From Rhizophagus irregularis (Eukaryota; Glomeromycota; Glomeromycetes; Glomerales; Glomeraceae): DNA of 64,000 bases. Below the pieces are notes generated by a model. The model did no database searches, was not told the origin of the DNA, and was given only the letters and a program-made list of their open reading frames with translations. Below, piece by piece: positions 1 to 64,000 of this stretch (positions are counted from its first letter, which is position 1; every line of letters begins with the position of its first letter). The DNA is taken from NCBI RefSeq assembly GCF_026210795.1, contig NC_089455.1, forward strand, positions 1,426,001 to 1,490,000. The letters run 5' to 3'. A program made the position numbers and the translations under genes.

Positions 1-240
1 AATAAAAATTTTGAATTGCAAACCAATCAGTAACCAATCGGCCACCAATTGCTTATATCAGATTGGTGACCGATTAGTATCAGAACAAACTCAAAAGCTG
101 TTTTACAAGACTATAATGCTAATTTTTTAACTTTAATACGTAAATCAAATATTGTAAACCAATCAGTAACCAACCAGTTACCAATCGGCTATATCAGATT
201 GGTGACTGATTGGTGACTGATTGGCAATTTGTTAATTTTA
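1..240. repeat. Inverted/direct repeat cluster
   Basis: Two near-copies of a block built from CCAATCAGTAACCAATCGG on one side and GATTGGTGACTGATTGG on the other, so each block can fold back on itself. The blocks lie near 25-90 and 150-230. The left limit may lie outside the window. It is probably the end of a foldback MITE; no target duplication can be shown. Confidence 0.5.
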
Positions 241-1597
241 TTTATTATATTTTATTATTATTAATATATCTATTTATTATATTCCATACATTATTATATA
301 TTCTTTTTAAAGCTAATTAATTAAAAGTATTAAATAAATATAGCTTCAATAATTAAATACTAAAACCTATCTAATTCTATTAATTTTAAAATTATTATTA
401 CAACTCCCATTAGTTGCATCAGATTTTGGTATTAACTTCATATTTAAAGCCCCAAAGCTGGATATCTATAAAAAAAAAATAAAAAAAGCATCATTAATAT
501 CTTTGAATAAAAACAAAATCAAAAAAATTTCTTTAAATATATGTACCTTATCTCATGCCAAAATATATAATCTCAAGCAATATTTAAGTTTAAAGTTGAT
601 ATCTACAGGAGAGAATTAAGAATACTATTAGTATTATTCTTTTAATTAAATTTTATTAAAAAAATTATTATTAAAAGTAATTTCCCATTACCAATTTTCA
701 CATGTTTAATATTCAAATAAACAAATCCGTCTACAAAAGAAAAATTGAACTGTTAGAAATAATTCATTAAAAAAATAAAAAATAAAAATTATTTAACTTT
801 ACCGAAAGACTCAAAGTCTAAAATATTTTGTTAAAAGAATATTCTCACCAAATTTTACATCTAAAAAGCTGAAGATTGAAGAACAACTCTTTAAAAAAGA
901 AAAAAAAAATTAGTAACCGTTTAAAAGACACAAAAAGGAACATTAGTATTTAGTATTAATCCTCAACTTACCATTCCATACTAAAAACTGAGTCCAAAGA
1001 AAAAAATATAATTTTTTTTTAAAAATTATTCAATTTAAAAACTGATAAAAAATCACTTAAGCTAAAATTTCTTTTTAAATAAATTCAAAAAAAAAAAAGA
1101 TTTATAAAAAGAAAATAAATTTTTTTGATTATCAATTGGTAAATCAGATCGATAAGTCATATGATCTATGCCGAAATTGCAGATTTATTTGTAATATATA
1201 ACTGTGTTACTGAAATAATAATGTGCAATCACATCAATTTAATAAAAAGAATTTATAAATGTACTGTAATAATAATTCTTTGGTATTTCAGCTCTTTGGT
1301 TTTAAGGTACATTTTTTTTCTTGTAAAGTAATTAAATATATTAATCATTTTTAGGTAAAACTTATTAGACATTGGATAAAAGTGGAATAAATTTTTTTAA
1401 AAAAAAAATAAAGGCAAAAGTAAGAAATAAAAGATGTTTTTAAAATCCAAAATGAAACTTAAATGACAATAATATTGAAAGTGATCAATTTTCAAAAAAG
1501 GACAAAGTACGGATAATTATACATCAACTCTGCTAAACGAGGTGAGAATATAATTTTAATATTTAATTTTCACAAAATGTCCTTTAATTCTTTAGCT
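241..1597. other. AT-rich intergenic sequence
   Basis: Homopolymer-rich A/T sequence with no open frame of note, no recognisable RNA gene and no clear repeat structure. Confidence 0.6.
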
Positions 1598-1606
1598 AAC
1601 CTTTCG

Positions 1607-1818
1607 GCAAATATATCGTTTTTGATTAAGGAGGTGATGCTTTTGATTATAGAAGTTAGTTGTACAAACTGTTGTATCGTTTTTGATTATTGAAAAAATA
1701 AATGTATCATTTTTGATTATTGAAAAAAAATTCTGTCATTTTTGATTATTGAAAAAAAATTCTATCGTTTTTGATTATTGAAAAAAAATGTATCATTTTT
1801 GATTATTTGATAGTATCA
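1607..1818 (+). repeat. MULE left terminal inverted repeat
   Basis: Apart from its outer ~75 bp, the TIR is made of tandem units of the form TATC(G/A)TTTTTGATTATTGAAA, four to five copies spaced 25-32 bp. Matches 7229-7442 in reverse complement almost base for base. The iterated TTTTTGATTATTG motif is a likely transposase binding site (inference). Confidence 0.9.
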
Positions 1819-1890
1819 CGTTTTATTTATTTAATTTATACTAAACAAGTTAATGTATCATTGTATAACATTTAACGTGTTCACATAATA

Positions 1891-2187
1891 GGACCCCGGA
1901 TATCTAATATAAAGGTCATAATGGACTTTTGGCCAAAAACACCCCTTTTTGCTGAAACTCAAAAAATCGTTTTTTGTAAATATCTCAGCATCCAGTAATT
2001 CAATTTTAATGAACATTTTTTTATTTTGTAGCCCTCATTTAGCTCTACAATTTAAAAAAAAGTTCATCAAAATTGGACCACTGGATGCCGAGATATTTAC
2101 AAAAAACGATTTTTGAAAACCCCCCGAAAAATGGACCAATCTGCTGAAAGTGTGACTTATGACCTGTTTTGGAGATATCCGGGGTCC
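1891..2187. mobile_element. Foldback MITE, GGACCCCGGATATCT ends
   Basis: 297 bp, palindromic over nearly its whole length: GGACCCCGGATATCT at the left, AGATATCCGGGGTCC at the right, and a long inner stem around TTTGTAAATATCTC. Flanked by the direct repeat TCACATAATA at 1881-1890 and 2188-2197 (true duplication 8-10 bp, because the terminal bases are ambiguous). It lies inside the MULE, just past the left TIR, so it inserted later. Related termini occur at 48517-49984. Confidence 0.8.
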
Positions 2188-2394
2188 TCACATAATACTT
2201 TTCTTTACATGACAAATGGGTTAATTCTTTTTCTTTTCCAAAAATTTTGATTTTTCTTTTGATATTTTTTTTATTATTATATAATAGTTTTTATAATATA
2301 TTTTGCATTTTATAACCTTGTTTATATTTTTTACGTGATAATTATTTGTAATAATTTTCTTTCTATAAATTTGTGTAATATTACTATATATTAT

Positions 2395-2670
2395 TAGAGG
2401 TACGATCCGAGTTCTAAAAGACCATCCGGATTGAATTCAGATGCTCATTAGCACATCCGGATTAAATCTGGATCGAATTTTGGCGGAATTGAAGTTTCAA
2501 TAATGAGAGTTAGCTCTGCCTAAACTTTTATTACTGGTCAAAGCTAACTATAATGCTGGTCAGAATTAAAAATCGGATCAATCCGTCAAAAATAATCAGA
2601 TACGGATATCTGATTTCAATTCGGATGAACGGATCAATCTGAATTGACCGGATTACGGATCGTAGCACTA
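2395..2670. mobile_element. hAT-like MITE with 8-bp TSD
   Basis: 276 bp with imperfect inverted ends (TAGAGGTACGATCCG left; CGGATCGTAGCACTA right) and an exact 8-bp direct repeat TATATTAT at 2387-2394 and 2671-2678. The interior is rich in ATCCGGATT/AATCCGGAT motifs in both orientations. TSD length suggests the hAT superfamily. It ends 11 bp before the first ATG of the MULE transposase, so it now supplies the immediate upstream region of that gene. Confidence 0.75.
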
Positions 2671-2681
2671 TATATTATAAT

Positions 2682-5600
2682 ATGGAAACTTACGAAAATC
2701 AAATCAAATACAACGATGATGGCTCAGTAAATGTACCATTTGATCGTGCTGCAGAATGGTATATATCAAATGCAAATCTTTTAAAAAATCATCGCTTAAA
2801 AAATCAAAGTAGACAAATTACTCCTAAACTTGTTAAAGTTTCCAATCTTAAATCTGCAGGGAACGTGTACAAGAGGCAATAGATTACTTAACATGGAAAA
2901 CTAAAACTGGAACGGTAAAATCAACAAATCGTATTGATGATATTTTAGTTTTAACCAGTTTAGGAAGAGATTTGGTTTCTCAAATTGAATTAGAATTAGC
3001 CAAAAACCAACAATGTTGGTATTGGGTTATGTATTGTTCGGGTGATGGAGGCAACTGTCAAAGATTATGTGGTAGTGTTGGAAAATGTAATGAAAATTGC
3101 GAAAATTATAATTTACGAAATAATTTGAAAAATGGAAATGATATGCACCATTGTAGTGTCAGAGTTATTTCTGAATGTCAGTTATCTTGGCTATTATTAG
3201 AAAATCCATTGCGAATTACCATTCAAGGAACTCATCGTACATTTCACAATAATAATATTCCTAAAATTTCATGAATAAATTTAACTTATTCTGTCAGAGA
3301 TTCAATAGCATTAAGCAAAAGAGCAGACCACAGGACAGCCAAAGGGATAAAAGCGAAATTATTAACATCACTTAATGGTGCATCAGAAGATGTAATTAAC
3401 AATGCATTAGCAAGCCAACGTATAATATGTAATAATGACAAACTCCAGCAATTTGTTGCCAGAGATGATAAGAAATTAAAGGATGATACTGGTCCTTGGA
3501 CTCAGCTTGATAGTTTAGTAAATAATATATTAAAATCTCAAAGTTTTATATTATATTATCAAATAGCAGACATTAATCAACCAGCTGATTCACCTGACCG
3601 ATATTATCAACTTACAATTTCTGATGAGTTTTGGTTAAAAAATGCTCGTAATTACAGTAAAATCTGTATCGGAATAGATTGTAAATATGATTTAAATTTG
3701 GACCATGCACCGGTATTATCAATTGTCACTGAGAATAGTGCTGGTTGCGGATTGCCTGTTGCATTTGGTAAGTAAAATTTGACATATATTAAATTATTTA
3801 GTATATAATTTATTGTAATTTATTAAATTGTAAATAAAATAAGGAAAATCATCATACTATAAAATTGGCCATTGACGCTATTAAAAAAAATATCCCATGT
3901 GATAACGAGTTCTGTGAACACAAGGGGTACTATGAAAATCTTTTATCTGAAAATGGATTTCAACAAGTTTGTGAATGTCAAAACAATAATTGGAAGCCAT
4001 ATATCTTAATTGATAAGCATAGACCATCTAAACTTGCTATCCAAAATGCTTCACATAAACCAATTTTATGTTGGTTTTATATTATGAAAACTTTTATGAA
4101 AATTTAAATAAATGGCAGATACCTGCAAAATTCAGGTAAGTTATATATTATATTAATTTTTTTTTATTAAAATTGATAACTAAATTAATTATTTTATTGT
4201 TTAGATATCCAATAGCATTAGCATTTAAAATTGTAGGTCGTAGTCGAACTGAAGAAACTGCCATTGAAATGGCTAAGAAATATATTGAATTTATTAACAC
4301 TCTTCCGTTGGAAAAAACTAAGATAAATTAATAGATGATTTGTCTAAAAATTGGATGTGTACAGAGTGGCGATTAAGTTTTATTGATACTAATCGTATTT
4401 CCAAAAACATTACAAACAGATTTCCATGGACTACAAACAATTTTACAGAACGGATCAATAGGACAATTGAAGCAGTATATAGTGGTAAACAAACACCATT
4501 GACATTTGTTGAACGAATGTATGGAATAAAATTTCAAAGTGAAACTATTGTAAGTCATGAAGATTTAAATAAGTTTGAATCTGGTTTAGTTACTTTATTC
4601 AATACTCAAATGATTGAACAGGTAAGAATTTTTTTGTTATCATTTTTAATTAATATTATTAATTGCTGGTCCGCCACTCAACGGTACAAAATGATCGGCA
4701 ATCTATAATTAATTTCGACAGACTTTTATATATTAAATACTATTGCTCTGGAATGGTGTTTGCACTATCTTAAAAACATGTCACAACAACATAAATACTT
4801 CAAAAATTTACTAGAAAAAGGTATTACATTACCTGGGTGTGTTTTCCAAAACCGGTAGGTTCATGGTGTGCCAAAAAAAAAAACTAAAAAAGAAATATAA
4901 AAAAATATATTTTTTTTTGTTATTTTGTTAATTTGGTAAAGAAAATAATATATATTTTCAATAGTGTAAAAAAAACCTCGTAAAATTTGCAAAATTCGTG
5001 TATAAAAAATCTTACCTTAACTAAAATATAAGGTGGAATGGTGACTTCCTCCAAGGTAAACTTGTTAAATTTTATATCGAACGATAAAAAAATTTTTTTT
5101 GTGGCTTATTCACGTTTAATGTTATTGATTGGTGAGTCATCGTTACATTTAAACGTGACCTTGTGGGACAAAATCGACATCAAAATATGCCAATTAACGT
5201 AATTCATATAAAATTTGTGCCGGATCTACAAATTAATTTTGTACCGTTGAGTGACGGACCGGCAATTAAATTAATTATTTTAAATTATTTATAGCAAACT
5301 AAAGATGATATATGTTGTGATAAACTTCAAAGATTAAATCAAGAAAGATTAGATTTTCTTCTTAATATGGTTAAGATATCATCAGACCAAAATACTTTTC
5401 TTGTCAAAAAAAAATCTGATGATTTATTTGTATCTTTTTATGATGATAAGCCTTTATATCTAGATGAGGAAATTGTACGAAAATTAAATGATATGGTCAA
5501 TTTTCTTATGAAATCTTTATTATCCGAAAATATAATATTAGAACAAGGATTTCATATATGTAATGTTATTACTGGTGAATGTATGTGCTGGGAATACATA

Positions 5601-6968
5601 TGGAATAGTTCATTACGTGATAAATGTAGGCACTGTCAGTAGTTCCCGCGTCTATAAAAAATAATGTAATATATCAAGGTGACATGGAAGATTCTTATCA
5701 AGAAATTATTAGATTATATAATATGCAAGGTAAGATGTTTGAAATAATTTTTTTAAAAATTATTATTGTTATTTATTATATTAATCTTACTTTTGCTCAC
5801 TAGGTAATAAAATATTTTATCCACTTAAACAGTCATCTCAGGAGATTAAAGATCCATTTCGGCCAGCAGAATTAAGTGAAAGAACAAAATCAAATTTAGG
5901 CGCACCTCCTAAATTATCTGCTAAACCTCGATCATCCCATAGAATAAATTTATTACCAAACCAATAACAATCTGGTAATACGTTTTCTATACAACAAAGG
6001 AAAACAAAAATTCGAAATCTTAAACGAAAACGAGAAGATAATTTATCTTCAATTAGTACTGGTAAAGATATAGATTTAACGTAATAACATTAATATCTGT
6101 ATTATTAATTTCTTTACCTATATTTATTTAATAGATAGAAGAAGTATATCTTCATTTGCATCATCATTATCGTTTATAATGCCAAGCCCACCCTGCAATG
6201 TATTTCAACATCTTCCAGAACTGTCATCTAATGATGATTTAAACTTGGATTTAGAATTGGATTTAGTACCTAATTCTCACAATTTATGCCCCTATTGTGA
6301 TAATATCCTACCAGATACTTTACCAGAAAAAATAAAAGACCAGTTACAAAATCTACAAAACAAGCCAATCACAGAAGAAGAACGTTGGTCTTTTTGTATA
6401 ATGCATCATGGTGAATTGAATATTGTTCCACATGGATTATCAAAAGGATATCCTGAATATATCGATTTTAATGTACTTCCATTACACATAATCAAATTTG
6501 AAAAAGATCTCATTGAAATTATTAATGGAAATATTTCAAGTTACTATTGGGATATTGCATCTTCAATATATAAAGAAGTCGGATATAATAAAGCCAAGGC
6601 GCCAATGATGCTCATGAATCGATTTGAAGTTTTTCAGGTTGGTAATTATCTGTTTGAATATAAATTTTGTTTATATTTTATTAATTAGTTTTACTAATTT
6701 ACAGCCAGGTTATTATGGGTTTAATGGGTTATATACTATTGTTAATACTTTAATAGATTTGTTTGTTAACTCTAATAATCTTACAAAAGACCAAACGTAC
6801 CCATTAGACCCTATGGATTTTATTTACGAAGTTCTAGTACCAGAAGTAACATTACGTCTGATTCAGGAGGACCGTAATAATAGTATAACACTTGAAGATG
6901 CGAAAGAAATTTTAAATGATAGTATTGAATTTGGAGTTTATATGCATAGCAATGAAATAGATGATTGA
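2682..6968 (+). pseudogene. MULE transposase with SWIM finger and RTC4-like C-terminus (decayed)
   Basis: Multi-exon transposase. In order: an N-terminal region with Cys/His residues (CSVRVISECQLSW, 3100-3200); the DDE core, with the first Asp in ICIGIDCKYDLN (~3665), the second in YILIDKHRP (~4005) and a TTNNFTERINRT segment (~4430); a SWIM finger CMCW..CRHC (~5585-5635); and an RTC4-like domain (LCPYCD at ~6283, then PGYYGFNG, VLVPEV and EFGVYM to the stop at 6968). Six introns fit: 3768-3843, 4136-4204, 4622-5294, 5730-5803, 6062-6134 and 6638-6704. Damage: frameshifts near 2855, 3850, 4095, 4325 and 5640, TGA at 3272-3274 and TAA near 5966. Intron 3 is swollen by a nested TIR element. The domains read in one frame across the last introns, so the RTC4-like part looks fused rather than separate. 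Confidence 0.8.
4663..5265. mobile_element. 603 bp TIR element with TTAA flanks
   Basis: Ends are inverted repeats of about 30 bp (TTGCTGGTCCGCCACTCAAC left; GTTGAGTGACGGACCGGCAA right) with TTAA directly outside both ends (4659-4662, 5266-5269). TTAA duplication is the piggyBac habit, but the flanks are AT-rich and the termini do not look classical, so the superfamily is left open. Located wholly inside intron 3 of the MULE transposase. Confidence 0.65.
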
Positions 6969-7228
6969 TTAATACTATTGTCTTTTATATTAGTTGTAAT
7001 AAAGACAAATTTTGAGAAAATAAAGATTAAATTTATGACATATGAATGTTGGCAATTCTTTGTTTTAAATGGCTTAATAAAAATATACAAGAAGCAGTAA
7101 ATAGTAAGGAAACAAAAATAATGATTAATAAGATTAATAATTTGAAATTATTTAGTGGGTTATTAAAAATAAAGTCTCCGATGTGCAAACGCAAGATACA
7201 GTATGTCGAGTCTATGCATGTGACCATA

Positions 7229-7442
7229 TGATACTATCGAATAATCAAAAATGATACATTTTTTTTCAATAATCAAAAACGATAGAATTTTTTTTTCAAT
7301 AATCAAAAATGACAGAATTTTTTTTCAATAATCAAAAATGATACATTTATTTTTTCAATAATCAAAAACGATACAACAGTTTGTACAACTAACTTCTATA
7401 ATCAAAAAGCATCACCTCCTTAATCAAAAATGATATATTTGC
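7229..7442 (-). repeat. MULE right terminal inverted repeat
   Basis: Reverse complement of the left TIR with the same iterated CAATAATCAAAAA units and the same outer AAGGAGGTGATGC stretch. It ends GC at 7442, immediately followed by the second target-duplication copy. Confidence 0.9.
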
Positions 7443-7451
7443 AACCTTTCG

Positions 7452-7867
7452 GACATATATACAGATTAGAAATTCTAGTTCTCAACATCATCTTTATCTG
7501 ACTCTGAAATTATACCAATTTCACTGACAAATGTATTTTCTGAAGTATAATAGCAAGAATCTAATTATCTAATATAACAGTCATTGATCATATCACATCT
7601 AATTACAATTTTCGAATTTATAATTCTGGTCGCCTAAATTGTAATTCTGGCTTAAATTATATAAAAATTGAAAATTTCAAATAAAATGTAACATTGCATT
7701 TTTACATTTATGTGGGTAGCCTAAATATAATGCTCATATGATTGCAGCATTTTTAAATATTAGATAAATAATAACAGAAATTTATAATATAAAATACACT
7801 TGATGTAATAAAAAAAATTTTTTTAATAAGTATTTATTAAAATATTTTTTTTTTTTTAATATACAAG
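7452..7867. other. AT-rich intergenic sequence
   Basis: No feature seen apart from scattered short repeats of AATTATAATTC type. Confidence 0.5.
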
Positions 7868-8275
7868 ATGTGTTCACAAAAGGAACAAAAAACCCTTTAT
7901 GACCTTTATATAAAAAAAGTATTTTGGGAAGAGTTTAGCAATAAAATTTCTATCTGTTTAAGAAAAATGATACAAAGCAACATTATATTATATTTCTTTG
8001 GTTTGAATGAAAAAGACTATAAAAATTCATTACTGATAGATAATTTTAGACTTAGTTTAAATATTTAGAATTCTGAGGAACAGGCAAAATACTAATATTT
8101 TCCAATACTGAAAATGGGTGGAAAGAACTTCACAATGAAACTCCTAATAGTAATGACACATCAGAATGTGCCAGTTTACCTATCTATAAAAGCAGTGATA
8201 TATTAGACTTGTATATACCAAATCCAGTAATTGATACAACCCACCAGAACTTGATGATTGTTAATCACCTAATTA
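7868..8275 (+). pseudogene. Unrecognised coding-like remnant
   Basis: A 66-codon frame from ATG 7868 (starts MCSQKEQKTLYDLY) is followed after a frame change by a second open stretch, FSNTENGWKELHNET.. to VIDTTHQN, up to about 8260. Codon content looks protein-like rather than random, but I do not recognise a family and there is no clear intron. It ends where the GGTACC-palindrome repeat begins. Could equally be chance. Confidence 0.25.
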
Positions 8276-8830
8276 CACTGGTCAAAATTAATGCTATCGG
8301 GTACATATTGGGTACCTGATATGTGTACAATATATGTGATATATATGTATGATATTTAACAATACTACACATATCGGGTATCCGATAAGTGTAGTAGAAA
8401 TGTAGAAAATCGGTGACATATATTGCAAACATCATATATACATCTTACATATATCGGGTAGTTAAATATTGGTCACATATTATAGACTTATTGGGTACCC
8501 AATATATTATGATATATATCATATATATATTATACAGATATCATACAGATATCAGACAGATATCAGACAGATAGATATAGAATCACTGGTCAAAATTGTG
8601 GTAAACTTGGGTACATATCAGATACCTGATATGTGTATAATAAATGTGATATATGTGTATGATATTTAACAATACTACACATATCAGGTACCTGATATAT
8701 GTAGTAGAAATATAGAAAATCGGTGACATATATTATAAACATCATATACATATCGGGTAGTCAATTGTCAGGTACCCGGTATATTATAGTAAAATATCGG
8801 ATAGATATTATACACTTGTACAATATTTAT
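8276..8830. repeat. Two tandem ~308 bp units rich in GGTACC palindromes
   Basis: Unit 1 begins at 8276 and unit 2 at 8584, both with CACTGGTCAAAATT. Both contain TGATATTTAACAATACTAC, AAAATCGGTGACATATATT and palindromes such as ATTGGGTACCCAAT and TATCAGGTACCTGATA. A single related unit opens the paralogous block at 55348, and diverged relatives are at 26640-26860 and 28890-29310. Confidence 0.8.
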
Positions 8831-9424
8831 TTTATGCAATAATATAAATACTAATAAATCCATAATTTAAATTCAATTATAATATTAATTTATTTAATAG
8901 TACTAAAAGTTTTATTATTTTTAATTAATAATAAAAAATTACAAAAAAATAAAATTACAAAAAAGTATATAAAAATTATTCTAGCCATATAAACAATTAG
9001 AATTATGTATATCTGTTATCTACAAATAATGTGTTCGGTTATTTGCTGCTTATTTTTATCTTTTTAATATTTAAAAGAAATAGAAATAGTAAAGTATATT
9101 AGTAATAATAAAGATATTAGTATAAATATTGTTAAACGAATTTGTAAAAGAAAAGGAATGATATTAGAAATGTAATAAAAAAAAAGAAACATAAAAAATG
9201 GTTAGTAATAGAAAATGTTAGTATATTTAGTAGTAAAATATATTAGTAAAAACAAACATTAGTAGGTTAAAAAAAAAGAAAAGAAGTATTAAAAATATTA
9301 ATAATTTAAATAAAAATTAGTAAAAAATATACCTTTATATTTATTTCACCTTTTTTTGAAATTTGCTATTAAATATATTAATTTATTTATTTAATAAAAT
9401 AAAAAAATAAATATTTAAATTACC

Positions 9425-9670
9425 TTGATATGCGTTACTCCCATATTCTTCTAAAAATACATGATTAGATTTTCTTTTTCTTGAAATTACTATATATAAA
9501 CCAAATTAAACTTTGATTAAATTTTTCTAAAAGAATGTTTAGATTACCTTGACATCTTTTGATTTAGATTTTTTTTTCTTGAATTCGCAGATATAGAATT
9601 ACTATCTTTATGTATAGTATCAAAAAATGTCCGCTCTTGATGTGGAAGATACTTAGGAACCACCTCGTCT
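9425..9670 (-). pseudogene. Tandem micro-exon remnant of an unknown gene (copy A)
   Basis: On the minus strand an open piece reading VVPKYLPHQERTFFDT.. runs into ISANSRKKKSKSKD and a donor (AAG|GTAATC). A second similar exon, ISRKRKSNHVFLEEYGSN, lies between TATATAG and AAG|GTAATT. The two exons resemble each other (N/I-SRK-K/R), so they look like a tandem exon duplication. Copy B at 56230-56500 keeps the same plan (SRKRRSNHISSEEYESN; SRKKNSKSK). Basic, Ser/Asn-rich; family not recognised. Confidence 0.4.
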
Positions 9671-9770
9671 CCCGATTAATGAGACCCTAAGTCAGAGGGA
9701 GGCTAGCCTATCAGGTACAAGTACCCTACAACTTCATCCCTAAGTAGTCAAAAATCTTGGGTGGTTCCAG
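9651..9770. other. Multi-stem structured patch, possible ncRNA
   Basis: An outer stem GGAACCACC (9656-9664) pairs with GGTGGTTCC (9760-9768). Between them are GTCTC..GAGAC, GGTACAAGTACC and CCTAAGT elements able to pair with ACTTAGG. The patch is clearly more GC-rich than its surroundings and conserved in the paralogue at 56487-56603, where the GGTAC stem gains an extra G:C pair. Part of it may instead be coding on the minus strand (VVPKYLPHQ). Confidence 0.35.
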
Positions 9771-10069
9771 ACTACAGCGTACTACATGATTAGTCTTTGG
9801 ACATGTTGGGATTTGATAAGTGAGAGAAAAAATAACTCCAGCGCCATCGTTTTGTAAAGAATAATAAAATAATATTTTTAAGTTAGTTCTTTCTTTAAAT
9901 TTTTGAAAAAATTTTGTTTCTTAAAATCATAATATTGTAAAAAAATGCTGGTTGCTACAACTGACGGACAACGACAAATTGTCAGCAATATTCCTGACAA
10001 AGTAATTGGAAGGCAGAAAATGTCATAAAATATCCAGCCCTATTTCATAACATTTTCCTCCAGGCTAAA

Positions 10070-10260
10070 GCAAATATTACAAAAGAAATTGTAAATATAT
10101 TTAACAAGCAATAGATACATGGCCGTTGAAAAATATATTTACACTTCATATTGTAATACCACAGTCTAACAAAGAAAGACAAGAAATTGCAAATATATTT
10201 AACAAGCAATAGATACATGGCCATTGAAAAATATATTCACACTTATACCACAAAGAAAGA
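10070..10260. repeat. ~100 bp tandem duplication
   Basis: Two adjacent copies of a unit containing AAATATATTTAACAAGCAAT and AGATACATGGCC, diverged by a few bases. The same pair exists in the paralogous block at about 56915-57070. Confidence 0.75.
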
Positions 10261-11015
10261 CTCAAACCACAACATATTGTAAAGAAAAATATGAAAAATA
10301 CGTGTATATCCTATTTTCATACTTTGCTTAATAGCGCTACTATTATTTAAAAGCAGCTTTTCTCTTTTTTGTATGTGGGTAGATTCGTACATTTTTTCTT
10401 TTCTTTTATTCTCTTCTTTCGTATGTGAGTGGTAGGTACATTTCGTGAATAGATATGTCTTACTATGTTGAATATATAAACTAAAGTGGTAAAGTATTGT
10501 TAATATTGTAAAAGATAATTAAAGTATACTTGAATAAAAGAGAAAAGAAGTGACAAACAAAAATACTGTAAAGAAAAGTATAGTATTTTTAATAAGAAAG
10601 AAAAGTGTATCTTTGAAAATAAACAAAAAAAATCACGCATTAGTAAACACAAATTTTATCTATTTTTAGATATCATATGCATATAATCAAAATGATCTTA
10701 ATTGGTTTATATTATTACATTATGCATAAAGATCAATGTGATTTTATTGGTTAATTTTAACCTTACAATAAAACTAAAAAATATTTAACTGATCATTACA
10801 CATACACATATTTTTATTTATCAATTTATTTGAAACATGTTAATAATATCTAAATAAAAAATATAGAGTTAATATTTTTGTTATAGCAATAATTGTAATT
10901 ATATATTTTTGCTATTCATCGATTGTAAAACAAAGCAATTATATTTAAGAGGTATTTTTCTTTAAAAAAAAATGTAATATTTTAAGTCATATTCCTTAAT
11001 TATATTGCAATTATA

Positions 11016-11412
11016 CCTATATTAGTATATCGGTATATGAATATCAGTATATTAAATATCGCTATGTCAACTAAAGACAATACGAATTTCATGTGTAGTT
11101 AATTTTATAAGTTTGTTATCAATCATTTGTCTAATTGTTCGATACTATTCTAAAATGGCGTAAATTAAGATCAAATTAAGTTCCAGTATAATGATATATT
11201 TGACCAGTTATATCAGATGAAAGAATTCATATGTGCTGCATGTGATGGGATGTACATGTTGACTAACTAGACTAACTAATTTTAGTTTCAGGTTTAAACT
11301 ATTAAGAAATGTTTTAGTCAACTATGTTTCACGCTTTTTATCATTTGTATAATTTATTGTAAAATACGTATTCAATCCAGAATTAATCTATAAATTAAAT
11401 TTTCTATTTAAC
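11016..11412 (-). mobile_element. 3' terminal piece of a CACTA element
   Basis: Collinear with 20491-20905, the 3' flank and last codons of the CACTA transposase at 20891-24036. Shared landmarks are CAGTATATTAAATATCG, ATTTGTCTAATTGTT, GGATGTACATGTTGACTAA and, at 11383-11412, the end of the transposase frame (minus strand NRKFNL then stop). Similarity begins at the same point in both, ACCTATATT, which probably marks the element terminus. The rest of the transposase is missing, so this is a fragment or an internally deleted derivative. Confidence 0.65.
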
Positions 11413-11616
11413 AATTAAAATAATGCAAAAGTAATAATAAAAAAAGCAATGAAGTGAAATTTCAATTCTTTATCTAAAATATGAATAAATTTAATTATTT
11501 GCCAATCAACCCTTCTATAATTCTTTAATATTCTTTAATAAGTACAGCTAAATTAAATGAATCATAATTTTAATAATAAAAATTTAGAATAAAAAAAAAA
11601 TAAATAAATAAAAATT

Positions 11617-12074
11617 ATTGCCGTTTTCAGAAATGTTGACATTAGAATATCGATCATTTCTATAAATCGAACACACCGAACACATACCGAACACAGCAAT
11701 TAAAATTAAAAAAAAACAAATTTTCCTTTAAAAAAAGCAAAATTAAAACTTTAGTAATATATTTTTAGGTAGTGTGCAAAAAAAAATGTATAAAAATTAT
11801 ATTATTTGCATATATGTATTCACTTGTATTTGCTTGTATTTGCCAATGTTCGGTGTGTTCGGTGTGTTCGTTTGTGTTCGGTGTGTGTTCGGTACAAATT
11901 TTCATATTTTCAATTTTATTCATATCTAAAAAGTGACAAAAATAGTTTTTATATAAAGTTATGCATGAATACTTCAAGTTTGCATAATTTTTTGTATGTG
12001 TTCACGGTGTGTTCGGTGTGTTCGGTATAAAATGGTCAAAATTTCAGATTGTCAACATTTCTGAAAACGGCAAT
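11617..12074. mobile_element. 458 bp MITE with TGTTCGG arrays
   Basis: Inverted ends of ~24 bp (ATTGCCGTTTTCAGAAATGT left, its complement right) and 5-bp direct repeats AAATT at 11612-11616 and 12075-12079. Subterminal arrays of CCGAACAC at the left and TGTTCGGTG in the middle and right form an inverted set of likely transposase-binding motifs. No coding capacity. Confidence 0.8.
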
Positions 12075-12370
12075 AAATTAAAAAAGTTTATAAAATAATA
12101 AAATATAATGATTAAGTCGCATGGGAGGAAATAATCGTCCCCAAGAACATAAAATGATTACTCCTATTGCTTTAGACTTAATCAAAAATTCTTTTTAGAC
12201 TGTTCTTTTATTTTGTGACTAAGTAAATTACTTTATCAAATTTCAATTCAGGAGTCGAAAGTACCTACCATGAATTACTTGAAAAATAATTCAGAAATTT
12301 ACCCTATCAAACATAAACAGCAAAACAATCTTCAAAGAAAATTTCGTATTTCTAATTTTATTTATGATTT

Positions 12371-13368
12371 CTATTCCAAAAGATCTTCATGTCTTAAACC
12401 TCTTCGTCCTTTTATCAAATCTAAAATAATTTACAAATTAGATATTTATTTATTTAAAAAAAAACAAACAATAAAAATATATATTTACCATCTTTGTATC
12501 TTCTTTTATCTGTTGAATTTTCTGATGATTCCTCCTCAATTTGAAATTGTTGTGCTTTTTTAAGTAAAATTCGTTTTGGATTATGACCTTGAGAATTATA
12601 AAGATCTTGTATTTTAATGATTGTATCATTATCATTATTTTTATGAAAATCCTCAAATTTTTTAGATAAAAAATTCGCATGCACAAAATAAACTATACTG
12701 AATCTTATCCCTCTAATAATCGGAAGGTTGCCATGTAATAGCAAATAAGAAGGAAATGCAACAATTTGTTCTGGTTTTAATTTTACCAGGATTTGAAGTT
12801 GAGGAAAACATAATTCGCCTTCCTCAAAATCTCCCAAAGCTACCAAAAAACAAAGTCCATTTGGATCATCATTACTATCCCAATGGTAATTACTGATTAC
12901 GTTAAAATTAATAGCTATTGTGGGAAAAATTCCAAAAGTTCTCGGTACAAATGGTCCCATTGTTAACTTGCTTAGTTTTGTATAATAATGTTCATAATAT
13001 TTGTTAACAAATCTGTTTACACTATTTGATATTGGTTGTAGTGCAAAAAGTAGATCGTTAACGCAATTCTGATGATCAATATTATGAGAGCTGGCAGTAT
13101 CAGAAGTAGTATATGGAAGATCACCATAACTAATGAAAGCTCCAAATCGTTCAGCAAGATTTTTCCAAAAACTTCTACTTCGATGGATTGGATTGTCCAA
13201 CATATGAAAATAATAACTATTTATGGCTTTGGTTGCTTCAATGACAGCATTAAAATCATCAAGTCCATCCAGATGAACCAAAGTTTTACCACAACCATCA
13301 ACAATACATTCAGAATTTGTTACATAACGAAAGTTCTTAATATTATTATCTTGTGCTGATACAATCAT
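12371..13368 (-). CDS. TET/JBP-like 2-oxoglutarate/Fe(II) dioxygenase
   Basis: 309 codons in two exons (13368-12489 and 12420-12371, intron 12421-12488, GTAAAT..TTTTAG), ending LRHEDLLE then TAG. The double-stranded beta-helix signature is visible: HxD at H162/D164 (NYHWDSND), a glycine-rich turn LGDFEEGELCFP (178-189), the distal iron His212 in LLLHGN, and the 2OG-binding Arg222 in GIRFSIVYF. This arrangement fits the TET/JBP family, which oxidises 5-methyl pyrimidines in DNA and is expanded with transposons in fungi; other DSBH oxygenases are possible. All metal ligands are present. The start at 13368 overlaps the stop of the next frame in an A9 run, so the real protein probably continues upstream (13365-13796). 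Confidence 0.65.
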
Positions 13369-13796
13369 TTTTTTTTATTTATAGTTGATTTTTTTTTCTC
13401 AATTTCTAAAATTTCTTTGGATATTTCCAAAACTTTAGAATTTCGAATTTCAGCAGCATGTGAAAGTCTCTTCCATTGTGATTTAAGATGTTGATGTACA
13501 TCACTTTTACTAATTGGCTTTTTTAATTCCAACCATTGACCAAATTTAATCCACATATTATTATTATTGTTCATTAATTGATCATTAGTTGATTCAGTAA
13601 TACTTTTAGCAAGATTATAAAATTCTAAGGGAATTTCAGGAATTTCATTATTATTTTTAGATTGTCTTGATTCCCTTATTAAGCATTCAATTAATAAATC
13701 CATTACTGAAATATCTTTCATAATTGAAATTGTTGTTACATTAGAAGATATTTGGCAAAAAGCGCAAAGCGGAACACTTGACCATTCATTTTTCAT
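13365..13796 (-). CDS. N-terminal part of the dioxygenase gene
   Basis: 143 codons from ATG 13796 (MKNEWSSVPLCAFCQ..) to a TGA that overlaps the ATG of the dioxygenase frame by 4 bp. The overlap lies in a run of nine A residues, so a one-base slip or sequencing error would fuse the two frames. Contains a CAFC pair, an alpha-helical middle (KFGQWLELKKP) and a Lys/Glu-rich coiled-coil-like tail. No family recognised for this part; it is assigned to the dioxygenase by continuity only. Confidence 0.5.
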   Translation of the reverse strand: MKNEWSSVPLCAFCQISSNVTTISIMKDISVMDLLIECLIRESRQSKNNNEIPEIPLEFYNLAKSITESTNDQLMNNNNNMWIKFGQWLELKKPISKSDVHQHLKSQWKRLSHAAEIRNSKVLEISKEILEIEKKKSTINKKK

Positions 13797-13884
13797 ATAT
13801 CGAACTATATCTGAGGTACTAAATTATACAATATAGATTATTTTATTTATATTTTATATTTTATGACATATCAAAGATAATATA

Positions 13885-14197
13885 TACCTGCAAAGGATTA
13901 AATACTATGTTTGTTTTTACTTCAACAGGCGAGGAGGAACTAACAGATGAGGAACTAACATCATCTTGAGTTTGTTGCTTAATTATAAATTAAAAAAAAA
14001 AAAATTGTCTCGTTAAATTACTTATTTATATAAGTATTAGATCTAGTAGTATATAAATGGATTATCATCCTGATTCATTTATATATTAAACTAGATCAGT
14101 AAATCATCCAGTTTATAAATGATAATATCATATACCTCTATAAGATCAAAAGCTATTGTTTGAGAAGAAGAATTCGTATCTTGAACTTGCTGTTTAA
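13885..14197 (-). other. Putative upstream exons of the dioxygenase gene
   Basis: Two similar minus-strand exon-like pieces, each starting from a TTATAATTAAACAG/TTATAATTAAGCAAC context and ending at a GTATAT donor: one reads QQVQDTNSSSQTIAFDLIE (14197-14139), the other QQTQDDVSSSSVSSSS to FNPLQ (13978-13888). They look like a duplicated exon. The frame into 13796 does not join cleanly, so the model is unfinished. A short foldback around GATCTAGTAGTATATAAATG sits between them. Confidence 0.35.
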
Positions 14198-14349
14198 TTA
14201 TAAAATTCTGATATTAGATTATAGTGGAATTGTTTATATTTTTAGAAGTAAAATGAAAAGTACCATAGATGTCTTTTGTAATCGTTTCTTTGCATTGTAT
14301 TTGGTACTATGTCTTGAACGTTTCATCTTTTTCTTAAAAAAAGCTAAGT

Positions 14350-15190
14350 AAGTCTAAAGTAAAGGATAAACCCAAGGAACAAAATCAAGATAACAAACCC
14401 AAAGAATAAAATCAAAAGACAAACTAAAGAATAAAATCAAGGTAAAATAAAATAAAGTTAATAAGGAACAGAACAAAGAAGTTAAAATAAATGAAAATAA
14501 TAAATTTACATGTTTTAAAATCAACTGGAAGACTGAAATATCATAAAAAAAGAAACATTAAAAGAATAAAATGCAAGAAATAGAAGGATTGGAGCGAAAA
14601 AAACTTACTGTGTGAACGTTCTTAATAAAAATAAATAAATATCGCCACCGGTCTAATAATGAGGTACTAGTCATACTCAATATGTCACTGATTTGCAATA
14701 TTGATATCTAGGCTTGGCGCAGATCGGTTACATAAGAACACAGTATGAGATTATTCTAACCATATATCCTAATTTACATATTTATAAGTATACTTCTCAT
14801 TTTCAAATGCCGTAATATTACGGCACAATGCCGAATTGCAACGTAATTCATTTATACTGACATAATTAGTCACGGGAAAAATGTTCATCAAATGTACATC
14901 GGCCACTTGATGTATATCATAAAGAAATGCTGACCTGCAATGTACTACCGATGTCACAATATTTGATGTTCATCGCCAATTCAAAATGTTCATTACCCAT
15001 ACATTACGATGTACATTATTTTAAAGATAATAAACATCATATCAATATTTTACTATTATTTATATATGTTAATATAACGATGCTAAATATTATTGAATAA
15101 CAAATTATTTTATTAAATTACACTATATTAAACAATCTATATACATTAAATTACACTATAACAATCTATATACTAAAGTCTATTAAATTA
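14350..15190. other. AT-rich spacer
   Basis: No gene seen. It contains a perfect palindrome TGCCGTAATATTACGGCA near 14808 and short direct repeats of AAAGAATAAAATCAA (14400-14450). Confidence 0.5.
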
Positions 15191-15356
15191 ACTCAATACT
15201 CTGGGACAAAGAAAAGTTTCGAAGTTATTTTTCGAAACTTACCAATCTTCGTGTCCAGGAAATACAACCTATGATAAAAAGATAAAAGTATTAATAAAAA
15301 AAAATTAATTTAATTAAAAAGTTTCGAAGTGAAACTTCGAAACTTACCAATCCGTT

Positions 15357-15382
15357 AAGATTCGTATATACTTACGAATCTT
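15357..15382 (-). promoter_or_regulatory. Hairpin spanning a 5' splice site
   Basis: AAGATTCG and CGAATCTT (8-bp perfect stem) flank TATATACTTA. On the minus strand the exon ends ..AAGATTCG and the intron begins GTAAGTATATACG, so exon and intron bases pair across the donor. A second copy of the same arrangement is at 15485-15509. Confidence 0.6.
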
Positions 15383-15436
15383 GGTTCCTTCTTTCAGTTC
15401 TTTGGAAACCCACCCAAATCTATGAAAAAAGAAAAG

Positions 15437-15455
15437 GAACGGTTAGTAACCGTTC
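15437..15455 (-). promoter_or_regulatory. Hairpin containing the branch-point motif
   Basis: On the minus strand GAACGGTTACTAACCGTTC is a perfect stem-loop whose loop side carries TACTAAC, the canonical fungal branch-point sequence, about 20 nt before a CATAG acceptor. Equivalent hairpins lie at 15555-15576, 15684-15701, 15821-15838 and 16157-16177. Confidence 0.6.
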
Positions 15456-16863
15456 ATAATATTAAAAAAAAGAAAAAAAAAACTAAGATTCGGAATACTT
15501 ACGAATCTTGGTTCCATTCGTCGGATGTTTACCCGAACCTATAAAAGAAAGAAAGGAACGGTTAGTAAACCGTTCCATAAAATAAAAAAATAAATAAATA
15601 AACCAAGATAAGAATTTTGGTTCTAACAAAATCACCTTCCTCCATCCCCCTTTCTACGCGTTCTACAAAAAAAAATAATTAAAGAAACGTTAGTTCGTTT
15701 CTCATATTTAAAATAAAAAAATTCCCCTTTTTCCTGTTCTTACTACCTTAAAGTAGTCCATCGTAGTATTCAAGCCGGCGCCCTTCTGGTACGCATCCTA
15801 CAAAAAAAAAATAATGAAAAGAAACGTTAGTTCGTTTTTTAAGTTTAAAATAACAAAAAAACCCCCTTTTCCCATTTCTCACTACCTTAAAGTCCAGTTT
15901 CGTTTCAAGCTGGATTAAGATATATCAGGTTCATCCTCGTCGTCATATGCTTCTGTACCTTACTGGAGTCACCATTACCAAACACTTCACCGATCCCATC
16001 ATGAGTTATAACGTCTAATTATAAGTACAACCTACAATAAAAAAAAATTAATTTTAAAAAAAATTTTTAAAAAAAAGTTTCGAAGAGAAACTTCGAAACT
16101 TACTTGAAAAGCTGATCCAAAAAATCTTAAAGACAATTCCTACAAAATAGACAAAAGAAGAAACGGTTAGTTTCTTCAAAACAAAATAAAAAAAATTTCA
16201 AGAAATGTTTCGAAAGTAAACTAAACTTTCGAAACTTACCGATCATATCATCCAGAGTTCAGAAAGTTCAATACCTGCAAAAAAAAAGAAAAAAAATCAA
16301 AATAAAATCAAAATAATAAAAAATCAAAAATAAATAAATTTAAAATTTCAAAACTTACCAATTCATTGCCGACCTACAAAAGAAGGCCCCAACGTCGAGA
16401 AATCCAACCGAAGTCCAAGAAGTTAATATCCGAAGTCCAAAGCCGAAGGACCGATATCTACAAAAAATAAGAGAAAAATTTTAAAAAAAACTTTTTTTAA
16501 AAAAAAACACATGCACGTCACCCTACTTACATACCTGTCAGTTCGTCTAATTCCAAGAAATTGCCTAATAAAATGATGAACCGGACTTTCTTTTAATTTT
16601 TTATTTTTTTTTTTCTAAGTGTATTAAAAAACATTTATAACGAAATGTTAACACTTTTTTTTTTTAAAAAAAATATACTTTATGAAGTCAGGTTCAAGTA
16701 AAGATATTTTTTTTTATTAGACTTTTTTTATCGAATTGAAAAAAAAAGATCGATCGGCAAACTGATTACGTGATACAATTTTTTTTTTTCTTTCTTTTTT
16801 TAAAAATCACATCTATTATAGCACAATTTTTTTTTAAAAACGTTATTACGATGTAAGAATATA

Positions 16864-18175
16864 TTACGATGTAGAGGGAGGTGCAACACCTAAATAATTA
16901 TATTCTCCAACATTTTCTGGTACATAATCTTTATCAATATGTGGTGTTATAGGATTTGTGATTAATGTAAACTTGTGCGTTTTCTAGTGATATTCATTCT
17001 CAAAAGATCCTTCGACAAAACATTCTTCACATAGAACAACTTCAAGACTTTCATCACATTCATTAAAAAGATATCGTGTTCCAATTATTGGATCCATATG
17101 ACATCCATCACAACAAAAACCATAATGCACTGGTCCCGTAATAAAATTACACATCTGTCGTATATCATTGTCCTGTGGGCGATCCACTGACATCATTACA
17201 TTCTTGATACTACTTTCATCATCAACATCGGGCATATAAACTGTTGGTAGTGGTCAAGCTTCCAAATACGATAATCCAGATATCCTCAAATGTCGAGGTT
17301 TTTTTCGGAAGGTAATATCGATTTTGGTCCCAGTTTTTTTATTCTTTGGTTGTGAATTTTTGTTGTTGCTGCCGCAAACCTGCTAGCCACCTGCTTTGGT
17401 GTTCTTGTTCCTAAAGCTTCAGAAATTTTCTAAATCGCAAGTAATTCTACCAGTTGACGTTGTTCTTCATCCGTCCAAGGTATATTATAATTTCCCGTTT
17501 TTGGCGAACCTTCTGATAATTTGAGATCACTAGATTTCTTTTTATTATTTCTTCAATTTGATGATGTTAAAGTAGGTGAATAACTCTGCTTGCAATAGTA
17601 ATAGGAGTATTAAACATTGATCTATTTGAAACTGCACTCGCCGATTCATTTCTTATCTCCCCTCTTTTTTAACTGGTGTGCTATATAATGACTGTTTTCC
17701 TTTTTTATTTGACCCAATGCTCTGTGGAAGTGTGTTATCATCAAAAACTAGGTTAGTTTTCCTTTTAGTACAAGTTAACAAAACCGTATTTGGGGGAACT
17801 TTAACTTGAGCTTTTTTATGAACAAATTCAGCGGGATCAGGTGATTTTTCATCATCACTTGTTGATGACTTGGAAACTTCTCGCCCTGGACGTGGCGGTG
17901 GCTTATACTGTGAAGGTCGGGTATGATATTTCCAATCGACTTGTGGAACACCAAATATATACTGGCGTTCGGAAATTTTTTCATGGGTCCCATCGCGCAA
18001 TTTTTCAATAAACATTTCCAGATCTGATAGAGCACGTTATTTTATATCTTTTATTTTTTGATATCTTCTTTTGTTTGTTCAAGTTGAAATTTAAGTACAT
18101 TTACGGCTCTTAAAACCATTTCATAATCTTCATTCCCATTTAATAAAGTTTCTTCTGTAGAAATTTCTATTCAGT
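16864..18175 (-). pseudogene. Myb/SANT + ZZ zinc-finger protein, ZZZ3-like (broken)
   Basis: Domain order matches the ZZZ3 family, a chromatin-reader subunit of the ATAC histone acetyltransferase complex in animals. A helical N-terminal part leads into RALSDLEMFIEKLRDG and VPQVDWKYHT (~18030-17930), then a basic linker, a Myb repeat (IPWTDEEQRQLVELL.. ALGTRTPKQVASRF, ~17495-17375) and a ZZ finger (HYGFCCDGCHMDPIIG .. LCEECF, ~17140-17005), ending PPSTS and stop at 16864. Damage: TAG at 16984-16986, stops in the Myb region near 17430 and at ~17260, further stops near 17640 and 18040, and frame changes. The broken state is seen; the family is inferred from motif order. No intron was needed to follow it. 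Confidence 0.65.
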
Positions 18176-18179
18176 ACAA

Positions 18180-20040
18180 CGTTACTGTATGTGTAATGGC
18201 TTTAGTATGGAAGGAGGTAATGGTATTACCAAACTAAATAAAGATTTATTTTATAGATTTTGTATATTCTCTTAAAAAAACGATTAAAATAATAAATAAA
18301 GAATTTTTTTTTTTTTAATAAATCTATTTTTTTTGGTTTTTTTTTTAAACCGAAATTTAAAAAAAAAATTTTTTTATTCTGGTATAGAAAACAGCTACTG
18401 ATTTCTTCCTATTTGGTATTGGTTTTGTACTTTGTAAAAATGTATTACAGTGTACGAATAAAGTTAATTACTATGGAGTAGTGTCTAAATGATCATTGAA
18501 ACACTTACCCAGTATATTCTTTTTTGGTTAGATTTTACTAGACAAATTAACTTCGAAAAATTTATATTCTTCTATTTATTATAGATTTAGATTATATATA
18601 AAATTATGATTTTTTTTGATTTATAAATTTATTCTTAATCCTCGATTCGATTATAGATTATAGAGTAGAGCTTATTCTCTTTTTTATCAAATTTGCACCT
18701 TATCAGTTATAAATAATTTTTATCCAAAAAAAAATAATAATAGATATTGATAAACATTACATCATGAAAAACAATTACCTCATTTTTACTCTTAAAATGT
18801 ATTAATAAAAGGTATACATTTAGTTTAGTATATACTAAAATTTTTTATTTTTTTTAGATTTTGTTACAGAATACTTAGTTATAGGATTTAATCTTTTTTT
18901 TGGATTAGGCTCTAAGTATTTTTATATAATTATGTAATTTTTACTAATAAATAATTAATAAAAATGCGTTACTATTTAAAAATAAAAAAAAAAAAGAAAT
19001 TTGTAGCCGTAATTATTATGGCATATTACGTCAGGTATAATGCCTTTTTCCTATTCTGTAATCTGTGAGATGTTTTACAAATACCTTTTATGAATTTTAT
19101 TAAAGGATTCTATATTATTTTTATTTTTATATGTTCCCATAAAGTTCTCGAGTTAAGATCTTCAAAACACTTGCAACGTATATTCTTTTTTAGTTGGATC
19201 TGCCTGGCCAAAATAGGAAAAAATATGGTAATCGATTCAGATTCAGATTCAGATTCCTATTCCTTTTCGATTTCTATTTGGATTGAATCTTAAATTATAT
19301 CGCCCCACCCTTCCTCATGGGAATATGGGTCTTATAAATAAAAAAAAAATTTTTTTTTTTTAAAAATTCATTTTTATTTGTTTGTTATACAAGTAAAAAA
19401 AAATTTGGATTATCGTTTTCGATTATTTAAACCGGTAATAAATTGCAAAAAGAAAAAAAATTTTCTTTCTTGCAATCAACTCCTTGTAAATTATAAGGGC
19501 CTGAACCATTTTAAGAAAGAATTAAATTCCCATTTTTCATACTTTTTTTTCATTAAAAAAAATAAATGTCTTTGTAAATTATTAGAAAAAATATTTTTTT
19601 TTTGTTTATAAAGATGTAAGATTTAACATGTATTTTTTTTAAGATGATGATTTGGTAATTTCATATTTCTCTATAAGGAAATATGAGATATAGGGATTTT
19701 GTAAAAAAACTAATGAAAAATGTGTGAGATTTCTTTTTCACTGTCATCTCCTTGTGATTATAGCGAAGCCACTTTTTTTTCATGAGAAAAAATTTGTATT
19801 GCTTCGCATTCCTCCTTTTTTTTCTTTCAAAATAAACAAATCGTAATATTTAGAATTTGGAAGCTTTAAAAAATAAAGCTATAAAACTCACAACATTAGA
19901 TTATTCATTTTTTATTACATTCCACTAAAACTAAAAACAAAAACTCAATTATCTGTTACATCCATGAGTCTACCGAACATTTAACGCAAAAATACATCAT
20001 AAAGGAAGTTATAGTTGTAATAAGATTAAATGATGCTGAC
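18180..20040. other. AT-rich intergenic sequence
   Basis: Long T and A runs, no convincing exon. A partial duplication is visible (ATATTCTTTTTTGGTTAGAT near 18515; ATATTCTTTTTTAGTTGGAT near 19180) and a short ATTCAG tandem at 19229-19250. Confidence 0.5.
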
Positions 20041-20445
20041 CTGACGGGGTGGTATACTTTAAAGTAACTCAAATTGAAGATTTTGAAGAAGGATATGTGG
20101 TGTTCTTAAGAACGAAATTCGTCACCAATGAAAAAGATATGATGAATAGTATATCAAATCGGGATAGAAGATGAATTAAAAAAGGGATTACAACTAAGAA
20201 GTCAGGACGAGCTGATAAATGAAAATGGGATTTCAAACCACGGGTGGACTAATTTGAACAACCGCGTATCTGGAACGTTGAAAGACGAATAATATTTTGA
20301 TGCGACGAATAGTTGGTAATGGTGAGAAAATAGAATTGGCAGGTATTGTAGGTAAAGAGAAAGATAATGTGTAGTTTGTATCAATGTATATAGGAAACGT
20401 ATTGCGAAAACTCAAGCCACTAGATATCGATAATTCTCAGCACTA
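20041..20445 (+). pseudogene. Unrecognised coding-like remnant
   Basis: Less AT-biased than its flanks and protein-like over ~130 codons in one plus frame with several stops (KVTQIEDFEEGYVVFLRTKF .. ITTKKSGRADK .. WDFKPRVD .. FEQPRIWNVERRIIF). I do not recognise the family. It lies just outside the CACTA terminal repeat that begins at 20491. Confidence 0.3.
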
Positions 20446-20490
20446 ATAAAGTCATTGTTTAAAAAAATATAGATACTTCTTTATTCGACC

Positions 20491-20890
20491 ACCTATATTG
20501 ATATATCAGTATATTGAATATCAGTATATTAAATATCGGTAATATCGGTATATCAATCATTTGTCTAATTGTTTGATACTATTCTAATACGGCGTAAATT
20601 AAGATCGAATTAAGATCGAATTAAGTTCCATTTACGGTGTAGATTAATATCAAATTAAAAGATCTAATTATCTAATTATGTATAACTCAACATATATACT
20701 TATCCACTATAAGAAAAGTAATATCAGTAATTTCAGTATAATGATATATTTGACATACCTGTTATAGTGCTGCATGTGAGGGATGTACATGTTGACTAAT
20801 AAGACTAACTATTTTTAGTTTCAAGTTTAACTATTAAGGAATTTTTCAGTCAATTATGTTTGTAAAAAACATTCAATCCGGAATTAATAT
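20491..20890 (-). repeat. CACTA 3' subterminal region
   Basis: Non-coding stretch after the transposase stop, with iterated CAGTATATTGAATAT / CAGTATATTAAATAT motifs and a duplicated TAAGATCGAAT. Collinear with 11016-11400, which fixes the probable element end near 20491. Confidence 0.6.
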
Positions 20891-23800
20891 TTATAAATTA
20901 AATTTTCTATTTAATGGCATTATTGATATATAATTTTGTTTACCAACTCGAATATTTCTAATTTTTGTGGCTCTACACAATATTCTATGAACCGCTATTA
21001 GTGAATCACAACCTTCCTCATAGTATTCACCCTTCCATAATTCAGTGTTTGATAATTCTGGTTCTATAAACCTATGTTTAAACCAAATATCAGAGGAAGG
21101 TGCATTCTTATACCATTTGACATGCCAAAAGATGAGTTCTTGACCCTTCAGGTAACCTAAGTGTATGTTCAAAGTAATATTGAACCTCTCCTGGATATAT
21201 GTCAATTGTTTCATCACTAAATGCTTTCCATTTCGCAAGAATAGTTGAATTTGTTTCATGACGACCTGCAATTACAGATCCAAATATTTCTGAGCCAATT
21301 TGTAATCTTGCATGCTGGTTAATTTGTAAGTCCATAAATCCTAATATTTCATCATGATCTTTCTCATACAACATTTCATACCATTCACATAGAAACATTC
21401 GCAATTCTGAAGGAATAACAACTCTTAAATATGATGGTTTAAGCAGTTGACCTGGTATTGCTTCAGTACCATATATTTTAGATGTGCTATGTCTCATGGA
21501 TAGGAAATATTGTAACTCTTCTCTTTCTGCTGTAAGTGCCAAACTACCTATATAGGACCATAATCACGACAGCAATCAGGAATGTGAAGCGAAAGATGTA
21601 TATTACTTGTTATGAATTCTGGTCCATATGTGTTTTCTATAAGGTAAGCCATATCTTTTAATCTCTCTTGTGCTTCTTTTAAATCATCTTCAGTAATAAT
21701 TCTTGTTACCAAAAGATTACATGCTCGAACAAAATATCCTAAAATCTTTCTGTCATTATCATCTAACATATCCCACAAGATAGCTGTAGAATAAATCATA
21801 ATAAAGGTTTTCCATTGATCAGCAGTTAAGTTTGAAAATCCATCACTTCCAATCGCAATTTTTGGAGGAATACGACCAATATCAGAAGGTAATTTAACAT
21901 GATCCATTCTATTTTGTGCCACTCGAAGTTGTTCCATACTTAATTTTCCCTGGCTCACAAAAATAGATTTAATTATCCATTTTGCTACACCAAGAAAAAG
22001 GCAATGCATTGGATCTACTACAGCAAAACGTATGGGATCCATATATGGAAGACGAAGCAATTCAGACCAGCGTATACCATATTCTTTAAAATAATTTTCC
22101 CTAGAATTTTTTGAGTTGCATTGCAACCATTCATATGCATGTTTTCTATGTGATTCTGCGTTACTCAACTCATAGGTATGAACTCCTCCATAGTGATTTT
22201 TTCTATACTCTTCACTATAAACACTACGTTTCTCACACCTATGGCATTTCATTAATGCAGATCCATGTCCAAACAACTTTCGTGTGGCTGGTATATCTGA
22301 TGATCCAACAATTAATGCAACTTTAATGTCTAGACCATCAGGATAATGGTAAGTTTTTGGAACTCTCCAGCCCCTCCAGAGCTCTAAAAGCTCGTCTACA
22401 ATAGGGGCTAAATAATGATTAATACGATCTAATCAAAACCCAAATATATAATATTTTCAGGTTTATTCCTTTCTGATCTTGGTAAGTTACAAATAGATGC
22501 ATATATAGCACCTGTACTGTGTTGTGTATATGTAAATGGCTGAAACCAGTCAAGGTTAACAAGAAGACCTAAATTGGTTGTGGCAGTTTCTGATGTAAAA
22601 AATGGACTACCATCAAAAGAAAAGGTTTTCCACACATTACCATCATAAATATCTGAATAGATATTAACTCTTTCTCTTTGAACTCCTGATAATTTTAGCA
22701 TATCTTCAAAACCAGGTCGTTGGTATAACATACTTAATTGTTGACGAATACTTGGTTTAGGGTAAATCATACGAGGTTCAGCAATTATTCCACTTTCTCT
22801 TTTTTTAAGAATAGAAAGTGGATTATTGCATTTATTACGACGACTGGGTACTGGATTATTTGGAAATTCTTCATGTAGGCGATTTGCAATAGCAGTTTTT
22901 CCTTCTTCTTTGTATTCGACAATATTTTTAACATTATATAATTTATGACAATTGTTACATACAGTTAACTGCATTTTTGGTTGAAAGATATTTAATATTT
23001 TTTTTGCAAGATATAAGGATGCTGGAAAATTTTTAAATTGTGATTTATTTAAACGAGTAAGTACAATATGTAAGAATTTTATTAATGCTTCAAGTGCCAC
23101 ATCAGGTAATCGAAATCTTTGTTGAAATTTAAATAACCATATTATAATCTCAGTATTAATAGAATCACTTAAGCTTTCCATTACAAATACTTCATCATTA
23201 TCAAATTCAGGAGATGCAAAAAATTCTTCTATATCATCCTTCTCCTCCTCATCATTTCCATCATTATCATCATCTTCTTCTTCATTATAATCACCTTCAT
23301 CTTCACCATCATTATTCTCAGCACCATTATTTTCATCACCATTATCCTTATCACCGTCATTCTCATCACCGTCATTATCACTATCATCCTCATCATCATC
23401 ATTTTCTTCTTCTTCTTCATTGTAATATATATATTCATCATTATCCTTATTTTCATCAGGTGCTGGAATATGAAAATAAGAAGGATTTGGCAAGTATGGT
23501 GATGATGAAAATAATGTATGTATGTTTTCATTATTATTTGATTGGGATGAATCAGTTTCTTCATTGAAAAGATCAAAGACATTATTTTGTTGGAAAGAAT
23601 TAGGATTAGGACTTAATGCCCTTTTTCGCTTTTTTGTAGGGTTTGCATCTTGAATAATGATGGATTTTCTTTGTTTTCTTGCTATAATAGTATCTGCCTG
23701 ATTTTTTCTAGCATTCTCTAAGTTCCATAAATTTTTCTCCTTTGTGTGATCTTCTTGAGTGCGAAAATCAACCTTTGTGCCATTACAACGAATACAAAGA

Positions 23801-24036
23801 CATGGATACAGGTACCTTTTTTTGGATTTTATCAAATCGACCATCTTTGGTTTTTTAGATTTTATTGAATTATCCATTTTAGATTTTATTAAATAGGATA
23901 CAGAGGCAGATGATTTAACTTTACTTTTTTTTGATTTTATTAAATCAGACACAGAGGTTTCAATTTTAGTTTTTTTGGGTTTTACTAAATCAGACACAGA
24001 GGTAGAGGTAGAGGTTTTACTTTTTTTATTATTCAT
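20891..24036 (-). pseudogene. CACTA/EnSpm (Tnp2-type) transposase, decayed copy
   Basis: From ATG 24036: a basic repetitive N-terminus (SVSDLIKSKK repeats), a CLCIRC pair, a long acidic Asp/Glu/Asn tract (residues ~200-285), then the Tnp2 core with NLDWFQPFTYT, a KCHRCEKRSVYS finger, the hallmark VVDPMHCLFLGVAKW and the conserved DCCRDYGPI. Compared with the better copy at 61389-64000 it has lost ~25 bp near 22435 (frameshift after IIYLGF) and ~255 bp near 21545, which removes the SFWLFPFERLNGYIG segment and the intron; another frame change is at ~21110. DDE transposase of a cut-and-paste element; non-functional here. A divergent accessory gene starts 385 bp away at 24421. Confidence 0.8.
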
Positions 24037-24114
24037 TTTATTAAAATATATTTATTAAAATGTAAGTGTCAAGAAAGTTAAAGTTACAATTACTTAAATG
24101 AAGCTTATTTTTCA

Positions 24115-24290
24115 AAATCAGGGTTCGCGTTCAACACCTTTTGAAATCCAGTTACACATTCAATTCTTTCAGGGTCACGTTTTCTTTCAAAATCAGATTC
24201 GCGTTTAATTCTTTTTTAGATTAAAATTAGTTCGCGTTTAATTCTTTTTTTAGATTAGAATCAGTTCGCGTTTAATTCTTATTCACGCAT
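24115..24290. repeat. CACTA 5' subterminal tandem repeats
   Basis: Four or five diverged units of the form TTCGCGTTTAATTCTTTTTTAGATTA.. about 33 bp apart, in the gap between the divergent transposase and accessory genes. Iterated short motifs of this kind are typical subterminal binding sites of CACTA elements (established), here placed between the two promoters. Confidence 0.6.
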
Positions 24291-24420
24291 CCTATCATAA
24301 CATTTGCGTATTCATGTTTTTCATGTCTTTATGATTCTGAAATCAATATAAATTTACACAAACCCTTTTCTCCTCTTCTCAATCAAAATTTTATATTTCT
24401 ACTAAAATATATAAGTAATA

Positions 24421-26382
24421 ATGGATAGTGATCGGGAATCTAATTCTTCTTCTTCTTCCACTTCCTCTTCCTCTTCTACTTCTTCTTCCTCTTCCTCTTC
24501 CTCTTTATCTTCGTCTTCATCATCATATAAAATGATTAAAGCAAGTATTATTTATTATAATTTATTTATTATTTCTGGTTTTTTTTATTTTATTTATGTT
24601 TGCCTATTATTCTATAGCAAGAAGTGTTTATATGGGTCGACTCAGAACTAAAAGATATCTATAAAATAGACGAGAAACTAACTTGGGTCGAACAAAAGGA
24701 GAATATAGTTACGAAGCTACTGCCACCTCTATATAAGATTGTAAATAAAAAATACAGCATTACGAATAGAAAATTATTAAAAATGTTGTATAGACGGTGG
24801 CGTTCTAGACATTGTACAAGTAATATCAAAAATCAAGGAGATGAAAGAGTTAAACAAAACAAGAGAAGATCAAGTAAAAATTCAAGAATGCAAGAGGTAA
24901 GTAAATATTTAATTAATATGAAATAGAAATTTAGTTAACTTTAATGCATTTTATAATTACATTATTAGAAGAAAAAAAGAAGGGCGCACGCAACAAATTA
25001 CTTAATAGAGAATAAAAATAAATATATTCTCAGATATCCAGAAGAGGATCTAGTAAAGATTCTTAAGGATTCAGGTTACCACTCAGAAGAGTGGGAAGAA
25101 ACTGATCCTGAGGAAGAATGGCCTATTACGCAATCTGCAGTAGTTGAAGATGATGAAATTATTGAGGAAGCTATAAAACAAAAGTCATCATCAATATACA
25201 TTCATAATAAATGGTGGCGTTCTCCTGCAGTATGTATAATTTTTATTTTATTTGTTTTATTTATTAAAAATATTTATAATAATTTATTTATTTAAGCTTT
25301 TGAGATTATTACATGACTGAATTGATCCAACAGTTGAATTATTAAAAAAGAAACTATTAACTTTAAAACGTAAAAGAGCTCAATCAAGTCAATCAAGATA
25401 CAATACATCTAACGTGTTACCCATAGGTGTACCAAGTTAGTGTTTTAATCAGGATGCACTTGAACAATTTAACTATTCAAATGTCAATATTCCAGTATAT
25501 GACTATAATACTGATGATCAAGATAATACAGTAACACCTCCCTAAGTGCATACCTTCAGCCCCTGACTATGCGTACGTGTACTTAGGGAGGGTGTGCATT
25601 TATAGAACAGCCAATAGAAAAATAGATTTTGTTACACAATTAGGTTTCTGACAAAAATTTTTATTTATAAGTTTTAAATTTTTTTTATTAAACTCAAATC
25701 CAAATAAAACAACATATTTTGCGAAAATTTAGTGAAAATATGTGTTAATGTCAGTTTGCCGCATTAAACTATTTTTTTTGGCCCTAAAAAATTTTTCAAT
25801 CTTTCCCACTATCTGTCTCCTTAAAAAAAAATGTTCTTGCTATACTAATTTGGGATAATTGATCAAGTAAGATGTTCACACGCTTGTAATTTACTCCAAT
25901 TCATCTATAATTTAATTGATGATGTTATAGTAGTTGGTACTAACGAATTTCATAGTCAAATGTAATTGCTTGTAACTACAAAATAAAAGTTTACTGTTAT
26001 ATAGTTCGCTATGATTTCACTTCTAAATTGATAAATTAAATTAATTTAAAAATTAACCGTTATCAATGATTGGTCAAAATTTTGCAATAGTCACGTGAAT
26101 GCATTTATGGAGGGTATTCTAATATACCCGGGACTCAGATTTGCTTGCACGTGCAGAACATAGAGGGAGTGCACTTAGCTCTAAGTCCCGAGCTTAGGAT
26201 CAAGCTATGGAGTGCATATAGAGAGGGAATGCACTTATAGAGGGTGCAGCTTATAGGGGTGTTACTGTAGTGATAATGATATTGAAGATGAAAATAATAA
26301 TGAAGAAGAAATTCAAAACAGAACAAATTCTAGTAAAAAAAAAATCAAATCAAAAAAAAATAAGAAACATAAATCAAAATAA
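24421..26382 (+). CDS. CACTA accessory gene, split by a MITE
   Basis: Exon 1 from ATG 24421 codes MDSDRES and a poly-Ser run. The next piece, from about 24618, reads EVFIWVDSELKDIY .. RRWRSRH; after a third intron come YLRYPEEDLVKILKDSGYHS-type sequence, the acidic EEWEETDPEEEW and WWRSPA; the last piece has KRKRAQSSQSRYN and an Asp/Asn/Lys-rich tail ending at TAA 26380-26382. Removing the MITE at 25529-26267 plus one TA restores one frame across the breakpoint (DDQD|NSDNDIED). The exon 1-2 phase does not match and in-frame stops lie near 25318 and 25438, so the gene was already decaying. No family is recognised; placement opposite the transposase suggests a TnpA-like DNA-binding helper (inference). 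Confidence 0.5.
25529..26267. mobile_element. 739 bp mariner-type MITE
   Basis: Ends CAGTAACACCTCCC / GGGGTGTTACTG with TA at 25527-25528 and 26268-26269. The CAGT terminus and TA duplication are the Tc1/mariner/pogo pattern. Subterminal TAAGTGCA/TGCACTTA motifs recur on both sides. Non-coding. Inserted in the last exon of the CACTA accessory gene. Confidence 0.85.
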
Positions 26383-26639
26383 TTCTTTTTTTTATGTAAT
26401 ACTTGTTATAATCTAGTCTTAAATAAGTTTACTTTATTGGATTATATAATAAATTGAATGATTAAACTTTAGATCGAACAGATCTAATCTGATTTGATCT
26501 GCATAAAACCAAATATTAGCTAACATTTAGCAAAACAATGTATTTTGTTATATTTTATTTATTATAAGCTTATAAAAAATATCGAAATAGATTAATTAGA
26601 ACAAAATTTTAATTAACAAACATGTAATTTCAAAATATT

Positions 26640-26860
26640 ATTTAAATTAAAAAATCATACACATATCGGGTATTATATAACATATTGGTAACTAATAATT
26701 TAGATATCGGACACCTGGTAACCAATTAGATACATATCGGGTATATATATATGCATATTAACAACATATTAGGTATCCAATTTGATTTCTAATTGCGCAA
26801 AATTATATATAGATACCTGATGTATTTTCATGTGGTACTGTCTGATATTCATTTTTGGTT
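26640..26860. repeat. GGTACC-palindrome repeat, diverged
   Basis: Carries ACACATATCGGGTATTATATAAC, ATATTGGTAACTAATA and ATATCGGACACCTGGTA, all recurring at 28890-29310. Relatives of the units at 8276-8830 and 55348. Confidence 0.6.
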
Positions 26861-27093
26861 ACTAGAAAGCATTATTTATTGATTTATATAGCTAAGTTTA
26901 TCATGCTCTTAATCTTTAGATTATCAATTATAACGTCATGATTTTCTAAAAAATATTATAAAATAATGGTTTATTCCCCAATTTAACATTTTAACATCAA
27001 TTTTTTTTTCTTTTTTTCATAAGGGTTTTTTTTAAAAAGATAAAATGTACGTGTTTTTTATTTTTTTTCCTACATTTTTTTATTTCTATTAAA

Positions 27094-27829
27094 ATGTACA
27101 AAAAAAACCATGAACCTAATATTGAAAAACCTGAAAAAAGTAGGACGTTTCGTTACGAAGATGAAAAAATTGAAAAAACTGATAAAAATAAGATATTGTT
27201 GTTAGAAGGCTCAAAAGATCGCAAGTCAAGTTTATAAAGATGGAATAAAGGAAATTTATAAACTTACTGTTGACGCACTTAAAAAGAATGATTCGTAAGT
27301 AAAATAATTAATATAAAAATATAAATAAAAAGAAATTCCTAAATATAATTTTAAATATATTTTTTAGTTATGAAACAGATAAATATATTTCTTCGTTATC
27401 TCATATTAGCAATATTAGTAAGAAATTTTTAACAATTCACTTTCGAGAAAAAACGTCCTATTAATTTAGTTATTAATATAAAAATTTCCATTATATTTAT
27501 TATTAGTAACAACAGCTGCCAAGCACCAACAACCACAACAATCACAACAACAACCACTACAACCGTTACACCAGTCTAGTATTTATTAATTTAATACGAA
27601 ATTAAAGTTTATAAATTATCTAATGACTTATTATATAAAAATTTTTAAAATTACAAAAACAGGTGATTCATCAAAAATTTTTTGTTTATATTGCTATGGC
27701 CCACATTGGCTAGTAAATTGTCACCAAATACCTCCAAAATATAGGGGAAGTTGTATAAAGTGTTGGAAAAGTACCAGGCACCAAGCAAAGGATTGTAAAT
27801 CTAATAGACAGAAAGAGCCTTGGCGCTAG
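27094..27829 (+). pseudogene. Small CCHC zinc-knuckle protein gene
   Basis: Exon 1 starts MYKKNHEPNIEKPEKSRT and after a frame change near 27205 continues IASQVYKDGIKEIYKLTVDA to a GTAAGT donor at ~27295. A second piece reads YETDKYISSLSHISNISKK. After a Gln/Pro-rich stretch the last exon has two knuckles, CLYCYGPHWLVNC (C-x2-C-x3-H-x4-C) and CIKCWKSTRHQAKDC (C-x2-C-x5-H-x4-C), ending PWR at 27829. Zinc knuckles bind single-stranded nucleic acid and are common in Gag-like proteins, but there is no polymerase next to it. At least one frameshift; the exon chain is only partly secure. Confidence 0.45.
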
Positions 27830-27999
27830 AGCTTTTTTTTTATAATTTTTGTAAGTAAAATTTTAAAATTATTATTACTAATTTTTTGAATCTAATTATT
27901 TAACTTTTTTCAGATCAGATCGGCTGAAATTTTTTTTAATGTTTAAGTGGGGCAGCCAATTTCTTTTTTTTTAAGTCAGCAAAAATTTTTTTTTTCTTT

Positions 28000-28140
28000 A
28001 GTCCAATTGTGATTGGACTTAGTTCGATTGGGGTCGAACAGTATTCTGATTGTGGTCAGATGTAAAATTTTTTTTTTAGTCCAATTGTAATTGGACTTAG
28101 TTCGATGGGGGTCGAACAGCATTCTGATTGTGGTCAGATG
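28000..28140. repeat. Tandem triple-hairpin cassette
   Basis: Two copies (28000-28062, 28078-28140) of a 63 bp unit made of three back-to-back perfect inverted repeats: AGTCCAAT/ATTGGACT, GTTCGA/TCGAAC and TCTGA/TCAGA, with loops of 4-6 nt. Each copy is preceded by a T-rich tract ending in AG, as in a splice acceptor. No coding match. Function unknown. Confidence 0.7.
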
Positions 28141-28444
28141 TTCTTTTCGTAATATATTATAATATTCAATAATGTTTTTTTTATATTTTTTTTATCGTAT
28201 GAATAATTTTTAATATAATTTTTTTTAAAAAAAAAATAATAAAGTTTTATAAAAATTCCGTATATTAGGAATTATTTTGTAATCACAATACATATTTTAT
28301 TTTTAAAAGAACTTTTATATATAAAACCTACTAAAACACGATCTTTAGCCATGTCACATAAGAAATTGGTGTATTCAATATTAATGTAACGTTTTTTTTT
28401 AAGCAATGTACTTATAAGAATCAACATTTATATATATATATAGT

Positions 28445-28770
28445 ATCAGTAAAAAAAGAAAGAAATGTTAGTACGTTTCTTTAATATTAAAAAGAAACCC
28501 CCTCCTCCTCTATTTCTTACATTTCAAGTCTAAGTTTATTCAAAAAGTCTGAAAACCTAAAAAAAAACAAGAAAGAAATGTTAGTACGTTTCTTTAATAT
28601 TAAAAGGAAATCTCCCTTCTATTCCTTACTATGTTTCTTTAAAATTAACAAAAAGTTCTTCTCCCCTTCTCTATTTCTTATTACATTCCAATCCAGGTTC
28701 GTTCAAAAATCTAGTGAAAAAAAAAGTCCCGTTATTCTACAAATGAGAGATCCAGCATTCTAAAAAAAAG
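28445..28770 (-). other. Stem-loop micro-exons, second cluster
   Basis: On the minus strand, exons GTTTTCAGACTTTTTGAA.. (28553-28518) and ATTTTTGAACGAACCTGG.. (~28712-28687) lie between T-rich acceptors and GTAAGAAATAG / GTAATAAGAAATAG donors. The introns carry AAAGAAACGTACTAACATTT-type hairpins at 28459-28482 and 28572-28595 with the CTAAC branch motif. Same design as 15190-16565. Confidence 0.5.
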
Positions 28771-28889
28771 AATAAATATATATTTAAACGATCTTAAAGA
28801 TTATTAATGATCAGTCAGGTGACTGTCAATTAGATTTTAACCAATAAGCCTTAGATTTATCTCAAAAAAAAAATGAAATTATTAGAATT

Positions 28890-29310
28890 TTGTACAAATA
28901 TCGGTACCCGATATCTATTAGAAATATATTGGTGATTAATAGTTTAGATATCAGGGTCTTAATTTTTAGGTGTATTTTTAATGTGATAAATCGGGTACCT
29001 GATATGTAAAAATGCCCAATATATAACTGATTAGTCACTGATATATAGGTACCCGATATGTACCTGATAGAATCGATTTTGACCAGTGATACACATATCG
29101 GATACCTGATATATATTATATAACATATTGGTAACTAATAGTTTAGATATCGGACACCTGATAATTTAACTATATTTGAAGTTTCGCATTAAAAATCAAA
29201 TCGGGTACCCGATATATTGTTAATATGTATATATACCCGATATGTACCTAATTGGTTACCGATATATAAGTACCCGATATGTGTATGATAGATTCTTTTT
29301 TGACCTGTGT
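28890..29310. repeat. GGTACC-palindrome repeat array
   Basis: At least six palindromic or near-palindromic cores such as ATCGGGTACCCGATAT and ATCGGTACCCGATAT, mixed with ATATTGGTAACTAATAG. Related to 8276-8830, 26640-26860 and 55348-55660. Confidence 0.7.
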
Positions 29311-29740
29311 TAGAAGCGGATGTATACATCTAAATCACACAAAAAAATACCTACTTTTAAACAAACAACCAGGAATCAAAGGAGCAAAGTAACCACTCAC
29401 TGATATTAATATATCAAACCTACTGACAAGAGTTTGAACTACAAGAGGATGAATAAGAGTGAGTCCATAATATTATCAGAAGAAATCTCAAGTTGACAAT
29501 TTATGATGTTCAGCCATTTCATTCAAAGTTGTAAACCTTGAATCCTATGGTTTTGGTCAAAAGGCATACCAAATTAGACTGAACATAATGTTATTTTCTT
29601 GATTAATTTTTAAAGGGTTTGGATATAAGAAAATTGTTCAAAATTGTCCAAATTGTCCAATTGCCTAACACTGCATAGAGGAATTTACTTTTATTTTGCA
29701 TAATTTTTTTCCTAAATATTAAATCAAAAAAACTTTTAAA
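29311..29740. other. Spacer upstream of the Helitron gene
   Basis: No gene or structured repeat seen; may contain the Helitron 5' region, but no terminal motif could be fixed. Confidence 0.4.
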
Positions 29741-32561
29741 ATGACATATAAATCATTACAAGAAATTGATGAAGCCAGAAAAAGCCAGAAAAAAAAGGTT
29801 AAAAAATAAACAGCAAGCAATAAGAAGGTTCAATCCACAACAACTACAAATGCTAGAACAAGAAAACAAAAATCAAGAACTGCCATGACAGATGAACAAA
29901 AAACAAATATTCTTGAACAAGATAAACTTGCACATCAAACTAGGTATGCTGCACAACAAGAACAGTCTAAAAATTGGGTGTTATAATATAGACAATTATA
30001 TTGAAGATATGATGGAAGGTGATGAAATAATAAATGGTAGATATAGATTTGAAGGATGAAACAAAAGGATTTTGTTGTTTAGATGGACAAGTTATTTTAT
30101 CACCTTTACATGAAACTCCACCAATGTTATATAATTTGCTTACATCAAATGATCCAAATACAGAAACCTTATGTGGATAATATTGGAGCATACAATAGCA
30201 TATTTGCATTTACAACATTGGGAGTAAATATTGATGAAGATCTAGTAAATGCCAAAGAAGATGTTTATACTTTCTGAATTCAGGGTGCTCTATATCATAG
30301 AATTGGTGGATTAATGCCTAAAGAAAATTATCCACCAGCATTTGCTCAAATTTATTTTTATGATTCAAATATGGATAATCAACTTAAAAGAAGACAAGAA
30401 AATTTTCTACATTTGAATTCTGACATGTTGAGTGCATTACAAACTGAGTTGTGTGACATTAAAAATCCATTTGTTCATAATTTATAACAAGCTAAAAGTA
30501 TAAATAATATTGATGATATGAGATTAATTATTCATAAAATACATGGTAAAAATATGAGACAATATAATAAACCAACAGCCAGTGAAGTTGCAGTTATTTT
30601 TCTAGATTTTAATTATTTTAATCAAGTACCAAATCCAAGAGATATTGTTATCAGATGACATAAAGATAAGTTAAAACATATTAATGAACTATATGGTGCT
30701 TATGATCCTTTACAATATCCTTTATTATTTTCATATGGAGAATATGGATGGTATGATAGATCTTTTAATTGGATCTGAAATATCTAGAATAAATAAAGGT
30801 AAAGGCAGAGCAATAAAAATTGAATCCAATGAATTTAATGACAAGCAAGAAGAAGAGAAAGAAATTAAATCTGATGATGAACAAGAAATTGGAGATGAAC
30901 AAGCAGAAGTTAAATGAAAATGAATTACAATTAGAGAATTTGTAGCATATTGAATTCAGAAAAATTATTTCAACAATACTTGGTAGATCAATATGCTAAA
31001 TGGGAATCAAATAATTTAAGATGGTATAGAAACAATCAACAAAATCTCAGACAAGAAATATATTCAGGTTTACAAGATTTTACTTCAGATATGCAACAAT
31101 TGTATCAAGATTCCATGGCAATTGTTAGTGAATTTGGCAAACCTGATCTATTTATTACTGTTACTTGCAACCCAAATTATAGATGAACTTTTACCAAATC
31201 AACAAGCAAGTGACAGGTCAGATTTAGTTATAAGAGTTTTTAAATTGAAATTAAAATCAATTACTCATGATCTTTTTATAAAAGGTGTATTAAGGAAAAG
31301 TTATTGCTCATATTCATGTAATTGAATTTCAGAAATGAGGTTTACCACATGCACATATATTAATGATATTAGCACCAAAAGATAAACCAAGAATATCAGA
31401 TGATTTTGATAAATTGGTATGTGCAGAAATTCCAGATGAACAACAACAACCATTATTATATGAAACTGTTAGCAGAGGAAGGTTAAATCCTAATTTACCT
31501 TGCATAGAAAATGGAAAATGCAGTAAATATTATCCAAGAGATTTTGTTTCAATAACAGCAACAAATAAATTTGAATATATAGTATATAGATAAGAGATGA
31601 TGAACGTAAAATTATAAAAACAAGAACAACTATTGATAATAGATGGATTGTTCCCTATAATCCATATTTATATCAAAAATATAATTGTCATATTAATGTG
31701 GAAATATGTTTAAGTATGCGATCAGTAAAGTATCTTTATAAATATGAAATTACAAAATATTTTAATGCAAGATATGTTTCTGCTGCTGAAGCATATTGGG
31801 CGAATATTTAATTTTAAATTACAAGAAAGATCTCATAAAGTTGGAAGACTTCCAGTTCATTTATCTAAACAACAATCTGTAATTTTTCAGGAAAATCAAG
31901 ATATAACAACAATATTAGAACAATTTTCACACACAAAATTAACCTGTTATTTTGAAACCTGTGCAAGTAATCAAGAAGATTTGACAATTACAAGTTTATG
32001 CTATATTGATTTTCCAAAACATTTTGTTTGGAAAAATGGAAGTTGGCAATCAAGAAAAAAAGGTGGTGAAAAAGTAATCTCAAGAATGTATATGTGCAAT
32101 ATACAAGATAAGGAACGAAATTATTTAAAACTTTTATTAACTCAAATTCATAGAGCAATATCTTATGAGGCTATTCATACTATAAATGGAATTGTTTATA
32201 ATACTTTTGAAGAAGCAGTATGACACCTTGGATTATTAGATGAAGAGAATAATGAATTTGATAAATGTCTTGTTGTAATCTTCAAGAAATAAATCCCTTT
32301 ATTTTATTAAAGAATCATTTTGATAATTTAAATGAAGATTATATGCAACAACAAATAATGATTTTAGAATTGTAATTACAAAAACATTAATAGATATATA
32401 TTGAAAAATATCTTATTCCTTATGGTAAAACATTGTATGATTTTTCTATTACAAGACCTGATTACTCTTTAATAGAAGATTTTCAACAATCTGATATGAT
32501 AATGGAAGAATTAAATTATGATTCAACAGAATTTACAAAACTTTTTAGCAAATGTAGATTA
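29741..32561 (+). pseudogene. Helitron Rep/helicase gene, decayed and truncated
   Basis: From ATG 29741 (MTYKSLQEIDEARK). Helitron-like N domain: CCLDGQVILSPLHETPP (~30085), YNSIFAFTTLG (~30190) and the YHRIGGLMP segment (~30300). Rep endonuclease: two-His motif EFQK*GLPHAHIL (~31325-31355) and the tyrosine motif VKYLYKYEITKYFNARYVSA (~31725-31790). Rep nicks one DNA strand to start rolling-circle transposition. Damage: TGA at 30274, 30656, 31336 and 32221, many frame changes, and the helicase half ends at a MITE (32562) that inserted in the frame. Several TGA codons sit where the family has Arg. Confidence 0.75.
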
Positions 32562-32860
32562 CAGCTGATTGCAAAATTGTAAGACCACTCTATGATTTTC
32601 AATTTGAAAATTTGATATTTTGAATTTTTCAAAAGCAAGTTTAAATACCTATTTTAGTAATAACTTTAATCCCTTAAAATTAATAAAGATTTTAAAGTAA
32701 TTTATTTATATTGAACCATATGATATATTTCTATTTTTATTTAAGGAGTTGAATAAACAGGTTTTTAACTTGATTTTTTTACTGATTTTTGAAAAATTCA
32801 AAATATCAAATTAAAAAATTAAAAAATCATAGGGTGGTCTTACAATTTTGCAATCAGCTA
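32562..32860. mobile_element. 299 bp TA-flanked MITE (CAGCTGATTGC family), copy 1
   Basis: Inverted ends CAGCTGATTGCAAAATTG / CAATTTTGCAATCAGCTA with TA on both sides (32560-32561, 32861-32862). The inner stem AAGACCAC..GTGGTCTT follows. Two more copies at 40200-40466 and 45318-45616. Inserted in the Helitron frame. Confidence 0.8.
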
Positions 32861-33145
32861 TAATTACATTATACCATTTATTTATTTATTTTTTTTTAAT
32901 TAATCAGAAAACCATAAAATTAATTTTTTTTATCCAATTTTCTATTTACGAAAAAAAAATTAACATTGTTTAAACTGAACTTTATAATGACAAAACCATT
33001 TTATTTTTTTTTGATATATCTTTTTTTTATCCAAAACAATAAAAAGTAAATAATTAAGTATGCATTTTGCAAATAAATAATACATTCCACGTCTTACTAA
33101 TAAATATTAAAAATAATAAAATATCCCAACTTATCCTTTATCAAG

Positions 33146-34240
33146 CTATCCTGGATGTAAGCTTTCTTCCTCTGTCTTCCTTTCCTGTAACCTGCTGCTA
33201 TTTTTATTACATTGAAGTCTGTCAAACATAAATTGTCTGAAATAAATGTCGCTAAGAGAATAAATGTGTGACACTGCTATGAATGTCAATTCTGCAGCAA
33301 ACTTTTTACTTCCAATATCTGCTTTAGACTTTGATAACATCAGACCTTGACTTTTGTAAATGGTTATTGCCCACACTAGATAGAGACGAACTTGTTGTCT
33401 TGAACATATTGTCCCAGACTTATTACCTTCCTAATTTGACAAAAACTGCTGCTAGAAGTAATGGTGGACCATGGACCTTGATTTTTGAACAGGATGTCAT
33501 TCACTAATCCACAGGTTTGCTGTGAGCATTACACGAGCTTCTTTTGCCAATAATAACTGAGGTTCAAATACCTTTGCCACATCTGAACTGGCTTTTTTGG
33601 CTTTGTTTCCGCCAGTATGAACTGCCATAATCTTGGCCACAGGTCACTTTAAATATCTGAGTTTCTTTATATTGATTTTTTTCAACATTGTTACATATTG
33701 TTAATAAGAATATGGCATCTGAAAATCTTTCCTGTTCCTGCTGATTTAGATTCTCTTCAAACTATGTACTGAGTATCTTCCAATTGTCAAGGCTGCTTTC
33801 CCCATCATGCATCCTTAGAAGTATGTCACAGAATTCTTTTTGTTCGTTTGAATTACCTGTTTGCCTTAGAATTACATCAAGCTTGAATACTTCTCTTATA
33901 TGTTTATATGCAGCTATACCTTTATTGGAATTTCCATCAGCACTTGTGTTCTTGGAGAATATAGGAACATCAAGTACTGGCAGTAATCGACAAAATTGCC
34001 AAGTAATATGATGTGGCAAGAAACTATGGATTCTGCCATGGAACAAACTATCAGTTTTCAGGGCAAAGTTCTCTTCTGAAATTTGCCTGAAAATACTAAC
34101 AAGCTTTGGGTCCCTGTAGCTAAACTTGAGCATTTCAATGTCATTCAACCTTTCCACCCTTGACAAGGAGCTAGCCAGTATTCTTGATTCAGATTCAAGT
34201 CTTGTGATCCACTACTCACCATGTTAATGCTGGCAACCAT
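33146..34240 (-). pseudogene. PIF1-like helicase relic (Helitron-type)
   Basis: Pieces of an SF1B helicase C-terminal half, in order on the minus strand: LNDIEMLKFSYRDPK.. and DILLRMHDGESSLDNWKIL (34166-33762), HTGGNKAKKASSDVAK .. ARVMLTANLW (~33630-33520), and the motif WAITIYKSQGLMLSK .. IYFRQFMFDRLQ (33376-33200). The last is the conserved motif VI region of PIF1 helicases, in which KSQG is diagnostic. In-frame stops and frame changes separate them. Opposite strand to the Helitron Rep piece, so it comes from a second element or an inverted rearrangement. Confidence 0.7.
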
Positions 34241-34344
34241 AATGCTAACAAATCTGACAATCTTGCTAATGATCATGCTCAATCTAGTAATAACCATGGC
34301 TAATGTTTGCAAGTATATTACTGGATATTGCATATTGAATCACT

Positions 34345-35760
34345 ATGCAACCTGTACAATTCTCTGCTCCTTCTTCCTGCCCTACTAAATATCTCTTGGC
34401 CGCCTGTTACTCCTTCTGTGCCTACTATTCCAGTTTCAACCCTTTTTCCAACCGCTCCTTCATTTGCTCCTATTCCTTCTTGCAAGATGAACTTAGTGCT
34501 GTTATTAATAATCACTCAAGCAGTATTCAAAAATTTTTGGTTCCCTTAATGGTGTCTCTTCAGGTAAAGCTAATTCAGCTTCCCATTAGTTTCATTTTCT
34601 TCCTCTTTTCCCCGTTCACTTATATCATTGTGCTTTAATGGTGAACAATAATTTTAATTATGATACCTTTGTGCGAAATCCCCCTAACCCTACTAATGTT
34701 AATGAATTTTCTTTACAAGAATCTTTATTTTCTTCTTCTAATAATAACTCCCTTATTCCTAATTCATTCAATATCTCCTCTTTTAATGTTAATGGCCTTA
34801 AAATGTATAGTCAAAATAAAATTGAACAAATCTCCTTTTTTTCCCTTAAATACACATTTACATGTTTCTAATTATACTATCTTTTTTTCTGATTTGGATG
34901 CTTCTTGAGACACCCACTCTACTGGTGGTGTTTACTAATTCTTATGCTCCACATGTACAAAATTTTAAATCCCACTCTTCTTGTTTACTTTCTATTGACC
35001 TTTATTTTAAAGGCAATGTGAAATTACACTTACTTCTGATGCTTATACAAACTTTGATCCTTACCAAACAAGCTGGTTTATACCATGTTATTTGTAGTAA
35101 CTTCAATATGCATCTTGATAAATTTTATCCTATTTTTTTCAACCAACCACAAATGTGTTCATCGTTTGTTTAACTACCTTTTATCACATGGTTATAAAGA
35201 TTATATTCCTGTTAAACCTTTCTGACTCTTTAGGAACTTTTCGTCATGATGACCAAATTACTCATATCGATTATGTATGGTCTTGCCCTATCCTTAAAGG
35301 ACTTGCTCATATTTCTGACTACAATCCAATTTCCATTATGATAAGTCATTGCTCACCACCTCTACAAAACTTACCCATGCCCGTCAGCTCAAGCGCCATA
35401 CCCATCGAGTTTTCAAATTTGACTTAATTGCCACTAAAATGGATTCTCTATGTGATGTTCTTCCCTTTCATGGCACATCAATCAGATGTGTGAATATCTT
35501 CAATTACATATTCTCAAGGCCGCCATTGCTACACCTTTTATTACTGTTGGCAATAATTATACTCTGAAAGTTCCTAAGGATTTGGAAATCTTATCTTACT
35601 CCGCTTCTCATGACACAAGTGTAAAACCCATCTTATTCGACTTCAAAATATTCTTCAACTTTATAAGAAAGTCCTTTCTTCTCCCCCTGTTTTACCCAAC
35701 TCTCATGTCATGTCAACAAGATGATTTCAATTCCTTGTTAAAGACATTAACTGATTAGAA
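34345..35760 (+). pseudogene. Non-LTR retrotransposon (LINE) endonuclease fragment
   Basis: The APE-type endonuclease opens at ISSFNVNGLKMYSQNKIEQI (~34770-34830) and continues with FSDLDAS, DFN-like SNFNMHLDKFYP (~35095-35130), DSLGTFRHDDQITHIDYVW (~35230-35280) and an RQLKRHTHRVFKFD stretch. The gene shifts frame repeatedly and stops before any reverse transcriptase. Endonucleases of this kind nick the target for target-primed reverse transcription. Truncated at both ends; upstream frame 34345-34560 may be ORF1 tail. Confidence 0.65.
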
Positions 35761-36226
35761 ATTGGACCTGTCTAAAAAAATTTCAACCCAACCCATCAAC
35801 CCACCTGCTACCCACCTATAATTTATATAAAAATTACTATTTATTTTAAAACTTGTAAAACATTTATATTATATATTGATTTCTCTTTTTTTTTTTAACT
35901 TCCCGGCAATTCTTTCCTTAATATTACTTTCTTATTACGCTCTCTCTGAACTATAATATTATCTTTTAACAATATAAACTATTTCTTTTATTTATTTTAT
36001 TTTATTCCACCAAGAGTAGTAAATCCTATCTAGTACAAATAATAGCTATCATATATCGAAATACATTCCAACTAAAAACCGTGTCTAGAATAGGAAATTC
36101 ATCCAGCACTGGAAACTAAATTCCCATACCGGGAAACTCTTTCTCCTTTTCATTTTTACGAAAATTTCTGCAAAAATTATATTTAAATTTTTTCACTTTA
36201 TTTAAAATTTTTTACATAAAATAAAA

Positions 36227-38174
36227 ATGTCGAACATGGGAGACTCAGTTGGAACTCTATCTGAAGAAGACTTTTTAAAGTTTATTTCAGCAGAAGAAGA
36301 GTTGTTTTTATCTTATACAACTTTTCAGCTTGGACAGTTTGTTGAAAACGGCTTCCTAAAAACACTATTTGATAAAAATCCACAACAACTGATGGATAAA
36401 GTACAGCTTTTAGTAGATATGTTTGGCGAGTCAGCCAACCCGAACAACTTTACTCTACAAGTGGCGGCGACAAATATACAACCTTCCAACTTTTCACTAA
36501 TATTTTCTATAGCTCTTTATGCTTCGTCCAGATCATGGGATTATTTTGCTACCCGCGCCTATACAAGATTTGGTGATATGGGTGACTCAGAGTCGGAATG
36601 TCCCTCCGCTAATGACGATACACCAAAACCAGTACATGTTACACCTAGGGATGCCAACGGTCAGTTCGGTTCAGTTTTGGTTTTAAAACCGTGGTTTTCA
36701 GCTGACCGCAAAACTGACCAATAAAATCGAATTGCAAAACCGATCGCAAAATTACTGTAAAATTGAATGAACCAATGTTAGAAAGTGTTAATTATAATTT
36801 TATTTGATAATATTCCTTAAAATTATAATTTTTTTTACGATAATAATGTCAATTTTGCGATTTTTTTCAGCGGAATGAAAAATCACATGATCGACGCGTA
36901 AAAATTTTCTTATTATTTCAAAAATAAGAATACTATATATATAAATAAACACTAAAATCATAATTTTTAATAGTATTCTCAATATAATAAACATTCTTTT
37001 CTTTTGGAATATATGATTAACTGATCAGTTTTTTTGTCAGTTTTTTTATACATAAAACTGATGGTTAACCAGTCGGTCTTGGACTAAAACTAAACCGTAA
37101 CCAAACTGATAAAAACTGGTTATAATCGGTTATAACCGAACTTTTGGCATCCCTAGTTACACCCCAATACTGCCTGATGTGGAAATGACCCCTGTTGATC
37201 AAACTGTGGCACCTGAAACTTCCCGAAAGAAAGATAAACAAAGGCGCGTGTTGCAGGAGATAAACAAGTTATACACCAATCATTTACGGCAAATCCTGAT
37301 GCTCAAACATCAGATTAACAACCCCTATTTTTGGGGGCAAAAACCACCGCACCTGGGGTCACGCATATACTGACAAAATACAAAGAAAGCAATGATGAGC
37401 AAGAGCAAGTCAGAGACATTATTGTATACGATATTCCGTATATCTGGGACGTTGAGAAAATCTTAGGAGAGAAGTTGTCATTAAAACGGCAACATAAATA
37501 CCAAACTCTTCAAGTCAAAATAGTTTTGAACTCATTTACTACCCTTCCCCAATTTAACAAGTTCTGGATGATTGACCTGGCAGGTATACCTGTGAGATGG
37601 TTCCCTGCAAGTTGGACTTTACAAGAAAGAAAACAACGTGAAAAGTTCCAAGCTGTTATTCATGATATTCCGGAAGAAATGATGATGGCTACCTTGTGGA
37701 ATGACCATAAACCTTCTATATTTTAACAGTTTAACAGCGTGCGGTGCTAGCGCATTTAAAATAATACAAACAAGTAAAGGTAAAAGAAAGCTTGTAGGAT
37801 ATTTCGAGAATTGGGAGGCCACACTCAAGGCCTTAGGAACTCCTCAAGTTTACCTGGAGAATCACCAGGAGTTGCGATAGTGTCGACACTCTTTACCTAC
37901 CTTGAAGAAAGCACTAACCAAACAAAAGGCAAAGAATGTTCCTGACAAGAAGCCTGGGAAATCCGTGCAACAGTCTGGTAATGTTAACCTTAAGAAGAAG
38001 GACCAGAAATCCTCGACCAGTGCTAAGAAGCAAGCCAAATCTACTAAAGACTCGTTGAAGGATCCCAAATCCCAGAAGTTGAAGTCCAATAAGAAGTCCA
38101 GGGATAAAGGAGGTAATAAGGATAACACGGAGGTTTTAGCAGAAATTTTATCCTTACTGCGAAAATTAGTCTAA
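36227..38174 (+). pseudogene. Retroelement ORF1 protein, copy 1
   Basis: From ATG 36227 (MSNMGDSVGTLSEEDFLKF). Parts shared by all copies: a helical N-domain ending ATNIQPSNFSLIFSIALYAS, a PVDQTV..SRKKDK linker, a globular core DIIVYDIPYIW .. LKRQHKYQTLQVKI .. IPVRWFPASWTLQERKQREK, a Lys-rich linker and the C-terminal VLAEILSLLRKLV. The core spacing suggests an RRM-like fold as in LINE ORF1 proteins (inference). Damage: MITE at 36646-37155, a frame change just after it, deletion near 37460, frameshift at ~37725, TAG at ~37880. Confidence 0.7.
36646..37155. mobile_element. 510 bp hAT-like MITE
   Basis: Ends TAGGGATGCCAA / TTGGCATCCCTA with an exact 8-bp duplication GTTACACC (36638-36645, 37156-37163), the hAT length. 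The interior has paired GTCAGTTCGGTTC / GAACCGAACT-type motifs and no open frame of note. It split the ORF1 gene of copy 1 and so is younger than that insertion. Confidence 0.9.
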
Positions 38175-38748
38175 GTATGCCCTCGGTTAACACTGGGTGG
38201 TTTGTCTTTCCTTTTTTTCTTAAAGATTTAGTAGTTATAAGAATAATAGATTTTATTTCAGAATAGCAGATAGGCAGAATTAATATTTTTTTTTTTTGAT
38301 TGGGAACTCTCGCTAAATTAGTGTTTGAGTGTCTTTTGTTCTGCGGCTAAGCCTGCGTTCCTTGTGGAGCAAGGCTGGGCTACCCCTTCGATTCATTCGA
38401 GAGGTTGGGTTAATCCTTAGTTTGGAATAAGGATCTTACTTTGTTTGTATCTGTTCCTATTTATGGTGCGACCCCAGTACCAGTCTTTATAATAAAAATA
38501 AAATAAAAATAAAATAAATTCCCATACCACCAGACCTCACCCTTTGATAAAGAGAAAGGCTTGACCTAGGTGAAACTTCGCCACCTAGACAAACCCATAC
38601 GAACTGGGTAAAAATAAGGAAGAACCGAGGCAAGCCCCCTCTAAAGCCAAGGGCTTATAGAGTAGAATAAAAAGTAAAAAAAATTCTGCTGCTAAAAATG
38701 TGCTATATTCTAATTAGAAAAATAACTATAACTAGATAGGAATTTAAA

Positions 38749-40062
38749 CTAATTTAATTTACGTAATAGGTCCAAAACTTCTGCTAAAATCTCTTTGTTA
38801 ACTATATTACGCCCCTTACTCTTTGAGGATTTCTTTGCCTTCTTCTGAGAATTCAGGTTCTTCAACTAGTTATCATCTTTAGCAGTCTTGGTCGAGGACT
38901 TCTTATCCTTCTTTTTAGACTGATTACTATTTGAACTTTGTCCAGAAATAGCCTACGAGTTTCCTCTTTCCTTTGCTTGTTTGTATAATTTTAAAGGCGC
39001 TAGCACTGCATATCTGTAAAAATAATTGTGGTTTACGGTCACTCCACTAGGTAGCCATTGTCATTTCTTCCGGAATGTCATGAATGACAGCTTGGAACTT
39101 TTCACGTTGTTTTCTTTCTCGTAAAGTCCAACTTGCAGGGAACCATCTCACTGGTATACCTTCCAGGTCAGTTATCCAAAACTTGTTAAATTGGAGAAGG
39201 GTAAATGAGTTCAAAACTATTTTGACTCTAAGAGTCTGATATTTGTGCTGCCGTTTTACTGACAACTTGATAGTATGACCCATAACATTAATTCTCCTAA
39301 GATTTTCTCAACGTCCCAGGTATATGGAATATCATATACAATAATGTCTCTGACTTGCTCTCGCTGGTCATCGGCTTCTTTGTATCCTGTCAGTATTTGA
39401 GTAGCCTCGGGTACGGATGAATTCTTCCCCTTACAGGGTTTTTTGGCTGATGTTTGTGCACCAGGATTTGCTGTTGTTGATTGGTTTTTGACTTGTTTAT
39501 CATCTGTAACACGCGCCTTTTATTTATCTTTCTTCCGGGAAGTTTTGGGTGTCACAGTTTGATCGATAGGGGTCATTTCCACATCGGGCAGTATTGGAGG
39601 CGTTTCAAGTACTGGATTTGGTGTAGTTTTCATATTTGAAGAGCTAGTAGATGTAAACAATTCGTCATCAGCGGAAAGATATTCCAATTCTGTGTCATCA
39701 CCCATATCACCATATAGAGTATAGGCGCAGGTAGCAAATTTATCCCACTACTTGGACGAAGCGTAAAGTGCTATAGAAAATATTAGTGAAAGGGTGGTAG
39801 GTTGTATATTCGTCACCTGCGCCTGTATAGAAAAGTTATTTGGGTTGGCACTTTCGCCAAACGTCTCTACTAAGAACTTTGAGCCTTTCATTCCATGCAC
39901 CGCGGGACTCTTATCAAATAAAGTTTTAAGGAAACCATTTTCTACAAACAAACTGAGTTCTGCAGTAACTTCGTGTAAATATTGGTATCCATTATACGAG
40001 ATGAACTTTAAAAAGTCTTCTGCACAATTCTTATTTCTAACTAAATCTCTTATGTTTGACAT
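38749..40062 (-). pseudogene. Retroelement ORF1 protein, copy 2
   Basis: From ATG 40062 (MSNIRDLVRNKNCAEDFL) to stop 38749 (VLDLLRKLN). Keeps the N-domain, PIDQTVTPKTSRKKDK linker and parts of the core, but has several in-frame stops, frame changes around 39280 and a deletion of the region between the RKL.YFE segment and the Lys-rich linker. Closest in its N-terminus to copy 1. Confidence 0.7.
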
Positions 40063-40199
40063 TTTTATTTTATGTAAAAAATTTTAAATAAAGTGAAAAA
40101 ATTTAAAAAAAAATTTTTGCAGAATTTTTCGTAAAAATGAAAAGGAGAAAGAGTTTTTTATATAATTTAATAAATATTCATCATTTTATCAATTTATTA

Positions 40200-40466
40200 T
40201 AACTGATTGCAAAATTGTAAGACCACCCTATGATTTTTTAATTTGAAAATTTGATATTTTGAAATTTTTAGAAACCAGTAAAAAATCAAGTTAAAAACCT
40301 GTTTATTCAACTCCTTAAATAAAAATAGAAATATATCATATGATTCAATATAAATAAATTACTTAGGTATTTAAACTTGCTTTTTTACTAATTCTTAAAA
40401 AAATTCAAAATATCATATTTTCAAATTGAAAATCATAAGGTGGTCTTACAATTTTGCAATCATCTG
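40200..40466. mobile_element. TA-flanked MITE (CAGCTGATTGC family), copy 2
   Basis: 267 bp, with TGATTGCAAAATTGTAAGAC at the left and its complement at the right, TA at 40198-40199 and 40467-40468. Slightly shorter than copies 1 and 3 through a central deletion. Confidence 0.75.
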
Positions 40467-41273
40467 TAATAATTAATACTAAATGGGAACTTTTAAATGA
40501 TTTACATTGATCAATAAAAAAATTTAATCAACAACAGGTGACTAAACAGGTGACCTGACAGATATTCTACCAGGTTGACGCAAAGTCTTCTTAAGATAAC
40601 TCCATTCATGCACATTTGGATAATAGGAATAATAACCTTGAAACTGATATTTCTTCTTTTATAAATTCAGCCCTCTCTCATACATGTCGTCGTATCACTT
40701 TGGATAGAGTTTTTATTTACCATCCAACTCATCCTCATTTATTGACAGATCCAAAAGATATTGATGATGCCGTTGTCAACCACCAATAAAAATGTATCAT
40801 TAACGCAACAAGGCGGACATCTCCATATTATCATGATATTGCCGATCATTTTGCCGATCACTTGTCCAATATTATCACATAAAAAATACTGTTGAATTAA
40901 TTTTTTCACAAATTCTACATAATAATGTATAAAATTTCGATTTTATTTACTTTATTTTATTTATTGTTAATAAATTAGTTCTTAAAATGATTCATAAAGA
41001 TTTTGTCAAATATCAGACATATATTAATTTTACAATAATTGTAAACATTTATTTAATGATAACTTTCGGGTTATCAAAAATTATTTAGGTTTATTTTAGT
41101 CACTAATTCTTGAATACCTAAATAGCATACTGTGAAAGTTTCAAGTTTGGCCTGAAGTTCTGTGGCTTGGCCCGAAGCTTCAAAGTCAAATTAGCAGATG
41201 ATCAGCATATATATATAAAACAATTAAATATTATTCTTAAAACATTTATAGCTTGAGATAAGGTTTCAAAGTT

Positions 41274-43196
41274 TATTTTATTTATTTTATGTGAAGCAGG
41301 GAGAGATTATACAAAGGCATGACTAGAATATAGTACCACCTAACTAAGTCTACCATCGACAAACAGAGGAGCTGAATACAGACCCGAACTTCTTGAGAAA
41401 AAAGACCTGAACCACTACCCCGTCCAATAAAAGTCCAGGCAGACACACTGGGGAAAAATAAAAAAAAAGTGGAGAGGACAAGTCCCCTTTCCAAGAAATT
41501 TGTGGTGCGAACACATAAATATTTTCTATCCTAAAAACAATACAATTCTGAAATTCGTAAAACCGCTAATAAAAGCATAAGCTAAACTAGTTTCTGTAAT
41601 AAAGTTAAAATTTCTGCTAAAACCGCCTTGTTATCTTTATTGTTACCCTTTTTCTTCGAGGAATTCTTTGCCTTCTTCTGAGTATTCAGGTGTTTCTTCT
41701 TCTGGTTATTGTTTTTAGAGAATTCTTTCGAGGATGAAGGTTTATCCTTCTTCTTAGGCTGATTACTTTCCAAATTCTTATCAGACTTACCTGATTTTTT
41801 CGGATTCAGTGTATTTTTAGCCTTCGGTTTGTTTTGTGCTTTCTTCAAGGTAGGAATGGAGTGTCGACACCATTTCAACTCCTTACCATCAGGTACAAAA
41901 AACTGTGGCGTATCTAAGGCCCTTAGTGTGGTCTCCCAATTCTCGAAATAGGCCACAAGTTTCCTCCTTCCTTTGCTTGTTTGAATAACTTTAAATGAGC
42001 TAGCACCGCACTTCATTAAAAATTCACATGGTTTATGGTCCATCCACAAGGTAGCCATCGTCATATCCTCCGGAATGTCATGAATAACGGCTTGGAACTT
42101 TTCACGTTGCTTTCTTTCTTGTAAAGTCCAACTTGCAGGGAACCATTTAACGGGTATACCTCCCAGGTCTGTCGTCCAATATTTGTTAAACTGGGGAAAA
42201 GCAAATGAGGAAAGAGCTATTTTGACTTGAAGAGTCTGATACTTATGTTGCCGTTTAACGGAACATTTAATAGCGTTCCCCAAAATTTTAACTCTGCTAT
42301 TATTTTCTGCAGGTTCCAGGTATACAGGATATCGTAAACTATTATATCTCGGATTCGCTCTTGCTCCTCTCCGACAGCTTCGTATCCTGTCAGTATCTGC
42401 GTAGCCTCCAGTTCGGATGATTTCTTTCCCTTTTGGGAATTTTTGGCTGATGTTTTCACATCAGGTTTTGCCTTTGTTAATTGGTTCGCGACTTGTTTAT
42501 CATCTGTAACACGCGCCTTTTGTTTATCTTTTTTCCGGGAGTTTTTGGGGATTACAGTCTGATCAACAGGGGTCATTACTATATCAGGCATTGATGGAAG
42601 CTTGATAGGTACTGGATCTGGTGGTTTTTGGAATCCTTGGCGTAAAAGATCATCTTCATCAAGCGGCAGATGTGATGCATCTATCAGATAATCTTCAGTG
42701 TTCTGAGAATCATCATCATCGTCATCATCATCATCACCCATATCGCCAAAATTGCAAAGGAATTGGTGTGAAAAATTATCCCAAGACCTGGACGCAGCAT
42801 ATAGCGCTATAGAAAATATTAGCGAAAGAGTGGTGGGTTGTATATTTGTAGCTTGAGCTTGTGAAGTGAAGTTCGCAGGGGTTGGCTGTTTTGCCAAACT
42901 TCTGTATCAGTAACTGGGCTTTATCCTTAGGTACTGAGGGGTTTTTTTCAAATAAGTCCTTGAGGAAACCGTCCTGTACAAAAGAACTTAAGTGGTGTGT
43001 AAAAGTTTGAAAATAAATTTTGTTAAACTTAGAAACGAAGTCTAAAGCTTCTTCGTTTGTTGTTCGGCTCTTATCCATAGACATTTTTTTTTATATATTT
43101 ATGTAATAAAGTTTAATAAAGGGGATTATTTTTTTATAAAAAATTATTACGCAGAAATTTTCGTAAAAAATGTATTCAGAGAAAGAGTTTTTTACC
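41274..43196 (-). mobile_element. ORF1-only retroelement copy 3, full length with TSD
   Basis: Flanked by the 16-bp direct repeat ATAAGGTTTCAAAGTT (41258-41273, 43197-43212). The A-rich tail is at the low-coordinate end (TATTTTATTTATTTTAT), the 5' end AAAAAACTCTTTCTC at ~43193. It contains one ORF1 gene and nothing else. Inserted in a MULE-type MITE. Confidence 0.8.
41582..43084 (-). pseudogene. Retroelement ORF1 protein, copy 3
   Basis: Nearly intact: from ATG 43084 (MSMDKSRTTNEEALDF) to stop 41582 (VLAEILTLLQKLV), broken by only two one-base frameshifts, near 42890 and 42285. N-domain, acidic DDDDDDDDD run, VDQTVIPKNSRKKDK linker, globular core with IPVKWFPASWTLQERK, CRHS segment and a long Lys/Asn-rich basic tail likely to bind RNA. 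Roughly 495 codons when followed across the shifts. Very close to copy 4. Confidence 0.75.
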
Positions 43197-43548
43197 ATAA
43201 GGTTTCAAAGTTAATGTGATATCACATTTATTAGTATCGGCAAATGATCAACATGTGATATAAGGTATGTCCACCCTGTTCATTAACGCGTACTTTATTT
43301 ACCAAAATTACAAATATCACACTTTGTCATACAATAGCATGTAAATATCACGTCTTATAAATAAATATATCACATGTCACCATATTATGTAATATACTAT
43401 TTAACCTTAAGAGTTTATACTTTCTTGATGAAGAAAAAATTTTTTCTCTGACACTTTCATTTTCATTTTACATTTAATATCTTGTAATACTGAATTGTTT
43501 CCTTATTAAATAAAATACACAACAATACTACCCTTTAGCTGTAATAAT

Positions 43549-44534
43549 ATGGAAGAAATGATTCAAAATACTGCTAAGTTTGAGTCTTTGTTAGCATATG
43601 ATAGTTCAAAAGACTTTTCTAATACTAAAAGGTAAATTGGCTTATTTCATGCAATTTTTATTTATTTTTTTTTAGGAGTGGCTTTGCCACTTTGAACATT
43701 CACTTGGACTTTAATGTTGCAAGGTAGGTGGCATTTCATTTCCTTTTCATTTGTTTTTTGTTCTTCTTTTTTTAGGAATGGCTAAATGACTCTGAAAATC
43801 GATCTAGTCCAGTTTCACGATTAAAGGTGTTCTTTATATTTTGTTTTTACTAACTTTTTTTTATTCTTTTCTTTATGTTTGCGATTTCATTTTTTTTCAC
43901 TCCATCTCTTTGCCCTATTTCTTTTATTTCTTTCTTTCACCCATTTCATTCCTTTCCTATGCTCTTTTCATTTCTCCCAGTTTTACAATCAAAGGTATAT
44001 TTTTTTTATTTTGCTTTTGGTTTCTTCTTTTGTTCTTTATATTTTGTTTTTACTAACTTACTTTACTTTATCCTTTTTTTTATGTGTTTGTCATTTCATC
44101 TTTGCTCCATTTTCTTCGTTCTTCCACTGTTCCTTTTTGCCCCATTTCCTTTATCATTTCTTTCATTCTTCTACTGTTTCTTTTTGCTCCATTTCCTTCA
44201 TTCCATTTCTTTTGCTCTGATCTTTTTGCTTTGTTCTTTTCACTCTATTTCTTTCAACTCCATTTCTTTCAATACATTCTTTTCATTCTGTTTTTTCATT
44301 ATATCTGTTTTTTCACCCTATTTCATTTTCATTTTCATCCCTTTTATTTTTTTAATTCTTTTCTTTACTTTCTTTTCCTTTCATTCCTCACTATTATTTC
44401 TCATTAGTTTTCTTATTTCTTATTGTTTTGTTTTATTATTTCCTATCTCATCATCCATGATTTTTCTCACCATTGTAAATTTTATGTTCTTTTCACAGGC
44501 TGCAAATGAATCCTATATAAAAAATGTCATTTAG
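43549..44534 (+). CDS. Small four-exon gene, unrecognised
   Basis: Exon 1 from ATG 43549 (MEEMIQNTAKFESLLAYD, 83 nt), exon 2 43676-43723, exon 3 43776-43826 (EWLNDSENRSSPVSRLK), exon 4 44499-44534 (AANESYIKNVI, stop). All sites are good (AG|GTAAAT, TTTTTTAG|GA, CACAG|GC). Exons 2 and 3 look duplicated, both opening as EWL in one frame. Exons 3 and 4 join in phase, but exon 1 enters exon 3 in the wrong phase, so either a further exon exists or the gene is broken. No family recognised. The last intron is a 672 nt pyrimidine tract. Confidence 0.4.
43827..44498 (+). other. ~670 nt polypyrimidine-rich intron
   Basis: Almost all T and C on the plus strand, with few purines, made of diverged TTTCATTCC / TTTCTTTTGCTC units. 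It begins GTGTTC and ends TTTCACAG. Such strand-asymmetric tracts can form triplex DNA (established in general; not shown here). Long open frames in it are an artefact of composition. Confidence 0.6.
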
Positions 44535-44944
44535 AATATTTTTTATTTTATTTTTAATTCTATTTTTATTTTTAATAATAAAGATAGAAGTGGAGACAAA
44601 GAGACAATGAAAAGTTCACACACTAAAAGTGGAACCATTAAAACTTTAAACTATAGTTTATCTAATCCAACCTTCAGGTTTTATAATGTAAGACAACATC
44701 TGCCTTTTCTCCTTTTAGGGTTGATGGTAGTAGACAGAAATCCCAACCACACCCAACTCAAAAAACAGAAGTAATACACTAACACAAACACTTCATCAAG
44801 ACATAATCAGGATTTATATTTGTGCAAACAAATCAAACAATAAAAAAAGATATTCTACCTAATACAGTAAAATCAGAAGCTACCTCACCAGATATCCAAA
44901 ATTACTAGTACACAGGCTAAAAAAACTGGAAAGTAAAAACTAAA

Positions 44945-45930
44945 CTAACCTACAAAGTAATGACAAATTTTCTGCTAAAACCTTCTTGTTATTATTTCCT
45001 CCTCCTTTTGAATGCTTTTTGAATTGGTAATCTTCAATTTCTGAGTAATGGGAGTCTTCAACTTATTATTTTTAGCTGTAGTTTTAGGTAAAGATTTCTT
45101 TTTGTTTCTTTAGTGGCTGACCTTTATCCTGCTTAGCTTGTCCCTGCTGCATGCCAGGTGTTCTGCTGGACTGGTTTTTAGCCTTATCTTTAGGTGATTT
45201 CTTCAGGTTAAGCATAGAGTGTCAACTCCTTTCTTACTGGTTTGAAAGTTTGGGCAGTTTATAAGGCATACGAAAGGTCTCCCAATTCTCAAAATATGCC
45301 CTGTATTAATAATTTTATAGCTGATTGCAAAATTGTAAGACCACCCTATGATTTTTTAATTTGAAAATTAGATATTTTAGATATTTTAAAAGATCAAGTT
45401 AAAAACCTGTTTATTCAACTCCTTAAATAAAAATAGAAATATATCATATGATTCAATATAAATAAATTACTTTAAAATCTTTATTAATTTTAAGGAGTTA
45501 AAGTTATTACCAAAATAGGTATTCAAACTTGCTTTTTTACTAATTCTTGAAAAATTTAAAATATCAAATTTTCAAATTGAAAATCATAGGGTGGTCTTAC
45601 AATTTTCAATCACCTCACATATTATCAAAAACTCTATTGGTTTATGTTCTATCCACAAAGTATCCATTCATATTTCATCTGGAATATTATACATAAAGGC
45701 CTGGAATTTTTCATTCTCAGAGAGTCCAACTTGTGGGAAACCATTATACTGGTACACCTCCCAAATCAGTAGTCCAAAATTTATTGAATTGAGAAAGGTA
45801 AACAAGGTGAATGCTATCTTGACATAAATGGTCTTATGCTTGTGTTGTAATTTTAACTTTGCTAAAATCCTAGTAAAGTCCCAGGTGTAAAGGACATCAT
45901 ATATTTCCCTTACAGATAGTATCCCACAAT
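44945..45930 (-). pseudogene. Retroelement ORF1 relic, copy 6
   Basis: Heavily decayed. Recognisable: VLAENLSLLCRLV then stop at 44945, the YFENWET-like segment near 45290, GVPV.WFPTSWTL-like text near 45745 and DVLYTWDFTRILAKLK near 45880. Split by a MITE at 45318-45616 and cut at its 5' side by the foldback element at 45946. Confidence 0.55.
45318..45616. mobile_element. TA-flanked MITE (CAGCTGATTGC family), copy 3
   Basis: ~299 bp; left end TAGCTGATTGCAAAATTG after TA at 45316-45317, right end CAATTTTCAATCACCTCA (one base deleted). Closest to copy 1 at 32562-32860. Lies inside the ORF1 relic copy 6. Confidence 0.75.
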
Positions 45931-45945
45931 ATATATATATATATA

Positions 45946-46795
45946 CACCCACCTGCCAAAAGTATCCGGGCACTTCTAAAAAATGACCATTAAATCACAT
46001 TATTTCGACATTCAGTGATCAGAATTTAATGATTTATAATTCATTGGATTCGTCTAATTGAGACGCATCTAACCGCAGTATTTTCAAGTCTGTAAGTTCA
46101 ATAGATCAGAAGTTATTGTTAAATGTCTAAAAACAGTAAAATGCAAATAACTTTTGGTCCATCAATCCTAGAGACATGAAAATAATAGATACAATGTACC
46201 TTAACAAGACAAATCAAATGAGTCATATTTCATCTTACTAGGTTTAATAGGGAAGAAAACGTTATGAAATTTGTATTTGCTAAATTTTTAAAGACGAAAA
46301 ATGAATTACTTCATAAAGTTAAATCACATTATTTCGATAACCAGTGATCAGAATTTAATTATTTATGATTCAATGAATTCATATTATCAAGATGCATCAA
46401 ATTGCAGTATTTTTCTGTCTCTAAATTTGATGGATCAGATGTTATTCTCAACAGTAAAATGCAAATAATTCATTTTTCATCTTTAAAAATTTAGCAAATA
46501 CAAATTTCATAATGTTTTCTTCCCTATTAAACTTAGTAAGATGAAATATGACTCATTAGATTTGTCTTGTTAAGGTACATTGTATCTATTATTTTTGCAT
46601 TTTACTGTTTTTAGACATTTAACGATAACCTCTGATCTATTGAACTTACAGACTTAAAAATACTGCAGTTAGATGCGTCTCAATTAGACGAATCCAATGA
46701 ATCATAAATAATTAAATTCTGATCACTGGACGTCAAAATAATGTGATTTAATGGTCATTTTTTAGAAGTGCCTGGATACTTTTGGCAGGTGGGTG
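45946..46795. mobile_element. 850 bp foldback element, mariner-like ends
   Basis: Two arms of about 300-400 bp are inverted copies of each other: CACCCACCTGCCAAAAGTAT at the left and its complement at the right, staying alignable past ATGACCATTAAATCACATTA and GTTCAATAGATCAGA. A third, diverged arm segment (46315-46460) sits in the centre in the left-arm orientation. TA flanks both sides within (TA)n. No open frame. CACCCACCTGCCAAAAGTAT-like ends are what I would expect of a Tc1-type element (inference). Confidence 0.8.
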
Positions 46796-47690
46796 TATAT
46801 ATATATATATTATGTGACTCAAAATGACTTGCATAGACTCACATTACATAAATAATATAGCTTAAAGTATTATAAAATTTAGTGTAGGATAAATTATCAT
46901 ATAGCAATTCAAAGCAATATTGTGGACTTGATAAGTATAGTGGGGAAGGTGATGGCTTTTTTTATTTTTGGAACGTTTACTAACGTTCCTTCTCATTTTT
47001 TATAGAAACCCTTTTTAGAGAGAGTCAGTAAGAATTTTTTAAAAGAAAAATGAGTTTTTTTAAGAATTCTAAAGAAAAAATGTTATTTTATATAAATAAA
47101 TGTTATTTTCACTAGTTTTTTATTATTAAATAAAACACTTTTCCTGGATTAAAAAAAAAATTTTTGGATAGCTATTATTACTTAATTCAAATGATTCAAA
47201 ATATGATTTGGATCTAATCCGATTCAGATCTAATTTGATTCAGATCAGATCATTATTTTTTAGTCTAATCGGATTTGATAACCTAGGGCTCTGATCAGTT
47301 CGGTTCAATACAGTTTTTGCCAAAAATGAAACTGAACCGAATTGATCAGTATTGGTATTGTTAATTACCAAAACTGATCAGTTTTGGTAATCATCAATAC
47401 CAAAATTAACCGGTAAATACAAGTTTTACCAATTCATTATCGGTTTACTAATAAAAACAGTTTGCAATGTTTTTATTAAATTATTGAAAAAATGTTGCGA
47501 AACATTTTTTTTTAATTAAATTAACTAATAAAAAACGTTTCGCAACATTTTCTATTAAATTATTAAAAAAAGATAATTTCTAAGTATACATAGGGTGTTT
47601 GGACCTGGTATCACAGAACTATATAAATTTTATACATGGGTGTTTGGACCCAGTGTAACAGAATAATAAAAATTAATCTTTATTTGTAAT
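46796..47690. other. Spacer with short repeats
   Basis: Contains GATTCAGATC/ATCCGATTC motifs (47215-47275), a CTGATCAGTTCGGTTC stretch resembling the interior of the 36646 MITE, an inverted pair GTTGCGAAAC/GTTTCGCAAC (47495, 47530) and a duplicated GGGTGTTTGGACC (47593, 47638). No gene seen apart from the intron-like 3' end at 46970-47005. Confidence 0.4.
46970..47005 (+). promoter_or_regulatory. Orphan stem-loop branch point and acceptor
   Basis: GGAACGTT / AACGTTCC pair around a TTTACTAAC branch-type sequence, followed by a pyrimidine tract and TATAG at 47005. Identical in plan to the intron 3' ends at 15437, 15555 and 58939, but I see no convincing exon after it. Confidence 0.45.
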
Positions 47691-47691
47691 A

Positions 47692-48164
47692 CAGTCACGT
47701 CGGAAAGTATCGCCTGATTCACTATTACATAGTAAATTACATATAAAAAATGAATACTGAGTTTTAAGATTAAAACAGCTCTTTCATTTTAACCTTCCCA
47801 AGGTTCAAATATTGTTATTTTAAAGAATATTATATTGGCTTTATAGTGATATAAAATTTAGAAATAATTAATAAAAGAAATATAAATATATATGCAACTC
47901 ATTTTTATATATAAATTTTATTTTTCGGATCTAAAACATATAAAAAAAAACTTTTTTACCTTATAAATAAAATAGCTCTTGCATTTTAACTTTCCCAAAA
48001 TTCAAACATCAATATTTCAAAGAATATTGTATTGGCTTTAAAATGATATAAAATTTAGAAATGGGTATTAAAAGAAATTTAAATATGTATATAGCCTGAA
48101 ATTTTCAATTTTTTATATGTTTTACTATAAAATTTGAATCAGGCAATACTTTCCAACGTGACTA
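47692..48164. mobile_element. 473 bp mariner-type MITE
   Basis: Ends CAGTCACGTCGGAAAGTATC / CTTTCCAACGTGACTA with TA at 47690-47691 and 48165-48166. Inside are two direct ~105 bp repeats (47772-47878, 47970-48065) that share CTTTA.A.TGATATAAAATTTAG. Confidence 0.8.
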
Positions 48165-48245
48165 TACATTGTTTACAATCACAATAGTTTTTACTTTTAC
48201 TCTTTGTCGTCTTTGATTTTTTGTTAAATTTTACATTCTGTAATA

Positions 48246-48529
48246 ATGTCCTTCGCATATGAACAAAATGCTACTTCAACGCATCATGTGATATATGTCA
48301 GTCTTATATTTATTCTTCATCAAATTTTCGTTATCTAACTAAGTAATAAGTGTTTGTATTTCTTTCTTAATAGTCTATTGATTCATACCTGTCAATATTT
48401 GATAACACTTTACAAGATAAAGTTCTAGATACAAATGAACAATATACAAACCTCACATCATATGTACAATACGCTGCTCCAATACACCTCACATCATATA
48501 TTGCCCCAGATGAACAGGATCCCGGATAA
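48246..48529 (+). pseudogene. Short two-exon gene truncated by a TIR element
   Basis: Exon 1 48246-48296 (MSFAYEQNATSTHHVIY), intron 48297-48373 (GTCAGT..ATAG), exon 2 48374-48529 (SIDSYLSIFDNTLQDK .. SYIAPDEQ). The frame stays open until the terminal repeat of the element at 48517, which supplies the stop. Protein-like composition, family not recognised. The 3' part of the gene was displaced or lost. Confidence 0.35.
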
Positions 48530-49984
48530 TTATAATAGGGGTCATATGTAAAATAAGTATAAAATTTTGTATTTTTAATGAGCAGGTTATATGAAAAAAA
48601 CGTATATTTTAAGAAAATGTTATATGCAAAAATAGTATATTACAAAAATAGGTTATAGTAAAAAAAAGTATAAAATTTCAAATAAAAATTCAAGGTCATA
48701 TATAGATTTATTATAAAAATGTATATTTTAACAGTTAGTATTTTGCTTTTTATCGTACTTGTGATAATATCACTTGTTACATTACAGGTTTTCATTGGTG
48801 GAGATCTTGATTTTATGACATTAGAAGAAAAAAAATTTATTTTGAAATTTTTTTTCTTTTTTTTCTCCTCTCTTTAGAACAGTATTAATAGCATAAAATC
48901 TAAAATCATAAATAGAAATAGTGAAAGTTTCATTATTTTTACGTTTGTTACTTGAAATATATAATATTCTTTCTTTTTTCTTTTTTTATGACAAAACATT
49001 CTGGATATTGGTACGGATTTTTGAAATTATAAGTATAGAGAATGTATGAAGGTATTATTTCTCAATTTTTTTTACTATTTTGTGTTTTTTTGTCTATAAA
49101 TCTTACTAATGTTCTTTTTTTTTAGAGTTAACTCAAACTTCAAGAAGTGGATTTGAGTTCTTTTCTCTTTTTTGTTTTAGCGTTATTTTTTATTTAAGGA
49201 CATTATTAATGGATTTTCTTTCTTTTATTTAGGGATATTTTAACTTGAACTTTGGTATTGATTTTAAAATTGCAATAAATGTCTCTTATTTTAGCATTTT
49301 TTGATTTTAAAACATTATTAATTGACTTTGGTAATTAACTTTTTTTTTTGTTTTACTTTTTTTTGATTTTGAATAATTATTAATATTCCTTTCTTTCTTT
49401 TTTTAGGAAAATCCAAGTTTCAGCTTAAAAAGTACTTAGATTTCATATCTTGGTAATAATTTTGTACTTCTTTGGTGGTATAACTTTCATTCTTAATCTT
49501 TTAGCAAACTTATTTTTGATCTTTAATGACAATTTTTGCTTTTGATCTCTAGTAATAGATTTGGTAATTTTTATTTTTAATCTTTGGAAATTTTGGGATT
49601 TTTACACATAGTTTTTTTGTTGTAAAATTGATGTTTATTTTGATCTTGTAAATAACATAGTTATCATAAAATTTTATCATACAGCATAAATTTTACCTGA
49701 TAAAACTGTGTGTATTTTATTGATTTGCTAGATTTTAAACATTATATAGAGGTGATATCTAAATTACCCTATTTTAACATATATGATATTGATATATCAT
49801 AAATAAAAAAATAAAATTTTAACGTAAATATATATTAATGTCATATGATAAAAAAGTATATTTTAGTATTATATAAAGGTTATAAGGATAAAAATGTATA
49901 ATAAAATGACTAAATTTATGTATATTTTTTTCAAATTTTTATTAGTATCACGGATATGACCTCTATTATAATTGTTCGGGGTCC
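48517..49984. mobile_element. 1.47 kb TIR element, GGATCCCGG ends
   Basis: Inverted termini GGATCCCGGATAATTATAAT and ATTATAATTGTTCGGGGTCC. Related in its outer bases to the foldback MITE at 1891-2187. Interior AT-rich with iterated GTATAAAATT/GTATATTTT motifs near both ends and no recognisable gene. No clear target duplication. Confidence 0.55.
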
Positions 49985-50269
49985 TTCACACCCCTTATTT
50001 TACACACTGTTACACACCGCTAAATATCACCATACACCACACAGGTGGTTGACCCTACACCACTGGTATTCGTCTTACCATACAGATAACAGATCGGATC
50101 ATACGGATGACGGATAATAACAGATCAGATTTCTCAGATGACAGATTTCTAATCAGATTGGATAAATGGATGGCGGATTCTAATCAGATCGGATAAAATG
50201 GTGATGGATATCCTCAGATTGGAACACTAATCCTAATATAATTAAGACCTAAACCACCCATTAATTATA

Positions 50270-50960
50270 GTTACATTTCCAGGTAAATTTGTCTTTCCTT
50301 TCTTTGTTAAAGATTCCAGTTAGTTGGATACCATCAAACAGGTAAACCTCCTAAAGGAGTAGTTCAAACTCCTTGATTCCACAAGCTTATAGCTCACTTG
50401 TTGAAGTAACCATAAAATGTTATATGACCCCATTATTCCAGATATTTGATAATATTGATATCATATAGAGTTAATTTCCAGATATTGTCCTTTAGTGCTA
50501 GCACATATCTGGTCATAACTGATTGAATTTTTTTTGGAGGAGCATGAGTTTGTTTTTTTTAGTAGGTTGCGCTTTACTATCAGATGCCAAATGTTTGGTA
50601 ATGTTAAATTTAGACCTATTAATGAGTGGAGTCAGCAGTTGCTGCTTACATCTATATTTCTAGAGACCATTTCTGCAAACATAACAGTCCATTACTTTTT
50701 TTTAGGAGTATAAGGTATGGCCTTGACATTGAGTTTTGTGAAATCCTATTTGGAGTTCTTTGTTGGAAATTCAATTTGCGCATCCTGATCATCAAACGTA
50801 ACATTTGGTGTATTCTGATAACTCTAATTGCACCATTTGTTTTTGGAATGTTTGCTCTATGAAATCCTTCAAGTTCTTTAAGTTTAACCCTATGGTTTTT
50901 AATAAAGTCATCACACTTGTTGTATTTCTTTTCAGTGCAAAATAACCTTGATATAGTCAT
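50270..50960 (-). pseudogene. Possible ancient ORF1 relic, copy 7
   Basis: On the minus strand near 50370-50290, a segment like PLGGLPV..WYPTNWNL..KERKDKF resembles the WFPASWTLQERKQREKF core of the retroelement protein, and a GCTAGCACATAT match lies near 50500. The rest, including the open frame 50652-50960, cannot be aligned by eye. Degenerate. Confidence 0.3.
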
Positions 50961-51561
50961 GAATAAGCAGTGCTAAATAGTTCAAAAAGGTTCTTTCTAG
51001 TAAGAACAAAGTTGGGAGCATTATCTAAATAAGGCTTAAGAGTATTTTTGCTATTAAATATCATGTTTATAGCATAAAAATAATAAAAATTTTTTTTCTG
51101 CTACACTTTTATTCTTTTTTTTTTTATAATACATTGAAATCTCCATGCTCTTCATCATTTACCTGATTTCTTTACTAATTTTTTATGATACAATCAATTA
51201 TTGGATGATTGGTATATTACAGAAAATAAATTTGTTACAAATTAATGTTAAATTTACTATATTTTGACTTTTTTAAATATAAAATTTTGTCTATTCATCC
51301 TGACTTTCAAAATATTCAGGTTTATGGACTATTGAAACAATCTAAAATTTAAGAGCAAGGTCTACTACTCTTTCTACAAAAAATTTATTAATTGAAATTA
51401 CAAAAATTTATAAGAATGTATATAAAAACTTCAGTACCATTATTTAGCATCATGTAATTACTATAATTCTATTCAATTTACTATATATTTAAAATCTGAC
51501 ATATATGTTGTATGTAGATTTGGAATCCGGTGGTTTTGGGATTTCACGTGATCACCACAAT
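50961..51561. other. AT-rich spacer
   Basis: No gene or structured repeat identified. Confidence 0.5.
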
Positions 51562-51908
51562 ATAAATAAATCACCTTTTATTTATTTATTTATTTATTTA
51601 TTTTATGTGAAGCTGGCAGGGGATATAAACGTGAGTATGATTCCGAAGTAATACAACCCAACAAGATCCTACCATCGATTTCTGGAGGAGCCGAAAGCCA
51701 ACCTGAATTACTTGAAAATAAAAGACCTGCACTACTACCACGTCCAATAAAAGTCCAGGCGAACACACTGGGTAAAAAAAAGGAGGGGGAAAAAAGTGGA
51801 GAGGACAAGTCCCCTTTCCAAAAAATTATGGTGCATACACATAAACCTATTCTATCCTAAAAAATAATACAATTCTGAAATTCGTAAAACCGCTAATTAA
51901 AGCGTAGG

Positions 51909-54046
51909 CTAAACTAGTTTCTGTAATAAAGTTAAAATCTCTGCTAAAACCGCCTTGTTATCTTTATTACCACCCTTAATCTTCGAGGTATTCTTTGCCT
52001 TCTTCTGATTGTTCGGGTGTTTCTCCTTCTGGTTATTATATTTTGGGACTTTCTTCGAGGACGTAGATTTATCCTTCTTCTTAGGCTGATTACGGTCCAA
52101 ATTCTTATCAGACTTACCTGATTTTTTCGGATTCGGTGTATTTTTAGCCTTCGGTTTGTTTTGTGCTTTCTTCAAGGTAGGAATGGAGTGTCGACACCAT
52201 TTCAACTCCTTACCATCAGGTACAAAAAACTGTGGCGTATCTAAGGCCCTTAGTGTGGTCTTCCAATTCTCAAAATAGGCCACAAGTTTCCTCCTTCCTT
52301 TGCTTGTTTGAATAACTTTAAATGAGCTAGCACCGCACTTCATTAAAAATTCACATAGTTTACGGTCTATCCACAAGGTAGCCATCGTCATATCCTCCAG
52401 AATTTTATGAATAACGGCTTGGAACTTTTTACGTTACTTTCTTTCTCGTAAAATCCAACTTGCAGGGAACCATCTAACAGGTATACCTCCCAGGTCTGTC
52501 GAGCATAGCGGACATCCCTATTTTATCACAATACTGTTGTCGATCATTTGCCGATCATTTATTCAATTATCACATAATATAAATACCATTGCTAAAAAAA
52601 TTTACATAATAATATATGCTTAAATTTCACAAATAACTTAAATTTAGTTTTAATTTATTGTGTATTAAATTTCATTAGAAACTTTTTAGCTTTTATTATT
52701 ATTTGGCATATATTTATTCATTTTACGAAATTATTCACTAATTATGTTACTAATAAAAAACCTGCATTATGAATCAGATCACTGCATTATTTTTTTTATA
52801 GATTCTACATAATATAAAGAATATTTGTGCAAATTCTTAAGTTTCGCACTCGCATATTCATCTTCGCACTTTAATTTTTGTCTGATGATCGGCAATAATT
52901 AGTGAATTATCATAAACAAAATAATATATTTATAATATTATTAAAAATTGTGCTAATAATTATATAATTAAAATCATATAATAATTTAGTGTTGTTACTT
53001 AGATTCCATTATTTTTTTGCCACATTATTTGAAAAATATTTGTGATTTTGCAATAAGTTTTTAAAATCCGGAATTAGTGATCAGCAAATGATCGGCAAGG
53101 TGATATGAGCATGTCCGCTATGCTGGTCTGTCGTCCAATATTTGTTAAACTGGGGAAAGGCAAATGAGGAAAGAGCTATTTTGACTCGAAGAGTCTGATA
53201 CTTATGCTGCCGTTTAACGGAACATTTAATAGCGTTCCTCCAAAATTTTAACTCTGCTATTATTTTCTGCAAGTTCCAGGTATACGGAATATCGTAAACT
53301 ATTATGTCTCGGATTCGCTCTTGTTGTTCTCCGACAGCTTTGTATCCTGTCAGTATCTGTGTAGCCTCCAGTTCAGATGATTTCTTTCCCTTATGGGAAT
53401 TTTTGGCTGATGTTTTCACATCAGGTTTTGCCTTTATTGATTGGTTCACGACTTGTTTATCATCTGTAACACGTGCCTTTTGTTTATCTTTCTTCCGGGA
53501 GTTTTTGGGTATTACAGTTTGATCAACAGGGGACATTACTATATCAGGCATTGATGGAAGCTTGATAGGTACTGGATTTGGTGGCATTTGAAATCCTTGG
53601 CGTAAAAGTTCATCTACATCGGGCTCAAGCGGATATGACTCATCCATCAGATAATCATCAGTATTCTGAGATCCATCGTTATCGTCGTCATCATCATCAC
53701 CCGTATCGCCAAAATTGCAATAGAATTGGGTAGAAAAATTATCCCAAGACTTGGACGCAGCATATAGCGCTATAGAAAATATTAGCGAAAGGGTGGTGGG
53801 TTGTATATTCGTAGCTTGAGCTTGTGAAGTGAAGTTCACAGGGTTGGCTGTCTCGCCAAACCTCTGTATCAGTAACTGGGCTTTATCCTTAGGTACTGAG
53901 AGGTTTTTTTCAAATAAGTCCTTGAGGAAACTGTCCTGTACAAAAGAACTTAAGTTGTGTGTAAAAGTTTGAAAATAAATTTCGTTAAACTTAGAAACGA
54001 AGTCTAAAGCTTCTTCGTTTGGTGTTCGGCTCTTATCCATAGACAT
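51909..54046 (-). pseudogene. Retroelement ORF1 protein, copy 4
   Basis: One frame from ATG 54046 (MSMDKSRTPNEEALDFVSKF) to the MITE breakpoint at ~53134, resuming at 52492 and ending at 51909 (VLAEILTLLQKLV). The only other damage seen is a TAA at 52435-52437 where copies 1 and 3 have a Gln (RKQREKF), consistent with CAA to TAA. N-domain, acidic run, VDQTVIPKNSRKKDK, core with IPVRWFPASW, basic Lys/Asn tail. With no polymerase, it must act in trans or as a nucleic-acid chaperone (inference). Confidence 0.75.
52502..53124. mobile_element. 623 bp MULE-type MITE
   Basis: Ends AGCATAGCGGACAT / ATGTCCGCTATGCT with a 9-bp duplication GGTCTGTCG (52493-52501, 53125-53133). Subterminal CGATCATTTGCCGATCATTT repeats near the left and GATCAGCAAATGATCGGC near the right. 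Related to 40807-43280. Inserted in the ORF1 frame of copy 4. Confidence 0.9.
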
Positions 54047-54317
54047 TTTTATATTTATGTAATAAAATTTAATAAAGGGGATTATTTTTTAAAAAAAATT
54101 ATTACGCAGAAATTTTCGTAAAAAATGTATTCGGGAAAGAGTTTTTTTTTCGCAGTCATAAATAAATCACCTACAGTAAGATCAGCGACATGCATAAGTA
54201 GGATCGGCAATCATGTGATAACATGTGATTAGTCAATCTCGTTTCCACCGCTATCCCGAATCAACCTACAACATATATACACTAATTAGAGCAATTATGA
54301 TTCATCAAAATGACTCT

Positions 54318-55118
54318 TATTTATTTATTTTATTTCTTAAAGAGAAGTTATCAATGATTATACAAATTTGAGCATCTATGATACTAAAGGTACAAAAATT
54401 TGCGTAAGTAACTAGAGATGATAAATTCTGTACATATTGGTACAAAATCTCACTCTCCGATAAAGACTGGAGCTGACCTAGATGAAACTTCACCACAAAG
54501 GACTGCCCATATATACTGGATAGTAAAAAAAAAGAATCAACCAAGGTAAACCTTTTCTAAAGCATCAGGCTTATAGAGTAGAAAACTATTCTGCTTATAA
54601 AAATAATACAAATTAGAAAATCTATAAAAGACTAAACTAATTTATATAATAAAACCAAAATTTCTGCTAAAACCTCCTTGTTTTTTTTATTACCACCCTT
54701 GTTCTTCAAGGTATTCTTTGCCTTCTTTTGAACGTTCAGATTCTTTGACTGATTATTATTCTTAGAAGCTTTTGTCAAGGATTGTTGTTTATCATTCTTC
54801 GTAGGCTGATTACTATCCAGAGCTTCGATTTTGATTGTGTCAACTCCTTATTTGTAGGTAAGTAAACTTGCAGCATATCTAAGACCTTAAGTGTAGTCTC
54901 CCAATTCTCAAAATAGGCACAAGTTTTCTCCTTCCTTTACTTGTTTAAATTATTTTAAACGAGCTAGCACTGCACTTTGTTAAACATTCAATTAGTTTAT
55001 GGTCAATCCACAAGATAGTCTGATACTTATACTGAACATTTAATAGTATTACCCATAGTTTTAACTCTGCTAAAATTTTCAGCAGGTTCTAGGTATACAG
55101 GATATCATAATCTATTGG
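54318..55118 (-). pseudogene. Retroelement copy 5, 3' fragment
   Basis: Starts with the complement of an A-rich tail (TTATTTATTTTATTTCTT), then 3' UTR text shared with copies 2 and 3, then the gene end (VLAEILVLLYKLV, stop at 54632) and degenerate core pieces up to GYDILYTWN-like sequence at ~55100. 5' truncated, as is common for non-LTR insertions. Confidence 0.6.
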
Positions 55119-55347
55119 GATGGACCAGACCAGACCACAATCCTTAATACCCAGTTCTAAATAAAGACCGATCCCGATGATTGGTCAAAATCTATCACGT
55201 GATATTACACAAATCCAAAAAAAGAAATTTTTGTTTCCATTACACTTGGATCCTGGTTAAATTCTAGCCAGAATTATCATAAATTTTGAAATTTATAAAG
55301 ACTGATGGAGGACTGCGTCTTATGTGGTCCAGTCTTTTTGCATGTCA

Positions 55348-57520
55348 CAGGTCAAAATCGAGGCTATCGGTTGCATATCGGGTACCAGATATATGTAGGA
55401 TATGTATATGATATGTATACGATATGCAACAATTACACACATATCGGGTACCTGATATCTGTAATGTTTATGCAGAAGTTCGGTGATATATATTATAGAT
55501 ATCGTGCACATATTACACATATATCGGGTAGTATAATATCGGGCACATATCTTATACATGTCGTATAAATATCATATAGATATTGGTCAGTATAATATCG
55601 GACACATGTTATATAGATATCGGGTAAATATAGGATACATATCGTACATTTATCTGACAATACGATAGATAATTTTTTCATATAATATTATAATTTAATC
55701 TGGGCAAAATTATAATTTCAGATTAATTTTTAATTTTAATTCGGGCTAAAGTAAAATTTTATTACACAAATTTTATTCTTATTTTCAATTAAATTAAAAG
55801 TTTTATTGTTTTTTAATTAATAATAAAAAAGATTACAAAAAAATATATTATTCTATATAGCTATATAAATAATTAGATATCTGTTATCTACAAATGGCGC
55901 TTATTTTTATCTGTTTAATATTTAAAAGAAAGAAATAGTATTTTAGTAATAAAGATATTAGTATGAATAATGTATTCGTAAAAGAAAAAGAATAGTATTA
56001 AAAAAATGTTAGTAAAAAATGGTTAGTAATAGAAAATGTTATTAGTATGTTTAGTAGTAAAATATATTAGTAAAAACAAACGTTAGTAGGTTAGAAAAAA
56101 AGAAAATATAAATAAAAATTAGTAAAAAAATATACCTTTGTATTTATTTCACCTCTTTTTTTGAAGTTTGCTGTTTAAAGAGAAAATAGATTTTGTTAAT
56201 TATTTTTCTTTAATAAATAAAAAAAATAAATATTTAAATTACCTTGATGTGCGTTACTCTCATATTCTTCTGAAGATATATGATTAGATCTTCTTTTTCT
56301 TGAGTTTACTATATATAAACCAAATTAATTTTTGATTAAATTTTTTTAAAAAGAATGCTTAGATTACCTTGATATGTGTTGCTTCCAAATTCTTTTGATT
56401 TAGAGTTTTTTTTCTTGAATTCGCAGATATAGGATTACCACCTTGACGCACAGTATCAAAAAATGTCCGCCCTTGATGTGGAAGGTACTTAGGAACCACC
56501 TCATCTCCCGATTAATGAGACCCTAAGTCAGAGGAGGCTAGCCTATCGGGTACAAGTACCCTACAACTTCATCCCTAGGTAGTCAAAAATCTCAGGTGGT
56601 TCCAGACCACAGCGTACTACATGATTAGTCTTTGGACATGTTGGGATTTGATAAGTGAGAGAAAAAATACTCCAGCGCCAGCGTTTTGTAAAGAATAATA
56701 AAATAATATTTTTAAGTTAGTTCTTTCTTTATTAAATTTTTGAAAAAGTTTTGTTTCTTAAAATCGTAAAAAAATGCTGGTTGCTACAACTGACGGACAA
56801 CGACAAATTGTCAGGCTACCCCCGGACAAAGTAATTGGAAGGCAGAAAATGTCATAAAATATCCAGCCATATTTCATAACATTTTCCTCCAGGCTAAAGC
56901 AAATATTACAAAAGAAATTGCAAATATATTTAACAAGCAATAGATACATGGCCGTTGAAAAATATATTCACACTTCATATTGTAATACCACAGTCTAACA
57001 AAGAAAGACAAGAAATTGCAAATATATTTAACAAGCAATAGATACATGGCCGTTGAAAAATATATTCACACTTATACCACAAAGAAAGACTCAAACCACT
57101 ATTGTAAAGAAAAATATGAAAAATACGCGTATATCCTATTTTCATACCTTGCTTAACAGTTCCACTATTTATTTAAAAGAGAATTTTCTCTTTTTTGTAT
57201 GTGGGTAGGGGTACATTTTTTCCTTTTTTTATTCTTTTCTTTTGTATATAGTAGATGAGTATGTCTTACTATATTAAATATATAAACTAAAGTGCCAAAG
57301 TATTGTTAATATTGTAAAAGATAAGTAAAGTATACTTGGATAAAAGAGAAAAGAAGAGACGAACCGTAAAGCGTTAATAAAAGATAAGTAAGAAGAGAAA
57401 AGTGTATTTTTGAAAATAAACAAAAAAAATCGCGCATTAATTTTAGATATCACATGTAATCAAAGCGATTTTAATTGGTTATTAATATACATGCATAAAT
57501 GTCATGTGATTTTAGTGACG
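55348..57520. repeat. Large dispersed repeat, copy B
   Basis: Second copy of 8276-10753, same orientation, including one GGTACC unit (55348-55660), the micro-exon remnants (56230-56500, minus strand), the structured patch (56487-56603) and the ~100 bp tandem pair (56915-57070). Small indels throughout. Confidence 0.8.
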
Positions 57521-57680
57521 AAACTGTAAACCTGCGTAATATTACGGTTAAAATATTTTGAAAATTTACGAGACTGTAAACCTGCGTAATATTATTACTA
57601 TTTGATCGTTAAAGCTGCGTATGCAGTAGAACGTATACAAGGGCATGTGATACTATTGAATAATCAAAAATAATATTAAC
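57521..57680. repeat. Direct repeat plus MULE-TIR remnant
   Basis: AAACTGTAAACCTGCGTAAT occurs twice (57528, 57576). Immediately after, GCATGTGATACTATTGAATA at 57644 matches the inner edge of the MULE right TIR (7219-7245), so a fragment of that family is present. Confidence 0.55.
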
Positions 57681-58860
57681 ACCTTTTCTTTTAAGTTTGG
57701 GAAAGCAGATTTTTTTATTATTTACAATTTTTATGTTAAAAATTAAAGTAAATTCTAATTTTTATTATAACTTAATAAAAAATACACATTTGATACTTGT
57801 TCGCTACTATTTTACTATAAAATAGTATCCAGGCTGTACGGCATGAACGTCAGTATCAGTTACAGCCCAAAAAACGTAAGTCTCCAGCCGATATTTGGTA
57901 CGGACTGGGCCTAGCTATTCACTTAATAAATAAAAAAATAAAAATAATTATCTTCTTCTACGATACGTAGGTAAGTTTCTCCTTCTCCTACGATTGTCAC
58001 GCGTAACTAAAATTGATCAAATTTATCAAATTTAAAATGTGAACGTAAAATAGAATGTAATATTAATTATAAAATTTTATTATAATATAATTACCTGGCC
58101 TCTTCCAAAATCTTGTTCTAAATTCATAATAATATTTTTGGCCAGTACTCATTCACAGCTACTGCCAAATGTGGCAAAAAACTGGCTTTCTGTACAAGTT
58201 ACAGCAACAGCTTTTGATCTGGTTTTGGTGAAGTGATGAATTTGAAAAAAAACCAATATTTTTTTGAATTCATTTATAAACATTTTTGGGAGTTTATACA
58301 AATCTTTACAAAAAATATTATATATACGTATTATTGTATTACGCTAATTTAAACCTTTACATGTAAAACATTGGAAGATATCAACACTACTTAGATTTGT
58401 TGGTAAAATTGGAGTAGACAGTAAAATAATAGATATTATATGAGAAAAATTTCAAATAATAAAAAAAACCAAATAAGAAATATACACAAAATATTAAAGA
58501 TAATTTCTTTTTTTTTTAAATATAATTAAAAAAAAACTTACTAAATACTCGGCTTAATATTTAACCAAATGGTTTGTTTCTCTATAGGAGAAATAGGTTT
58601 TTTATAAGAAATTTTTATATCTTAATAATATATATATATTTATACAATAATATCATTTTGATATTTTTTTGTAAAAATATTATCAATAATACCGGTTGAA
58701 GAATATTGTTAATATTGGTCATGAATCGTCACACTATTGACCAACGGTAACGAAGAATCGGCTGATCGGACTAGTCAATTATGGTTTGTGTGCCAAATGA
58801 TAATCTTTTTTAACTTTTTTCTTTTTTACTTCTTTTTTTTTGTAGATATCGGCTTTTTGG
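57681..58860. other. AT-rich intergenic sequence with possible short minus-strand exons
   Basis: A minus-strand piece MNLEQDFGRGQ with a GTAATT donor (58133-58096) and an Arg-rich piece near 58008-57950 (DNRRRRRNLPTYRRRR in one frame) might be exons; not convincing. Otherwise nothing seen. Confidence 0.3.
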
Positions 58861-59110
58861 ATTGGTAATTTGAACGACCAGGCTCTTAAACGAACGAACC
58901 AAAATAAAGTTCGTTCTTTTTCTTTGTTTTTACTTCCAGGGAACGTAATTAACGTTCCCTTTTCTTTTTTTAGTGACCTGGACGAACGAACAAGCCAAAC
59001 ACCCAGGAACTTGAACGAAACAAAGGTATGTTTCGTTCTTTTTTAGTTTTTACTTCAAGGGAACGTAATTAACGTTCCCTTTTCTTTTTTTTAGCGATCT
59101 GGACGAACGA
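58861..59110 (+). other. Stem-loop micro-exons, plus-strand cluster
   Basis: Exon 58974-59025 lies between a hairpin-borne branch region (GGGAACGT/ACGTTCCC, 58939-58959) with TTTTTTTAG and a donor GTATGT. The donor sits in a hairpin formed by exon GAACGAAAC and intron GTTTCGTTC (59013-59038). The next intron ends with the same GGGAACGT/ACGTTCCC hairpin (59059-59079) and TTTTTAG at 59094. The exons repeat CTGGACGAACGAACAA. Same architecture as 15190-16565, on the other strand. Confidence 0.55.
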
Positions 59111-59224
59111 ACAAAAAAATTGGTGTATGGCAGTCTGCCAGATGATCAGTAATTGAAAGGGACCAATAAATTAATTAGCATAACGAAAACAATTTTTAAG
59201 AGCATTGGATATCATTTAAGGATC

Positions 59225-59420
59225 TTATAGAAAAGGCTTTAATTTTTAGCGGCGCTGAAAATTTTGATGATAGTCATGTATCAATTATTAAGTATTATTT
59301 GATTCTTGCATCAAATCATACTAATTTTATATAATTACAGAGATTTGTTGGGAAGATTTTGAAGCTCCGGAATGGTGCGTACCTATTAAAGCTAATGTAT
59401 TAACATTTGAATGGGACGTA
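59225..59420 (+). other. Possible exon of an unidentified gene
   Basis: An exon from ATTACAG (59340) to a GTAAGT donor (59419) reads ICWEDFEAPEWCVPIKANVL then TFEWD; upstream EKALIFSGAENFDDSHVSII is also open. The PIKANV..F.W text faintly recalls the segment before the catalytic motif in MT-A70 adenine methyltransferases, but no DPPW follows in view. Treat as unidentified. Confidence 0.25.
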
Positions 59421-59808
59421 AGTACCAAAATACAAGATATTCAAAATTTTAGAATTACCACAAATATTTTTTGCTTGTAATTCTTATCAAAGTTACAGTT
59501 GCTAATAGAGCTCAAATTATTAATAATTATACATTTTAAAAATATTCCGCATTAAGTTTAGCATTATTTGAAGACTTTTTTATTTGGTAATACCCTCCCC
59601 TTAACTTTTCCTCGCCACTTTCATAAACGATAATAAACGATTGTGAACAATAATAAGTGATATGATAGATTGAGGGTTGATCGGGTGGTGTGTGTATTAG
59701 TGATATTATAATCAATGGTGTATAACAAAAAGCTAACAAATGATAATAAAATGATAATGATAATAAATGATAATAAACAATTGTGAAAAAATGATAGAAA
59801 ATAAAAAC

Positions 59809-60721
59809 TCATTCATTATTATCATCATCGACTAAAAAAGGAAAAGAAATTAATAAATTTTGTATTTACGACTAAAAAAGAAAAAAAAATTAATAAATTT
59901 TGTACTTACCATTTCGATCTTCTGTATTTTGAGTATTCGTATTCGTATTTTGAGTATTCCGGCTCCCACGTGCTATAAAATATTAAGAAAATCAATAAAA
60001 ATTTATAATTTGATTAAACTTTTATACTTTACATACCATTCCTTCTATTGTTTCGTCTGTGTTGAGTTTTATTAACACCAATTGAAGCCTGTACAAACTG
60101 ATCGTCTAGAAACATATTAAATCATATTAAATAAAACAATTTACCTCTTTAATATAATCATTTTGTTGATTATGTAATGTTGTTAGATTTAAAAGTTCTT
60201 ACCTGGTTTTTTCCCAAAACCGTGTATTCATGACTTCAAAATAAATGGCACCAGCACGGCTTCTTGCCCCTCTCGGATCGTTTGCAATCACTAATAATTG
60301 ATCCTAAAGTATTAAGTGTTAAATAAGTATTAAAATTACTATTACAACAAATTTTTATTAATATTTAACTCACGTGATAACTGGTCACTAATCCATTGAA
60401 TTTTGTTTGGCACTGTTTGCCCGAATAATTGCTTCCACACCTCTCATTTACTTTATTCGCAACGGAATTCCAGAATCTTTTTCTACTTCTTCCTGCAATT
60501 TGATAATGGTACTCGAAGTTTCTTGATCTCCGCTGCTCAATCAAAACTGCGATTTGGTCATCCGACCACTCCACCCGGCCGGAAGAATAAGTTATAGTGT
60601 CGAAAATGGAGGTAGTATTGACATTGATGGTATTGGTATCATTGACGGTGGTTGAATCAGTTGAAGATGAGGACATTGTTTGAAATTTTGTTAAAAAATT
60701 GTTTAGAATATTTGGAAACAT
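59809..60721 (-). CDS. SANT/trihelix-like DNA-binding protein, five exons
   Basis: Exon 1 60721-60374, exon 2 60303-60203, exon 3 60105-60037, exon 4 59972-59910, exon 5 59831-59809 (ends VDDDNNE, TGA). Ser/Thr-rich N-terminus, then a helical domain VEWSDDQIAVLIEQRRSRNF .. RKRFWNSVANKVNE .. YSGKQCQTKFNGLVTSY (residues ~50-115), where W-(x)-W/F-(x)-F spacing and TGKQC-like text fit Myb/SANT trihelix domains. Exon 2 continues LLVIANDPRGARSRAG and FWEKT; the rest is Asn/Arg-rich. All sites are GT..AG, but the phase across exon 2-3 is off by one, so an extra micro-exon or a small error is likely. Sequence-specific DNA binding is inferred; domesticated or transposon-borne origin is possible. Confidence 0.6.
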
Positions 60722-61388
60722 ATTTGATAAAAAAAAATATGTATTGATTATAAAAAAAAATATGTATTGATTATTAATTAGTATTGATTATCAAAAAAAT
60801 GCGAGAAAGTTCTTGTAACAATTCTAATTATGCCATTCAATTATCATGATATTACATCATTTCATTTTTTAATTATTAGTACAATTTTTAATGTAACACC
60901 ATTTCAAAATGATTTTGTTGATTCATGATATTATATCATAAAATTCACAAAACAGAGAATTCGTAAAACTCCGTCTCTTGTCCATTAAAAGTGATTAAAA
61001 TGTCGATCTTCCATTGTTTTCCATCGTACAAAAAAAAAATTAGCCATTAAAAGTGATTAAAAATTTTGTAAATTAGGTCCGGTATTATTCTTACGTAAAA
61101 ATTAACATTTATTTATTACGACTTACTAATGCGAAAAAAAATTAATTAATTTTATTAATTTTACATCTTGGATTGATTTAATGTTAATTTTCAAAAGTTG
61201 AATTAATGTTGAGCGCGTTAAACGAATTCGTTGAGCAAAAATTATGCTTATGTAATACGCGATTAATAATTTTTCATTTGATGAAAGTCACGAGACATAC
61301 TATCTTCTTGCTTATATTATACACGATTATCACTAAGCTTGAAATGGAAATCAAATGTGTCATCATTTTCTTTATTTGGTGTGGCATA
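60722..61388. other. AT-rich spacer
   Basis: No gene seen; CCATTAAAAGTGATTAAAA occurs twice (60982, 61044). It should include the 3' subterminal region of the CACTA copy at 61389, but no terminus could be fixed. Confidence 0.4.
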
Positions 61389-64000
61389 CTACAAGTTAAA
61401 TCTTCTATTCAAAGGTATAATCGACAAATATTTTTGTTTTCCTACCGTAATATTTCTAAATTTTGTAGCTCGACATAATATCCTATGAACCGCTAACAGG
61501 GAATCACAACCTTCTTGAAAGTATTCAGCTTTCCATAATTCGGTATTTGATATTTCTGGCTCCATAAAACTATGTTTAAACCGAATACTAAAAGAAGGTG
61601 CAGGTTTATACCACTTGACATATGCTAGGAGGTGAGTTTTCGTTCCTTCTGGAAATCTAAGGGCATGCTCGAAATAATATTGGACTTCACCCGGATAAGT
61701 GTCAACTGAATCATCATTAGCTGCTTTCCATTTTGCAAATATATTCGCATTTTTTTCATGGCGACCAGAAATCATAGATCCAAATATTTCGGCGCCAATT
61801 TGTAGTCTTGCATGCTGATTCATATGCAAATCCATAAATCCTAACACATCTTCTTTTTCCTTTTCATATAATATTGCATACCATTCACATAGAAATCCTC
61901 GCAACTCCAAAGGCATAACGACATTGATATATGATGGGTTAAGCATTTGGCCAGGTAATGGTTCAGTGCCATATATTTTGGAAACCATAGACGTATTATG
62001 TCTCATGAATAGAAAATGCTGCAGTTCCTCCCTTTCTGCTGTGATTGCTAAACTTCCTACAGCTTTTTTTGGTACAAGAAGATGGAGAGATTCATCTAGA
62101 AGGCCAGATGTCCATTTACATGATAAGTGATAATCCACCAAAGTGTTTTTAAGAACAATTTTCATTAATTCGGGTTCTATTTGTCGGTTACTATTAGGAT
62201 ATGATCCTAAATAACAGGAATTTTTTTAATAAAGGTACTAAAGACAATTGAAAGACACTGAAGTAAATTTACCTATATATCCATTAAGTCTTTCAAACGG
62301 GAAAAGCCAAAAACTATATATAGGACCATAATCACGACAGCAATCAGGGATATGAAGTGCGAGATGTATATTGCTTGTTATAAATTCTGGTCCATATGTA
62401 TATTCTATAAGGTAGGCCATATCTTTTAACCTCTCTTGCGCCTCCTTCAAATCATCATCTGTAATAAATCTTGCTACTAAAAGATTACAAGCTCGAACAA
62501 AATGCCCTAAGATCTTTCTATCATTATCATCTAGCATATCCCATAATATAGATGTAGAATAAATCATAATAAAGGTCTTCCATTGATCAGCAGTTAAGTT
62601 AGAAAACCCATCATTTCCGATTGCAATCTTTGGAGGAATTCTACCAATGTCAGAAGGTAAATCAATATTATCCATTCTGTTTTGTGCTACACGAAGTTGT
62701 TCCATAGTTAATTTTTTTTGGTTTACAAAAATGGATTTGATTATCCATTTTGCAACACCGAGAAAAAGACAATGCATAGGATCCACTACAGCAAATCGTA
62801 TAGGATCCATGTATGGTAGGCGAAGCACTTCAGTCCATCTTATACCATGTACTTTAAAATGTGCTTCTCTGGAGGACTTTGAGTTACATTGCAACCATTC
62901 ATGAGCATATTGTCTATGTAATAAAAGATCTGCAGGCTTTGTTACCCATTCATTATAGTCTTGCATTCCTCCGTAATGAGTTTTTCTAAATTCCTCGCTA
63001 TAAGTGGTACGTTTATCACACCTATAGCATTTCATTACTGCAGATCCATGACCAAATAACTTTCGTGTAGCTGGAGTATCAGATGATCCAACAATTAACG
63101 CAACTTTTATTTCTAAACCATTGGAAAATTGGTGAGTTTTTGGTACTTTCCACCCCTTCCAAAGTTCTAATAACTCATCTACAATAGGAGCTAGATAATG
63201 ATTAATGCGTTCCAACCCTGCCTCTTTTGGTCCTGGTAAGAAACCCAAATATATAATATTTTCGGGCTTATTCCTTTCTGACCTTGGAAGATTGCAAATA
63301 GACGCATAAATAGCGCCAGTACTATGCTGCGTGTAGGAGAATGGTTGGAACCAATCAAGATTAAGGAGAAGACCTAGATGGGTTGTGGCAGTCTCTGTTG
63401 TAAAAAAGGTACTACCATCAAATGGAAAATTTTTCCATACCTTACCATCGTAAATATCTGAATAGATATTATTTTCGTTTCTTTGAGTCCCTGATAATTT
63501 TAACATGTTCTCAAAATCTGGTCGTTGATATAAAATGCTCAATTGCTGACGAATGTTTGGCTTAGGATAAACCATGCGAGGTACCACAATTGTTGCATCT
63601 TTATTTTTTTTGAGAATGGAAAGTGGATTATTGCATTGGTGATTACGACTTGATATTGGATTATTTGGATACTCTTTATACGGGCAATTCATTATAGCAA
63701 CTTTTCCTTCTTCCTTATATGCAATAATATCTTTAACATTATGCAATTTATGGCAATCGGTACATGCAGCTAATTGCATTTTCGGTTGAAAAATGTTTAA
63801 CCATATTTTTGCCATATATAATGAGGTAGGAAAATTTTCAAATTGCAACTTATCAAAGCGCATAAGAATTATATGAAAAAATTTTATTAAGGATTCAAGT
63901 GCAATATCAGGCAATCGAAATCTTTGTTGAAATTTAAATAGCCATATTATAATCTCAGTATTAATAGAATCACTTAAGCTTTCCACTATAAATGCTTCTT
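61389..64000 (-). CDS. CACTA/EnSpm (Tnp2-type) transposase, well-preserved copy (partial)
   Basis: Two exons in view: 64000 (running off the window) to 62273, and 62206 to the stop at 61389, with a 66 bp intron (GTAAAT..ATTTAG) joining NGYIG|SYPNSNRQIEPEL in phase. Visible: ACTDCHKLHNV and KCYRCDKRTTYS cysteine pairs, NLDWFQPFSYT (first catalytic Asp candidate), VVDPMHCLFLGVAKW (second), DCCRDYGPIYSFWLFPFERL, then AITAEREELQHF and the C-terminal RILCRATKFRNI .. LNRRFNL. No stop or frameshift in 2.5 kb, in contrast to 20891-24036, to which it is otherwise collinear. DDE-type cut-and-paste transposase; could be the trans-acting source for the decayed copy's family, though flanks differ. Confidence 0.8.

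Follow-up and report, generated by a model that had tools for sequence, protein, structure and literature searches.

Within a 64,000-nucleotide stretch of the Rhizophagus irregularis genome (the window), a CACTA-type transposon carries an array of mini-exons and short predicted introns whose donors and branch sites lie in or beside small hairpins. The array occupies 15166..16534 on the minus strand and sits inside an element of 21,034 bp at 8276..29309 (-). We favor, with moderate confidence, the reading that such arrays are transposon-borne strings of mini-exons, with local hairpins kept at the splicing signals of the predicted introns and acting in the transcript.

The hairpins were first counted on the minus strand of 15190-16565, a hairpin being defined as a perfect stem of at least 7 pairs with a loop of 3-12 bases and at least two G/C in an arm. 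Ten were found, whereas 300 dinucleotide shuffles averaged 0.62 and never gave more than 5; stems of at least 10 pairs numbered five, compared to a shuffle mean of 0.03 and a maximum of 1. All ten hairpins held a donor or branch motif or lay within 8 bases of one, and the hairpins of this region are real and non-random. The original prediction had named eleven hairpins at donors and branch motifs, and ten proved to be perfect stems of at least seven pairs within one or two bases of the positions given; the eleventh, at 15821-15838, fell below the cut-off, with about five pairs by eye. A stricter control required the motif to lie entirely within a perfect hairpin of at least 8 pairs. By this measure GTAAGT was enclosed at 2 of 8 occurrences in the region, compared to 0 of 15 and 0 of 19 on the two strands of the remaining window, and ACTAAC at 3 of 5, compared to 0 of 15 and 1 of 15.

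Two predicted introns of the window array, both set by hand and called by a consensus scorer, carry a hairpin at each signal. In the 100-nt intron at 16140..16239 (-), with its donor G at 16239, the donor hairpin lies at 16207..16235 (stem 11, loop 7) and the branch hairpin at 16157..16177 (stem 8, loop 5). In the 83-nt intron at 15420..15502 (-), with its donor G at 15502, the donor hairpin crosses the exon-intron border at 15481..15513 as a stem of 15 with a mismatch and a perfect core at 15485-15509, and the branch hairpin is at 15437..15455 (stem 8, loop 3). The remaining donor hairpins, also on the minus strand, are at 16075..16101 (stem 11, loop 5; donor G 16103, intron 16103-16032), 15319..15345 (stem 12, loop 3; donor G 15347, intron 15347-15269) and 15214..15240 (stem 10, loop 7; donor G 15242). 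Further branch hairpins on this strand lie at 15683..15702 (stem 7, loop 6), in intron 15746-15663, for which the scorer placed the donor at 15743, and at 15555..15576 (stem 9, loop 4), in a hand-set intron, 15603-15539, with a weak donor. A donor-type hairpin at 15357..15382 (-) surrounds GTAAGTATA at 15375, a donor that, as read by hand, has no acceptor of its own ahead of the next donor at 15347. The expectation that each intron would pair a donor hairpin with a branch hairpin held in part: by a net stem of at least 7, two of the nine hand-set introns (16239-16140 and 15502-15420) have both, four have one, and three have none. The consensus scorer, which uses sequence only and demands GT, branch, pyrimidine tract, and AG in order on one strand, left 15603-15539 uncalled, moved three donors 3 to 4 bases beyond their hand-set positions, and added an intron at 15963-15910.

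A whole-intron covariance model, built from 16 rows picked for good hairpins from 20 listed, was then run on the window; its pair counts are no independent evidence because the rows were chosen in this way. It added two more units with branch-type hairpins in the same transposon at 28444..28629 (-) (E 0.02 and 0.032), as well as matches at 46935-47007 and 58892-59096. The match at 46935-47007 (+) is a lone branch-type hairpin, GGAACGTTTACTAACGTTCC, ahead of a TATAG acceptor (E 0.018). The match at 58892-59096 (+) belongs to another, dispersed family of arrays, in which hairpins of the exon-intron type surround GTATGT and those at the branch have the form AGGGAACGTAATTAACGTTCCCT. Among the 40 of 116 candidates scored, the second family (58780-59160) had 14 further copies at 96-99% and one at 87%, along with many related tandem units, mostly at 69-77%.

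The stem types were searched as palindromes through 146,748,485 bases on 32 contigs of R. irregularis. The donor palindrome GTTTCGAA..TTCGAAAC occurred at 526 places, compared to 5 for the control, and the form starting at GTAA, GTAAGTTTCGAA..TTCGAAAC, gave 143 + 162 = 305 strand matches, compared to none for the reversed control. The branch-type palindrome GAAACGTT..AACGTTTC was present at 882 places and the exon-intron type ATTTCGAAG..CTTCGAAAT at 240, with no occurrence of either control. In 238 strand matches of the exon-intron type, GTA followed the exon arm directly. By our own count among the matches listed, 13 of 87 exon-intron places were matched on both strands, and GGTA was present on at least one strand at 46 of the first 50. 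The three counted stem types each contain a self-complementary core, TTCGAA or AACGTT. For the stem types tested, the genome as a whole thus supports the architecture foreseen for the window, in which stems differ and their arms nonetheless match at the splice signals.

We next described the predicted introns of 29 array loci, of which 24 were chosen for holding the donor palindrome and 5 for resembling the window array; branch hairpins played no part in the choice, and near-identical copies of the window array as well as three shorter duplicates were left out. The scorer called 217 introns, 214 of them distinct, with length quartiles of 77, 85, and 93 nt. U2-type signals (GT, branch, pyrimidine tract, AG) were present in order in all 217, as the scorer requires. 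The mini-exons in measured runs were 16-53 nt, and the array introns had a median of 85 nt. The arrays L001 and L004 have exons of just 25-26 nt or so (e.g. GGAATCAGTATAACGAATCCTATAG) in units of about 95 bp.

A donor hairpin with a net stem of at least 7 was found in 166 of the 214 distinct introns, a rate biased upward because of how the loci were picked, by donor palindrome or by resemblance. The stem began at intron base +2 to +4 in 137 of these 166 and more than 3 bases inside the exon in 17. Two types can be distinguished: in type I the stem begins at about +3 and includes the AAGT of the donor, and in type II the end of the exon is paired with the start of the intron, so that the donor lies in the loop or close to it. 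Branch hairpins by the same cut-off were present in 106 of the 214 introns and ended 13-21 nt before the intron end (5th-95th percentile). The likely branch A of these 106 occupied the loop in 42 cases and one of the first two positions of the 3' arm in 60; in the other 4 it lay elsewhere. Hairpins in these arrays keep to the splice signals: of 192 with stems of at least 8, 112 were centered on donor segments and 77 on branch segments, together 189, and three were mid-intron. The donor and branch segments make up 63% of the array bases, and no such hairpin was centered in the 4,335 exon bases or the 1,751 bases of pyrimidine tract of the array loci. Scattering without relation to splice sites, the outcome that would have told against the original prediction, did not occur.

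The carrier could be delimited at both ends. The window element has the ends CACTGGTCAAAAT and, in reverse, CACAGGTCAAAAA, and is flanked by a 3-bp target duplication, TTA. Such duplications were present in all four copies of the large transposon read at both ends (TTA in the window, ATA on C8, TAG on C14, and ACA on C31); a further copy, on C9, was read at one end only. The terminal inverted repeats, of the form CACTG../CACAG.., are CACTGGTCAAAA and CACAGGTCAAAA. CACTA terminal inverted repeats begin with CACT or CACA. Among the matches listed for the repeat that holds the window array are another seven copies at 96-98% and an eighth at 83%. Two ORFs on the minus strand gave weak Pfam matches, one at 21548..22432 to Transposase_21 (Tnp2; PF02992, 24.4 bits compared to a cut-off of 28.6, E 1.9e-5) and one at 12454..13374 to the Tet_JBP oxygenase (PF12851, 27.3 bits compared to a cut-off of 34.9, E 2.5e-6). 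A zinc-finger-like stretch was seen by eye near 17300-16880. About 300 bases in from one transposon end and 220 in from the other lies an additional copy of the end motif CACTGGTCAAAAT (8276-8596 and 29076-29309). Some 457 bases at 11618-12074 of the window copy are missing at that point from three copies read across it (L018, L019, and L020).

Three shorter elements of 5.1-5.5 kb, L041-L043, are filled by arrays. They have CACAGGTCGAA-type ends, the right one of L041 differing by a single base, and target duplications of TAA, AAA, and ATA (3 of 3), so that a 3-bp duplication was present in all seven copies of either size with both ends read. No transposase-like ORF of at least 110 aa was seen by eye in L041-L043, and we class these elements as non-autonomous. 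The 401 bases upstream of the L041 array (3380-3780) had a near-full match at at least 40 places (40 of 153 candidates scored). Near the right end of L041 is a tandem repeat of about 52 bp (6815-7676), which is broken at about 7247-7526 by a palindromic insertion with the ends CACTGGTAAAAAAATG.

The joined exons of the arrays carry no coding signal. Protein-coding mini-exon genes were considered and rejected for most arrays, as stops in the best frame were about as frequent as in shuffled exons in 17 runs, with p above 0.1 in 16; the other run, in L021, gave a p of 0.04, uncorrected for 17 tests. Exon lengths modulo 3 were 0, 1, and 2 in 50, 31, and 43 of 124 exons. Three 33-nt exons of L042 are open, and shuffles equal that (p 0.33). 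The arrays, being high-copy and probably non-coding, may lead gene predictors to make false genes of them in this genome.

In the tandem arrays, the units are repeated with their exons included. For two sets of joined exons searched in this one genome, every match covered a single exon (50 of 50 and 25 of 25), and none crossed a junction by more than 2 bases (0 of 50 and 0 of 25), so that no uninterrupted site was seen. Processed copies were considered as proof of splicing; none were found among the joined-exon matches, and their absence proves nothing. At 9 of 10 apparently isolated hits, there was no recognizable host gene. The tenth, L069, lies upstream of a broken gene fragment whose 70-aa ORF matches RRM_1 (PF00076, E 9e-7) and resembles splicing factor SF3B4; the intron of L069 separates array-like exons and not the RRM reading frame. 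In L069 (about 45-260 and 650-740), the fragment follows the array-type intron and exons directly, and it was perhaps caught or hit by an element.

Introns elsewhere in this fungus offered a comparison. In 15 introns from 6 of 9 chaperonin loci, crudely called and some perhaps not introns, the net stem never exceeded 6 at the donor or 5 at the branch. For three introns situated at the Tet_JBP ORF or ahead of it, the donor net stems were 3, 8 (from 17 pairs that include mismatches), and 2. From this small sample, the hairpins do not seem to be general to splicing in R. irregularis.

Covariation was examined in 137 distinct donors anchored on the outer AGTTT..AAACT alone, with rows not picked for pairing. 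Inner pairs 3-7 were Watson-Crick in 130 of 137, 116 of 128, 88 of 116, 71 of 107, and 44 of 61, all above the respective maxima of 500 shuffles (93, 108, 60, 50, and 36), although the shuffles overstate the significance because the donor rows are related. At both CpG positions of the donor stem, with 95 and 101 of 137, covariation did not exceed that of the shuffles (maxima 99 and 106). Isolated mismatches in the anchored donors comprised 43 G-U, 29 A-C, and 9 other (G-U versus A-C, p=0.12). A separate count gave 38, 23, and 6 for donors and 13, 15, and 17 for branch hairpins, and pooling the anchored donors with the branch hairpins gave 56 G-U and 44 A-C (p=0.27). The stems have thus changed on both sides in the past, and their present decay consists mostly of transitions, without a clear bias toward what RNA tolerates. 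Strong selection on pairing in RNA would make A-C much rarer than G-U, a contrast that the 43 and 29 seen do not clearly show; this is a point, though not a decisive one, against the hairpins acting in RNA. Since the inner stems covary but G-U is not clearly favored over A-C, we grade such action, judged from these sequence patterns, as likely.

Recent copies gave a second view of variation. When the window copy was compared with seven near-identical ones, variant sites outside CpG numbered 1 in 162 stem bases, 18 in 523 exon bases, and 18 in 545 other intron bases (Poisson p ~0.025 for stems versus exons). CpG variant sites numbered 7 in stems and 14 in exons; the non-CpG counts alone were taken as evidence, because CpG is more frequent in exons than in the T-rich spacers. 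Per-base difference among young copies was 0.0248 in exons, 0.0124 in other intron, and 0.0115 in stems. Exons were less alike than intron spacers in five of six overlapping paralog comparisons, the exception being L041 versus L043 (0.751, 0.737).

Predicted folds of whole arrays gave the perfect hairpins mean pair probabilities of 0.78 in the window (10 hairpins), 0.52 in L041 (16), and 0.77 in L042 (26). Donor bases +3 to +6 were mostly paired in the L041 and L042 folds and less so in the window, where they were unpaired at 0.31-0.42; for +4 to +6, the unpaired values were 0.00-0.03 in L041 and L042 and 0.31-0.35 in the window. The first two bases of CTAAC were mostly open in all three. It had been suggested that the hairpins might bring the splice sites together, but the folds have a separate local hairpin for each signal. 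The L041 array is predicted to fold often without the hairpins, which again counts against a role in RNA.

We infer from the sequences that the arrays are transcribed and spliced, have grown by duplication, and are under selection in RNA, with the hairpins serving as clasps. A CACTA-type lineage would carry tandem arrays of mini-exons and short introns, which would spread by transposition of whole elements and grow through duplication of exon-intron units. Acting in the transcript, the hairpins would let every short intron fold alone; the donor would be clasped until opened by U1 or a helicase, and the branch site would be presented. Such clasping could ensure that each donor meets its own branch site within a string of near-identical introns. 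Both CMC-EnSpm and Plavaka elements are described as expressed in R. irregularis in PMC8647823 and PMC11075540. In yeast, according to PMC12350175, stems less than 10 nt from the 5' splice site or less than 20 nt from the branch point are modeled as unpairable in the A complex, and the array hairpins would therefore have to open.

Other explanations must be weighed against this one. Chance hairpins in AT-rich introns are refuted, given ten hairpins where shuffles average 0.62 and genome counts of 526, 882, and 240 compared to controls of 5, 0, and 0. The strongest competitor, which we regard as possible but clearly the less probable, is that the palindromes matter as DNA, either kept or re-made by mutation, such as template switching that perfects quasi-palindromes, or serving as binding sites for a transposon protein, with an ancestral unit having placed them at splice signals. 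Near-equal tolerance of G-U and A-C transitions fits this explanation, as do the location of the arrays with borders read in DNA transposons and the self-complementary TTCGAA or AACGTT in the counted stems. It sits poorly with the finding that two unlike arrangements, intron-only and exon-intron, both place a palindrome at the donor, and with the lack of hairpins of at least 8 pairs centered in exons or pyrimidine tracts. Moreover, transposase sites are expected at element ends, and the arrays are internal, away from those ends.

That the hairpins instead hold splicing back, hiding strong donors from U1 so that transcripts are largely unspliced or spliced conditionally, strikes us as unlikely. 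Donor bases +4 to +6, nearly never unpaired in L041 and L042 and unpaired at 0.31-0.35 in the window, suit such a role. Against it, CTAAC has its first two bases mostly open in those folds, donors of type II are located at the loop, and the upkeep of near-consensus donors, tracts, and acceptors would be left without a clear reason. The original prediction had proposed an introner-like family, and mobile introns that insert singly would account for the many similar introns in one genome. Inverted-repeat structure is likewise described for fungal introner-like elements and for Amoebophrya introners in PMC8469720 and PMC7789003, respectively, and the isolated hit L069 adjoins a degenerate RRM-protein gene fragment. 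The units and their exons nevertheless recur together in tandem arrays on CACTA-type transposons, the joined-exon matches include no uninterrupted exon pair, the isolated hits bar L069 lack a recognizable host gene and L069 itself has array-like exons on both sides of its intron, and the 15 chaperonin-locus introns have no such hairpins. The proposal of an introner-like family is accordingly not supported, and introner behavior retains a small probability because just 10 isolated hits were sampled.

The preferred reading, of transposon-borne arrays with hairpins acting in the transcript, can be extended, tentatively and with more doubt than confidence. A lineage of transposons would carry non-coding mini-exon strings in which donor and branch each have a hairpin of their own, reached in two ways (intron-only and exon-intron), and the array, not a protein, would be the selected cargo of the non-autonomous elements, for example by keeping transcripts well spliced and out of RNA silencing.

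Hundreds of predicted introns here have a hairpin exactly on their splice sites, whereas in yeast, as reported in PMC12350175, structure is depleted at canonical splice sites. If the arrays are spliced, they would be a natural library for how U1 and U2 handle structured sites and would also test how neighboring near-identical introns avoid swapping partners; otherwise, one would have to ask why transposons retain perfect palindromes at splice signals. Literature searches, covering listings and passages, turned up no account of splice-site hairpins for either this fungus or CACTA elements.

The carrier resembles the CACTA elements (EnSpm/CMC, Plavaka) of R. irregularis in its CACTG../CACAG.. 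ends, 3-bp duplications, and weak, sub-threshold Tnp2 and Tet_JBP matches, and differs from them in its mini-exon arrays with hairpin introns; Plavaka is reported as prevalent in this fungus in PMC11075540, and the terms "intron" and "splic" do not occur in the main text of PMC8647823 or PMC11075540. The fungal introner-like elements and symmetrical (stw)introns of Hypoxylaceae (PMC8469720) share with the arrays many similar introns and an inverted-repeat structure, but there long inverted repeats join both intron ends at new gene sites, while here each signal has a small hairpin within tandem transposon arrays. The introner elements of Amoebophrya, as described in PMC7789003, are alike in their palindromic motifs of 8-20 nt around splice sites and differ in that the 5' and 3' intron ends pair together, with many non-canonical sites and flanking direct repeats, compared to the GT-AG borders, local hairpins, and arrays found here. 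Yeast has zipper stems and downstream intron stems, which are also among the nearest known systems; the zipper stems lie between the two signals and clear of both, whereas in these arrays the signals are inside the hairpins or touch them.
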